Shown here one piece after another: positions 1 to 64,000 of a stretch of 64,000 bases of DNA. A program made the position numbers and the translations under genes. This DNA comes from Asterias amurensis (Eukaryota; Echinodermata; Asteroidea; Forcipulatida; Asteriidae): contig NC_092659.1 in assembly GCF_032118995.1 (NCBI RefSeq), forward strand, positions 10,209,177-10,273,176, in the 5' to 3' direction. The first letter of the stretch is position 1, and each line of letters starts with the position of its first letter. The notes under the pieces are model-generated. The model did not search any database, had not been told where the DNA came from, and was given only the letters and a program-made list of their open reading frames with translations.

Positions 1-54
1 GTATATGAACATGAAATCATTATTGCCCAAACTGAGTTACGAGCGTTGGGCTCG

Positions 55-425
55 TTAAATGCACACTATTGGTAATTACTCAAAATAATTATTAACATAA
101 AACCTTACTCGGTAACGACAGTAATGGAGAGCTGCAGTGTGTAAAAAAACATTGTGAGAAACAGCTCGCTCTGAAGTAACGTAGTTTTTGAGGAAGAGGT
201 AATTTCTCTCTAAACTATTTGAATTTGATTTCGAAACCCAGAATTTGATTTATAGGTCTCTAAACAAAGAAGGGCATTTTTTCATCCACTATTCTCTCGC
301 AACGACGACCAATACTGAGCTCAATTTTTCACAGGTTTGTTAGTTTATGCATTATGTTGAGATCCACCAAGTGAGAAGACTGGTCTTTGACAATTATTAT
401 AACTAATAGTGTCCAATGTCTTTAA
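55..425 (+). mobile_element. TTAA MITE copy
   Basis: TTAAATGCACACTATTGG at left, TAGTGTCCAATGTCTTTAA at right; interior diverged. Confidence 0.8.
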
Positions 426-2173
426 TATTGATAACATTGATAACATCATTACTCTTAAATTGTTACGTACACATAGTTAGTTTGTCTCTAAATTGTGGCC
501 TATAAAGACCTTTATCATGCTGTCACCATCTTGGTCAAGTTCCCTGTTTCCAATAACAGTAATTAATGCTAACCATTGCGCATGACACCAGACTATTATT
601 TCGTCCAGCCTCAGTTTGATTACCGATGAGTTGGAACGAAGTAAAATCAAGATGACCACACACCGTGATAGAGGTCTAATAGGCGTCGGTATATTATTGA
701 AACAATATTTAATGAACTTCCAATAAGTTCGACAGAGCAACAAGCCGCAGTCAAAGCTTCAAGAAGTACCGGATGCACCCCAAGGAGAAAACAAAACAAC
801 GATGTCACTAATTGTTTGTTTGAGCATTGAGGGCCTCCGGAAAGGGGTTCAACTACGGCCGAATAGTGACTTGGGGATGTTGACTTCCAACTTGATTACA
901 TAACTTTGATGACATGCATAAAGGCCCTTAAAAACTGGTCCTAGTTGCTGAGAGGTGTAGGGACATTTTTCAAGATTGATGCTCGGACGTTTGGAAAAAT
1001 TACACTGGTGTAGGGGTTCAAGAGTAATGAATAATCCCCTTTACTGTAAAAAGCTGTGAGACTTCTAAGTATTTTTCGTGTTTTTAAATAGCTTTGGACA
1101 TTGTATTCTATGGGAGTTTATGAAGTGGGATGCACCCTTCAACCTCATTCCGGAAACTGTCGACCCCCTCGGACCGTCCATATGGCAAAAAAGCCCAACT
1201 AAAAAAAAAAAAAAAAATTTTGAGAAAATCATGCAAACACGGAGATAGGTTCTTTTGCCATAAAATGGGATGAAAGTTTTAAAAGGGGTCGTGATAGAAC
1301 AAGTTATATTCACAACCAAACATAGTACGCATTTCAAACCTTAAAAAATAATAAAGCCCTCGATTCAACCAGAAATTATCTTAATATTTAAGAAACAAAA
1401 ATGTCTGAGATGCTGTTTTACCATGGTCGCCCTGTTATCTTGTTCAAACCAGGGCCTCTGTTGAGTTTCCGCAATGCATTCCCGTATAGGCTAGGCCCAT
1501 TATTTCTCATGTTTCGTATCCCGGTGTTCTAATCAGGTTGTTAAAAAGAAAACTTAATAATTAGATTTTGAAAGTCTTTAAAATAATAAAGGTCAAAAAC
1601 ATTTCCTGTGTGATGCGTCAATGTCGCCAACAGACTGTGCAGGGTCAAGGGTTGAACTCGGCAGCTAGCTGGTTTAATGGCGCACACCATGTGACACTAA
1701 GAGATAAGACCATAAATACAGGACATTGATCGCCAACCAAACCTGCATCAAAAACAGACCAGAATCTTAATCAGAAAAGAAAGGTGTTTAAGATCTGCAA
1801 CGTCCATAAATGTTTATGTTCGAAATACAAATTGTTCCATGGCCGCAGTTTTTGTCATCAAATAATTATTTACTTTTCTGTTACGTCTTGTGTTGAGTTA
1901 ACCCCCCCCCCCCCCCCTTGCCCAAAAGATAACGGAAAAGCTGAGTGAGAAATTAAAAGAGAATACACTTATTTTCCTACATTTATTTTTTCAGACCCTT
2001 ATAATAAAACAAATAGAATTTAGGATAAAACTGCTGCTTTTGCTCAAAAGATGTTTAGAATGCATCAAAAGCATTGCATGCCGCTCACTGCACACTATGA
2101 GGAATCGCCAAGGGTCCACCTTTGTTAATGCGTTGATGTTGACAACTTTTATAGAAAATGAATAATACATTGA
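426..2173. other. No gene seen
   Basis: Unique-looking AT-rich sequence with A and C homopolymers. Short open frames on the minus strand lack codon structure or splice signals. Confidence 0.5.
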
Positions 2174-2566
2174 TTAAAGGCACTGGACATTGTTGGTATT
2201 TATTACTAAAAATAATTGTTGACATCAGAGCTTATCTTGGTAACGAGCAATGGAGAGTTGTTGATAGTACAATACATTGTGAGAAACGGCTCCCTCTGAA
2301 GTCACGTCGTCTTTGAGAAAGAGGTAATTTTTCACTCGTATAATAAAAGACTACATACCTGAAGCCTTTTATTACAATTATAGGCATCTGAAGGTACACA
2401 AGTTTGTGCAACAAGTGTGTTTTTTCTTTTACTACTCTTTTGCATCTTCGATGACCAACCGAGTCAAAATTTTCACAGGTTAATGTATGCATAATGTTGG
2501 GATAATACACCAAGTGAGAATACTGGTCTTTGACAAATACCAACCATGTCCAAGAACCTTTTTTAA
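2174..2566 (+). mobile_element. TTAA MITE copy
   Basis: TTAAAGGCACTGGACATTG at left; right end diverged (ACCATGTCCAAGAACC). Confidence 0.8.
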
Positions 2567-2876
2567 AATACGCAAATAAAGCATAATGGCACATCAGAAA
2601 GGCTCAGGCCTAGGCAATGGTATTTCCTTTGCATCAAAATTGCCACTGTCGTGTTACTTTTTAGGACATTTTTATCTCTAAATCGATTTAAAAAAGGGAA
2701 TCCTTAAAAAAATCCGGAATTTTTTGAGAATGATGGCTAAATTGTATTCTATAGGGGAACAAAATCACTGCAGTGCCTTTTGTACACCAATGCATTGGAA
2801 GTTATTGTTGTTGAAACGAACGGAGGCACGATAGATGGGGCTCAGATAAATCAAGTGAAATTTAAATGTTTTCACC

Positions 2877-3835
2877 TTATTTGTTAGGTTCCGCGACCTC
2901 GTTGGTGTTGGTGGTGTCGCAGTCACGTGTCTCTCTTTTACGGAGACGTACTTCCGCTTCACGTCTCAGGGATGAAACCCAAGATGCCCATGGAATGACT
3001 CCACCTATATAGACGCAATAACACAGATAAACAGGTGCTTGATAACACGAACCCCTTAAAGTCACCTGGAAGTGGTATTTTGTCAAAATAAAGCTTTTGT
3101 CACTTATATTAAATGTGTTTTGATGTGTGGAATGTGAATAAACAGTTAACTAAGGTTCTAAAAAATTAGTTATTATCTTATTTACAAATTTAAGAGTAGA
3201 CCCGACCCGAGAGGGCGCTGTTCGTGACGTCAATCGAGGCGCGATATTTGAAGATAAAATGCTGCACCGCGCTAAAAAAGACGTCGGACCGGACCACACG
3301 GCACTATTGCTCCCTTTGAGTCTGACCAGCCATGCAGACTGACCCCATCTTTGGTTGTTTTGCTGCATCCATCAGCAATACACATGGTCGGCATTGCAAG
3401 AAAAACACTTTTTTCGAAACGTACAAACTCACGACTTGGACTTGCATGTACTTTGCACGTGTGTTTACTCTACGCATCAAGGCAAAGTCTGTTGCCTCGA
3501 TTGACGTCACAAAAGGGGTAGGCGGAGTCAACCCCCTAATAAACTTTATCTATAATTTAAACATATAAAATTGTAAGGTGACTTTAAAAACAAATAATTA
3601 GATTAAAGAGGGCGCTTTGAAAAGCGGGTGTTGTCAAGGTTTAAATACCAGCCTACTGTTGACCAATACTAGTCAGAACGATGTTTCAATACCAGCCTAC
3701 GATTGATAAAAATACTTAGTCCGTGTTCTTACTTTGAGCTACTTCACCCTCTGCAGTTACTGAGTGCTCCTGAAACGCAACCAACATCATCAACACCACC
3801 ACACTAACCACTATCAAACGTGTTCGTGATGCCAT
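2877..3835 (-). CDS. Candidate secreted peptide precursor (2 exons, 76 aa)
   Basis: Proposed minus-strand CDS: 3835-3733 then 3004-2877 (231 nt). Exon 1 reads MASRTRLIVVSVVVLMMLVA followed by FQEHSVTAEGEVAQ, a convincing signal peptide, and ends in phase 1 at CAAA/GTAAGA. The acceptor TCTATATAG at 3005 restores frame and continues SGVIPWASWVSSLRREAEVR, LRKR, ETRDCDTTNTNEVAEPNK and stop. The RR and RKR sites could be convertase sites releasing SGVIPWASWVSSL-type and short acidic peptides. There is one Cys and no amidation Gly. A TATA-like TTTTATAAAG lies about 225 bp upstream on the same strand. I recognise no family. The 0.73-kb intron holds a TTAA foldback. Two exons joined by eye; moderate to low certainty. 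Confidence 0.4.
3056..3587. mobile_element. TTAA foldback, second family
   Basis: 532 bp from TTAAAGTCACCTGG to AAGGTGACTTTAA, TTAA at both ends. The interior holds a GACGTCAATCGAGGC / GCCTCGATTGACGTCAC inverted pair. Lies in the intron of the candidate peptide gene. Confidence 0.7.
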
Positions 3836-4419
3836 TGTATCTTCAAGGTTTCTTCTTCAGCTACAGGCGTATTCTGTGAAGTGACAGTGATAAAAGAAGA
3901 AAGATTATTTTTACAATTAATGCTAACGTTGGAAATATTTGCAAAATCAAAACGTCTACCGTTGATGTTTGCCCGTATAAAAGGCAATGGATTAGATGCA
4001 GCAAGATCAACACAAACGCCGTGCCTCTCGTACGTTAAGACTTGCAGAGCAGCACTCTTTATAAAAGACAAATCTCGTCTTCTCATACTCTGGCTAAGCT
4101 CATAATAAGACATACAAACTGTTAAAGATGCTATGTCAGATTTTTGGCCCCAAACATTAAAAAATAGATTTTTTTGAGTGAATGGCATTTCAAAGAGTAT
4201 CACCCGCTCTAACGAATAAAGGTTTAACTTTTACTTTTAATGGTCAGGCACCATGACAGAAATTGAAAACGTTTCTTATAAAACACATAAGAATTGGTCA
4301 CGTGATATTGTCGGGATCCCGACAAAAACTAATTTTTAGCACTTTATTTCACTGCTACTAATAATTGGCGGACTTTTTCGAGCAACGGCTCAAATGAAAG
4401 CGTGTAACTTTCCCCGTCA

Positions 4420-4759
4420 AAAAACCTATTGAATTTTAAATCAAAACTTTTGGGTCAAATCGGCCAAAAATCTTACATTGCATCTTTAGTGCGTCTATGT
4501 TTTCTAACTTGTATTGTTTGTATAATTGCTGTCCCTTTGTTTACTTCACATACATGTTCTGCTTCACAGTTATATATATCTTGTTTAACCATGGTTAAAC
4601 CTTTATGTAGTTATCTACCGTAGCGGTTAGTATTTATTTATTCGTCTATTTAGTGCTGTTATCCTGTTTTGTTCTGTAATCTTGTAAATGGCACATTCGC
4701 CACAAGCCTCGGCTTTTAAGGATGATGCCTCCATGTGATGTGAATGTGGAAATAAATGT

Positions 4760-4794
<35 letters not shown>

Positions 4795-4795
4795 T
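4420..4795 (+). mobile_element. LINE 3' end with (TTGA)n tail
   Basis: AATAAATGTTTTATTGATTG followed by a (ATTG)n run at 4763-4790 and a T-rich untranslated stretch. This is the 3' end style of CR1/L2-type LINEs. No coding remnant recognised. Confidence 0.45.
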
Positions 4796-4850
4796 TATCC
4801 ATCGGCGCTGTGTCAACTTCCAATGTTTCATTTACGCACACAGATTGTCA

Positions 4851-5211
4851 TTAAAGACACTGGACACTAATGGTATTGTCCAAGACCAGTCTTCTCACTT
4901 GGTGTATCGCAACATATTATGCATAAAGTAATAAACATGTGAAGATTTGAGCTCTTTACTGGTTGTCGAAATTGCGAGATAATAATGACAGAAAAAAACA
5001 CCCTTGTCACACGAAGTTATGTGCTTTCAGATCTAATTCTGAGGTCTCGATATCAAATTCGTGAACAATTACTTCTTTCTCAAAAACTACGTAACTAGAG
5101 ATGGAGCCGTTTCTCACAATGTTTTCATACTAGCTCCCCATTACATGTCACCATAATATTTTAGGCCAACAATTATTTTGAGTAACTACCAATAGTGTCC
5201 ACTGCTTTTAA
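4851..5211 (-). mobile_element. TTAA MITE copy
   Basis: Reverse-oriented: TTAAAGACACTGGACACTAA at left, CAATAGTGTCCACTGCTTTTAA-like right end. Confidence 0.8.
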
Positions 5212-5379
5212 CGACAAGCAATAAACGAGTGGTCTATAAAATTCTTTCTGTGTAGTCTCTTGTTCTTCTCCTTTACTCGAAAAACAAAAGAGGCTCACAT
5301 TGAAAAAAGAACTGAATATTATGTGCAATTAGAACTGCAACTTTTGCACACACTTCAAAACAATTTAAGCGCTCAACGA

Positions 5380-5599
5380 TTAAATGCACTGGACACTATT
5401 GCCCATTGGTCAAAATAATTGTTGCCATAAACAGCACTCAAAATTGTGCAACAATGGGTGTTTTTTCTTACATTATTATTTTGCAACTTCGATGACGATT
5501 GAGCCAAAATGTTCACAGATTTGTTATTGTATGCATGTTTGAACACAAGTGCGAATATAGGTCTTTTTACAATTGCCAAAGCTGCCAAAGTGTCTTTAA
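5380..5599 (+). mobile_element. TTAA MITE, internally deleted
   Basis: Both ends present (TTAAATGCACTGGACAC; AAAGTGTCTTTAA) but only 220 bp; about 150 bp of interior missing. Confidence 0.75.
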
Positions 5600-7039
5600 C
5601 TTACCGGGTTACTGAAATAGGACGACAGGAAATCCAGCCAAATTTGTTGAGCTTGTGAAAATCAGTTTCTCGACTGAATTTATAGGTTGTTTAGACGAAA
5701 CTGAGCAAATGAGTTTAATTGAAAGCACTTTGTATTTGTCACGGTGTTAGCTACGCATGCAGGCACCGGGTGGTTGTAATGTATGATGCTATTGTTTCAT
5801 TGATTGCTTCGACCATGGAACGACTCACATAATAGACAAAAATATGTTACCAGGCCTCTTTACTTTTGCGTGTGTTTTATCTCCATGGTTTCATAAAGCA
5901 CTTTTGAAACTGGAGGTCAAGAGTTGGCGTCATATGCATCGAATGATACTAAGACCGTAGAAAATGATTAGAAAATACACATTCATTAAAACAAGTGGTC
6001 TGCGGTGTATTGTACTTTGGTGTGAAGAAAGTCAATCTGTGTCACTCTTACTGAGTGAAATTGGAACGAACTTCACTCTAAATGGAGTTGAAATTTCCCG
6101 TCTTCCACTCTAGAAGAAGTTGTCCGCCACATTGCTCTTTGCAAGAGTGGTATGGCGAACAAAACGAGTGGTTTTTCAAAAAAGTTCTCAAAAGAACATA
6201 ATCTATACCTGGCAAGTATATGCACTCATGACTCTAACCGCAATATTCAATATTTTTCAAATTTATTTTGAACCATTTCAATGCATTGTCTAGTAAATAG
6301 AGTGTGTAATAAAATCAAAGAACCCAACGACTTTAAAGTAGTTCACTATTCAGATTTAAATGGCGACGTGACTTGTGTGTTTATCTTTCCTCCTTCATCA
6401 CCTGACAATGTATAGCACAACTCTGTTTACAATATTAATTCAGCTCTGTTTTGTTTTTTAACACTTTGATGTCTGTTTTGGTTTGCTTTTTTGTAGGCTT
6501 TGATTATTAAATCCATTTTTTATTTTCTTTTTTTAACTTAAGCCGGAAATTGGTTTGTTATTACTCGGACACTCGTGTGTTTTAACAACAGACGAATAAT
6601 ATTGTTTGTGTTCTGGTTTCGATCCAAATAGAGCTGCCAATATTCAATGAGTGTAAAGTGGTAAACATCTTTATGAAACACAGATAAAACTTGAATGATG
6701 AGAAGCACCAGGCCGGTTATGGCGTCGTGTTTTCACTTATAAATTAAAAGTGTAATTATGTAATCCTCAAAAATGCTGAAGACTACATTTCAATCCTTAG
6801 TTTACAATTATTAAAATATGTTCACTCTGTTAAAAATAATGTGTCCGCAAATGAAATGACAATGGTTTCCGGACCTAGTCGTTGCAATCATACCGTGGAA
6901 AGGGAAAGAAAACCAAACTCCTGATCTTATCGGCACGCTCTTGATGTACTGGGGTTTTTCTTTGGCTTGTTCCGCATTTTCTATGTAGACGTCGTCGCCA
7001 TCGGACGCAGGGAACCGGAGCTCATAAAGGACACAGAAT
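5600..7039. other. Upstream region of the receptor gene
   Basis: No repeats recognised and no coding. Presumed promoter lies in the last few hundred bases; no clear TATA box. Fairly repeat-poor for this window. Confidence 0.4.
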
Positions 7040-7118
7040 ATGAAGCCAATTTATCTAGCATCGCAGCTCTTCTTTATTGCTGTTTGTTTCGCACGGTGTT
7101 GGGTCCTTTCAACAACAG
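7040..7118 (+). CDS. Receptor exon 1: signal peptide
   Basis: ATG at 7040 opens MKPIYLASQLFFIAVCFARC, a short basic start plus hydrophobic core typical of a cleaved signal peptide. The exon ends in phase 1 at the donor AACAACAG/GTAGGG. It joins without a stop to the acceptor TTGTTGCAG at 7743. Confidence 0.7.
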
Positions 7119-10100
7119 GTAGGGTTAGGGTGGATTGTAGTTTATGACAATTAAAATAACTCGATCATGTCTCAAGCAAAAACGAATGAGCAAACATACA
7201 TCCACAGTAGTGGTAATTTTTGTGAAGGGCATATAAGTTAACATTTTGTTCAAGTTGTTCTGTATTTTTAAATAGAAGCCTAAATCTGCTGGAATTATTG
7301 AAGTCTTTATGAGCTGTCGCAATCATTTATATGGCTACGATCTTGAATGGGATAGCCTGCTGCCATGGGCGTAGACATGAGGGGACTCTTTGCCCGACAT
7401 TAGATATAAACAAATTAAAAAACATTATATATCTACTTTCTATTCTAGGGTAAGAAGGTTATTTTGCTTTCTCTGTCCAATTTGGGTTTTCTATTCTTGC
7501 TGTGGTCTGAAGTTTTGTTTTGCCCGAATTTAGTAGGGCTGTCTCCTGCCTATTATGCATGCTGCACAATCTGAACGGGAAGTAGTTTTCACGGTTTTAA
7601 GACGTATAATAATCATCCTTTTCGGAGGGGGGGGGGGTGAATATTTCCTATCTGTTTCTCGTAACCTTTACAACGATTTCGACTTTCAGATAATACACTG
7701 GACTGTTTTTGCAATTAAGTTATTTGATTTGACTTTGTTGCAGCGGACTTCCTGCTTGTGGCAGATTACGGCAATTCGACCATCTACGTAGGGAGTCTTG
7801 TTGGTTTTGATCTTAGCCCTCTACCTCTAAACAACGTTGAAGGCCCGGTTGCTGTTGAGTATGACCCTATTCATAGGATGGTTTACTGGACTGAATCGGA
7901 CAAACCAAGAATCAAACGTGCTAAACTGGATGGGTCTCTGCAACAAACACTGGTGGCCGAAAATCTATCCGGTAAGTTGATTATCTGATGTTTCCATTAT
8001 GGGGCTTCTTGTGCCAGTCACTTCATTGTGGAAGATGCAGATATTTTCATGCGGGCGGGGGGGGCAAGCAAGGAAAACCAGGGACAAAGACATATATCAA
8101 TAGGTCGTTTCAACTTGGTTTCGGGTGGTCCTCCATTGTTTAACCCAAGGGGGGTGTCTGGCGGGCCCAATGCAGTAATGCTCTAAATGTAACATTTATT
8201 TGTTCATGTACTCGAATATTGATACCTTGTTTCTTTAAACCAAAGTGCGCTGGGCTGCCTCTCGGGCAATCTCGGTAGTCTAGTTGGTAAGACACTGCTC
8301 TAGAATTACATGGGTCGTGGGTTCGAATCCCACTCGAGTAATATGCCTGTGATATTTATTTCACACGATTCGGGGAAGTACTGAGTAAACTGGGTTAAAA
8401 CAAAACTAAAATTTAAGAATTGTGTTCCGTTTATGACGTCAATGCAGGTCCCGAAGGTCTAGCCCTTGACCCACAGGAACAGCTGATGTTCTGGACGGAT
8501 ACCAGTCCCAATAATAGGATCGAACGATCATTAACTGATGGATCAGAGAGACGGGTTATTGTATTGCAGGGTGTAACACTTCCCCGTGACATAGTTGCTG
8601 ACAGCCTTGGAAGGTACCGTAATCACAAACATACTTCATTAATAAGAAGCTCGTTGGCCGCAACAAAAAGCTATACGAAGCCACAACTATTATTATTATT
8701 ATTTAACAGACTATGCCCCATTACATGCCCTGTGTACACTGTTGTATTACTCTTAGAGTGCATGTATCTACATTAAAGATACTGGACACTATTGGTAATT
8801 GTCAAAGACCAGTCTTCTCACTTGGTGTATCTCAACATGTGCATAAACAAACCTGTGAAATTTTGAGCTCAATCTGAGGTCTCGAAATCAAATTCGTTGA
8901 AGTTACTTTTTTTCTCGAATACTACGTCATTTCAGAGGGAGCCGTTTCTCACAAAGTTTTATATTATCAACCTCTCCCCATTAATCGTACTCAAGTGAGG
9001 TTTTATGATAATAATTATTTTGAGTAATTACCAATAGTGTCCAGTGCCTTTAAGGTGCTTGTATACGGACAGAAATATATATTTTGTATCGACCATAGCA
9101 CATTTTAAGGTTAACAATGTGCAGCTGCGGCGCATTCAGCAGCCAAGTGCAAGACACACCAGTGTCAAACCCCTTCTTTCGTAGCGAGATACGCCTCTCT
9201 TTTATGCATGACGTCATAATTCTTACCCAAAATTAGGCTATTGGCGCACGTCCCACATCACTAGCAGTGGTTGCGCCCATCGCCTCGTTTTGAGTTAGCA
9301 TTGTGATGTACCTCATGCTTAAATATTAAGAGGGGCGTATTGGGTTCTTTTACGTGCATACACAACACACACATGACCTATATACGACTTTACGTCCCAT
9401 CCGAAGGTCGTGGTTATGTCTTGACTTCGGACGTCAAGTGTCACGACCAGGGCCCAATTTAACAAAACACGTTAAAAGCATTCTTTTTTGCTAAAAGCGT
9501 CCCTCAGCAAAATTTATATTTCCTAAAGCTGCTCACCCGCAGTAAGCACACGAGTGTGACGTAATAATGCCAATCCATGGTGAACGTTCATGCGCGCCTA
9601 GAAATGTTCTGCCTTGATACGTGTATGCTTACGCATTTTTTTCTGCTACAATAAGCACACAAATTTGCTTACGGTTAAAGACACTATAGGTAATTATTTG
9701 CTTAAAACCGTACTTGGTAACGATCTGGGGAGAGGTTGATCGTATAACACATTGTGAGAAACGGCTTCCTCTGGCAGTAACGTAGTTTTCGAGAAAGAAA
9801 AAAAATCCACGAGTTTGATTTTGAGACCTCAGAATTAGATTTTGAGGTCTCGAAATCAAGCAGCTGAAAGCACACAACTTTGTGTGACAAGGGTGTATTT
9901 CTTGTATTATTATCTCGCAACGTTGACGACCAATTGAGCTCAAATTTTCACAGGTTTGTTGTTTTATGCATATGTTGAGATACACAAAGTGATAACAGTG
10001 GTCTTTGACAAATAATACCAAACGTGTCCAGGGGTTGATTTCACAAAGAGTTAGGACTCGTCTTATCTCGAGTTAGGACGAGTAACTCGTCCTAACGTAA

Positions 10101-13100
10101 GATCAATCTTAAGGACTGCATGCTACAGTGTAGGGTTGGGACTCGTCCTAAGTCCTAAGATTAGTCTTAAGTTAGGAAGAGTTTTGTGAAATCGACGGCC
10201 TGGACACCTTTGGTAATTGTCAAAGACCTGTAGGCCTACTCTCACTTGGTGTATCCCAACATATGCATGAAATAACAAATCTGATGAAAGAAAAAAAAAA
10301 ACCTTCTTTATTTTATCTTGCACAATCGACGGCAGTTTCTTTAAACAGCTTTATGGACTTTGGGCCCGGGACTCGAACCCCTCCGCTGGTTAGAAACACC
10401 ATTGCTTTGAGTCCGGTGTTAGGGTTAGGCTGAGGGGAGGTCCCGAGAGTATTCTACCACACATAGTATTATTAATGGTCCAGCATCGTGTTGTATTATT
10501 TATTGCACAGGCATATTTACTGGACTTGCTGGGGAAACAATGCGAAAATCGAACGGGCCGATTACAATGGACGTCATCGAGTTACACTTGTTGAAAATTC
10601 GCTCTGGAAACCAAACGGAATTGCCCTTGACGTCAGAGGTATGGTCGACCTATACTTTAAAATTATACTTAGACTAGAAGTATGGGCGTACAAAACTTGT
10701 TATCAAAAATACCATAATGTAATTTTAAAACTAATTTTTACTCACTTCTTTATAAAAGTTGGTTTGTTTCACTACCGGTCACAATGGGAAGTAAAGTAAG
10801 AAAGCAAATTAACCAAAGAAGAAAATAAGAAAGCAAATTAACCAAATATGTGTCGCCCTGCATGCTACAATACAACTACACTCAGAAATGATGTTTAACA
10901 CACAGGATATTTCAAATGAACTATGAGAATCATTCAATAAGCTGGGTTGCACCCTCCATGGCACAATCATCAATCGAAATCTTCATTTAAAAGTAAGCAT
11001 TAACTGCATAGCGGTTTGCAGTAATCGTGACTACCTTCCTGACTGTTAAAATAGACCGATCGCGCTACCAATGTTTACATGTGATCACGTGATCGACCTG
11101 AGATAGATGGGTATAGAAAAACACAGCTACACAGTAAAGACATTGGAAGACTCGGACCGATGGGCCATAATCGGTTGTATTTTCGATAAATAACCCATGC
11201 ATGTTTAAACAAAGCCCTTTTGTTAAAGTTGAATGTTGTGACTTTGATTTAAATCACATTTTCAGTTTGAAAAATCCAGTATTCTACTTCAAATGAGGTT
11301 TCTTTTGAGAGTATGTTTATAAACTATCCGTTGTTTGAGCAACCTCACGCGCCGTGGGTTTTGCGTTGTGCATGGCTTTAAAGTCGAGCTGTGCCAAGGG
11401 AGACCGCGAAGTTGTCTGACAATAGCTGACAGCTACCCCCTTCTTAACTAACAAAAATCTGGGTAAATTTAAAGGACTTTGCAGCTTTTTCAGGAGATTT
11501 GTACCGAAAATATTGGCAGCAAATTAATCATTGCAATGAGGGCAATGTGAAACTACACTTTCCGTGCACATTACACATGACATCGTGTGAACAGTAGAGT
11601 TTCCTAGTTGGTGAAACTGTTTTTACCCACTGGCATTCTTCAATGATTTCGAGAAAAAGAAAAACCTCGAATGCACAAACAAATGCAACAACTACCATGT
11701 CTTTTTAACACGTTAATAATACAGTACATAGCCTTGCTCAAGGCAGTCGCATTATTCGCTCCGAAAAGACGCCGCTGTAAACCCACCCGTATACCCTGTT
11801 CGTGGTGCGTGCGATCACACCGCATGACCCACCCGTATACACACTGTCAGATCGTACGAATACTGTTCACACAAGTCATCGCACTCGTACCACTAACCGC
11901 ATGCGGAGGCCGTCAGGCCGACAGCCTTGTCGGGTCTGTTTCTTCCAGGTTTAATGTGTTGTGTTGAAAAAATTCCACTAGTGGAAAAAATTGGGGGGGG
12001 GGGGGGCTCTCGGATATGCTAGCAGCTCATGAATATGTATATCGTTCGTCAGACCTATCAGACAACACAGGATGTGAGGCAAATGAATTATTCATTTTGA
12101 CGTCCAATCACGCACGCCTATCATGCTCGCTGAGCGTCCGTGGTGGTGGTGTGTGATGATGTAGACATGTCTCGTCTTTCGCGGGCATTATGGTAATGAA
12201 CTGACCGTGGGAACTCTTCGCTTATTATAGTAATGAGGTCAGTGGCTTCAACACAGACCCTACAAGGCTGTCGGCCTTACGGCCTCCGCATGCGGATAGT
12301 GTACGGGGGCACCGTGTCGTGCGATGTTACGCAGAGTGAATACGGGTGGGTTTTATACAACGGCGGTCTTTTTTTCGGAGTGAATAATTCGACTGCCTTG
12401 AGCAAGGCTATGCAGTACACCGTGTTTGTTGATGTGTAATACCCATCTCAGGTCACGTGATGTTGGTAGCGCAATCGGTCTAATATAATAATTATTATTT
12501 TTATAAGCTGTTACTTTGATCAACAGGGGGGTGTTTGTACTGGTGTGATGCAGGAACCAGAACCTTGGAAGCGGTTGACCTATCTGGTAATGATAGATCG
12601 GTCATTAAAAACATGAGTGAATGGGAAACTCATCCATTCGCTCTAGCCCTCTACGGCTCGTATTTGCTGTGGACAGATTGGAACGCAGCCACCATCTTGA
12701 GAATGAACTTAACTAACAAGATGGTAACAAACGAAGGACCATACATTTTACAGAAGGCGGCTGGTATGCATGTTTATGCAGTCCCAGGTATGTCATTTAT
12801 ATTATCAAAATAATATAGTTCAATTAATTTATCATTGCAAATAAATCATCGTTGAACAAGACCTTCACCATGATCACCAGTTGATATTAAATAAGCGTAG
12901 GACTTTTGGCAGCTGCACGTTCGGTCGCCTGCATTCTGAATGTAGTTGTAAGGTGATTATGGACGGGAATTGACCTAGACTTGAGGCCACTCTCTCTGGC
13001 GTAATTCACGAGCCTTAAAGTGTGACGTCAGATGTTCAGGCTAGGTCTGGTAATCGTCACCTGGGCCCAATTTCATGGCTCTGCTTACCGCCGAATTCTG

Positions 13101-16100
13101 CGCTTACGATCGCGATTCCCCGCTTATACGTGCAAGCGCCGAATTTCTGCGCTAGCCTTGTAAGCATAGAATGCCTAGTAACGTGGTGTACGCAAGCCCA
13201 GAAGCCCAAATTCGCCGCTAACCCATGAAATACGCTTGCCGTAAGCACAGAATTCCCTGCTTCTGTAAGCACCGATTCTGTGCTAAGCAGAGCCATGAAA
13301 TTGGGCCCAGATGATCAATGATCACATTAATTGCCCGTTTGGCGTTCCATACACTACGACGTGTACGCAACCCCCCGCTTGTTTGCGTCTTTTATAAAAA
13401 CAACGATAATTCACGATCACTTGCACTGACAACCTTACAGTGCCCTTAGACACAATAGCTTACATATGCATGTACATAGCACAGTACACTTTCTATAGAT
13501 CGACTTAGACGCACGTTATTATGTCACAGCCTTTATTGTCGGAGGTGAATTGTTCAGCCCTATATACTGCATGCACTCACGTATGACTTTGTAGGTCTAA
13601 ACTGTAGACTCATGTAACCATTGCCTATCGCAAGTTGTTGAACTTTAGCAGAACATTTCAACTGAGTTTTCACCGCTGCTGAAAGATGGACTCCACAGGT
13701 TAGATTTAATCTTGGAAAAGTTTCCGTATGGCGCCACCACTTTTTCATTCGAAATAAAATAATATAGTATCTAATTTACCTGATTGAAATATCCCTTTTT
13801 GTAAAAATGAGTGAAAAAGTGGTGGCGCCATACGGAAAGTTATCCTTAATCTTAATCATGGCTGTATGTATTTGAAGGAATCATGACTGTATGTATTTGA
13901 AGGACTCGTGTGTATGTAGTAATACGTAGAATCGTGATGTTTAAAGTATTGTAACCACAGACATAGAACCTTTATGTCTTTGTAACCTGGGACTCTAAAA
14001 CAAAATGCAGCTTTGGGGGCGGGGCAGAGGGGGAGCCAAAGCCAAAAGGGGTTCACCATTTTATTTATTGGCACAGTGTCCTTTGACGGATTCACAAGAC
14101 CCGAGCACTGACGTTAAATTTCATTTGATTGTCACAACTTTTACAAGTTTCCCACATAGTTTTCCTCCGAAGTTGGCAAATGTTAAAAACAAATTCTACG
14201 ACTCTCTTGTTCTACCTCTGTTTCCCCATAGTTAAGTTAGGTTTCTTGGCTGAGATATAACCCCAACCAATGGCACCGCATGGACTCCTCCAAAGCTGCA
14301 AGGAGGGTAGTTACAGTCTTGGAATGTCAGGGTCACTGAGGTCAAATTTAGTTTGGCGATTTACTCATTCAGTATCATGGAATAAGGACCCCGACCCCAT
14401 GGTATCATCATGGAGCTAATAAAAGGACAAACAAAATCGTTGTTAGTGATTTAAAGTGGTGTAGAAAAAAGCACTGTGTTTTATTTTGATCCTTTTGGCC
14501 TTGAGCTCAAGTGCAATTTTGTATTGACGGATACTTTGCAGTTCGCCCCTGTACGATGAATTTCAAACGTGAACACAGCACTGAATTTTAAACTTTGACT
14601 GGTTCAAAAATGCCTTTTTTATTTACAGACTCATTTATTTTTTATGTCTGATAAAGTCATGTGCTCTATCAAATTGGTATCAAATGAAATGACTATTTAC
14701 ACAATTCTATAGACTTGGGCCCCAAAAGGTACAGTAAGATTTTTGGAGACTCTCTGAAGAATTGAAGTAAAAACAAATACATTGACTGCGCAGTCGACTC
14801 AGGGTCATTTTTAATCTCAGAAGTTCCAATTTCAAAATGTATAGGGGGTTGAGGCAGGGACTTACTTGTTCCACCACTGGCGAAATTGGAAGATTAGTAA
14901 ATCTTAAAAAATATATTCCTCTCTTGCAAAATCGCAATTTAGGTACAATTTATATTTTGTATACGCCCTTTATAATGTCGACTTACTCAGTTAACTCTGC
15001 AGTATTGAATTGAAGTTCATGGTTAAAGGATTTTGGTACTTTATGTAACACAAAACACAATGTCCAAAGATTTGCAATGTCCAAAGATTTACATTAAACT
15101 TACACCGTTTGAAGATAATTAGAAAGCTTCCCTGAAAATATTACTTGCTGAGGTGCTGATTTTTTTAAATGAGTAAAACAATGTCATGAAAATACGTTTT
15201 TACATGCTAAAATGGTTTTCGTCTCATGATCACTGAGACAAAAAATATTGCAATGACAATAATTTACTCATTTCTTAAAAACTACAGCACCTCAGCAAGT
15301 AATAGTTTCAGGGAAGCTTTCTACTGTCATTATCTTCATCAAACTGTGTACCAGTAAGTTTAATGTAAATCTGTGCTTTTTGTCCTACAAAAATGTGCAT
15401 AGACCTTATGTGCAGCTTTGCACTTCAACACTGTCAAACGTTATCGATTATAGTCAAGTGTGCAGGACCGACGGGTTTTCCTGCCCTCCATTTTGCTTAT
15501 CGTTTTCACATAATATTTCAAGTTTACAAACATCAAGGTCGCTGTGTGAAGCAATAGGCCTAGCCCTATACATGTATGGGCATAAAGAAATCGGAAACGG
15601 GATCGACAAATTATGACTTCTGTTAATTCATAAATGAGGTAAATGACGTGTATGTGGCGTTCTTTCTTTTCTCAGGGTCCCTTTAAATGCTACCGTAGGT
15701 TTGTGACTTTCATGATTGAATACCAGTGCCATGCGGTACCAGCCTCGACCAGGTTGTTTTGTTTGGTAGCACGTAGCACCTTTGTGACCCCGGAAATATG
15801 TGCCATACAATAAAATGGTGCTTTTCTCCAGAAGACGATCAGAGCATACTGATCGAAACGTCGAGATGAAACCAACGGTTCTTTTCAGAACCACCCCAAC
15901 TCATTAGAGATAGTCATTACATGGTGTCACCGCAAACTGTCCATGTAATAAAATGGTTGGTTACAAAATCAAGGTGTAAAGCAGAATAAATGTTATAGAG
16001 AACTGTAGATGGGACAGGCTTGTTGATCATTCCTATGTTCCGTGCGTTTAGTTTGTATTTAGGTAATTAAAGGAACACGTTGCCTTAGATCGGACGAGTT

Positions 16101-19100
16101 GGTCAAAACAAAAGCGTTTGTAACCGTTTTTTATAAAATGCATATGGTTGGAAAGATGTTATAAAAGTAGAATACAATGATTCACACAAGTTTGCCTCAA
16201 AATTGCGTGGTTTTCCTTCTACTGTGCGAACTAACATGGTCGGCCTTTTATGGGAGTCAAAATTTTGACCCCCATAAATGGCCGACGTGTTAGTCGACGA
16301 GGTAAAAGGAAAACCACGCAATTTCGAGGCATGTTTGTGTGGATCATTGTATTCTACTTTTACAACATCTTTCTACCCATATGCATTTTATAACAAACGG
16401 TTACAAACGCTTTTCAAAGACCAACTCGACCGATCCAAGGCAACGTGTTCCTTTAATATATTGATTTCCAAGAAATGTTATTTTCAACAAACACTCAAAG
16501 ATACCTGACACACTCAATTACGAAGGAGAGGCATTATCAAACATAACGATTCTCGGAAGTAAATTACTGGAATGATTTCACAATATTTTTAGGATTGTTT
16601 ATACCAAACGTATACCTTTCCCAAACCACCGGGTTGTGTATCGCATGCGATACATGATATAACTTCCCTCACCTTACTGGATTGTGATGCTCAGTTTATC
16701 CCACATGTCGTGGTTATTCATGTGGGACAGCGAAAAATGCAATTCGATGCTCGAAATGCATGTTTCTTTACTCTTCGTTTTGCACTGTCAGCACAGATGC
16801 CCAGTCCCGATCGAACGAAAATGGATTATTCCTTGACCAGGTGGGCTATTAAAATATATTTTGCGTCCGTACGGTTTTTGTGCCTTCCGAATGTAGGCCC
16901 ACAACCAGTTAAATTTTGCCGGTAAACTTTACTTTAAATAAAGGGGAAAAACGTGTTTATGAACTGTGCATTTAGTTATCTATTGTCTGTTTTCCATGTA
17001 GACTCCCATATACTTTGGACTCACTGCCTGGACATTTCTATAGGTAATAACGCCCCCCCCCCCCCAAAAAAAAAAAAAAAAAAAAAAAAAACACCCCGTC
17101 GATGGGAAGTGACCCATTCTTATGAATTCTACGGGGGAACAATAAAAAATACACTTTCAATAAATATTTCTACGATATGTGAAAACACGTACAATTTCGC
17201 ACGTAGGCCCCTACTGGTAGTAATAAATCAAGATCAAATGATTCGTGGGCACTGTATGCACTGACACTGAATATGGTTGTAAGTGTTGTGTTGTGTTGTT
17301 TTGACTCAATTCGGGTCAGATAAGTCATGCTGACTCGGTATGGCATTAATTGGAACATTCTTCCAGTATTGTGACGTGGAACAGAGGGCACAGCGCATTA
17401 CAGACCTGCCAACCTGTACGCATTTTGTGTACCATGCACGCATTTTCACCCTTGAGTACGGTGGTACGAGATATTCTGCAGAACGTACGCAAAAAGCTAA
17501 ATCTATATCGCGGTGTTTTAAAACTGCAGCACGAACGGACAATTTTGTTCTCAATTTAATCAACTGTTATTCGTTCGACCCCAAGTGCAAAAACAACAGA
17601 TCAAAAACACCCCATACACCCCACATTTGAGTGATCATTATGCGCTTCGATAAAAAAGAGGTTGTGCTTAGAACTATTTTTTTAATTCTTACTCCCGCTG
17701 GAAAACTAATAAACCAATGCGTAACAGAAGGGGTGGGAATGGTGCATACCAGTTCGGTCAACCTGGTATAGTACATGTACAGCCTTATGCATGGATGTAC
17801 ATGTACATGTACGTGCACACAACGCACGTGTTCGGCTCGAATTCGTTCGCGTCGCCGTGTGTTTATACTATGCAACATGGACGCCGATCGAAGGCGAAGT
17901 GTCAGTGATGGGGGAAAAAGTACTCCTCCACCCGGAATAAAAAGAATGCATGCTCCGAAGAAGTTTCTTCCTCAACGTGGAAAATAATGCATTTTGCACA
18001 GTGCACGTGTGCAGTCGGCAGTGCACACACTTTGACATTTAGACATCTCAAAGAGCGGCAGCAGTTTAGGTCAGGAGGTAGCATTCATGTTATTATTTAC
18101 GTCACGATTTTTTCCCAACTCCCGAGAATTTGGGGAGAATAATGGGAATTTGATGGCCTGTAATCTTTGTATAAGCCTGATAAGGGAAACAAATGATGAA
18201 TTGAAGCATGCCTGAATTGAAGTGGAACTGGAAAACTCTACGGTGGGCTTTCGTTTGTCCGTTTACCGGGCAACCAAAGATGGATACCAAGTTATAATAT
18301 TTGCATTCCGAGTTTAAGTTACTAATAATGTAGGAACATTGTTCAACAGAGCTTGTCAATGAAATTAATATATGTTATGGATCAGAAATGTGTCAAAATG
18401 GGCTCACCGCCCGTAGGGAAACCCCTGGCAATTTTTTTTTTTGATATAAAAAAAATAAAATAAAACTTTTTGCCCCTTCACTCCTCCTTCAGTTTTAAAT
18501 CCTTGATCTAGGCATTTTGAACATGGTTCCAGCAGTCAACTGGTGATTTCTTTTTCATTTTTTTTTTCAGACTGTTGAGGTCACGAGCACTAAAAGTCAG
18601 AAAAGGCCACATCAACCACCCCTAAAATAACCACTGATATCATGATACAACTTTTTTTTTATGAAGTAGCCTGTATTTTGTGTGAATATGATATATAATT
18701 ACATTAAATGAATGGTTCATCTAAAATGAAGTGGTCCATGGTTTTTGCTGACTGACCGTAAGCATTGTGCCATATGTCGTTGTGCACTGGGCGATCATGT
18801 TTATGCCGCTGCAATAATGTGGTTCTCAAAAAAAAATTACAAGGTTGGCAGGTCTGCATTATATCTTGGCAATGTTCGGTCTTTGTTTAATGGAGGAGGA
18901 GTAACTAAAGAGGAATTTGTGTATCCACATCTAAGTGTGTGAACAATTTCAACATTATTGAGAAATGTCACATTTTCAATCCTTTATTGCAGGCAACGGA
19001 ACATACAACATAGATGAGTATTTTGAGGATACCCACTCGAACACAACGTGGAATTTTCAGCCACAACGCTGGAGATGGAATGTTGCTGTTTCTTTGTGCT

Positions 19101-20965
19101 TGGCAGTCGTTGGTATCGCCGCAAATGTTGCTCTTTTGCTGGTAATTCAGGAAACCCTAAGCCCGGTTCATACTTCCTGTAAATGCTAATTATGCGAAGC
19201 AATTGTTGGCTGCCCTCGCAGCAAATATTCGCAGGGGTTGCCCTAAATGTTCGGCAAACTATTTTGTACGAATTTGTGCCGTAAATCACAATCATTCACA
19301 TTTGCATTCGCAGAAAGTATGAACGCGCTTCAGTAATCTGCCATTGTGCTTCGTCTTCATTATTATTGTCTGACAGTGATCTTGTTAAGATTTAGGTGTT
19401 TGAACTATTTCCCGCCTAGCGAAGACTCATTGAAGTACAAGTGCCTCAGAATAACTCTGGAAACCAGTCCGTGTTGACGTATTCAACAAGGGCTATATGA
19501 AGGTTATTGTTCCTGTGCATTTCCCATTGCCCTGTTTTGATCATTTTATGTAGTGTGTGACGTCACAGTGTTGCTTTGATGGCGCGCAAAGGGCGCTTTT
19601 CGTAGAAATGGAACTTGACATATTGTGATTGTTTGCCGAGCGTGACAGTAATAATCAAAATGCGTGTGTTTTGATTGTTTTTGTTTTTTGTTTTTTACAT
19701 TATGAGAACCATTTTGTTACTCGGTTAGATGTAATCATAACAAGTCCTACTTTACACAACGATAAAACAAGTTAAATTCGTTCGAACTTTGACATTACCG
19801 TATAGGCTACATGTATAATTATAAGGTCAAAATGTAGTTGCATAATAGCCTACTCATCTTGAAATCCAGTGTTGAACCAACAGTTTTAAAAATATTAAGA
19901 GGCTGCACTGTAATCATAATATTTCAAACAAGCCGTGTGGTATAACCCACACTCTCCATGCCACTGTATGGCATTAACGGTGATTGGTAAACGTATTAAG
20001 CTGGGTTGTATAAATTGTGTTCTTGTATTATTATTCTTTAGGTGATTTTGCTGATCCCTCGTTTGCGTACAACCTCCAACATCTTGGTAGTAAACCTCGC
20101 AATCGCAGATATTATGATGTTCGTATTTTCTGTCCCTATGTCAACAATGATGTGGATGTTCGTGAGCTTCCCAGAAGGAACAGCAGGAATAATCATATGT
20201 AAGCTCATGGGTGGAGCTTGGGTATTGAGCCAGGTGTTATGTGCAACATCTTTGACTGCAGTAAGCATAGAGCGTTTTTGTACCTTGAAGTGGCGTATCC
20301 AAATGAAACGCACCGTTGCCATCTTGGTGACGGTCTGGATGGTTGGTCTTTGCTTTACTGTACCTTTGTGGGTATTTGTTACATTAGATGTTTATACTGG
20401 TTCAGATGGTGGGTCTTTGTACTTTTGCCGTCTGCTTCCCCCAAACCGATTGGCCATCGCTGCCTTTTCGACTTCATACACAATATTGACGTACGTCTTG
20501 CCAGTCTTGATTATCATCATTTGCTACGTAGGAATGGCGCAAGTTTTAGTGTGCAGAAAATCGAGTGGTGAATCTGTGGAGGCAATCCGAGCCCGTCGTC
20601 GTCTGGCTGTGGTAGTACTTGTCTTGGCTGTTGCGTTTATTGTTTTCTGGTTTCCCTACCATTTTATAAATATGTTTTTTCTGTATGCTTCTGTGAATAC
20701 TTTGGTATCATTGCCTTTTGAGTTCTACTTACGTCTAATGGAGATAGCCCACGTGCTAATATATGTCAACTCGTGCCTTAATCCATTTGTTGTCTTCCTC
20801 ATCAGTGGCGTTCATCGTAAACCTTTACACGATTTCCTGTGCTGTCGTAAACGTTGTGGTAGGCAGACTGCCACACGTAAAGTTGACGGTCGTTACGCAC
20901 CTGTACCTGACGGCGTATATACTGAGACTGTGTTTAGTACAAACATGGTTGGGGACAGGGAGTGA
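7040..20965 (+). CDS. YWTD beta-propeller fused to rhodopsin-type GPCR (7 exons)
   Basis: Proposed spliced CDS: 7040-7118, 7744-7971, 8448-8613, 10511-10638, 12527-12787, 18993-19141, 20042-20965; 1935 nt, 644 residues. Every junction has AG/GT borders and phases close (1,1,2,1,1,0). Order: signal peptide (residues 1-26), six LDL-receptor class B blades (27-287; motifs YWTE, FWTD, YWTC, YWCD, LWTD), a short linker with two N-glycosylation sites (NGT, NTT), then seven membrane helices (about 318-595) and a cysteine-rich tail. YWTD propellers normally lie in LDLR/LRP-type single-pass receptors and are followed by an EGF module; here the propeller runs into TM1. This suggests a plasma-membrane receptor with a propeller ligand-binding head. 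The weak point is the 6.2-kb intron 12788-18992: the two halves could be neighbouring genes, and an in-frame ATG at 18965 could start the receptor half alone. Confidence 0.68.
7744..7971 (+). CDS. Receptor exon 2: propeller blades 1-2
   Basis: The exon is 228 nt, phase 1 to phase 1. It encodes DFLLVADYGNSTIYVGSL, then EGPVAVEYDPIHRMVYWTES and IKRAKLDGS. This is the standard class B pattern: a hydrophobic strand, YWTD-like motif, I-x-R and L-D-G. Donor GTAAGT at 7972. Confidence 0.9.
8262..8405 (+). mobile_element. tRNA-derived SINE
   Basis: A-box-like TAGTCTAGTTGGTAAGAC and B box GGGTTCGAATCC. The tail GATATTTATTTCACACGATT-CGGGGAAGTACTGAGTAAAC is not a tRNA 3' half. Same family at 22918-23062 (minus) and 45664-45790 (5' truncated). 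In receptor intron 2. Confidence 0.75.
8448..8613 (+). CDS. Receptor exon 3: propeller blade 3
   Basis: Encodes PEGLALDPQEQLMFWTDTS, RIERSLTDGSERR and TLPRDIVADSLGR, a full class B blade. Enters in phase 1 after AATGCAG and leaves in phase 2 at GTACCG. The exon lies just after a tRNA-derived SINE in the preceding intron. Confidence 0.9.
8773..9053 (-). mobile_element. TTAA MITE copy, shortened
   Basis: TTAAAGATACTGGACAC to GTGTCCAGTGCCTTTAA; 281 bp. In receptor intron 3. Confidence 0.8.
9120..9445 (-). mobile_element. SINE body, diverged
   Basis: Shares GGGTTCTTTTACGTGCATAC, ACTTTACGTCCCATCCGAAG and GTCAAGTGTCACGACC with the 51112-51372 copy. Confidence 0.55.
9675..10031 (+). mobile_element. 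TTAA MITE copy
   Basis: TTAAAGACACTATAGGTAAT at left; right end stops at GTGTCCAGG where another foldback (10030-10198) begins. Confidence 0.75.
10030..10198. mobile_element. Foldback (TTGATTTCACAAAGAG family)
   Basis: GGTTGATTTCACAAAGAGTT at left, GAGTTTTGTGAAATCGACGG at right; interior of repeated AGGACGAGT/ACTCGTCCT blocks able to fold back. Confidence 0.7.
10197..10330 (-). mobile_element. TTAA MITE fragment
   Basis: CCTGGACACCTTTGGTAATT then GTCAAAGACCTGTAGGCC; only one end remains. Confidence 0.65.
10511..10638 (+). CDS. Receptor exon 4: propeller blade 4
   Basis: Encodes HIYWTCWGNNAKIERADYNG and WKPNGIALDVRG. Acceptor TTGCACAG ends at 10510; donor GTATGG at 10639; phase 2 in, phase 1 out. 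The YWT-C variant is unusual, since the usual fourth residue is Asp. Confidence 0.9.
11052..12482. mobile_element. 1.4-kb foldback element with nested hAT-like element
   Basis: Ends TAGACCGATCGCGCTACCAA and TTGGTAGCGCAATCGGTCTA; arms pair for about 60 bp (ACGTGA, CCTGAGAT, GGGTA). Contains the 11729-12410 element. In receptor intron 4, ending 44 bp before exon 5. Confidence 0.75.
11729..12410. mobile_element. hAT-like element, complete ends
   Basis: TAGCCTTGCTCAAGGCAGTC at left, GACTGCCTTGAGCAAGGCTA at right, 682 bp. Flanks both contain CAGTAC, consistent with a slightly decayed 8-bp duplication. Interior has GTATAC/ACCCACCC repeats and a G12 run. Related pieces: 24850-25231 and 40526-41190. 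Confidence 0.8.
12527..12787 (+). CDS. Receptor exon 5: propeller blades 5-6
   Basis: The exon is 261 nt, phase 1 to 1. It encodes GGCLYWCDAGTRTLEAVDLS, then SYLLWTDWNAATILRMNL, and ends GMHVYAVPG. In LDLR-type propellers a G-M-x-V-Y segment closes blade 6 and is followed by an EGF module. Here I see no EGF exon downstream; the next phase-compatible exon is the TM1 exon at 18993. Confidence 0.9.
13062..13310. mobile_element. GGGCCC foldback
   Basis: GGGCCCAATTTCATGGCTCT at left and AGAGCCATGAAATTGGGCCC at right, perfect 20-bp inverted ends; interior of GCTTACG/CGTAAGC-like blocks. Confidence 0.85.
13711..13845. mobile_element. Foldback, GGCGCCACCAC family
   Basis: TTTCCGTATGGCGCCACCAC at 13715 and GTGGTGGCGCCATACGGAAA at right; arms of about 33 bp around an AT-rich loop. 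Confidence 0.85.
15023..15395. mobile_element. TTAA foldback, third family
   Basis: TTAAAGGATTTTGGTAC start. Long arms pair: GAAAGCTTCCCTGAAAATAT against ATAGTTTCAGGGAAGCTTTC, and ACTTGCTGAGGTGCTG against CAGCACCTCAGCAAGT. Right terminus decayed. Confidence 0.75.
15820..15955 (+). mobile_element. Penelope-like repeat fragment with histone-type stem-loop
   Basis: Contains GACGATCAGAGCATACTGAT-CGAAACGTCG, a hairpin followed by CGAAACGTC as found at Penelope-like element ends (hammerhead-like; recalled). Then GGTTCTTTTCAGAACC followed by ACC, which fits the histone stem-loop consensus, and ACATGGTGTCACCGCAAACT. Confidence 0.45.
16067..16456. mobile_element. TTAA foldback, near-perfect 390-bp palindrome
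   Basis: TTAAAGGAACACGTTGCCTT ... AAGGCAACGTGTTCCTTTAA with matching arms throughout; centre at CAAAATTTTG (16259). Confidence 0.9.
17051..17091. repeat. C14/A26 homopolymer pair
   Basis: Runs of C then A directly joined. Length is unlikely to be exact in the assembly. Similar runs: A16 near 1201, C17 near 1903, G12 near 11991, G11 near 40766. Confidence 0.8.
17401..18856. mobile_element. DNA transposon, 1.46 kb, non-autonomous
   Basis: Ends CAGACCTGCCAACC and GGTTGGCAGGTCTG with CATTA directly on both sides (5-bp duplication). Contains a short open stretch at 17874-17987 (MDADRRRSVSDGGKSTPPPG and IKRMHAPKKFLPQRGK) that may be the N-terminus of a lost transposase-type protein. In receptor intron 5. 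Confidence 0.65.
18993..19141 (+). CDS. Receptor exon 6: linker and first half of TM1
   Basis: Acceptor ATTTTCAATCCTTTATTGCAG ends at 18992. Entry in phase 1 matches exon 5; exit in phase 0 matches exon 7. Encodes GNGTYNIDEYFED, HSNTTWNF and then the start of TM1, VAVSLCLAVVGIAANVALLL, which carries the conserved TM1 Asn. An ATG at 18965 lies in frame upstream (MSHFQSFIA), so this exon could instead be a first exon; that reading would give no signal peptide. Confidence 0.8.
19158..19325. mobile_element. Foldback, GGTTCATACTTCCTG family
   Basis: AAGCCCGGTTCATACTTCCT at left and CGCAGAAAGTATGAACGCGC at right. Related diverged copies near 23240-23370 and 56806-57000, and a single end at 37838. 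In receptor intron 6, just after the exon 6 donor. Confidence 0.65.
20042..20965 (+). CDS. Receptor exon 7: TM1-TM7 and C-terminal tail
   Basis: The exon is 924 nt including the stop, preceded by TTATTCTTTAG. It starts VILLIPRLRTTSNILVVNLA and completes TM1. Class A landmarks: LAIAD in TM2 (Asp at residue 360), Cys 390 before TM3 and Cys 466 in the second outer loop, ERF (414-416) for DRY, Trp in TM4 (VTVWMVG), Pro and Tyr in TM5, FWFPYHF (539-545) for CWxP, and NSCLNPFVVF in TM7, where the NPxxY Tyr is Val. The tail has CCRKRC, a likely palmitoylation site. Overall it resembles invertebrate neuropeptide receptors of the galanin/allatostatin/TRH-receptor type; I cannot place it more closely. 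All of TM2-TM7 lies in one exon. Confidence 0.92.
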   Translation: MILLIPRLRTTSNILVVNLAIADIMMFVFSVPMSTMMWMFVSFPEGTAGIIICKLMGGAWVLSQVLCATSLTAVSIERFCTLKWRIQMKRTVAILVTVWMVGLCFTVPLWVFVTLDVYTGSDGGSLYFCRLLPPNRLAIAAFSTSYTILTYVLPVLIIIICYVGMAQVLVCRKSSGESVEAIRARRRLAVVVLVLAVAFIVFWFPYHFINMFFLYASVNTLVSLPFEFYLRLMEIAHVLIYVNSCLNPFVVFLISGVHRKPLHDFLCCRKRCGRQTATRKVDGRYAPVPDGVYTETVFSTNMVGDRE

Positions 20966-22039
20966 TTTGTATAATATATTCCACGGCCAAAAAGTTGTAT
21001 GTGCTGTTGGGTTTTTGCTGTTGTGTTGTCTGTCTGGGAGCTGCAAGATTAACTAAATAAGCACTCGCTTCTAAAGCAATGCTGAAGGAAATCACAGCAG
21101 GTTCAGTTTTTGCATTTACATGTGTAATGATTAATCTCTGATTGAGACTGTGTAGAGACTGAAATTAAAAAAATGTCTCTTCATCTAGACAGCCTTGACC
21201 GTAAGGCAGTGGCGTAACTGGGGCGGGGTTCACCTCCCCCTTGGACTTTTTATATTAAAACGTACACTTTGATTAAAAACAAGATATTTAACATTTTAAA
21301 ATAGTATTTCATATAATTATAATGTCAATGTTTTTAACACTATTTTATTTCATTACAAGCCGAGTGTACTGTAATTATAGAGCATTCTTTACTTGAACAA
21401 ACCGTGTTACAAATCAGTTCATAGATTTGATGTGCTACAGTTTGTTGCCCTTACACGATGAGTGTACAATTTTCCCAAGTTCTGAGGGGAAAATATATAA
21501 CTCATATAATAATGTTGGTGCTCAATAATTTCCGTGTCATTTCCTTGAGGTGTCTTGTTGTTTATTACGCGCTCCATATTCTATAGACGTTGAGAGCATT
21601 GTGTAATTATGGCACTAACTTTCACGCCTTTTACACAAGCCCAGTGAATACACACAACAGGCATGGGGGGTTTCGTCCACCCATTGCAAAAGGCTTTGGG
21701 TTTTTGTATGTGTGGGATTTAGACGAATTTGTCAATATCTTTGTTTGGGTTGCCAATCAGAAGCCTATAGTCAGGGATCCACACCCGAGTTCAAAATTAC
21801 TACACAATATATTTACATGTACATGTATATTGTGTACGGTTGCTTATAAGCAACCGTAGAGGGATATCCATATTAATGCACGTACATGTATAAGGGGACG
21901 CGACTTATATACATTTCAAATAAGCACATAGTACATTTTCGATTGATATTGGGTGAACCGTGGAGTATAGCTCCACGGTAAATCACAATGGCTTCAGTTG
22001 CCTCTGCGACCTCTGGATTTACGTGTCAGCGCAGTTGGT
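20966..22039 (+). other. Receptor 3' flank
   Basis: Probable 3' UTR first (ATTAAA-like signal near 21163), then sequence starting CAGTGGCGTAACTGGGG at 21209 that resembles a hAT-type terminus. No further coding. Confidence 0.4.
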
Positions 22040-22258
22040 TTACTATACTTCCTAAAAACAAATATGCTGAAATTTCTTTGGATTGGACTAGGGTGTACTT
22101 TGGAACATTATCTGCAGCAGGATTGAAACTATAAATGATGTTTATACAAATAAAATCAATTTTCTAATTTTCTTTGGCGTTAACTGCAGATAATGTTCTA
22201 AAGTCCACTCCTGCCAGTCTAATCCAAAAAAAATTCAGCATATTGTTTTTATAAAGTA
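22040..22258. mobile_element. Foldback element
   Basis: ATATGCTGAAATTTCTTTGG and AACATTATCTGCAG at left pair with CTGCAGATAATGTT and CCAAAAAAAATTCAGCATAT at right. Confidence 0.7.
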
Positions 22259-22439
22259 GGTCGTTATCCACTTATCATTCGATAGTTCTTAAAACACCAT
22301 CCTTTTTATTCAAATGTAAGAGTTGTTCGTACGTACGCAATTTATTGTATAACTAATGGTTTTAGATTGTGTCTTAATATTAATAACAAAACAATGGTAT
22401 GGTTTATATATACTCTCAACAAACTCATTGTAAGGGAAG

Positions 22440-22812
22440 TTAAACGTTTGGTAATTATTACTGAAAACAAAACAGATATGAACTTAAAAACTGACTTGGT
22501 AGCGAGCCTGAGAGCTCGTAATAGTAAAAAAACATTGTGGGAAACGACTCCCTTTGAAGTATAACATAGTTTTTGAGAAAGAGGTAATTTCTCACTAAAA
22601 CGTTAAAAGACTTCTAGCTAGAAGTCTTTTATTGCTATCTGGAAACACACAAATTTGTCCAACAAGGGTGGGGTTTTTTCAGTTCATCATTTTCACACAA
22701 CTTCGATGGCCAAATTCCACAGGCTTGTTATTTTATGCTTATGTTGAGATACAGCGAATGGGAAGACTGGTCTTTGACAATTACCACTGGTTTAAGAATG
22801 TGTCTAAGAATT
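22440..22812 (+). mobile_element. TTAA MITE copy, diverged
   Basis: TTAAACGTTTGGTAATTATT at left; ends near GGTCTTTGACAATTACCAC. Confidence 0.65.
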
Positions 22813-22917
22813 GCTACATGTATTACGCTGTATAGTCACGCCTATAAACCTAAGGCCTGTATTAATTAGTCAAACGGGTTATTTGTATATTAATTTTGGT
22901 TTTTACCCATACACCGA

Positions 22918-23062
22918 TGTGTGTTAGCACTGTATACTCAGTATTTTCCCGAGTCATGTGAAAAAATATCACAGGCATGTTACTCGGGTGGGATTCGAAC
23001 CCACGACCCTTGCAATTCTAGAGCAGTGTCTTACCAACTAGACTACCGAGGTTGCCCAGCAG
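22918..23062 (-). mobile_element. tRNA-derived SINE, best preserved copy
   Basis: On the minus strand: TCGGTAGTCTAGTTGGTAAG, GGGTTCGAATCCCACCC, then GATATTTTTTCACATGACTC and TGAGTATACAGTGCTAACAC. Confidence 0.75.
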
Positions 23063-23786
23063 CTAGAGGCAGTTCGAATCCTATGTTTTGGCAGTGGGTA
23101 CCGCAACGATATTTGTATATTATAGTGTCGTTGCACAAAACGCCATCACTATGGTTTTCATGTGACACGTGGACCTATTATTATGTGCTACGCCAAAAAT
23201 TATCTATGTTCCATATTATTCCTTTTATTCCATACTTCTAACGAATTCGATATGAATTTTAACGTCACAAATTCGCAATATGGGTTGAAATGCGGGCAAC
23301 CCCTGTGAAACAGTCGCTGCTGTGGAATCAAATCGTATCTTATTCGCAGTATTTAGTATGAACAGGGTTTATGCATCACATCCCGAACAACAACGTACAG
23401 ATCATATAAGCACATCCTCATCTCAGCGGTCATCGAGGGTGAAACCGGTTGGCATAAGCGAAACCAATACCATATGAATTGTCTTCCTTTAGGGGGCTGT
23501 TTGAGCTTCTGACGTCATAGTGTCTATCATGAAATATTCCTTAAAACTATTATAGTATATTTTGTTGTGATAATGTGTAATGCTCAATATACGCCTCTGC
23601 GGTGTTAACATATTCAGCAATTAATCCAAAAGACTGTAAGTTGAACGTAATATTGTAAACAATGTATTTTCAATGTATTGTGCTCAATAAACGCACGTGC
23701 CTTTTAAACGATTGAGAGCTAATTTATTACAAAAGATTATAATTGCCTGACATTGCACAACAACCGAGCCCTTTATTGGGCGGTAA

Positions 23787-25545
23787 AGTATAATAAGGCA
23801 CTACACATATTGACTGGCAAAGAGGTAACTAGTGAACGTCTATTCCCCCGAGGGACTTTGAGTGAACAGAAGAGGGAAACTACTCGACGTACACTACGTT
23901 ACCGAATTATGCCAGTCAATATGTGTTCTATAACACAGCTCGGTCTTAAATGTGAAAAAAGACAAAAATCTGGAAAAAAAAGGAAGTTTTGTAGTAGTGT
24001 TCACGGTTCAAGTCAAGAGAGGGCGCTGTAACCGGCACTATTTTCCAAGACTGGTATTAGTTCATCCCATCCACGTGACCGTGTTTCAGCCAACCAGAAT
24101 ACAGAACAGGCAAGAGGTGCGTTATAATATTATGTTATTACACACCCACCTCTTGCTTGCTCTGTATTCTGGTTAGCTGAAACACGGTCACGTGGTGAAC
24201 TATACACATTATTGACTGGCAATAAGGTAACTATAGGGTACGTCTATTCCCCGAGGGACGTTGAGTAGCCAGCGAAGAGAGACCAATTTCCCGAGGGCAA
24301 TGGCCGGGGGGGGGGGGGACCTCTGCTGGTCACTCACAGGCCCGAGGGGAATAGACGAACTAGTTACCGAATTATTCCAGTCAATGTGTGTTTTATAACA
24401 CAGCTCGGTCTAATCTATACTACTATTAAAAGCGTAACCCGCGCCATCTTGGATTGAAAATTAGAAGGTCCAGTGGCATGGCATCCTTGTGGAACCCAAC
24501 ACGGTTGTGTCGTTACAGACGTCGGGTTGCAAGTCTACAACCCTACCCGAACTCCCTCCTACGAGTTGTCTGATTGGCTGGAGTCACAAGCGATATCTCC
24601 TAACATGTGTGGTTGTCTGGTTTTGACATGGGCCACCTGTTGGTCGAAGGTGGAAGCCGTCACTCATGTAGGCCTACCCAACTTTCCAGCATTTTTTAAA
24701 CGAATCAAACAACAACCCATTGTTGTGAAACTGTATTTGTTCCTTTTGACTCTGCACCATTAGTCGTACAGTCCATAAATATGACATCCCCGCACACAGA
24801 ACGTGTACACGCAAAATTTGAAACATTTTCAAAAAGAAAGTAAATACACGTGATTGGACGTCAAAATGAATAATTCATTTGCCTCACATCCTGTGTTGTC
24901 TGATAGGTCTGACGAAAGATATACTTATTCATGGACTGCATACTAGCATATCCGAGAGCCCCCCATATTCTTCCACTTGTGGACATTTTTCAATACAAAA
25001 CATTAAACCCGAAAGTTACAGACTCGACAAGGCTGTCGGCCTGACGGCCTCCGCATGCGGTAAAGTGGTATGAGTGCGGATTACTTATGTGCACAGTAGT
25101 CGTACGATGTGACAGTGTGTATACGGGTGGGTCATGCGGTGTGATCGCACTCACCACGCACAGGGTATACGGGTGGGTTTACAGCGGCGTCTTTTCGGAG
25201 CGAATAATGCGACTGCCTTGAGCAAGGCTACCCTTGCACCCACATTACCTTTTACAACATTTGTATACTAGAATCCTCTTATTTAGCGGGGTGCCGCGCG
25301 AAGCGCGGCATCCCGCTGGTGTGAAATATTAAGAACAGAAATCTGGTAAAGGTAGGAAGTTTTGTAGTTGCTGTTCACGGTTCACAGCAAAGAGGGCGCT
25401 GTAACAGGGCACTTTTTTCAAAGACTAGTGCCCGCTCGGGAACTAGTTCCCGCAAAACGCGCGCGCGATCACTAGACTATATTAGTTCATCCCACGTGAC
25501 CGTGTTCAGCCAAACAGAACGCAGAAAAAGAGAGAGTTAGTGACC
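23787..25545. mobile_element. Foldback elements around the Helitron
   Basis: Related segments share CACATATTGACTGGCAA, GGTAACTAGTGAACGTCTAT, CAGTCAATATGTGT, AGAGGGCGCTGTAAC and CACGTGACCGTGTTTCAGCC in both orientations. A further copy lies at 54861-55275. Ends uncertain because copies are nested and rearranged. Confidence 0.5.
24414..25319 (+). mobile_element. Non-autonomous Helitron
   Basis: Begins TCTATACTACTATTAAAAGC and ends with a GC hairpin (GCGGGGTGCCGCGCGAAG, GCGCGGCATCCCGC) followed by CTGG. It inserted between A and T without target duplication. The flanks (CAGCTCGGTCTAA and TGTGAAATATTAAGAAC) rejoin to match the uninterrupted related element at 23935-23975, giving an internal empty site. 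906 bp, no Rep/Hel coding. Carries part of a hAT-like element (24850-25231). Confidence 0.85.
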
Positions 25546-25555
25546 GCGCGCGCGT

Positions 25556-25785
25556 GTTTATCAAAAAACCTTGTTTATCAAATGATAAACTGTGTTTATC
25601 GAAAAACTCTATTTATCGCTTGATAAACATAGTTTTTCGATAAACAGTGTTTACAAGTTGATAAACAGTGTTTATCGAAAAACTCTGTTTATCACCTCGA
25701 AAAACTCTGTTTATCGCTTGATAAACACAGTTTTTCGATAAACAGGTGTTTATTGGCGATAAACAGTGTTTATCGAATTATTGGG
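25556..25785. repeat. Palindromic GTTTATC/GATAAAC array
   Basis: About 16 copies of GTTTATC or its complement in 230 bp, organised as hairpins such as CTGTTTATCGCTTGATAAAC and GTTTTTCGATAAACAGTG. Units contain TGTTTAT (forkhead-like) and GATAA (GATA-like) cores. Flanked on the left by CG-rich alternating CGCGCGCG tracts (25460 and 25545). Confidence 0.85.
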
Positions 25786-25849
25786 CATACGGCTTGCCGT
25801 ATACATGTCCACCGGACGGTTTTTGCATAGCCCCGGACACGATTGCCAT

Positions 25850-26045
25850 GTAAAAGTATCCGGAGCGGACAGTATTGCATGGCGGACACAATTGCATCTG
25901 ACTCCGGCTCATGATGAGGGCCAAATCATCTACCAATCACGTTCCGGTTATTTGTGCACACAAAAAGAGTGGGAATATTTTGTACGCGGTCTTTTTTGGA
26001 CTGCTGCAGGAAGTTTCAGTGCAAGATCCACAATTAATATCATGA
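25850..26045 (+). promoter_or_regulatory. Relic copy of the H2B-side histone promoter
   Basis: Diverged match to 27320-27455: GAGGGCCAAATC, ACCAATCACGTT, GGGAATATT and ACGCGGTC occur in the same order and similar spacing, then sequence similar to the start of the TATA region. No histone reading frame follows: a TTAA MITE begins at 26069. It looks like the remains of a second histone unit or a duplicated promoter. Confidence 0.55.
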
Positions 26046-26068
26046 TTTTACACCTCCAAAAGTCTAGC

Positions 26069-26430
26069 TTAAAGGCAGTGGAAACTATTGGTAATTACTC
26101 AAAATAATAACCTTTCTTGGTGAGGAGTAATAGGGAGAGGTTGATGGTATAAAACATATTGTGAGAAACACCTCCCTCTCTGTAGTGCCATGCCCACAGT
26201 TTTTAAGAAAGAAGTAATTGTTTCCATGAATTTGATTTCGAGACCTCAGATTTAGAGACCAACCATCTAAACGCACACAACTTCGTGTGGCAAGGGTGTT
26301 TTTTCTTTCATTATTCCTCGCAACTTCGATGACCGATTGAGCTCAAATTTTCACAGGTTAGTTATTATATATGCATAAATGTTGAGATACACCAACTGTG
26401 AAAGCTAGTCTTTGACAGAGGCATTAATTT
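26069..26430 (+). mobile_element. TTAA MITE copy next to H2A
   Basis: TTAAAGGCAGTGGAAACTAT at left; right end decayed. Separates the relic histone promoter from the H2A 3' end. Confidence 0.75.
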
Positions 26431-26654
26431 AAAGTTCAGCTTTACACCGTTTGATTGTGAAGAAAAAAAATACATCATCATCATGACCTCTCATAGAAAG
26501 GGTAAAAGGGTGCTAAATATAACATAGAAAAGGAGCAGGGCGATATATTTTCTACGAATTGAGAAAAAAAAAATTATCACGAATTTGTTGTGTGTATTGC
26601 GTAATTTACATGTTATTTACAGACAAAGTTAAATCTCTTTTTTGATAATGAGGT

Positions 26655-26670
26655 GGCTCTGAAAAGAGCC
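26655..26670 (-). terminator. H2A histone 3' stem-loop
   Basis: On the minus strand this reads GGCTCTTTTCAGAGCC, then ACC: a 6-bp stem with a TTTC loop, the canonical binding site for stem-loop binding protein. A purine-rich downstream element (CAAAAAAGAGATTT) lies at plus 26631-26644, where U7 snRNP would guide cleavage. Confidence 0.95.
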
Positions 26671-26699
26671 GGTTTGTTTTAGAGCTGATTATTCAGCGC

Positions 26700-27077
26700 T
26701 TATTTGGCAGCCTTGGCGGTCTTCTTGGGCAGGAGAACAGCCTGGATGTTGGGCAGTACACCTCCCTGGGCGATGGTGACTCCACTGAGAAGCTTGTTCA
26801 ACTCTTCGTCGTTGCGGATGGCGAGTTGCAAGTGACGGGGGTTGATTCTTGTCTTCTTGTTGTCACGGGCGGCGTTACCGGCCAACTCGAGGATCTCAGC
26901 GGCCAAGTACTCCATAACGGCAGCCAAGTAGACTGGGGCACCAGCTCCCACTCTCTGGGCATAGTTTCCCTTGCGAAGGAAACGGTGGACACGGCCCACG
27001 GGGAACTGAAGCCCAGCTCTTGCAGATCGGCTCTTTGCCTTGGCTCGTGCCTTTCCTCCTTTACCACGTCCAGACAT
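26700..27077 (-). CDS. H2A: Histone H2A, replication-dependent type
   Basis: An intact 125-residue core histone H2A, intronless. It begins [20 protein letters not shown] and contains [20 protein letters not shown], the acidic-patch region [20 protein letters not shown] and the docking segment [20 protein letters not shown]. There is no SQE/D-phi tail, so it is not H2A.X, and it lacks H2A.Z-specific residues. It pairs with H2B in the nucleosome dimer. It shares a 453-bp promoter with the divergent H2B gene; its TATA box is 61 bp from the ATG and a histone stem-loop follows the stop by 29 bp. This is canonical S-phase histone architecture without polyadenylation. Confidence 0.98.
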
Positions 27078-27530
27078 GTTGTTATTTCGTGCAGGTTAAC
27101 AAACTAGAACGAATGCTAATTTTAACCGCCATCCCCGTATTTATAGGTTTTTTAGGGATCCAAGCACTGGCCAATAGCGGAGCGCCATTCTATTAACCCG
27201 CCCTTTCATTGTTCACATTGTGCATATAGATACTACACAACTGTACACAGTATACACGTCCGTACCACCATACCACCGGCCCTCGACCACATGGGGGACA
27301 TGTGTGTGCATTAGTTAGCGGTACTGTTATTTGCACACGGCACTGCCATCTGTCTCGCGAGGGCCAAATCAACAACCAATCACGTTGCACAGAAATAGGG
27401 GGAATATTACGCGGTCGTTTTGGAAAATTCAGTGTGGGATCCCTCATTTGCATATCAGAAACGTATATAAACCCTGCATTTGAGTGGGTTTTTCATTCTG
27501 CAAATTTTTGCCGTAAACAACTGCTTCATC
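27078..27530. promoter_or_regulatory. Bidirectional H2A/H2B promoter
   Basis: 453 bp between the two ATGs. H2A side: TATAAATA on the minus strand (plus 27138-27145) and an inverted CCAAT (GGCCAATAGCGG) near 27170. H2B side: TATATAA at 27464-27470, octamer ATTTGCAT at 27446-27453 (the classic H2B promoter element) and ACCAATCACG at 27375. Both TATA boxes lie 61 bp from their ATGs. The segment 27355-27440 has a diverged second copy at about 25915-26005. Confidence 0.85.
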
Positions 27531-27899
27531 ATGCCTCCTAAGCCAAGTGGAAAGGGACAGAAGAAGGCCGGTAAGGCCAAGGGTGCTCCCCGTACCGACA
27601 AGAAGAGACGCAGAAAGAGAAAGGAGAGCTATGGAATCTACATCTACAAGGTGATGAAGCAAGTGCACCCAGACACCGGCATCTCCAGCCGTGCCATGAG
27701 CATCATGAACAGCTTCGTCAACGACATCTTCGAGCGTATTGCCGCCGAGGCTTCCCGCCTGGCCCACTACAACAAGAAGTCCACCATCACCAGCCGTGAA
27801 GTCCAGACCGCAGTCCGACTCCTTCTGCCCGGTGAGCTGGCCAAGCACGCTGTCAGCGAGGGAACCAAGGCTGTCACCAAGTACACCACCTCCAAATAG
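27531..27899 (+). CDS. H2B: Histone H2B, replication-dependent, starfish-type N-terminus
   Basis: An intact 122-residue H2B, intronless. The start at 27531 gives [18 protein letters not shown]; an in-frame ATG at 27480 lies just downstream of the TATA box and would add 17 unrelated residues, so I reject it. The core reads [20 protein letters not shown] and [20 protein letters not shown], ending AVTKYTTSK. The Pro-Pro-Lys-Pro start is characteristic of starfish H2B, known for N-terminal proline methylation (recalled). TATA at 27464, octamer at 27446 and CCAAT at 27376 lie upstream. The 3' stem-loop starts 31 bp after the stop. Confidence 0.98.
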
Positions 27900-27929
27900 A
27901 CAGTGTATTTGTACGCCTCAAAACCAACC

Positions 27930-27945
27930 GGCTCTTTTCAGAGCC
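27930..27945 (+). terminator. H2B histone 3' stem-loop
   Basis: GGCTCTTTTCAGAGCC followed by ACCACAAC, identical in stem and loop to the H2A copy. A purine-rich tract (AAAAAAAGAGATCA) about 10 bp further is the likely U7 target. Confidence 0.95.
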
Positions 27946-27969
27946 ACCACAACTAAAAAAAGAGATCAT

Positions 27970-29097
27970 ACCTTGTTCTGTCAATTTGTTCTATATTTTA
28001 AATGATAGGCCTAAATAAAACACTCCAAAGTTTATTTTTCATTGGGGCTATATTTTATTATAAATTCACTAGAATTGGTCTATTTTATTACGCTCAAATT
28101 AAAGTTTGAGTTATTCAATGAATAGGCCAGCCTCGCCTACGTCCTTAACTGCTTTGTTATTATTACTTCCGCTTATTTTAAGATCGCTGGAACTTTTATT
28201 TTGTCCCCAGACAAAAATCCTCGCTCAAAATAATGTAAAATGTTAAATTGTCCCGCCTTTTTTCTATCTAGAAATTACATACGCCTTTTATTCTACACTC
28301 CCTCCGGCCCTCTTGAACACTCGGTGTAAAGAGGCCGGGTGATGATTAGGAAAACGTCCCGCGCAATCCAAGGCGTGGTGGTCAATAGAAAGAAAACAAA
28401 AATGCTGAAATTCTCGGATCCCTGAAAAACGAGCATGTCACCTGGCGCTAAGTTCGTTTCCGCTTTTTGCCCTTGGGTAAAATCTGGGGGTTCCGAAATT
28501 TCGTTAATAAGGCCTGAAAATTACCATACCGTGCCTTCAAAACAAGGGAGTTGAAAATGAGTTGTTGTCACTCCCCTCTCGATCATAGACATGTTGGTAA
28601 ACAAATTGCACAGACGGCCGAATGTTTACAAAACGAAATTCAACCTTTTCTACTGCAACTCGGTGTCATTTGAATACACTACCTCCCATGATAGGTTGTT
28701 TTCAATAGTTCAACACTATTTTTAAATATTGTTACGAACAGTTCGACACTATTTTTAAATATTGTTACGAACTTTACCTGTCTGTATTTTCTTACTTTTC
28801 ATTCATATTATCATAGAGGATGGGCTCTCGATTAAAACAAAATCGAGGAAGTGTCGTCCACGTTAAATGAGAACAGCGCCCCCTTGAGACGGGCGGCAGT
28901 ACAATCGAGCGGTTGTTTTAGTTATTTCAATGTGTGTGTGTGTGTGTGTGTGTGATAGATGCATACATTGTACACTACATGGCCGGACTAGTATTTTGAC
29001 AACTTAAGAACATCAATATCAACATGCATGACATGAGTTCTATTTTGAACTATTTTTGAGGATTGAGACCCGAGTTTAGCACATGTTTTCTTTAGAG
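27970..29097. other. Between H2B and CEP63
   Basis: About 1.1 kb. Contains a direct repeat of TTCGACACTATTTTTAAATA near 28710-28770, the TG microsatellite and presumably the CEP63 promoter (no TATA seen). Confidence 0.4.
28931..28952. repeat. (TG)n microsatellite
   Basis: Eleven TG units about 145 bp upstream of the CEP63 start codon. Confidence 0.9.
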
Positions 29098-29982
29098 ATG
29101 GAAGGAGAATTATTCAAAGAGGCAAATGACGTTGGGTGAGTGTAATTCTAATTGCCATTCAATCATTTGACTGTCTCACTCTCAGTCAGCAGGTCAGTGG
29201 AACCATCCCATGGATGGTCATGGTGGAACACTCCCTGCCTGGGCCGGGGATTGTCCTCACTGCTGACGACTTCTCCATCTGCGATGGCCGTCCTGGAAAG
29301 AGTAGCTGCTAACCTTTGAGCAGTTGAAGCTGTTTTTACTTGCACCACTCTGTCTGAGTGAAGTCCTGCACAGTTGTATTGCCACCGTTCATTTATGATG
29401 GTGTGTGTACTGTAGCACTTTTTTCTTCAGTTTTTCAGCCCTTTTGTTATTAAATGTTTAATTTTTAATTAAGCTTGGCATGCCAATCATGCCAATCATC
29501 ATGCCAATCAACCAGCCTTGTCCAAACTTGTGAAGTTGTGGACCCTGCAGAGTAAACCAACGTAAACGTAAACATTCCTATTTTAATGTTGAAACTGGTA
29601 AAATTAACAAGGTAACGATTGATAATTCTTGAGGAGGGTTACGTTATTGCAACTACTACGTCTACGAGGACCATACTCCTCAGTACCTACATGATCATGA
29701 CCTACTTAGACTAGACCTCATGATGATGATGACCATGCATGTTGTATTTTAAAATTAACTTGAATGACGTTCGTTCCGCTATGGTCTCCGCGTTTGTAAA
29801 GACCATAGCAGAACGAACCTCTACATACATACATGTAGATAGTTCTAGAAAGAAGTAGGAGTAGTTAAAAAATATGAGACTGAGAGTTTCGTACCGCTAA
29901 TATTTGCAGGCACAATAGGGATTGCACAATGACATAATGCACTGAGCACTTTTTTGCGGATACCGGCGCTGTAGAAGCCGTC

Positions 29983-30015
<33 letters not shown>

Positions 30016-33000
30016 CTAACAATTGCAGCTAGAGGAGTATGTCATCCCGCAAACTCACTGCACAGTATGCAGGCTCAGAACACAATGATGACGTTCATGT
30101 ACTGACTTGATGTGGTATCACTAAGGTTATTTTCTTTGAAAGGCAGGTAATACTCATTATAGACAGGTGCATCAGAGTCGCGCCGCACCTAATAGATTAG
30201 GAGCAACTCTAGTACGACCCAAATAAATGTTGCTTTCAGAAAGGCGAACTTGACATAACATTTACATTGGCTCGGCTCATGACAAGATCAACCTCTGAAA
30301 ACAAGATGCTCCAAAGTTGTTCTGAACGACTTATTGATCTTTTGACTTCCTGTGCATCCAGTCGCTTCTAACTGTTTCAGTCATCAAACTTTTCATATGT
30401 ACTTAGAATTTGGTTCGACAAGACTCTGGTGGCGCCTGTCTATAATGAGTGTTAGTAATTCAATTGAGACAAGCTAAATCTGTTGCATGCTAGCCTAACG
30501 GGTTTATTAGCAGATAAAACAGGCTTTCAACAAAACTATTGTATGGACAATCGTAGTCTATCAAAGACACTGGACACTATTCTTGGTATACTGTCAAAGA
30601 CCAGTCTTCTCACTTGGTGTACATACAACATATGCATACTGTGAAAATTTGAGTCAATTGGTCGTTGAAGTTGCGAGATAATAATGAAAGAAAAAACACC
30701 CTTGTCAACTGTAGTTTTATGCTTTCAGATGCTTGATTTCGGGACCTCAACATCTAATTCTGAGGTCTCAAAATCAAATTCGTAGAAAATTACTTCTTTC
30801 TCGAAAACTACGTCACTTCAGAGGGAGCCGTTTTTCACAGACATAAAGAACCTAGTAGGGGGGCGCCAAACTGTAATTTTGTACTTTCTCAAACCGTGGG
30901 TGGAAGTTAACGCACAACCCGCTGCTTTTAGTACACGTTTTGGTATAACCTTGAGGCAGTGCCCGCACCGTCTTAATTATGTTTTTTGATGAAGGGGGAT
31001 TGTAACCTTAACATGTGAGACAACACTTCATAAATAATCCATTATGTCTGTTTGCAAATGTTGGGCGTTGAGGTTGAACTGTTAAAATGTCATGTTAACA
31101 ACTTTTTTTTGCGGGAAATCCAGTCTAAACTCACTTTGAAACACAAGTTTATACTTTGGCAATCCGTGTTGCGTACGCATGCACTCTAAACAATCGCGTA
31201 TCAGTAGCACGTAAGTCTATGCTTTACGCGTCATCAGCGACCGCGCAAAACACGCACCAATGCACCTTTTGGCCAGAAAGTGTGTGACGAACATATTTTT
31301 TCATAAAATCCTTCTATTTTCATCGTTTTGGAGAAAGTTCAGAAAGAGGAGGAGAAACAGCAAACAACTAACGGCAGAAAAGGTATCTAGCTTTTGAATG
31401 ATTTTACATTGTTTTTAGACTTTGGTGATTTGTTTGCCCTAAAAACACACATTTTCTGTCGTCATCTCTTCACTCGCCCATTGCTTTACACGTGTTGTCG
31501 CTTGCGTTTTCACAGATTTTGCCCATGGTTTGGGTATAGTCGGGTGCTGTTCAAATTACACTATCCAGACGTTGGTTTCCATAGGTGCTGTCCTATCTAG
31601 GTTCTTTATGTCTGTGGTTTTATACCATCAACCTATTCCCTTTATCTGTTACCAAGTCAGGTATTATGCTAATAATTATTATGAGTAATAACCAATAGTG
31701 TCGAGTGCCTTTAATGTGCTCACCAGCTGATTTTGAAAAAAGAATATTCTCAGCTACGATGTCAGCACCTTTATTAGATTACGTGAAGTGCTGAAAGACT
31801 TGGCACAATTACAAGAAAAAGTTCTACCAATTTTGTAAAGGGTAGACGACTAAAGGTATATGAATGCAAATGTTAAGTTAATTAGTCCGATTGGAAGCCA
31901 ACCTCTAACACAGTTTATTTAATATTTTTCTAATATACTTTTATGATTTTAATTTCCCTTTAAAATAATGAATAAAACAGAACATTTAATAAGGTATCAA
32001 AACACTTCTAAATAATTTCTGTCAAAAGTTTCTATCCCATTTTTGCACCTCATTTTGATAGTCTCTAAGTAGACATGAAAATATACTTTCAATAACTGAA
32101 TAATTGAATAATATATCAGTTGTTTGTTTATTTTTCTCATAATGTAGATTGTTTGCTGGACCAATGACCTCTTGTGAAGCTGAACTACAAGAACTGATGC
32201 GACAAATAGACATCATGGTTCATAACAGAAAGATGGAATGGGAAACTGAACTTGAAGGTGTCAAAGGTCAATTAAGGTCAAGTGACAAGGAAGTGATGTC
32301 ACAACGTGCGTTATTAGAGGTCAAACACCAAGAGGTTTGTAGTAAAAACAACGAAATAATGCATTTTTTCCAAGAAGAACCGCCCCAATTAATTGACCTC
32401 TGGTAAGAGGCACTTTTACTTCCTCTGCCTTAAAGGCACTGGACACTATTGGTTATTACTCAAAGTAATTATTAGCATAAAACCTTACTTGGTAATTAGT
32501 AATGAGGGAGAGGTTGATAGTATAAAACATTGTGAGAAACGGCTCTCTCTGTCTGAAGTGACGTAGTTTTCGAGAAAGAAGTAATTTTCCACGAATTTGA
32601 TTTTGAGACCTCAAGTTTAGAATTTGAGGTCTCGAAATCAAGCATCTGAAAGCACACAACTTCGTGTGACAAGGGTGTTTTTTCTTTCATTAGGCCTATT
32701 TCGCAACTTTGATGACCAATTGAGCTCAAATTTTCACAGGTTTGTTATTTGATGCATATTGAGATACACCAAGTGAGAAGACTTGTCTTTGACAATTACC
32801 AAGTGTCCAGTTTCTTTAAAGGCACTGGACACTCTTGGTAATTACTCAAAATAATTATTATCATAAAACCTTACTTGGTAATGAGTTATGGGGAGAGGTT
32901 GATAGTACAAAACATTGTGAGAAATATAGAAGAGTTTGCGGTAACACCATGTAATAACAATGGTGTTACCGCAAACTCTTCTATATCTTATCTCCACCAT

Positions 33001-36000
33001 GCAAAGTTTCAAATCCTACTTATTGTGAGAAATGTAGTTTTCAAGTAAAAAAGACATTTTTCACAAATTTGATTTCAAGACCTCAAAATTAACTTTTGAG
33101 GTCTTCAAAATCAAGCATCTGAAAGCACACAACTTTGTGTTTTTTTCTTTCATTATTTTCTTGACAACAATTGAGCTCAAATTTTCACAGGTTTGTTTTA
33201 TGTTTATGTTGAGATACACCAAGTGAGAAGACTGGTCTTTGACAATTACCAATAGTGTCCAGTGTCTTTAAATACAATACTAGAAAAAGCCCCGGGTTTG
33301 AGGTTGAAATTAAGTAGGGGGGGGGGGGGCCAGTGCTTAGTTTATTGATTTTTATACAATCCTATGCAATAAACAATAGGGTACAGGGAAACAGTATTTC
33401 TGTCAACGACCACCGGGGCTCGGGTTGCACACTTGTTCGCATTCGTCTGTGCCAATTTTGTGGTCTGATGAATGTTTGAAGATGAAAACAGATTGTCTTC
33501 CAAAGACGAGATCTGAGATTCGATCTTTGACCAAAGTAAGGAAAGTGTTCATGTATTGTATGTTTTTACTTCTGTGTTCGTCTAGCCTGTTTCACTCCAC
33601 TGCAGGAGGAAAGCCTCTTCACCAATTCTCCATCTCACTCTATCCTGAGCTGCCTGTTGCCAAGCAATTATGCCCCTGTATGTACTTAGTCCATTTCTCA
33701 ATCTTCTGTTTTGTCGCCCTCCTTTTCTTGTCCAGTTTCTCGGAGTCCAGTTGGTTGTTTTGCATGTCCACCTGTTGTCATGCCTCCTTGCTAGGTGGCC
33801 TCCCCATCTCCACTTCTTTGATTTGATCGTCTTGATAATATCCTGCACTCTTGATTATGTGATACCACTTATAATAGGGTTGATGGTTTCATTTACATGT
33901 TGCAGGTTGGACGCTTACGGCACCAATTAGATAGCAGTAAGGAAGATCAGAGATTACTCACATCTCAGTATGAGCAGAAACTTGCACAACTAGGAACTCA
34001 GGTACATATTGTTAGTATAGGATAGATGTGGCATCCATCAAAGAAGTATCAAACAATGCACTTGGTTGCATAAGAACTTAGATACTTTACCCTTTTCCTT
34101 TACAGGTGGGGGGGGGGGGCTCCAAGGTCAGGTTATATTTTGTGATACCTAATAATAATAATAATAATAGTGCCCTGGTCATTGGGCCAATAACAATCCT
34201 TTAATCTTACTCAGCTCCCTAGAGAGTATACAGCCGGTGCTGCAAGTTAGCGCGCTCCAAAGCTAATGAATAATTGGTTCTGCACGTTTCCATGTTCTTA
34301 TATTTTGCTCATGAAAAGTATGTCACACATGGCGTTACTGCAAAGCGAAAAAGTACGTCACACATGGTGTTACTACAAAGCAAAAAAGTACGTCACACAT
34401 GGCGTTACTACGAAGTGAAAAAGTATGTCACACGGTGTTACTGCAAAGCGAAAAAAGTATGTCACACATGGCGTTACTACAAAGAGAAAAAGTATGTCAC
34501 ACATGGCGTTACTACAAAGCGAAAAAGTATGTCACACATGGTGTTACTGCAAAGCAAAACAGTATGTCACGCATGGTGTTACCTCAAAGTGAAAAAGTAT
34601 GTCACACATGGTGTTACTGCAAAGCAAACAGTATGTCACACATGGTGTTACTGCAAAGCAAACAATATGTCACACATATGGTGTTACTGCAAAGCCAAAA
34701 ATGGTTACCTGAATACTGATTGTCTCAACACCAATCAACCAATCAATCTTGCACCGTATCCCGCAGGACGTTGGCTCCATGAATTTTCTTTCTCCACTCT
34801 TGCCTATCTTGCGCTCTTCGATGTTCCAGGTAGAAGGTGCTGTTTTTTCCAGTTACTGTTCAAGTAGGATGTATTTTGGTAGTCTGTTGTTTTTCATTCT
34901 CACTATGTGGCCAAACCAGGAAAGTTGGATCTTGTAGCATGCTCTCTACATTTTCACAAGACGCTGTTCCAGATGGAAGATAAACATTTAGGGCGTGTGT
35001 GTTATGTCTGTAAAGATGAAATATCTATTTTATCTTTAGCTGAGTAGTTTACAACAAGACTATGAGAGAGTTCAAAGACATCATAGTAAGCAGGCTGTAG
35101 GAGCAGAGAAGGAGAAGAGTCAAGTGACTGCTCAATTTCAAGATACCCTGGATGAACTCAAGAAAGCACAACTAGCAATCCAGGTATATATTCCACAAGG
35201 AAAGGTAGTCATAAAGGCAGTGGACACTATTGGTAATTACTCAAAATAACTATTAGCATAAAACCTCACTTGGTAACAAGCAATGGAAAGCTGTTGATAG
35301 CATAAAACATTGTGATGAATGGCTCCCTCTGAAGTTACATAGTTTTCAAGAAAGAAGTAATTTTCCACGAATTTGATTTCGAGACCTCAGAAATAGATTT
35401 TGAGGTCCAAAAATCAAGCATCTAGAAGCACACAACTTTGTGTGACAAGGGTGTTATTATTATCTTGCCACTTCAACGACCAATTGAGTACAAACTTTCA
35501 TAGGTTTGCTATTTTGTGCCATGTATGTTGAGATACACAAGTGAGAAGACTGGTCTTTGACAATTACCAATCTTAGACACTGGACACTATTGGTAATTGT
35601 CAAAGAAGACACTGAACACTATTGGTAATTGTCAAAGACCAGTCTTCTCACTTGGTGTATCTCAACATAATGCATAAAATAACAAACCTGTGAAAATTTG
35701 AGCTCAATCGGTCATCGAAGTGGCGAGATAATAATAAAAGAAAAACACCCTTGTCACACAAAGTTGTGTGCTTTCAGATGCTTGATTTCAAGACCTCAAG
35801 TTCTAAATCTGAGGTCTCGAAATCAAATTCGTGGAAAATTACTTCTTTCTCGAAAAATACTCCACTTCAGAGGGAGTCATTTTTCATAATGTGCTATACT
35901 ACCAACCTATCCCCATTACTCATTACCAAGTAAGGTTTTATGCTAATAGTTATTTTGAGTAATTACCAATAGTGTCTAGTGCCTTTAAACCATGTTCCCA

Positions 36001-39000
36001 TTGGACTTTTCTTTTAAAGTACGGTATCTTTTCTGTGGAATTACAAAATTAACTCTAACGGGGACGCATGATTTACACTGCCCTCCCTGTTAACTCACCG
36101 CGACTGTGTTGTAAAACTAATAGGCCGATAGAGGTCTTGGAAGACTTCCACAGAGCCACGGTAACTTAAAAGGGCCGCTAAAAAGTCCAATGGGACACTG
36201 TTAACCTACCGCGTACACACTGTCAAAAACGCTATGCAAACGTAGCAGAATATAAGTCCAGGTGGGAATGCATGGTATAAATACACCAAAGCCACTCACA
36301 GTAACTTTCCGCCTGACTGTGGAAGAAAGAGTCACAATGAGAACATGGCTCTACACTGAGACCTTGATAAGTGTGTGTTAGAACATGGTGTAGAGCAGGA
36401 CTGGGCCCGATTCCATAGAGCTACTTAAAGAGCTGCTCAAAAGTTTGCTTATACATGTACATGAAAGAAGTAGCATGAAATTTCTTCTTTGATAAAAACC
36501 TGATTACCTACCAAATTTCCACATGATTTTCAGGATAAGCAAACAACAGCTGAATACCACTAATAAGCAATATGCAACAAATGGTAATTTGGCTGGTAAT
36601 ACTGTTTTTATCGAGGAAGAAATTTCATGCTAAGCAACTTTGTGTGCTTAGCAGATCTATGAAATTGGGCCCTGGTGTAGAGATCACATTGAGATCAAAC
36701 CCTCAAGTAACAAGACAGAAACAAAGACATAGCACACACACATTACACAGGCATACAACATTTCAGCAGAACAGCTCAGTGATTTCCTGTTATTTGAGTT
36801 TCTCAGCTTTAAGTAGGATTTAAAACTTTGCATGGTGGAAATACGATATGGAAAGGTTCTCAGCTTTGTCATTGAAAACTAAAAAACACAGAGCAGAGTG
36901 TTTCTGTGCTGCAGTTTCATGTTTGAAAACTGTGTAATAAAGTTGATCCTTGTGGGACCTTCTTTGAAAAACAGTCTACAACTTCCTCATGCACTTCCTC
37001 GAGATTAACTGAATTTTAAATGAGCTACCATTTGTGATATATCCGTGGAGGTAGATATGTCACTCTACAAATGTGATGTGCTCTACCATCTGAGCTATCT
37101 AGCCCTATTGTTGGTGGTCTCCCTATTTTGCTAATATCTTTGTTCAGGGCAAGTCAGAAGCCATTCAACCTTATACATGTAACTGCTTTTTGTAGCCAGG
37201 GATCTCGCCCAAGTTTATGATACAACCTTTGGGATAGTTATGTTGCTGAGTGTTGCAGGTTCAAGTCCCACTCAAGTCCATGTGTTTTGGTCTACCCAAA
37301 AATAAATTAGATTAGGTTAGGTTTATTTATTCATCATGAAATAGAGAAGAGCGTTTCCCAGTCATAGCCCAAAAAGGCAACATTCATAGATAATGAAACA
37401 GACTCAAAACTGAACAACAGGAGAAATAAAAAACATACAATGCAATTAAAAGAAAAGAAAAGGCATCAAAGATTTTTGCTTATCTCTTTCGAGCTTAATG
37501 TATGAACAAATTGTCTGTACAACGTTAGAACAAAGCTTTCAGCAACCCTTTACCACTAACCCTCCTTCCAGATGATAAAAGTCGCGTTTTTTAAAGAGCT
37601 GTTTTAATCAGTATGATTACTTTGAACAGATCAGTGTGTATATTATGTACTTTATCGTGTTGACTGCATAGGAATATGAAAGTAAAGGCAGTGGTTGGGA
37701 GATTCAGAAACGAGCCTTCAAGCAACAAATACAGAGTCTAGAAACACAAAGAACAACAATGGCCGATAAACTGGAGCTACTCAAGGTATGTGCAGAGTAT
37801 AGCAGAAATATCACAGTAACTGTAGAATGGATCATAAAGCCCGGTTTATACTTCATGCGAATGCAAAGTTAAAGGAACACTATGGACCTTTATCAAGGTC
37901 CAGCCATTTTGAATTTCTCCCACTGATGTTACCAAACAGAGGCTGGAAGAACAAAATAGTCTGGTTCCTATTTGCAAAATGATTTTTAGCATTCATTATT
38001 GTTAATTGATACGAGGAACATAATCAAGATGAAGGCAGCATGGTAAGGTCTATACAACTAACTAGTCAAGTATCAAGCTGTTTACCAATTAGCTTTTCAG
38101 AACATGAAGATTGTTTTGTATTTTTTGTTTCTTTAGCAACAAGCCTTTGGTTACCAAGACCAGCTAGGTAAAAGGCGTCAACTGCTGGAACAGACTGAGA
38201 TGAATTTCAAGTCTCGATTAGCTCACTTAGAAGGCTGTTTGACACGCTCGCAAGATGCTGTAGAAGATAAGAATAATGTGATACAGCGTCTTGAGAAGAG
38301 GCTAGATGAGATGGAGGATAGTAGGAGGAATGAAGATGGAGAGAGGAGGGAAAGAGATGGACGATTGCACAAGATGGACGCTCATATTAAGGTAGGAAGT
38401 CTTCAAAATGTATTGCTTAAGAATTTATTACTTAGCAGAAATGAGCAGGATACCAGTCACAAATTGTACATGTTATTCTGGTTTATTTATTCACTGCACT
38501 GGCGGCCAAGCAGGCTGAAAAAGTACATTTACAATAAAAAATAGAGTAAACTTCATGTGACATAGTAGTTTATCTGGTAACCTTATTCTGGTAAGCACAA
38601 TGTTGTTGCTAGTACATGTAGCTTACACATACAAATGTACTGGACTCCAACATAAAAGCTGCTTAGCAGCCTGAACTTGTGTAAACCAGTATACTGTGCA
38701 CAGTAGGTCTGAGCTAGCCCTATATATAGGACTCTTCCTCTGTGCTGTACACAGATATAGAGTCCTACATATTACGGCCCGTTTCTGGGTCAAAAATCTT
38801 TCAAACCCTCATAATGGATTTGTGAGGAATATATGAAGACCTAAACCCTACACAGAAAAAAAGTATGCTGCTATGGAATGTGAATCAGTTGAAATTAGTG
38901 GCTTCTTGCAGATAAGATTTGAGTTATGAAGCTTTGAAAATTTTACTCCCCAGAAATGGACCCTGATATCCAGGATGTCGCTGTAGTATAATGCGGAAGT

Positions 39001-42000
39001 GTAAAGCCGCCATGGCTAGGTCTGAGCCAACCTTAATGAGAGTAAACTTTTTTTAAAGCTCTTCTGTTTTGTTCAATTACAACAGAATCGTGACATGGTC
39101 ATCAAATACCCAATAATGTTGTCAACAGCAAACATATTAGTTAATTATTTTTTTGTGTTTCAAATAATGTGATGAGAAAATAAAATTAAAGCTGTTGCAA
39201 ACTGCTTACCAACCAAAAGGACCCATGGTATGTTGTGCAAAAATAAGTTGATGGCCGGACGATTCAACCCTAGCAGAGTCTTTCTCGAAGGCTAAATGAC
39301 AACACAACATGCATGAACAGAAAGTGTAACATTTATAAGCAGTGAAGTGGAAATACATGAATAGAGAGAAAGGAGTCTTAGAAGGCACACAGAGATAAGC
39401 AAGGGGTAAACAAAGAATGGGGGAGACAAGGGTTTGGTTGGAGGAAAGAGGCTGGTTTGACTACAAGAAGATTAACACACATTATAAATAATCATTACAA
39501 GTAAAGTAGTGATAGAAATACATGTAACCTTCATCTGATCAGCTGATTGTGTCCCTTTTTAGAAATAGAGAGTTGAAGTCAATGGCTATGGCTGCGTTCG
39601 ATTAGCTTCCCTGGGTCGACCCCGGTCTGCCCCCGGTACGTTCGAATAGCTTTGATGTCATTCCAGGAGCTCACCTGGGTTAGCCCCAAGTGCCCTGCTT
39701 GTGGAGTGGGTCACTTGGGGGCTGGCCCCAGGTGCATGACGTCACCACGATAGGGTGTGTGATTGTTCGATTAGCTCTTGTCAGGGGCTCCCCCAAATGA
39801 GCACCGCGGGGTCGACCCAGGGAAGCTAATCGATCCCACCCTAATAATAATATGAGACCATGCAAGTATCACAAACTGCATGTTCAGCAATTGATCTTGT
39901 AAAACATTTTTACTTGTGACACAAAAGTAATGCATCTATTTTTACTCATGAGTACAAATGTGTTACAATTTGGGCCAAACAAATTTGAAAACATTGTTCC
40001 TCTTATTATCAGTTGAGACCCCGACTATGTTGGCTTTTCCCAGTTAACAAGTTACTGCAACAGTATTGATATCGATGAATATTTTCCCACAAAACTAAAT
40101 GTATTGAAGTTAGTAATTTCCAGCTTTGTTGTGTATTTCATATTGCAGCATTTAGAAGATGAAAACAACCATCTGAGATGTGAGTTAGAATCCCGAGATG
40201 GATTGATAAGAAGTGCAGAACAAACCATGAAGCAACATAAACATCAACTAGCTCAGATGGAGGAGTCTTTAGCCCTCAAGGACGATATGATCAGGTAATT
40301 TAAAGGCAGTGGACACTATTGGTAATTACTCAAAATAACTATTAGCATAAAACCTTACTTGGTAACAAGTAATGGGGAGAGGTTGATAGTATAAAACATT
40401 GTGAGAAACGGCTCCCTCTGAAGAAACATAGTTTTCGAGTAAGAAGTAATTTTCCACGAATTTGATTTGAAGACCTCAAATCTCGAAATCAAGCATCTGA
40501 AAGCAAGCAACTTTGTGTGACGAGGTAGCCTTGCTCAAGGCAGTTGCATTATTCACTCCGAAAAGACGCTCTCGTTTACACTGTGCTAGTGTGTTGTATT
40601 CACACCGCACGACCCAACCGTAAACACTGTCACATCGCTCAACACTCACCGTACGGCACAAGTCATCTGCACTTGTACCACTAACCTGCATGCGGAGGCT
40701 GTAGGCCGACAGCCTTGTAACGTCTGGGTTTAATGTGTTAAAAATTCCAATATTGGAAAAAATGGGGGGGGGGGGGCTCTCGGATATGATAGTATGCTGC
40801 TCATGAATATGTATATCTTTTGTCAGACCTATTAGACAACACAGGATGTGAAGCAAATGAATTATTCATTTTGTCGTCCAATCATGCACTTCCCTTATCA
40901 CGACCTTTGGACCCTATCATGCTTGCTGAGCGTCCGCGGTGGTTGTGTGATGTAAACATGACTTCCGCCACTGACCAATCAGGTCTCGTCTTTCGCGGGC
41001 ATTGTGGTAATGTGTTGACTGTGGGAACTCTTCTTTCGCGCTCATTATATTAATGAGTCAGTGGCTTTAACACAGACCCTACAAGGCTGTCAGCCTACTG
41101 GATAGCGTACAGGGGGCGACGTGTCGTGTGATGTGGTTACGCAAAGTGTATCAAGTGGGTTTTTACAGCGGCGGTCTTTTTTCGGAGTGATTGTCTTTCT
41201 TCCATTACTGTCTCGTAACTGCGACAACCAATTGAGCTCAAATTTTCACAGGTTTGTTATTTTATGCATATGTTGAGATTAGTGCTGGGCGAATAGTGAA
41301 ATTTTGATATTCGGATACCGCTAGCCAACTATCCGAAATTAACCGGATATTCAAATAGGTTTTTTTTCGCCGCTAGAGGGCGCTATAAAAAAATAAAAAA
41401 TTAAAAATTAAATATATTTTTGTTTTGCCGCTAGAGGGTGCTGTTCGTTTGTGAATGAGATCGTATGGGCGGATTGATATTAGTTTTAGACAGTGTCACT
41501 CGGTTCATTCATAAAAATAACCGTATCTTATTTAACGATGGCGATTTGCTTTTTCTTTTGATCGTGATTGACTCTCTATGAAGGAAAACTTTTGTAATCT
41601 TTGGACAAATTACGTCAGAAATGTCATTGTTTTAACTCTTCACGGAGGTGAGCATAGTTAAATACTTAATTTATGCTGTTTTATGTTGTCTTAATAGAAA
41701 TTTCATAAGGATTCAGACAAAACATTCCTATCAGTTGTCGCCCGACGTCCGCGGTTGTAATTGCAGAACTATCTGGTTTATAAATAGCTATTCGCGCCCT
41801 ATGCGGATATCCGGTTAAGAAAAAAAAGGCATTCGCGGTTACGGATAGGAAAACCTATTCGCCATTAACCGGATATTCAAATAATTCGCCCAGGCCTAGT
41901 TGAGATACACCAAGTGAGAAGACTGGTCTTTGACAATTACCAATAGTGTCCAGTGTCTTTAAATCAATCAATCAATCCTAACGTTTACATTGCGCCATAT

Positions 42001-45000
42001 TCCAACGATCATTGCTCATGGCGCCTTACAGTAATCTCCTGTTAACTGGTGAGCTTTGAATGAGGTCTTAAAAATATGTATTGTACTGGTGGGTGATTGT
42101 CTGATGTTGTTAGGAAGACTTCCCATGAAAGCTTTTCCCATGTCAAGGGGTTCACCACAGCACCTTTAAAACCATTAACTTTTATTATTATTTTTATTAT
42201 TATTAAGATGTTCAGATGTTTAGATGTTTCTGGGGTAGACCATGCATGAGAGCTTTTCTCATGTCAAGGGGTTCACCCCGGTGTTCCTGGTTTGATTGGT
42301 ACCATATTGTGCCACAGCACCTTGTAAACCATTAAATGGTGCTATGTAAAAGGAGTAGATCTTTTCATTCAAAGGTAGTCCCACATACCTTGCAGGAAAA
42401 TACTGTATGTTACAGCGCCTTGAGCGTCTCTGAGTGACGGATATGCGCATGCAGCATGCTATATAAGAAGCCAATATTGTTATTATTTTTTTTATTATTA
42501 CTATTATACTTTTTTTCCTAGATGTTTGAAGGAAGACGGTGCTCAGGAAACAGTGCATCAGATTCATGAACTTCAATATGAACTAGATGAGAAAGCTACA
42601 GAGACTAGCAGATTGATAAAAGCAGAAACTCAGCTCAAGAATGAAACGCAGAGGTTACAAAAAAGGTAGTTTATACATCATTCCGTCGTGTCAGTGCAAA
42701 AAAACATATCTCCCAAAAGATCGTTTGTAACATGGGAGTTTGAAATGTCAAAATATTGGATCTCACTTAAAATAACCTGGAGGTACACACAGAACAAGTA
42801 TGCATCAAGATACAACGTTTTTGCACTGACGCAACAATTTTAGCTCCTTGTGTGCAATACAATTCAGAATTTAGTTTGATTAAATCTTCATAAATCCTTG
42901 ACAATTGACTGAATTGAATTGACTGAGTTTGACCTTTTTATGGTCTGTTTAGATTTGCTAATCATTTCACAGAGCCATGTAAATATAACAGATCTTTGTT
43001 GTTTTTACAACTTCAACAACTCCAAAACAAAGCTGCAAAGTTATAATTTATCGCCAAAAAGTCTGATCATGTTTTACCCCTCCTTGAAAAGTGTCACTTG
43101 CTTCTTGTTCATGAATTTGGTGATTGCATTATTCTTGATCGATTGTGCATCTTTATATTCTCTCAAAGAACTTACTATTCCTTATTAAATTTAACAGAAA
43201 TAATCACTGTAAATTTCGCTCCAGTTTGATTCCTGTATTTTAAAAAGCCCAGGTTATGGAATGATTTAGAAGTTAAATTCACCATCACACTGAATTGTCT
43301 CACTACATTTTGAAAAATGGAGTGGAGTAGTAGAAACTTTTTAAGGTCTGTTTAAGAACTTCATGGACGGGCTTGGACAAGTATGATTGGGAAGGCGTTC
43401 TAGAACTTTGAGCATACATGCTCAACCTTTTGGACAACCATCCCGTCCTGCAAGTAGACGGAGTGGCAAAGTACTTAAAACGAAAAGGACGTACTTTGCA
43501 TGGAATTGCCATACTTGGATCAGACTACGGACGTGCTAGCTGATGGTGCGGTCGGGCGTCATTTAGATGCACGTGTGAACACAGACCGGGTCTCAAAGAA
43601 CTTACTATTCCTTATTAAATTTAACAGAAATAATCACTGTAAATTTCGCTCCAGTTTGATTCCTGTATTTTAAAAAGCCCAGGTTATGGAATGATTTAGA
43701 AGTTAAATTCACCATCACACTGAATTGTCTCACTACATTTTGAAAAATGGAGTGGAGTAGTAGAAACTTTTTAAGGTCTGTTTAAGAACTTCATGGACGG
43801 GCTTGGACAAGTATGATTGGGAAGGCGTTCCAGAACTTTGAGCATACATGCTCAACCTTTTGGACAACCATCCCGTCCTGCAAGTAGACGGAGTGGCAAA
43901 GTACTTAAAACGAAAAGGACGTACTTTGCATGGAATTGCCATACTTGGATCAGACTACGGACGTGCTAGACGATGGTGCGGTCGGGCGTCATTTAGATGC
44001 ACGTGTGAACACAGACCGGGTCCATTAATTTGTTGCACATTCATCCTGTTCACAGACATACCCAATTCATTTTTAGAATGTAAGTGACTAGGGTCACATT
44101 ACAGACATGTTCCAGTCAAAGCTATTTGTTCTAGCCAGACCAAAATCTGTTTTACGATATATCTTTGAGGACGAGTGTGGATGTTTTAAATAACTAGTTT
44201 GGTGTGACCCAGCCTTTAAGCATCTTAAGTCTCTGCTCCAAACCTACTTGTTTTAAAACATGACTGCTTTTCTGTTTCAGTTTATTGCAAAGCACTGTGT
44301 TACATGTAACTTCCAGTAATAGCCCTATATTATGATTATTGTGATTTGAATAGGTTAGATGAATCTCATCTGGAGTGTGCTAGATTGAATACTGACTTCG
44401 CGAAGAAGATAGATGAACTACGACATCTTGAAGGTTCTCAAGTCAAGCAGCTAAAGCAGCAACTCAATCAAGTAAGCTTAACAAGAATTCAAAACCAGTT
44501 ACCTTATTTTGTTGTGAGATACACTGGACTACTGGATCAGTTTCCTTGTAGCATCAAATTCTTGTCCTTATGCCTTTCCTCATTACAACAAATCTCGGTG
44601 TTATACCTTGATAACAAATTGTGAAGTTTGAATGGTCGAGAACCAATCACGTGGCGTGCAACAAATGCGCATGGACCATGGCTGCACAGCGCGGCGGGTA
44701 ACATGAGTGATGTTAACTGCTGTACATCAACTTGATCGTTCCCACCATTGGTTGATTTCCAGCGCTTAGTACGAAACGGCCGCGGGTTCGAGGGAACAGT
44801 GAAGAATGGTTTCTTGTTTGAAAAACTGTTTGTCTGCTTATTAAACTATGCATACTCCAATTGTTGCACGCTGTGATTTGGGGTCCATGGCGTTTTGTAC
44901 ACCCTCGGGTGAAAATGGCACCCTCGGCTTTGCCATGGGTGTTATTTTCCCCCTCGGGTGTACAAAACACCATGGACCCCAAATCACAGCGTGCAACAAT

Positions 45001-48000
45001 TGTATAGTGTTAATATGGCCTGACTGTTCAACATTGGGTCGCTTTATCTGCGTTGAAACCACGCAATCTTACTCGGGAGGTGGCTTGAGATATCTTGATT
45101 CGTTATGAAAATTCCAACACAGAACGAAAGCCGTAGTGTGAACACCTCCGGGTTCATTTTTGATCCGTGTTGAGTATGCTAGGCGCAGTAGTTGTTGAGT
45201 GCAAAGCAAAAGAGCTGTGACAAAATAACCGCACAATTTTTTGATAAGTAATAACTTACCGCACTTGGCTATAACTCTTCAACCGACCAGCATCTTACAC
45301 CATGTCAGCTTGTCTGATTTGTGCCATTTATTTTTTTCGAAGTTCCTTGTGCCTGTTGATTCTTATCACTAATAGATGGATTGCACATTACGTCATCAAC
45401 TGCCAAATTTTATGATAAACGATGGAAAAGTGCACATGTGTATGCACTACGTACAACTCTCAGCTAATAATAGCCTTGCACGCGTGCTTGGTTATCAAAG
45501 ATGGAGGTCAATGATGTCATGTGACATTATCTCATGATCAAATTTTGATTAATAATTTTTAGAATTCTGAAAGTGTGTGCTACTTCCCCTCAGCCTTGTT
45601 GCATTGGATGCAGAAGCATTGTTACCTACATACCCAAACTTGGGTTTATACTCACAGAACCAATTGCAAAGGTCGTGGGTTCGAATCCCATCGCATGTGA
45701 TATTTTTTTCACAGAACTCGGGGCAAATACTGAGTATACAGTGCTAACACACATCAGTGTATGAGTTAAAACCAAAATTAATATTTTTTAAGAATGTTTA
45801 ACCATTGTATTTTATAATAGGCCAAAGAACTCAGCAAAGAGCAAGAGCAAGCAGGCAACAGCGACAAACTGCAGGCAAACAGAGTAATCAGACAGCATTA
45901 TCTTTCACATCTTGATGGTATGAGGTCAGAGGTTGCAGCTTTGACCTCTGACCTTCATCATCGTGATATGACTTTAGCAACATTGAGTCATAAGATTGCA
46001 TCTGCTGAGAGGAATGAGAGGGAGGAAGCTCAAAAGAGTGAACGGCATCAGCATGAACTGCAGGTCAATATTCAAATATCAATTAACATTCACATTCACT
46101 CATTCACATTTGGAATAAATGTATGTCAGTCATCGTACAAATGAGAGAAAATGTGTTTGGTTTTTTTACTAGCTTTGTCTTGCATCTGAGATGTTCAATG
46201 TTGTTATGTGGGTTGCAGTTAGGAGCAAATTCGATTGCGCACCATGGTAAACTAAAGGTTGACCATTTTGACTTGAACCCAGGCTGGTTGACCATATGGT
46301 TGACTACTGTTGTCGACTATTTGGAACCAGCCTCATGACCATGGTTTCTTCTGTGGTCCTGATAGTCTGTTCTATGCTAACATGTGTAAAGTGCAGGGGA
46401 GAACCAGTGAAACTATAGCGAAAAGGCGGAAGGCAATGGAGTGATGAATACTGATGGTTGACTAGGCTTCCAAACGAGATGTTCAAGTGATTACGTCACT
46501 GTGCATGTACGGTGCTAGTCATTGGTCAATCACAGGTCCACTAAATGTGTGCACTCCAACTTGCTCTTGGACTTTGTGTTGTGCTGGAAAAGTCGGCTCA
46601 GTGCTTGTAAATTGCCCTCAGAGTCTGCAGCCAATAGAGCAGATCATACGCATACCAGCTGCAATTAAGTGCATAGAACTGTATGTATGTGAAATAGAAG
46701 AATTGTCTCTTCTTTTTAGTTTAGGCCCAATTGTGGATCTTATTTCATCATCAAAATACATCATTTGTTAGATTTGTGTGTGTCTGCTTTGTTACATATG
46801 TAACTGTTGTCAATTGTCTAGAAGACTGCACAAGTCATATTGGCTTGACTACTTGGGCCTCCTCCTTTGTATGCAACTTGTCGTCAACCAACTGCAGTGT
46901 ATGCCACCTGAGTAATTTGGTAGCACATGAGTAATTTTTGTCTTACGAACCGAAAGAATTAGATGTAAACATTTAAGTGTGAATGGAATCTCTTCTTTGA
47001 GATTGCCTGAAACTGGTTGCCTGTAAATTGCCTCGTGTGACATGACCCTCATCATGTTACTGTTGTTTTTTACCCAAATCACATGATGGTAAATCTGGTT
47101 GTGCCATGTTGGGAGTCCCTGTGCATATTTTAGGTGATGCCTGTTGGGTTAGACTTGCATATCGTTATGACTCAAAATTACAGAATGGCAGACAATAACC
47201 ACGGGTGACTTCAGTCCAAGGCTTTATGGATGTATATGAGACTTAGGAGAGACAAGTTGAGAAAGACTGTTGCTCATTAAAGGTAGTGGACACAATTGGT
47301 AATTAATCAAAACAATTGCTAGCATAAAAACTTATTTGGTAACAAGCAATGGAGAGCTGTTGATAGTATAAAACATTGTGAGAAACGGCTCCCTCTGAAG
47401 TAACGTTGTTTTGGAGAAAGAAGTTATTTCAACGAATTTGATTTCAGGACCTTAGAATTAGATTTTGCGTTTTTCCTCCATTGTTATCTCACAACTTCGA
47501 CCACCAATGGAGTTCAAATTTTCACAGGTTTGTTATTTTATGCACTTGGTGTTGAGATACACCAAGTGAGAACACTGGTCTTTGCAATTACCAACAGTGT
47601 TAATTCCAGTGCCTTTAAAGATGTTTGTGGGTTCAGAATTATGTACAAAGATATTCTCTATAAGTTATTTTGCCATGCCACGTTGTGTATTTGTGTCTAT
47701 GATTTTCTGAATGCATTTTTGATTATGTGCAGATTACTAATGCCCAGTTAGATGCACTCCGCATTGAGAATCAAAGCCTAAGGGATGGCACTAGAAGTCC
47801 AGATAGTAACACACAGGATATGAGACATGCTGAGCGTCAATTACAAGAACTTAAAAACATGCACAAACAACATATGAAGGAGTCACAGGTGCTGCAGGTC
47901 AGTACTCAGGTTCCACTATCTAGTACAATTAGGAGTATTTAAAGGTACTGCTAGCCTTTTGTCAAGGCCTTCGTGGCCTGGACAGCTTCGTAGAGCCGCA

Positions 48001-51000
48001 ATCCCAAGCGACTTGAACGGGAGACCACACACGCGTGCTACGAAGCAAGGGGGCCTTTTCCAACTTGTTTGCGGTTTCTTATGTGTTTCTTTAAATCTCG
48101 ACTTTAGCTACCAAAAAGGGTAGCAAAAGTCCAAACCAATCAGAAGCGATTGGGGTCAGCAGGTCAGCATACATTAATGCCCACAAAACAAGTTGGGAAA
48201 GGCCCTCCTGGCTTTGCCACACGTGTGTGTGGTCTCCTGTTTCAGTTGCTTTGGACTGCGGCGCTATGAAGCTGTCCAAGCCATGATGGCCTTGACACAT
48301 GCTAAGGTACTGCATGTTAGCACTCGTATTCCAGTATCTAGTACATGTACATGGAGGATACAAAGGTACTGCAGGTTAGTACTCGTATTCCCCTATCTAC
48401 AATGTAGTACATGGAGATCACAAAGGAACTGCAGGTTAATACCCGGTTTCCACTATCTAGTACATGGAGGATACAAAGGTACTGCAGGTTAGTTCTCGGG
48501 TTCCAGTGTCTAGTACATGGAGGATTCAAAGGTACCGCAGGTTAGTTCTCGGGTTCCAGTGTCTAGTACATGGAGGATACAAAGGTACTGCAGGTTAGTT
48601 CTCGGGTTCCAGTGTCTAGTACATGGAGGATTCAAAGGTACCGCAGGTTAGTACTCGTATTCCACTATCTTGTACATGGAGGATATAAAGGTACTGCAGG
48701 TTAGTTTGAGGGTTCCAGTGTCTAGTACATGGAGGATTCAAAGGTACCGCAGGTTAGTACCTGTATTCCAGTGTCTAGTACATGGATGTTTCAAAGGTAC
48801 TGCAGGTTAGTACTCGTATTCCAGTGTCTAGTACATGGAGGTTTCAAAGGCACCGCAGGTTAGTACCTGTATTCCAGTGTCTAGTACATGGAGGTTTCAA
48901 AGGTACTGCAGGTTAGTACTCGTATTCCAGTGTCTAGTACATGGAGGTTTCAAAGGTACTGCAGGTTAGTACTCGTATTCCAGTATCTAGTACATGGAGG
49001 ATTCAAAGACACCGCAGGTTAGTACCTGTATTCCAGTGTCTAGTACATGGAGGATTCGAAGGTACTGCAGGTTAGTACTCGTATTCCAGTATCTAGTACA
49101 TGGAGGATTCAAAGACACCGCAGGTTAGTACCTGTATTCCAGTGTCTAGTACATGGAGGATTCAAAGGTACTGCAGGTTAGTACCTGTATTCCAGTGTCT
49201 AGTACATGGAGGTTTCAAAGGTACCGCAGGTTAGTACTCGTGATCTAGTACATGGAGGATACAAAGGTACTGCAGGTTAGTTCTCGGGTTCCAGTGTCTA
49301 GTACATGGAGGATTCAAAGGTACCGCAGGTTAGTACCTGTTTTCCAGTGTCTAGTACATGGAGGATTCAAAGGTACTGCAGGTTAGTACTCGTATTCCAG
49401 TGTCTAGTACATGGAGGTTTCAAAGGTACTGCAGGTTAGTACCTGTATTCCAGTGTCTAGTACATGGAGGTTTCAAAGGTACTGCAGGTTAGTAACTGTA
49501 TTCCAGTGTCTAGTACATTGAGGTTTCAAAGGTACTGCAGGTTAGTACTCGTATTCCAGTGTCTAGTACATGGAGGATTCAAAGGTACCGCAGGTTAGTA
49601 CCTGTATTCCAGTGTCTAGTACATGGAGGATTCAAAGGTACTGCAGGTTAGTACCTGTATTCCAGTGTCTAGTACATGGAGGTTTCAAAGGTACCGCAGG
49701 TTAGTACTTGTGTTCCAGTATCTAGTACATGGAGGATACAAAGGTACTGCAGGTTAGTTCTCGGGGTTCCAGTGTCTAGTACATGAAGGAACCGCAGGTA
49801 AGTACCTGTATTCCAGTGTCTAGTACATGGAGGATACAAAGGTACTGCAGGTTAGTACTCATAATCCAGTACCTAGCTCATGGAGAGTTAAAAGATACTG
49901 AATTTAAGTGCTCTGCAGTATCTCGTACATGGGTAATGCAAAGGTACGAATGTAGGCCCCCTACTGTAGGTATTTTCATTGTTATTATTTTGTAGATAGA
50001 TAGTCCTGTATATTACAAGGAACCATTGATATTGCACTCCCGGTGCTGTTTATATCTCACATACCAGCATAGCCTCTCAGTAATTAGAGAAGTCACTCCA
50101 GTATTTTACTGTATTTTCTCTGGGGTGTTTTAACTGTATGGATTTGTATAGGTTTTCTTTTAATTGTTTAGCGCCCAGGAGCATGTTTACATGGATAGGG
50201 GCTATATAAATTTCCATTATTATTATATTATTAGTTTTGAAATCCATTGGAAACTGACCACTTTTTTTAACCCATCAATGTATCCTTGTGAATTAAAATA
50301 AATTTAATGTAATTTAACTGACTAAAGGTGAATTGAATTGAATAGAATGAAATCAAATAAAAAGGAATTTTATTGTATATTTTAATCCATTTTTTAATTA
50401 AATTGAATTGACTTGATTGATGTGCCTAGGAGGAGAATAGCATACTACAGAGGAAGCTGACTTCCATGACTCAACAACTACATGATTCAGAAGTAACTCA
50501 GCAGAGCAGATATCAAGCAGTTATGCAACAATCGAACAATAAGATCACACAAGTCACTCTGGAACATGAGAGGTAAGGATATTAATGATATTCATAAATA
50601 CCCCAGACAGTTTCTCTACTCCTCCGCACAAGCTAACAGACGCCAATATTATCACGCGGAGCGAAATTCATAGCTATTAGTAAGAGTGCATAATCTAAGC
50701 TTCCGCCCGTACACACAACCCACCTGTATCAAACAGATTCTTCACATAGTTTTTGTAAAATATATTTTCAACCTCAAATTTTCAATTGTCAAAGTGTCTA
50801 TGGTTGTATTTTTGTTTAACGCTTTTAAACAAAAGGGCATTTATAAATGGGAATAAAGGAGTAGTGACTCGTCTCCTAGTGTTTTAAACCTTGCAGGGTC
50901 GTTGCTGTGCGATAAAGGCCCTGGCCTTCGGCTTTGGCCTTTATCACACAGCAACGACCCTGCCGGTTTTAAATGGCCGTTTAAGAACTTGTCGCTACCC

Positions 51001-54000
51001 TTTTATTCCCTTAATAATAAACGTAATTACAACGCGCCTTTTTACTGCAAGGTGAGTAGGACGAATATTTTGAAAATTATGAGAACTTACCCTTAGCACA
51101 CCATGTAAGGGTTTACATGGTGCTACGGCGCATACAGCAGCCACAGCCAGCAACACCGGGGCGAACCCCTTCTCCTTTCAATAAGTGCACTGGGTTGTTT
51201 TACACAACACATGGGACCTACAACTTTACATCCCATCCGAGGGACAAAGCAATGATGTTTTGCTTAAGGACACAAGTGTCACGGCTGGGGATTCGAACCC
51301 ACACTCTGCTGATCAGAAACACCAGAGTTTGAATTTGTTGCTTCTAACCGCTCGGTCACGACACTTCCACGATCTAATGTTTCTTCCATAATTAGGTTCA
51401 GAAATGGTTTTCCAGTATTATACCTATGGTAATATCCTCTTGAATCTGATGATGTGTCTTTACACTCATTAGTGCTTACATGTGTAGTTCATATCTCGTT
51501 AAATAATCCAACAATGGCAGAATTCCAACCAAAACCAATCTAACAGAGCCCAATTTCCGGACCCTGCTTCCCGTTAGCAAAGAATCTGCGCTTAAAGGGA
51601 AGGTACACGTTTTGGTAATTACTCAAAATAAATGTTAACTTAAAAACTGACTTGGTAACAAGCATTAGAGAGCTGTTGATAGAATAAAACATTGTGGGAA
51701 ATTACTCCCTCTAAAGTAACGTGGTTTTTGAGAAACCGATAATATCTCGTCTTTTGTTCCTATCTGAAAGCACACAAATTCGTCTAACAAGGGTGTTTTT
51801 TCTTTAATTATTTTCTCGGAATTTCGATGACCAATAAAGCCCAAATTTTCACAGGCTTGTTATTTTATACTTATGATGGGGTACACCAAGTGAGAAGACT
51901 GGTCTTTGACAATTACCAAGGGTGTCCAGTGCCTCTAAGGAAGTAGGGAATTCTGCACTTATGTCAAGGGTATTTCATCGGTTAGCGGGGAACTTTGTCT
52001 TGTGCGCATTTGTACTTCACATTACTAGGCATTCTATACTTGCAAGGCTAGTGCAGAAATTTGGGGCTTGCCAAGCAAGCTGAGAATGGTGATCGGAAGC
52101 ACAAAATTTGGCGGTTAGCAGAGCCATGAAATCGGGCCCCGATCTATTTCACACGCAAAGAGAAACTTAACAAGCTTTGATGATCCAGAATGTAGATTTC
52201 AAAGCTCTTACAATGTACATCATGTATTTGAAACATCTGCATTGAGTTGATAACCACGTGGTACTGCTGCAAAAGTATCAAAAAGTATCCATCACTCTTT
52301 TCTTTCAAACTATAATATAAACAAGTGGTTACAAAGCAAAAAGAAAAAGTTGTCTGAAAGTTACATTCAGTTATTTTAACAAATTTCCTGTTTGTTTTAT
52401 AACTTTATCCTCTATTTTTTTAGGAAGTTGAAGATTTTAGCAGAACGACACAACCATGATGCTGAGCTACTGCAATGTCAGTTAGATACTACAGTACTAC
52501 AAGATGACTCTGAGATCAGTCGATTAAGGGATCTATGTTCATCACTCAAGGGGAAACTCAAAGAGAAGACTCATTTACTCAATAGTAAGTATCGTACAGT
52601 CAATTACATTGCACAATGTACATTCAGCAGACCCCAAAACATTCCCAAATCCCCTGTGATCCTGTTACAAAGTGCTCCTGTGTGCCTTCTATGTAAACAT
52701 ACAGTAAACCAAAAACAATACATCAGATGGTGTTGCAAATGTACTTGTTATACCTCGATAACAAGTTGTGAAGTTTGATATGTCGAGAACCAATTACGAA
52801 TAGTGATACACAAGTGTAGAGTTGTTTCTTATTTGAACAACTGTTCATCTCCTTATTAAACCAAGTCTCTTGTATACTCCATGGTAATGATGTTTGAAGA
52901 TGACAACAGACCTTTGAAAAGAGGAATAATAATTGTATAATGTATGTTCAATGAGTATAATGTATTTTAGCATTTATTTATGATTTATCTTGAAGAATTA
53001 TCTTTAAGAAAAAAATTAAAAGATCTTAATCTCAAAGTTAATCTTTCAGTTTTATGCAGAAAAAGTAGTGCCACTGTGATAGTAGGTGTATGTCAAATAC
53101 ACAGGCTTAAACTATAACTGGATTTTAGGAGAACTCATGGCTTTTAATACAGCAAGTATGTTATTGATTAAGGTGTTTGTGTATTTTTTCTGATCCCTTC
53201 AGGATTGCAAGGAGAGAATAATGCTATGGCAGGATTTGTCAGTAACGTAGAAACTATCGCAACATCCCCACCTTACCCGTCACCATCATCAACTCATCGT
53301 AAATCATCCCATCACTCACCCTGCCACCCATCAAGCCCCTCCTCCTCCTCAATCCAATCACCTCATGAGCTGGGCCTGTCATCTACAACACCTCGTACTC
53401 GACGACAATCACCAGCAGCAAGGAAGTTATTTGAGGATGACTACAACGCTGCAGCGATGCCTGAAATACTGGGATTCCCGGAGCTTGTTATACCCTCTAA
53501 TGATGTGGATTCTAAGGTAAGGTTTGATCAACGACTGGGTCGGGTTGCAAATAATAATAAAAGGTATTTGTAATGGCCCAAATCGAAGACAATGTAAACA
53601 AAACAGTACATGACCACATCCAGTGAATGCTAAGTACACAATAACAATAATACCACTAAAAACAACAACAATGGGAAAGAGATCAGAAACCACGATCAGA
53701 CCTGCAGCATTGAACCAAAGAAAGTCCCGCCAAAGCCTTCTTACAGTCAAGTTAACAAACACTTTTGGAACGCTCAGTTTCCAGTTTTTTTTTTTCATAA
53801 TGAAAGAACATATTCATAAGGCCATTCAACTTATTGCATGTTCCCATAAAACAAGAACAGTTTGAAAACCTGGCATTATAGCTGAAGCTTGCACTGCATC
53901 AATAATGGCCTCTTAAAATAACATGAATAATTTTGTTGATCAGCTTGCCCTTGGTAGACTTTGGAAACATTTGATTTGTAGCCAACCACTAAAATTGGTG

Positions 54001-54809
54001 TAGCTACAACCCTGTTAATGAATACACATTTTTCTTCTGTCTTTTTATTGATAACAGTAAAACTGGAACCTAATTGTCCAGTAAAACACAGAAAGTGAAA
54101 ATGAGTTTCCGTCTGTAAATCTTTTATTTAGAGCTCAGTGGTCAATGGCAATCATATTCTGCGGCCGGTTGCTTGCCTTTATTTACTTGATTTGTTGTCT
54201 ACTTGTGTGATGTTATTTATCCTTAGGATCTAAGAATCATAGACTGGCTAATAAGTACATTCACCTCACCATTAGCAGTAATATATCTATGCAACATTAT
54301 TTTTAAATAAAAAAAGAACCATTTGAGCGAGAGGTTGTCTTCAGCCTACGCTTTCTCAGGAAACTCTGATAGTCGTCTTCCATTCTGGTCCAGCATTAGC
54401 GTCCTAATCTCAGTTGTGTCTTGTTGTGTTGCGTCCTTCTTCAGCTGGTCTACGAAGATTAGTCTTCTCCTGCTCTTGCTCCTGTTCGATGCATCGTGAT
54501 GGTCTTAGTCTCAAAGAACGAGAGGGAGGGGATACAACCTCCTTTCAAGTTAGTTTTTAAATTGAAGATATTTGTACAGAGTAAAGATGTCAGCCTATTC
54601 CTTTGTGTAATTTCCTGTTGCAGAGGCCGGATTCCAGACAGTCTATTACAGCCAGTTTCATGGCGGAGGACCTACGTAGAACCAAAGATTTAGAGCAGCT
54701 TTTAGATGATCATATTGCAAACCTTGAGCAACAAACTGATGACACAATACACAGGAGGCGCATTGGTGGTGATGGAGGTGACCTAGTGGGTCAAGAGAAT
54801 AGGGTTTAA
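29098..54809 (+). CDS. CEP63: CEP63 (CEP63/DEUP1 family), 15 exons
   Basis: Exons: 29098-29135, 32148-32334, 33906-34001, 35040-35183, 37672-37785, 38137-38391, 40149-40294, 42522-42665, 44354-44471, 45821-46063, 47733-47897, 50430-50572, 52424-52584, 53203-53516, 54624-54809. Total 2454 nt, 817 residues; all phases close. Recognised from the N-terminus (human: [20 protein letters not shown]; here [20 protein letters not shown], residues 19-38), the middle segment LDGMRSEVAALTSDLHHRDM and the C-terminal EDLRRTKDLEQLLDDHI. Nearly all is predicted coiled coil; residues 652-756 are Ser/Pro-rich linker. CEP63 is a centrosomal scaffold that works with CEP152 in centriole duplication; vertebrate DEUP1 is its paralogue in deuterosomes. 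One invertebrate gene probably represents both. Introns are loaded with repeats. Convergent with YAP1. Confidence 0.93.
30144..30466. mobile_element. Foldback element
   Basis: AATACTCATTATAGACAGG at left and CCTGTCTATAATGAGTGTTA at right; interior diverged. In CEP63 intron 1. Confidence 0.65.
30560..31714 (-). mobile_element. TTAA MITE split by a 0.77-kb insertion
   Basis: Left part 30560-30838, right part 31611-31714, continuous in alignment. The insert is bordered by inverted ACATAAAGAACCTAG / CTAGGTTCTTTATGT and contains no recognisable coding. In CEP63 intron 1. Confidence 0.75.
32148..32334 (+). CDS. CEP63: CEP63 exon 2: diagnostic N-terminal block
   Basis: Encodes [20 protein letters not shown] and DIMVHNRKMEWETELEGVKG onward, almost identical to vertebrate CEP63 over [16 protein letters not shown]. 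Joins exon 1 (MEGELFKEANDVG) in phase 2 and leaves in phase 0 at the weak donor GAG/GTTTGT. It is the strongest single identification in the gene. Confidence 0.95.
32430..32819 (+). mobile_element. TTAA MITE copy
   Basis: TTAAAGGCACTGGACACTAT to CAAGTGTCCAGTTTCTTTAA. Its right TTAA is also the left TTAA of the next copy. Confidence 0.85.
32816..33271 (+). mobile_element. TTAA MITE copy, abutting the previous one
   Basis: Same orientation, sharing TTAA 32816-32819. Contains a 96-bp hairpin insertion (32926-33021). Confidence 0.85.
32926..33021. mobile_element. 96-bp hairpin insertion with 12-bp target duplication
   Basis: ATTGTGAGAAAT occurs at 32914-32925 and 33022-33033. The insert contains 27-bp arms (AAGAGTTTGCGGTAACACCA and its complement) and ends CCACCATGCAAAGTTTCAAA-TCCTACT. 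The same 3' sequence recurs inverted at 36811-36840. A long duplication suggests target-primed insertion of a retroelement end, perhaps Penelope-like. Confidence 0.75.
33560..33860 (-). mobile_element. LINE fragment, RTE-like RT end
   Basis: Minus-strand open frame of 88 codons reading KSKKWRWGGHLARRHDNRWT, GGRQNRRLRNGL and AAQDRVRWRIGEEAFLLQWS. The series KWRWAGHxARRxDNRW, GRxxxRWxDD, AQDRxxWR is typical of the C-terminal end of RTE-like LINE polyproteins. 5'-truncated, in CEP63 intron 2. Confidence 0.75.
34316..34705. repeat. 35-bp tandem repeat, about 11 units
   Basis: Unit TATGTCACACATGGTGTTAC followed by TGCAAAGCAAAAAG, with C/T and A/G variants. 35 is not a multiple of 3, and the unit lacks stops in all forward frames, so it produces a meaningless open frame of nearly 200 codons. 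In CEP63 intron 3. Shares ACATGGTGTTAC-GCAAA with dispersed hairpin fragments at 15917, 32950 and 63541. Confidence 0.9.
34735..34965 (-). mobile_element. LINE fragment, decayed
   Basis: Minus-strand translation gives LVWPHSENEKQQTTKIH, then RRAQDRQEWRKKIHGANV, again the GHxxRMxxxRLPK ... AQDRxxWR signature of a LINE C-terminus, with stops. Directly follows the 35-bp tandem array. Confidence 0.5.
35211..35988. mobile_element. Two TTAA MITE copies head to head
   Basis: 35211-35573 is forward and 35573-35988 reverse; between them the end sequence GACACTGGACACTATTGGTA / GACACTGAACACTATTGG is repeated. In CEP63 intron 4. Confidence 0.8.
37040..37300. mobile_element. tRNA-like SINE pieces
   Basis: Minus strand at 37115-37060 reads GGCTAGATAGCTCAGATGGT-AGAGC, a tRNA A-box region. 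At 37255 the plus strand has GCAGGTTCAAGTCCCAC, a B box. Probably two old insertions. Confidence 0.4.
38137..38391 (+). CDS. CEP63: CEP63 exon 6: central coiled coil
   Basis: Largest coiled-coil exon before exon 14 (255 nt, phase 0-0), residues 194-278. Starts QQAFGYQDQLGKRRQLLEQT and continues with heptad-rich, Arg/Glu-rich sequence (RLEKRLDEMEDSRRNEDGER). Acceptor TTTCTTTAG, donor AAG/GTAGGA. Confidence 0.9.
39590..39840. mobile_element. Harbinger-like foldback
   Basis: GCTGCGTTCGATTAGCTTCC at left, AGGGAAGCTAATCGATCCCA at right. GC-rich GGTCGACCC and CCCAGGTGCATGACGTCA blocks match 57060-57282. Confidence 0.7.
40149..40294 (+). CDS. CEP63: CEP63 exon 7, donor abutted by a MITE
   Basis: Encodes HLEDENNHLRCELESRDGLI to KDDMIR, phase 0 in, phase 2 out. 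The donor is AG/GTAATT; its sixth intron base (40300) is already the first T of the TTAA target of a MITE spanning 40300-41962. The intron's 5' end is therefore transposon sequence. Confidence 0.9.
40526..41190. mobile_element. hAT-like TAGCCTTGCTC element, right end lost
   Basis: Collinear with the complete copy at 11729-12410 (shared AAGGCTGTC, TCTCGGATATG and GACAACACAGGATGTGA). Confidence 0.8.
41280..41898. mobile_element. hAT-like element, 619 bp
   Basis: Inverted ends with GGGCGAATA cores and flanking GTTGAGAT on both sides (41272-41279 and 41899-41906). The subterminal region repeats ATATCCGGTTAA / TTAACCGGATAT. No coding. Confidence 0.85.
42105..42520 (+). mobile_element. SINE 3' parts with (ATT)n tails, just before CEP63 exon 8
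   Basis: Two pieces: AGCTTTTCCCATGTCAAGGG with a TTATTATT tail (to 42211), and CATGTCAAGGGGTTCACCCC, ACCATTAAATGGTGCTATGT ending in TATTATTTTTTTTATTATTA. The second tail forms part of the polypyrimidine tract of exon 8's acceptor. Confidence 0.6.
42910..44310 (+). mobile_element. LINE fragment (CR1/L2-like RT C-terminus)
   Basis: In different frames the strand reads LQNKAAKL, DHVLPLLEKCHLLLVHEF, RLWNDLEVKFTITLNCLTTF and FKHLKSLLQTYLF. These match the common non-LTR motif series (LQNKAARLI, DHVTPLLKxLHWLPV, LWNSLP, FKSLLKTYLF) at the end of CR1/L2-type reverse transcriptase ORFs. Decayed; interrupted by the 430-bp duplication. Confidence 0.65.
43162..44021. repeat. 430-bp direct tandem duplication, nearly identical
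   Basis: 43162-43591 and 43592-44021 differ at only a few positions (for example TTCTAG/TTCCAG and GCTAGCTG/GCTAGACG). It contains part of a LINE reverse-transcriptase C-terminus and an adjoining open stretch (LDNHPVLQVDGVAKYLKRK). The low divergence points to a recent event or an assembly duplication. In CEP63 intron 8. Confidence 0.9.
44852..45003. repeat. 152-bp near-perfect palindrome
   Basis: CAATTGTTGCACGCTGTGAT-TTGGGGTCCATGG at left and its complement at right, with GTGTACAAAA blocks and a CACCCTCGG-rich centre. Produces mirror-image open frames on both strands. Confidence 0.85.
45664..45790 (+). mobile_element. tRNA-derived SINE, 5' truncated
   Basis: GTCGTGGGTTCGAATCCCAT, then the family tail GATATTTTTTTCACAGAACT and GAGTATACAGTGCTAACACA. 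Ends 31 bp before CEP63 exon 10. Confidence 0.7.
45821..46063 (+). CDS. CEP63: CEP63 exon 10: conserved middle segment
   Basis: 243 nt, phase 0-0, residues 415-495. LDGMRSEVAALTSDLHHRDM aligns with human [20 protein letters not shown], confirming family identity well away from the N-terminus. Donor CAG/GTCAAT. Confidence 0.92.
47277..47618 (+). mobile_element. TTAA MITE copy
   Basis: TTAAAGGTAGTGGACACAAT to CCAGTGCCTTTAA; 115 bp before CEP63 exon 11. Confidence 0.8.
47733..47897 (+). CDS. CEP63: CEP63 exon 11, tandem alternative donors
   Basis: Encodes ITNAQLDALRIENQSLRDGT to KEQ-type coiled coil ending ESQ-VLQ. Two in-frame donors 9 bp apart are possible: TCACAG/GTGCTG (end 47888) and CTGCAG/GTCAGT (end 47897). 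The second is the better match. The second junction, CTGCAGGTCAGTACTC, is the ancestor of the minisatellite that fills the next intron. Confidence 0.88.
47957..48305. mobile_element. Foldback element between exon 11 junction and minisatellite
   Basis: Inverted ends: TAGCCTTTTGTCAAGGCC at left and GGCCTTGACACATGCTA at right, with further pairing of the arms (GACAGCTTCGTAG against CTATGAAGCTGTC). GGTACTGC occurs directly on both sides, consistent with an 8-bp target duplication of a hAT-type element, though that octamer is also part of the surrounding repeat unit. Confidence 0.55.
48304..49950 (+). repeat. 53-bp minisatellite, about 30 units, each with a 5' splice-site-like core
   Basis: Unit: GGTACTGCAGGTTAGTACTC followed by GTATTCCAGTGTCTAGTACA and TGGAGGATTCAAA. 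Units alternate between variants (ACTGCAG or ACCGCAG; TACTCG or TACCTG; GGATTC or GGTTTC), implying higher-order amplification. Each carries CAG/GTTAGT, one near 49795 being a full CAG/GTAAGT. The same layout (CTGCAGGTCAGTACTC, TATCTAGTACA) occurs once at the real exon 11 donor, 47889-47950. It lies in CEP63 intron 11, on the transcribed strand. Confidence 0.95.
50838..51045. mobile_element. Foldback element
   Basis: GCAGGGTCGTTGCTGTG, GATAAAGGCC around CTGGCCTTCGGCTTTGG pair with GGCCTTTATCACACAGCAAC. Outer GGGAATAAAGG pairs with CCTTTTATTCCC-like sequence. A related half lies near 55290-55430. Confidence 0.75.
51112..51372 (-). mobile_element. tRNA-derived SINE, second family
   Basis: On the minus strand: GAAGTGTCGTGACCGAGCGG, GTGTTTCTGATCAGCAGAGT-GTGGGTTCGAATCCC, then GGATGGGATGTAAAGTTGTA. 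A diverged copy of the body lies at 9120-9440 and a head remnant near 10360-10440. Its 3' part occurs forward at 42105-42500. Confidence 0.7.
51549..52142. mobile_element. GGGCCC foldback split by a TTAA MITE
   Basis: Outer element ends GAGCCCAATTTCCGG and CATGAAATCGGGCCCC; the TTAA MITE (51592-51938) sits inside it. Copies of the outer family lie at 13060-13310 and 36405-36673. Confidence 0.75.
53203..53516 (+). CDS. CEP63: CEP63 exon 14: Ser/Pro-rich linker
   Basis: 314 nt, phase 1 in, 0 out. Ser/Pro/His-rich disordered stretch (SPPYPSPSSTHRKSSHHSPC, then PSSPSSSSIQ and TTPRTRRQSPAARKLFEDDY). Human CEP63 has a comparable Ser/Pro-rich region before its final helix. Many SP/TP sites suggest proline-directed phosphorylation (inference). 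Confidence 0.9.
54340..54490 (-). mobile_element. Possible LINE/retroelement remnant
   Basis: Minus strand reads RSKSRRRLIFVDQLKKDATQ and EIRTLMLDQNGRRLSEF, faintly like the GRPRxxWIDQLKxD ... EELRxLxxDRxxWR end of non-LTR polyproteins. Very short. Confidence 0.3.
54624..54809 (+). CDS. CEP63: CEP63 exon 15: C-terminal helix and stop
   Basis: Encodes RPDSRQSITASFMAEDLRRT, KDLEQLLDDHIANLEQQTDD, then a short non-conserved end (RRRIGGDGGDLVGQENRV). The conserved part aligns with human EEEELRSHHILERLDAHIEEL. The TAA stop (54807-54809) lies within the TTAA target (54806-54809) of a MITE, so the 3' UTR starts inside a transposon. A poly(A) signal AATAAA occurs near 55291. Confidence 0.9.
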   Translation, partial: RPDSRQSITASFMAEDLRRTKDLEQLLDDHIANLEQQTDDTIHRRRIGGDGGDLVGQENRV

Positions 54810-55896
54810 AGGCACTGGACACTTTGGGTAATTACTCAAAATAATTGTTAACATAAAATCTTTTAAAACACACTTCTTGTTTGTTATGTATTCTGGTTGG
54901 CTGAAACATGGTCACATGGGGTGAACTAATATAGTCTACTGCTTGCGCATGCGTGTTTTGGGGGAATAGTGCCTGCCGGGCAGTAGTCTTTGAAAATAGT
55001 GCCTGGTTACAGCGCCCTCTCTTGACTTGAACCGTGCAACTACAAAACTTCTGTTGTTTTCCTGATTTCTGTTCTTATTTCACATGTAAGACTGAGGTGT
55101 GTTATAAAACACATATTGACTGGTATAATTCGGTAACTAGTGTACGCCTATTCCCCCTTGGGCCTGTGAGTGACCAGAAGAGGGGCCTCGGGAAATAGGT
55201 CGCTCTTCTGGTCACTCAAACTCTCTCGGGGGAAAAGATGTACACTAGTTACCTCATTGCCAGTCAATATGTGTATAATATGACCTAAGGGAATAAAAGG
55301 GGCAGTGATGAGTTCTTAAAGGGCTGTTTAAAACCGGCAGGGTCGTGGACGTGCGATATAGGCCTGAGTCGAACCCCGCACAAAATGCTGTCCGAAAACA
55401 ACCGGTTATAAACAGCTCCAGCTAGTCATTATCAACCTTTTAAAAAAGAACACTTGACGCGCTCTTCATCAGTAGGAATAGCGAGACTGTCTGAGGTAAT
55501 TATGAATAATAAGAACATTTGTAAAGCGCCATCTATCTAAGACTAAACTTATTCTGAGGCGCATGGTAACAAGCGATGGAGAGCTGTAAAACTTTGTGAG
55601 AAACGGCTCCCTCTTAAGTAAAGTAGTTTTTGAGAAAGAGTTATTTCACACAAAAATATTTGAATTGAATTTGAGACCTCACACAAAAATTTGAGACCTC
55701 AGATGAGGTCTCAAATTCAAGGCATCTGAAAACACACAACTTGTGTGACAAGGGTTTTTTTTTCTCTATTATTCTCTCTCAACTTTGACGACCAACCGAG
55801 TTCACTAGTTTGTAATTTTATGCATACAATGTTAAGATACACCAAGTGGGAAGACTGGTCTTTGATAATTACCAAATGTGTGTCCAGTGCTTTTAA
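54806..55896 (+). mobile_element. TTAA MITE at the CEP63 stop, split by other elements
   Basis: Left part 54806-54860 begins TTAAAGGCACTGGACAC; right part about 55560-55896 ends CCAGTGCTTTTAA. The 0.7 kb between contains a foldback related to 23787-24413 and a piece related to 50838-51045. Confidence 0.8.
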
Positions 55897-57059
55897 AGAC
55901 ACAATACGCAGGAGGCACAATATATTGGCAATTTCTTTTAGACCATCTCAAAATTATGGAGAAAGATATTGTGTTAGTCATCAGATTATCAAATGTTGTT
56001 TAATAATCTTACCATCTTATCTACATTAGGTTGAAATATTGCATTATATGGCAGTTGTTTGGGTTTGGGCCTTTCTGTTTGGGGAGGGGGTTTGGAGGAG
56101 GGGGGGTTTGTCTGTTTAATGTTGCCTTATCTGGCAATGTACGTGTATTTGTGCTTCCAAGGTATGTGATTCGTTCTATGCAAGGAGCCTTACATTTACT
56201 GTTATCTTCCAGTATGCGCCAATCCTCCAATCAGATGCTCAAACCTTAGTGTGATATCAGGCGATAACCGACTCCTAGTTTTTATATTGCACTCTGTGTA
56301 TTGTGAGTGTTAATGCGTTACACTCCACATACGGTTAGTGCAAACATTACATTTTAAGCTTAGTGCGTGCAAAAACAAAAACACAACCTAACCTCATTGA
56401 CTTAATGAGGCTGGAAGATAAATTCGTTATTACAATAGCGCTCATGGATTACATAAAAATGTAGCACGTCCCATATCCTTCAACCTCGTTGGATATGGGA
56501 TCGGACGCAGAAGCGCTAATTTTTCTGTATTCCACTCACGCTTGTGTCACAACTTTAATAGGGATCAAGAAATTTGTTGTATAGATAGATCCTCTGAGCA
56601 GTCACTTTTTTTTTTCCATAAGGTAAAATTGCAACCTTAAAAATGCCACAATAAATTGCCAACTTCAGCTTCCTATCTATATTGATGTTAAATTAATAAT
56701 TATAATAATAAATAATATTTATAAGCACCAAAATCCACCAAATTTAGGTGCTCTAGGTGCACGAAATGTAAATACTTTAATAACCAGGGTGTCAAGTTAC
56801 TTTTTAAGCCTCGTCCATACTTCCTGCGAATCAAATGTGAAGAGAATTTTGACAAAACAAATTTGCAGCAAAGAACTAACTTGCATGAGTTAAAATGTGC
56901 TCAACTCCAGTGAAACATTCTCAGTTAAAAGAGAGCTGTGACGTCAAAATTCATATCGGTCGCATTCAGTATGAATCAGACTTTAGTCCAGATTTTGGTG
57001 CAGGATATTTTACGTTTGCCAAGTCGCACGCTCAAAGTAGATAGAGTGTGAGATACTGG
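55897..57059. other. Intergenic, no gene seen
   Basis: Contains a diverged GGTTCATACTTCCTG-type foldback (56806-57000) and AT-rich tracts; no supported coding. Confidence 0.4.
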
Positions 57060-57282
57060 GTGCGTTCGATTAGTTTCCCTGTGTCGACCCCGCGGTGCTC
57101 ATTCATGTGAGCCCCTGACAAGAGCTAATCGAACATCAAACCGACTCGCCCTCTCGTGGTGACGTCATGCACCTCTGGCCACTGGGGGCTGACCCGGGTG
57201 AGCCCCTGGAATGACATCAAAGCTATTCGAATGAGCGGGGGTAGACCAGGGTCGACCCGGGGAAGCTCATCGAACGCACCCA
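57060..57282. mobile_element. Harbinger-like foldback
   Basis: GGGTGCGTTCGATTAGTTTC at left, GGAAGCTCATCGAACGCACC-C at right, with ACT directly on both sides (3-bp duplication). Confidence 0.75.
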
Positions 57283-57689
57283 CTAATGTGTATGTATATT
57301 ACAGTGTCTCGTCATCAAGGTGAAGCTTTGTCTCATACCATAACATGAAGTCACAACAAATAGTAATCCACAAGAAATGTACCTTGGATTTGTTGTAAGA
57401 AGCTCCATGTTCGATGTCATAATACACTGCACAGTTGCTGTATTAGTTTAAACCGACTTCCATAATGAATATGACACACAGAACAAGAGGAAATCCACTC
57501 TACTCATTCCCTTTACACTGTTTATTGCTATTTCGGAAGACTGAGAAATTACTGAATACATTCCTTTATGGCGGGCATATACAAAATATCTCACTAAGTA
57601 TCAAATGTAGTATTTCATTTCAATAGTACATGTAGTATTTGGCCTGGTTATTTTTACAATGAGTACTTTATACTAGCTCTTTATATCAG

Positions 57690-57766
57690 ATGAATGGCAA
57701 ATTGAAATGACTAGCAATGTGAGATTTGTTAGCACTGATGAATCTGGTATTCTGGTAACAGACATG
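57690..57766 (+). other. Exon-like segment, orphan
   Basis: Bounded by CTCTTTATATCAG and ATG/GTAAGC. In the phase that needs two bases to complete a codon it reads DEWQ-IEMTSNVRF, then VSTDESGILVTDM, with natural-looking composition. It enters in phase 1 and leaves in phase 0. It does not fit CEP63 exon 14 or 15 phases and no neighbouring exon was found. It may be an exon of a gene beyond the window or chance. Confidence 0.25.
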
Positions 57767-57974
57767 GTAAGCCAATCTCATGTTCCTACATTGCATTTTG
57801 CAGTCTGGGGAGTCATGCCAAATCACTACTCAGTCATAGACCCCTGCAAACAACATGACCTACTGCTGTACCATTTTGTGGGAGGTCAAATTCATCATGT
57901 AATAACGTCATCAGAAAGTATTTCAGGCAGACCCAATGACAGATAGTGAGCCTGCATCTTATATGCAAAGAGTC

Positions 57975-58348
57975 TTAAAGGCAGAGGACACTATTGGTCA
58001 TTACTCAAAATAATTATCAGCATAAACCTCACTTGGTAACGAGTACATTGTGTAATGCCATGGGGAGAGATTGGTAGTATAAAAAATTGCTCCCGTTGAA
58101 GTGATGTAGTTTTCAAGAAATCGGTAATTTTCCACGAATTGGATTTTGAGACATCAGATTTAGATTTTGAGGTCTCGGAATCAAGCATCTGAAAGCACAC
58201 AACTTTGTGTGCCAAGGGCCGTTGTTCTTCCATTAGTTTCTCACAACTTTGACGACTAATTGAGTTCAAATTTTTACAAGTTTATTTTGTATGCATATGT
58301 TGAGAAGACTGGTCTTTGACAATTACCAATAGTGTCCAGTGTCTTTAA
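57975..58348 (+). mobile_element. TTAA foldback MITE, reference copy
   Basis: 374 bp between TTAA sites. Ends TTAAAGGCA-GGACACTATT and AATAGTGTCCAGTGTCTTTAA are inverted repeats. The interior has fixed blocks: ACTCAAAATAATTAT, CCTCACTTGGTAACGAG, GAATTGGATTTTGAGAC / GGTCTCGGAATCAAGCATC (an internal palindrome), GAAAGCACACAACTTTGTGT and AGACTGGTCTTTGACAATTA. TTAA targets with no extra duplication suggest a piggyBac-type non-autonomous element (inference). About 20 copies lie in this window. Confidence 0.85.
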
Positions 58349-58984
58349 TACATTGGTAGTAGTCATCAAGAAAGCTACAACTGTTGAATAACATGACCCA
58401 TGCTAATTATTTACACTTATTGTAATACACACATATTTAGAGTACATATATACAGTGAAGCGTGATTAAGAATGAATGGTAGCAAGCAGCAGCTTTTGTT
58501 TAGTACTAAGATGAGGTGTCCATTATTGACACATTGCCATCAAATACTGCAAAAAGATCCTCAAAACAACAAATCCAAACTCCAAAGAAAACGTATAAGG
58601 GAGGATAGAAAATGCAGTCAGAAATTTGATTTTTTCTAAATAATTTTCCTGGCAGAAACTTCAGCAAACTAGCATTGAGAAATCAGAACAGACGTATGTA
58701 AGAAGCATATCTGTTTAATCACTCAGACAGAGAGACCCGAGAGGACCATCAGGACCCAATTTCATAAAGCTGTTTTACAAAATAATGCTGCTTAGCAAAT
58801 AGAGCACCAGTTGCAACAATGTAAACTTAATGGAATATTGGCTGGTAACCAATGTCTGCTCGGCATTTGTTTGTGCTTACAACCTTTATGAAACAGGGCC
58901 CTGATCATTTAACAGTTGAATGTGCTCAATGCTGAATGTTCCTTCTCACACCATAGGTTTGCAAATAAACCAAGAAGCACATAC

Positions 58985-61900
58985 ATCTTTATGATATGAA
59001 TTTATTATTGGTACACTTCCTGCCATTGTTTATATCACAGGAGTTAAGCAACACTTTATGTTTGGAAATACATACAAATCTTATTTAAAGAATGCAGTTA
59101 TGTGCTACAATGTTCAAACTGACTTTTTGCAACAAGGTTTACCATTAAAAAAATGTAATGGCCCATGCCTTTTGCAGTATTTAGCACATAATTAGTACAT
59201 GTGTGCATTATATTCAAAACACAGTATTAATAGCCTACTGTCCATTCACCAAATGTCTCAACTCAATCTTACCAAGCCGGCCCACTACATGTATAAGGTT
59301 GCATTTATTGGAGTGTTGTAAACCGGCTATGATATATGCAAAAACTACGTTCCCACCTCATTTTGCTGTCAACTACATTGATTGTACATTCTCTAGGTGT
59401 ACAAGTAGCTTGGCAGTCATCTCTGTACATAACTTAATTTATAGTCAGACACCATTTCAATATACATTGTACATGTTCATCATTGATTCATAAGGCACTT
59501 GGATACGTATGAAAAGTTTATCAAAAGTTTGGATGGATTGAAATATTATCTGGAAGAACCTTCCACCATTTCAAAAGAGATAACAAATATAATATTGTAT
59601 AAATTATCTATAATTATAAGTATAATTACAAAAAAATGCTGTACTTGTTTGTTTATTGAAGAATTAAAGCAAGTACAGTGTGCTGAAAGCAGAATACAAG
59701 ATGCTTATCGTCTAGTCTACTTCTAGCTTGTAATAATGTACAGTTTACAAAACTTTACAGAGTATTTTGAAAAGGCCATGCCATAAGCCAAAGCTGTTAA
59801 TTCAGATGTTTGAACTGACTTTTACAATTCCTGGTGTGAAATATGTAGTATGTCTTCCAGTGTGCAGTTTTTCAGAGTTGCAAAATATTTATGATTAATA
59901 AATAAATAAAGTATTTGTGTTTGGCTTATTAATAAGGCCACTATTGATTAATTAAATGAAGTCAAGTTGTTTACTTTGCCTGGGTTATTGATCATATTGT
60001 GCATCGTTTAATAATTATGTTGTGTATGTCACTTACTACAGTTCAAATGTAGACAATGTATGTTTTTTTCTGATAGTTAAATCATATTGTTTTGTTCTTG
60101 GCTGCAAATTGTGTCCATGCGACAATTTTAATGAGAGTTTTTTTCTTTCTTGATTGATTTGCACCAATAGTGTCATTGAGCAGTGGAAGGATGTGAAGCT
60201 AGCTTGATAGAATTAACATTAACTAGTAATGACTACCCATATACTGAATGTATGTTTGTGGCTATCAGCAAGGCATGTCATTTTCATTATGTTATAACGC
60301 TCGGTCAAGAACATGAAAGTTGGCAGTTAATTACATTTTATTTACACCATTTGCTAGAATTTTCACTTAGCATAAACACTCGTACTACTTCCCTGATGAC
60401 TACATCCTTAATCAGTTCTAAAATTCATCATACATGCTGAATTACTGTAATGAATCCATCAATGGGCAACATGAAATGTGACAGGCTCTACAAAAATAAG
60501 TCGCTTGTCGCACAACCCAGTTTCCAGTACAGGGCTGTTGAGTGATGGGAGGGCGAGTTTTTTTTTTTCATGTGGTTTCATGCTTCTTAAGGGTCTATAT
60601 TTTCACATTTTCTGGGGGGAAAAAAATGAAAAACTGAAAATTGAAATTAAAAAATCTGAAAAAAATTGTTTTTGATCGATAAAGGTGAATAAACCAAGCA
60701 CTTTTTGTTCATCCCCTAGACGTCAATAGTTTTTATTAAACAGGCCGTTTCCCCAGTATGGGTTATTTTCAGATTGTGACATAATCTTTTTTCAAAAGGT
60801 CATATCTTTTTAACCAAACATCGTAAAAGTGTGTAAGACATGTCAAAATGAAGCTTGTTGTATGCTCTTTTCAGCGATGTATAAAACCCAATAAGTTAAT
60901 TGTCCCCCTTGTGACTCATTTTGCAGAGCCCATCCTTCATGCACTGACTGCCACAGCCTTAAGCTCTGGGACTGTAGTAACATAGCTTTAATGAATAATG
61001 TTGTTTATATTTATTCCACACAAGCTCAAGCAATACCTCTCATAATGCTACTCACTAACTATTGTATAGAGTCAAATCTACATGTTATTATACAGAGCAA
61101 TTAACATCAAAACAAACAGTTTTCTCATTAAGAAAATAAAATACTTGGAAGGCAGAATCAATTCAAAATCTAATTTAAAAAAAACATAATGAAAATGGAA
61201 GCATCTGAACTGGGAAGGTTAAAAAATAAACATGAGATTGCCTTTTCACCATTTAAAAATCAAACAGTTAATTTTTACAAAGCATTATCCTGTGAATTAT
61301 GAACTTCTAGTGGCAGGCAAAATCTTGGACGTCACATTTCACTTTTGGTGCATGTTTACACAAAATTATGCAAAAGTCCAATTTTTTTAGTACCTATTTT
61401 TAAGAAAAACAATCTTGTATTTGTAGATAAAATAAAAAAAGCTATTAATTTCATGAGCCTTTTTTTCATGACACAAAGCACATAAATGTAAGATTAATAA
61501 AAGTATGAAATAGTAGGGGAAGTTTAATATGTTGCAATATAAACATGAGGTATCAAGGCTAGTTCCTTTAGCCCTTTATTAACAAGGCACAATCTAGTAC
61601 TCAAAACCATTCAATCCAAAATACCAATCATTTAGCATCTGTCATAAAAAAAATACATGTTTATAAATATTTTCACACAAGGTAAAATTAGATCAATAAA
61701 TATGCTAAATTTCCGTGTTACAATTCAGACAACACAATGTAACACTCACCATATCCATGGGTCCATGTTAGGCCCTCTTCAAAATGAATAAACCTTTACA
61801 GTAAATGACCAGGAGTCAGTGCTTGTGGTTTTATAGTTACCACAAGTGTTATTCAAACTCTGACCTTCAAAGTCAAAGTGATAGTGCCTGGCCAAACCTT

Positions 61901-62762
61901 TTGTTCATAACTGTTGTTGAGTGAACAATCTCTTTGTACACCATTGATAAAGAACTTGACTCGTTATAACTTGGATAAGGTCATTTCTGAGAGAAATTGG
62001 TTCAGTAAAGGTCAGTTGATGGTGTTTAAATTAATGCAATTGTCCCATTACTTGAATCAAACTTGTTGAACCATTATACATTTACCAATGGTGTACTCTG
62101 CAGTTGCACATCTTTAGTTTCTATTACAACTCAATTCCTCAATCACGGTGCAGCCATCTTGTTTTCTTGTAGTCAAATTAATGAGACAAAGGAGGCAAGT
62201 CTTTTACCTCTTCATTTCCAACCAGCCAGTGAGGACAAGTCTCTTAATGTGTACACATTGTCACATCTTACATGATGGAAGAGTGTAATAGTCCACTGTT
62301 TCATTGTCTACAAGGTACAATATTAACCTAGAGCACCGGTACAATCATAGTATCTAACTTCTTGCAATTTAATATTGACATAATAGATCTGGTTTCCATA
62401 CACACAAGACATCAAATCACTGCGAGTTGATGTCTCGTGAACTGAATTCAAATATTCATTGGAAAAACATCAAAGCATGTTCTTAAATTCTGCATAACAT
62501 AGGAACTCTGTTTTGTGTGTCTACACCACCAGTGCATAAACTTCACAATGCATTGAAATACAGAGGTGCTTTATTTTTTTGTGTGTTAATTGAGCAATGT
62601 TTGCCTCATGGTTTGCCACCATGAAAGCAAACCAACTTCGTGTTAGTCAAAAAACTACATCAATATAAAGACCATAAACAACGTCATAGCACTGGTTAAT
62701 GTTTATACAATCCATACTGATGCATTTTTAAGTGATAATTGAGGTAAGACCAGGAAGACTAT
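58985..62762 (-). other. Putative long YAP1 3' UTR (repeat-poor)
   Basis: AT-rich tract of 3.8 kb directly downstream of the YAP1 stop, free of the TTAA MITE that recurs about every 3 kb elsewhere. On the minus strand an AATAAA lies at plus 59001-59006, followed by a GT-rich stretch. Other AATAAA sites occur, for example near 61571, so shorter forms are possible. Short plus-strand open frames here (59499-59726, 60183-60440) look like chance. Extent inferred only. Confidence 0.45.
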
Positions 62763-63010
62763 TTATAACCATGTGAGAAAGTTATCCATTCTATTAGGTG
62801 AGGCCAGGACTGCTTCTACATCATTCAAGATGTCCGTATTGAGTGCTTCATGAAGACTGGGTACCAGATCATCACTATCCATGTTGCCTTGGTTACTATT
62901 ATCACCGGTGCCTTCCATTGGACCCATATCAATGTTGGTACCCGGCATCGAGTCTAAGAAGTCCATATGACGTGGCGTCATGGAGGCTGGGATCGGAGTC
63001 TTGCGTTCAC
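62763..63010 (-). CDS. YAP1: YAP1/yorkie terminal coding exon
   Basis: Minus-strand exon starting after TTTATGACTTACAG; the first two bases complete a split codon (phase 1 intron). Reads ERKTPIPASMTPRHMDFLDS, MPGTNIDMGPMEGTGDN, DLVPSLHEALNTDILNDVEA and ends MDNFLTWL. Human YAP1 ends [36 protein letters not shown] and FLTWL; the final TWL is the PDZ-binding motif. YAP1 is the Hippo-pathway transcriptional co-activator. This exon holds the end of the transactivation domain; the TEAD-binding and WW parts lie beyond the right edge. Stop at 62763-62765. Confidence 0.95.
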
Positions 63011-63147
63011 CTGTAAGTCATAAACAATGTTTCAGGAATGGTTATTTGTAAACTTGATGAAACATGAAGGTCGATAACGATAAGTTGTATTTTGTATATG
63101 GGATTTGAGCCATTGCATGGTGAGGTATCAATATATATTTGGTTTCA

Positions 63148-63556
63148 GTAACACCATGTGTATCTACTTGCCTGGTAGATTATGTGCTTGATATTCTACT
63201 ACCACGTAGAGTTCGGGAGACTTCTCAGTTCTAAAAAGAACTGTCCTGCTTTTTAACTAAGGCAGAAGGTAGAAAATCGGCCAGGACTACTACTTGAGCT
63301 TATAGGATTGTTATTAACTAAATTACCGGGGAGTGAGTTATTGGTCTCAACGTTTCAAATAGCTTGCCCAAGTCATTGTCAGGAGACACTACCTTCCGCC
63401 CAGGTAGTAGTTAAAAAGCAGGACAGTTGTTTTCAGAACTGAGAAGTCTCAAAATTTTGGAAAATCTACTATATATGGTAGTAGAATATAAAGCAAGACA
63501 GTTCTCTACAGAACTAAATCTACCTGGTAAGTACCTACACACATGGTGTTACCTTA
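63148..63556. mobile_element. Foldback with Penelope-like motif
   Basis: GTAACACCATGTGTATCTAC at left pairs with ACACACATGGTGTTACC at right; inner arms AGACTTCTCAGTTCT and AGAACTGAGAAGTCT. The interior minus strand carries CTGACAATGACTTGGGCAAG and GAAACGTTG, similar to Penelope-like element termini. Confidence 0.6.
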
Positions 63557-63772
63557 AGATTGTATTTTGTAGCTGGCATGAATGGAGTTCATCAATCATC
63601 TAGAGAGCTTCATTGAGTATTGCTGTTCTCATTACAGATAGTTCCTCACAATGCACAAGAAGCTTCGAACTCTTTATGTTACTCATCCGAGAAGGCTTTA
63701 TTCTCATCACTAGTCCGAGGTTTGATAGATTAGCTGCTCATGACTGCTCATGTGAGTATTGTTTCTTACACT

Positions 63773-64000
63773 TTAAAGACACTGGACAGCACCTTTGGTA
63801 ATTGTCAAAGACCAGTCTTCTCACTTGGTGGTTCCCAACATATGCATAAAATAACAAATCTAGGAAATTTTTACTCAATTGGTCATTGAAGTTGCAGGAG
63901 AATAATGAAAGAACGAAAAAACACCCTCGTTGCAACAATTTGTGTGCTTTCAGATACATAATTTAATGCTTCAGGCTTAAGTCTTTTATTATTTGAGTGA
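63773..64000 (-). mobile_element. TTAA MITE copy cut by the window edge
   Basis: TTAAAGACACTGGACAGCAC at left, reverse orientation; continues beyond 64000. Confidence 0.8.

Follow-up and report, generated by a model that had tools for sequence, protein, structure and literature searches.

A predicted class A G protein-coupled receptor with an EGF-less YWTD propeller as its ectodomain in Asterias amurensis

LDLR, LRP5/6 and nidogen use YWTD propellers for binding, and none of these proteins is a seven-helix receptor; LRP4, LRP6, LDLR and nidogen are single-pass or secreted proteins in which EGF modules follow the propeller. Among class A G protein-coupled receptors (GPCRs), the LGR and relaxin receptors (RXFP1/2, FSHR, TSHR) have a large folded head, made of leucine-rich repeats, and a hinge, which in the LGR receptors gates the helix bundle. 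The latrophilins carry an olfactomedin beta-propeller head on an adhesion GPCR with a GAIN domain. In the parts of the published reports drawn upon here, Ciona is described as having 14 LDLRR-GPCRs, which are class A GPCRs that bear LDL class A modules and have no leucine-rich repeats (PMC2396169), a survey of amphioxus GPCRs places LDLa on adhesion GPCRs (PMC2246102), and a survey of choanoflagellate GPCRs gives leucine-rich repeats and LDLa for rhodopsins, the words 'propeller' and 'YWTD' being absent from that portion of its text (PMC12716839). A region of Sevenless/ROS1 that includes a YWTD propeller binds the ectodomain of the GPCR BOSS, according to the portion of the report used (PMC11743138). 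The main texts of GPCR papers on a sea cucumber (PMC7042368) and on the crown-of-thorns starfish (PMC5442662) contain no words beginning with LDL, low-density or propeller. Among the papers listed in searches of the open-access literature, judged largely by titles and abstract openings, none was seen to describe a YWTD propeller on a class A GPCR, and automatic annotation of such an architecture may exist in animal protein databases.

Seven exons on the + strand between positions 7040 and 20965, rebuilt from the window (the whole stretch of 64,000 bases of A. amurensis DNA that was analysed), join into a single frame of 644 residues; the joined exons amount to 1,935 bases, or 645 codons, and the sole stop is at the end. 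The best model of this gene, and a probable one on the sequence evidence, is a class A GPCR whose ectodomain is a YWTD propeller without EGF modules. All six introns have GT/AG borders; their phases are 1,1,2,1,1,0 and their lengths 625, 476, 1,897, 1,888, 6,205 and 900 bases, intron 5 being more than three times as long as any other. An earlier sequence-only reading had claimed a seven-exon frame with these phases and no internal stop, and rejoining the exons from the sequence bears this out. The features of the gene are as follows.

7040-7118, + strand: exon 1, with the start codon and a signal-peptide-like hydrophobic stretch; ends in phase 1; reads MKPIYLASQLFFIAVCFARC...
7744-7971, + strand: exon 2, blade 1 and the first part of blade 2; Ldl_recept_b, 23.6 bits
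8448-8613, + strand: exon 3, the remainder of blade 2 and blade 3; Ldl_recept_b, 26.0 bits
10511-10638, + strand: exon 4, blade 4; Ldl_recept_b, 43.1 bits
12527-12787, + strand: exon 5, blades 5 and 6; ends in phase 1; Ldl_recept_b, 25.6 bits
12788-18992, + strand: intron 5, 6,205 bases, with rival acceptors, of which the strongest are at 18571, 15676 and 18493
18993-19141, + strand: exon 6, an acidic, tyrosine-bearing linker, two N-glycosylation sequons and the first half of TM1
20042-20965 (stop included), + strand: exon 7, the second half of TM1, TM2 to TM7, the cytoplasmic tail and the stop; 7tm_1

The joined chain matches the Pfam family Ldl_recept_b at 106.3 bits (E 1e-30) in four significant stretches, and in scans of single exons, trimmed to whole codons, exons 2 to 5 each exceed by themselves the cut-off of 21 bits. 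Domain matches of individual exons at these scores are far beyond chance. Six YWTD-like anchors (in order FLLVADY, MVYWTES, LMFWTDT, HIYWTCW, CLYWCDA and YLLWTDW) start at residues 29, 72, 115, 159, 203 and 246, spaced by 43, 43, 44, 44 and 43 residues, and exon 5 ends 42 residues past the start of the last anchor, a regularity that predicts a closed propeller of six blades. The spacing upholds the earlier count of exactly six blades; Pfam by itself labels just four stretches as class B repeats, and the assignment of blades 1 and 6 depends on the repeat period. When the propeller was compared with solved structures, 60 distinct sequences matched at 0.001 or below, the natural ones mostly LRP2, LRP4, LRP6, nidogen, LRP8, LDLR and VLDLR, with E values of 1.8e-39 for LRP4 (3v64), 3.3e-39 for nidogen (1npe), 1.7e-38 for LRP6 (3soq) and 1.6e-30 for LDLR (1ijq); lower ranks were taken by designed Pizza propellers, two serine/threonine kinase entries and one tyrosine kinase receptor. 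A match to the SGL (SMP-30) family above the Pfam cut-off (35.5 versus 26.3) was taken as a propeller cross-match, and joined-chain matches to Vgb_lyase, Srsx, DUF5050 and NHL fell below their Pfam cut-offs and were not counted. Neither EGF nor LDL class A modules were found by Pfam in the joined chain or in any of the 22 open reading frames scanned in intron 5. A tblastn search of the 64,000-base window with both halves of the gene found no second propeller or receptor, returning the gene itself, blade-to-blade cross-matches and, elsewhere, only matches with E values of at least 1.1. No relatives of exons 5 and 7 were found in viral and prokaryote contigs, in line with an origin in an animal; this result is uninformative on other animals.

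The second half of the chain has the features of a class A receptor. The joined chain matches the Pfam family 7tm_1 at 5.2e-33 over profile positions 2-259 of 260, and exon 7 alone does so at 2.5e-32 (112.8 bits versus a cut-off of 30.5). Against solved structures, 457 sequences pass 0.001 with the seven-helix (7TM) part, the best relatives being the neuromedin-B receptor (8.3e-26), somatostatin receptor 2 and the apelin receptor; these best matches suggest a class A receptor of the peptide-receptor kind. Intron 6 interrupts TM1, leaving one half in exon 6 and the other in exon 7; as the neuromedin-B receptor alignment extends through this junction, the two exons belong together. By the class A motif list and residue numbering, the 7TM part has N1.50, LxxxD2.50, C3.25 with the ECL2 cysteine, W4.50, P5.50 and FxxxWxP, and the DRY motif is replaced by E-R-F. 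The NPxxY motif of TM7 reads NPFVV, a departure from the canonical class A activation switch, and for this reason normal signalling is not assured and the claim of ordinary G-protein signalling is lowered. Two matches below cut-off, of exon 6 alone to an arterivirus glycoprotein (0.02) and of exon 7 alone to a DUF (0.09), were taken as chance. Structure prediction of exon 7 alone without an alignment gave a mean pLDDT of 50.7 and a pTM of 0.33, a model too poor to use.

The predicted receptor resembles each of the systems introduced above in one respect and differs from it in another. It has the propeller family of LRP4, LRP6, LDLR and nidogen, but the propeller that is followed by EGF modules in those proteins is here followed directly by the 7TM part, and membership of the LDL receptor family (LDLR/LRP) was rejected since Pfam finds neither EGF nor LDL class A modules. 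With the LGR and relaxin receptors it has in common a large head on a class A helix bundle, whereas their head consists of leucine-rich repeats and that of this gene is a propeller; membership of the LGR/RXFP group was rejected as Pfam finds neither leucine-rich repeats nor LDL class A modules in the ectodomain. The Ciona LDLRR-GPCRs and the snail receptor GRL101, so far as the sources used describe them, likewise combine a class A 7TM part with an ectodomain of the LDL receptor family, but theirs has cysteine-rich class A modules and their 7TM part is relaxin-receptor-like, whereas the ectodomain here is a class B propeller. Here, by contrast, the best 60 of the 457 structure matches of the 7TM part include neither LGR nor relaxin receptors. 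The latrophilins also have a beta-propeller on a 7TM part, although both the family of their propeller and their 7TM class differ and no such Pfam match occurs here; the joined chain has no Pfam match to a GAIN domain and its 7TM part matches 7tm_1, with Srsx below cut-off, on which grounds membership of the adhesion GPCRs was rejected. In the pairing of Sevenless/ROS1 with BOSS, as the portion of that report used presents it, propeller and GPCR belong to separate proteins on separate cells and BOSS is class C-like, whereas here a single chain would unite a propeller with a class A receptor.

The splice from exon 5 to exon 6 over the 6,205-base intron carries the joining of the two halves, and it is predicted rather than observed. 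The propeller-GPCR architecture proposed by the sequence-only reading is well supported by frame, phases, both domain families, splice scores and blade spacing, and the join between exons 5 and 6 remains at the level of prediction; the rejoined exons directly show the frame and the phases, as well as which two domain families occur and in what order. Splice sites were scored with generic metazoan matrices, which were not trained on A. amurensis, and were ranked among the 8,086 GTs and 7,181 AGs on both strands of the window. The donor of exon 5 is in the top 0.35% of GTs and that of exon 1 in the top 0.23%; the acceptor of exon 6 (18993; 7.22 bits) is in the top 0.19% of AGs and matches exon 5 in phase. 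The weakest splice sites of the gene are those of exon 3 (acceptor 5.85%, donor 7.05%). The exon 6 acceptor ranks third of the 297 acceptors in 12850-19100, behind 18571 (9.02) and 15676 (8.17) and in a near tie with 18493 (7.21). Among the seven acceptors in this region scoring at least 4, it gives the longest in-phase continuation, the next longest being 44 residues (from 16792). Since three of the six acceptors of the gene itself score below 4, the weakest at 1.59, weaker acceptors in intron 5 also count, and at a bar of 1.59 there are 16 acceptors including 18993, hence 15 others in intron 5, two of which, at 17002 and 17044, have longer in-phase continuations than 18993.

The rival reading that survives best, although we consider it unlikely, is that of two neighbouring genes, one encoding a secreted EGF-less propeller that ends within intron 5 and the other an ordinary class A GPCR whose coding sequence begins with the ATG at 18965, which is in frame with exon 6, or in an upstream exon of its own. 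The exceptional length of intron 5 favours such a division, as do the strong acceptors at 15676, 18493 and 18571, through which exon 5 would receive short tails of 3, 4 and 2 residues (GSL, VLNP and DC, respectively, each followed by a stop). An AATAAA at 15809 lies 133 bases past the acceptor at 15676, but it is weak evidence because AATAAA or ATTAAA occurs 19 times in intron 5; read-through past the exon 5 donor would reach a stop at 12811-12813, with an AATAAA at 12840. Longer tails of 87 and 73 residues, of low complexity and without a Pfam match in their frame, would be given by the weaker acceptors at 17002 and 17044. Against two genes, no domain was found for the tails: 0 of 22 + strand open reading frames of at least 50 amino acids in intron 5 reach a Pfam cut-off (24 were listed, from which those of exons 5 and 6 were removed); five matches below cut-off (0.014 to 0.095) among the 22 were taken as chance. 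Moreover, if exon 6 were a first exon, the presence of an in-phase acceptor of its rank at its start would be a coincidence.

Alternative splicing of one locus is likewise judged improbable as an explanation in its own right, and overlaps with the single receptor that is the best explanation. Under alternative splicing, the locus would produce the full receptor, a secreted propeller in which exon 5 runs on into a short 3' exon, and a headless receptor in which exon 1 is spliced directly to exon 6. Candidate short 3' exons are present in intron 5, and exons 1, 6 and 7 join in frame into 383 residues with a single terminal stop, but skipping in frame follows from the symmetric phases without any need for function. 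An assembly error that placed unrelated exons together is very improbable, as there is no N in the 64,000 bases and both halves are on the same strand, in order and with matching phases.

Two further features of intron 5 were noted. A candidate micro-exon of 42 bases (17002-17043, + strand, phase 1-1) reads DSHILWTHCLDISI and is faintly similar to a YWTD strand; at 3.0 its acceptor is middling, comparable to or stronger than some of those in the gene model, and its use in the gene is unlikely. A match to the histone 3' stem-loop at 15872-15917 on the + strand (35.7 bits versus a cut-off of 34) might have marked a 3' end separating the propeller half from the receptor half, a reading that was set aside, there being no histone match in + strand open reading frames of at least 50 amino acids there; it is perhaps a relic or part of a repeat.

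The single-chain receptor of the preferred model would consist of a signal peptide, a complete EGF-less six-bladed propeller, a linker of about 30 residues and a class A 7TM part of the peptide-receptor kind. The hydropathy peak of exon 1 covers residues 4-22 and is signal-peptide-like by hydropathy only. Six N-glycosylation sequons are found in residues 1-311, a mild excess (shuffle P 0.03), and none in residues 312-644, a non-significant absence (P 0.28). This pattern and the exon 1 stretch fit a propeller outside the cell and an N-out TM1, without proving either. From there, the face of the propeller would most likely capture a protein or peptide ligand. The linker carries an acidic tyrosine stretch, YNIDEYFED, which resembles a sulfation site, and capture of the ligand could move this linker and so gate the helix bundle, by analogy with the hinge of the LGR receptors. 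The ligand may be of the Wnt, lipoprotein or laminin type, as had been suggested along with its wiring to G proteins.

Together, exons 2 to 5 make up a 783-base cassette that is flanked at either end by phase 1 introns and lies between the signal-peptide exon and the TM1 exon. Phase 1 introns flanking a module are the classic mark of shuffled extracellular modules, and the gene may have arisen by exon shuffling. We tentatively propose, with rather less than even confidence, a new architecture in which an LRP-type propeller is fused without an EGF cap to a peptide-type class A GPCR, such that one chain would couple an LRP-style ligand to G proteins, and in which the phase 1 symmetry would also allow splice forms of the same locus that give a headless receptor and a secreted head. 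If true, a natural fusion of a propeller with a class A GPCR would be a case of exon shuffling creating a new receptor type in one step, and would offer a ready system for studying the gating of a class A helix bundle by a large folded head.

Several other features of the window were noted. A tandem-like array at 34274-34867 (+ strand) has repeated KYVTHGVT or VCHTW units in two frames, the longer of which has no Pfam match. Long open reading frames resembling coiled-coil exons are present at 38137-38544 and 52380-52778 (+ strand), the former with a weak CEP63-like match (0.0002; 21.7 bits versus a cut-off of 33). Intron 3 of the receptor gene contains a dispersed repeat (8765-9055 and 9680-10031) with many further copies on both strands across the window among the matches listed. 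A tRNA-Ser (AGA) gene is located at 22979-23052 on the - strand, and intron 2 of the receptor gene contains an Rfam tRNA match at 8269-8341 on the + strand that ARAGORN does not report. The region of this match and that of the tRNA-Ser gene agree at 89% over about 139 bases, and the match in intron 2 may therefore be a tRNA-derived repeat. A divergent histone H2A/H2B-like pair was identified by Pfam at 26703-27095 (- strand) and 27471-27896 (+ strand), followed by histone 3' stem-loops at 26630-26675 (- strand) and 27925-27970 (+ strand), respectively.
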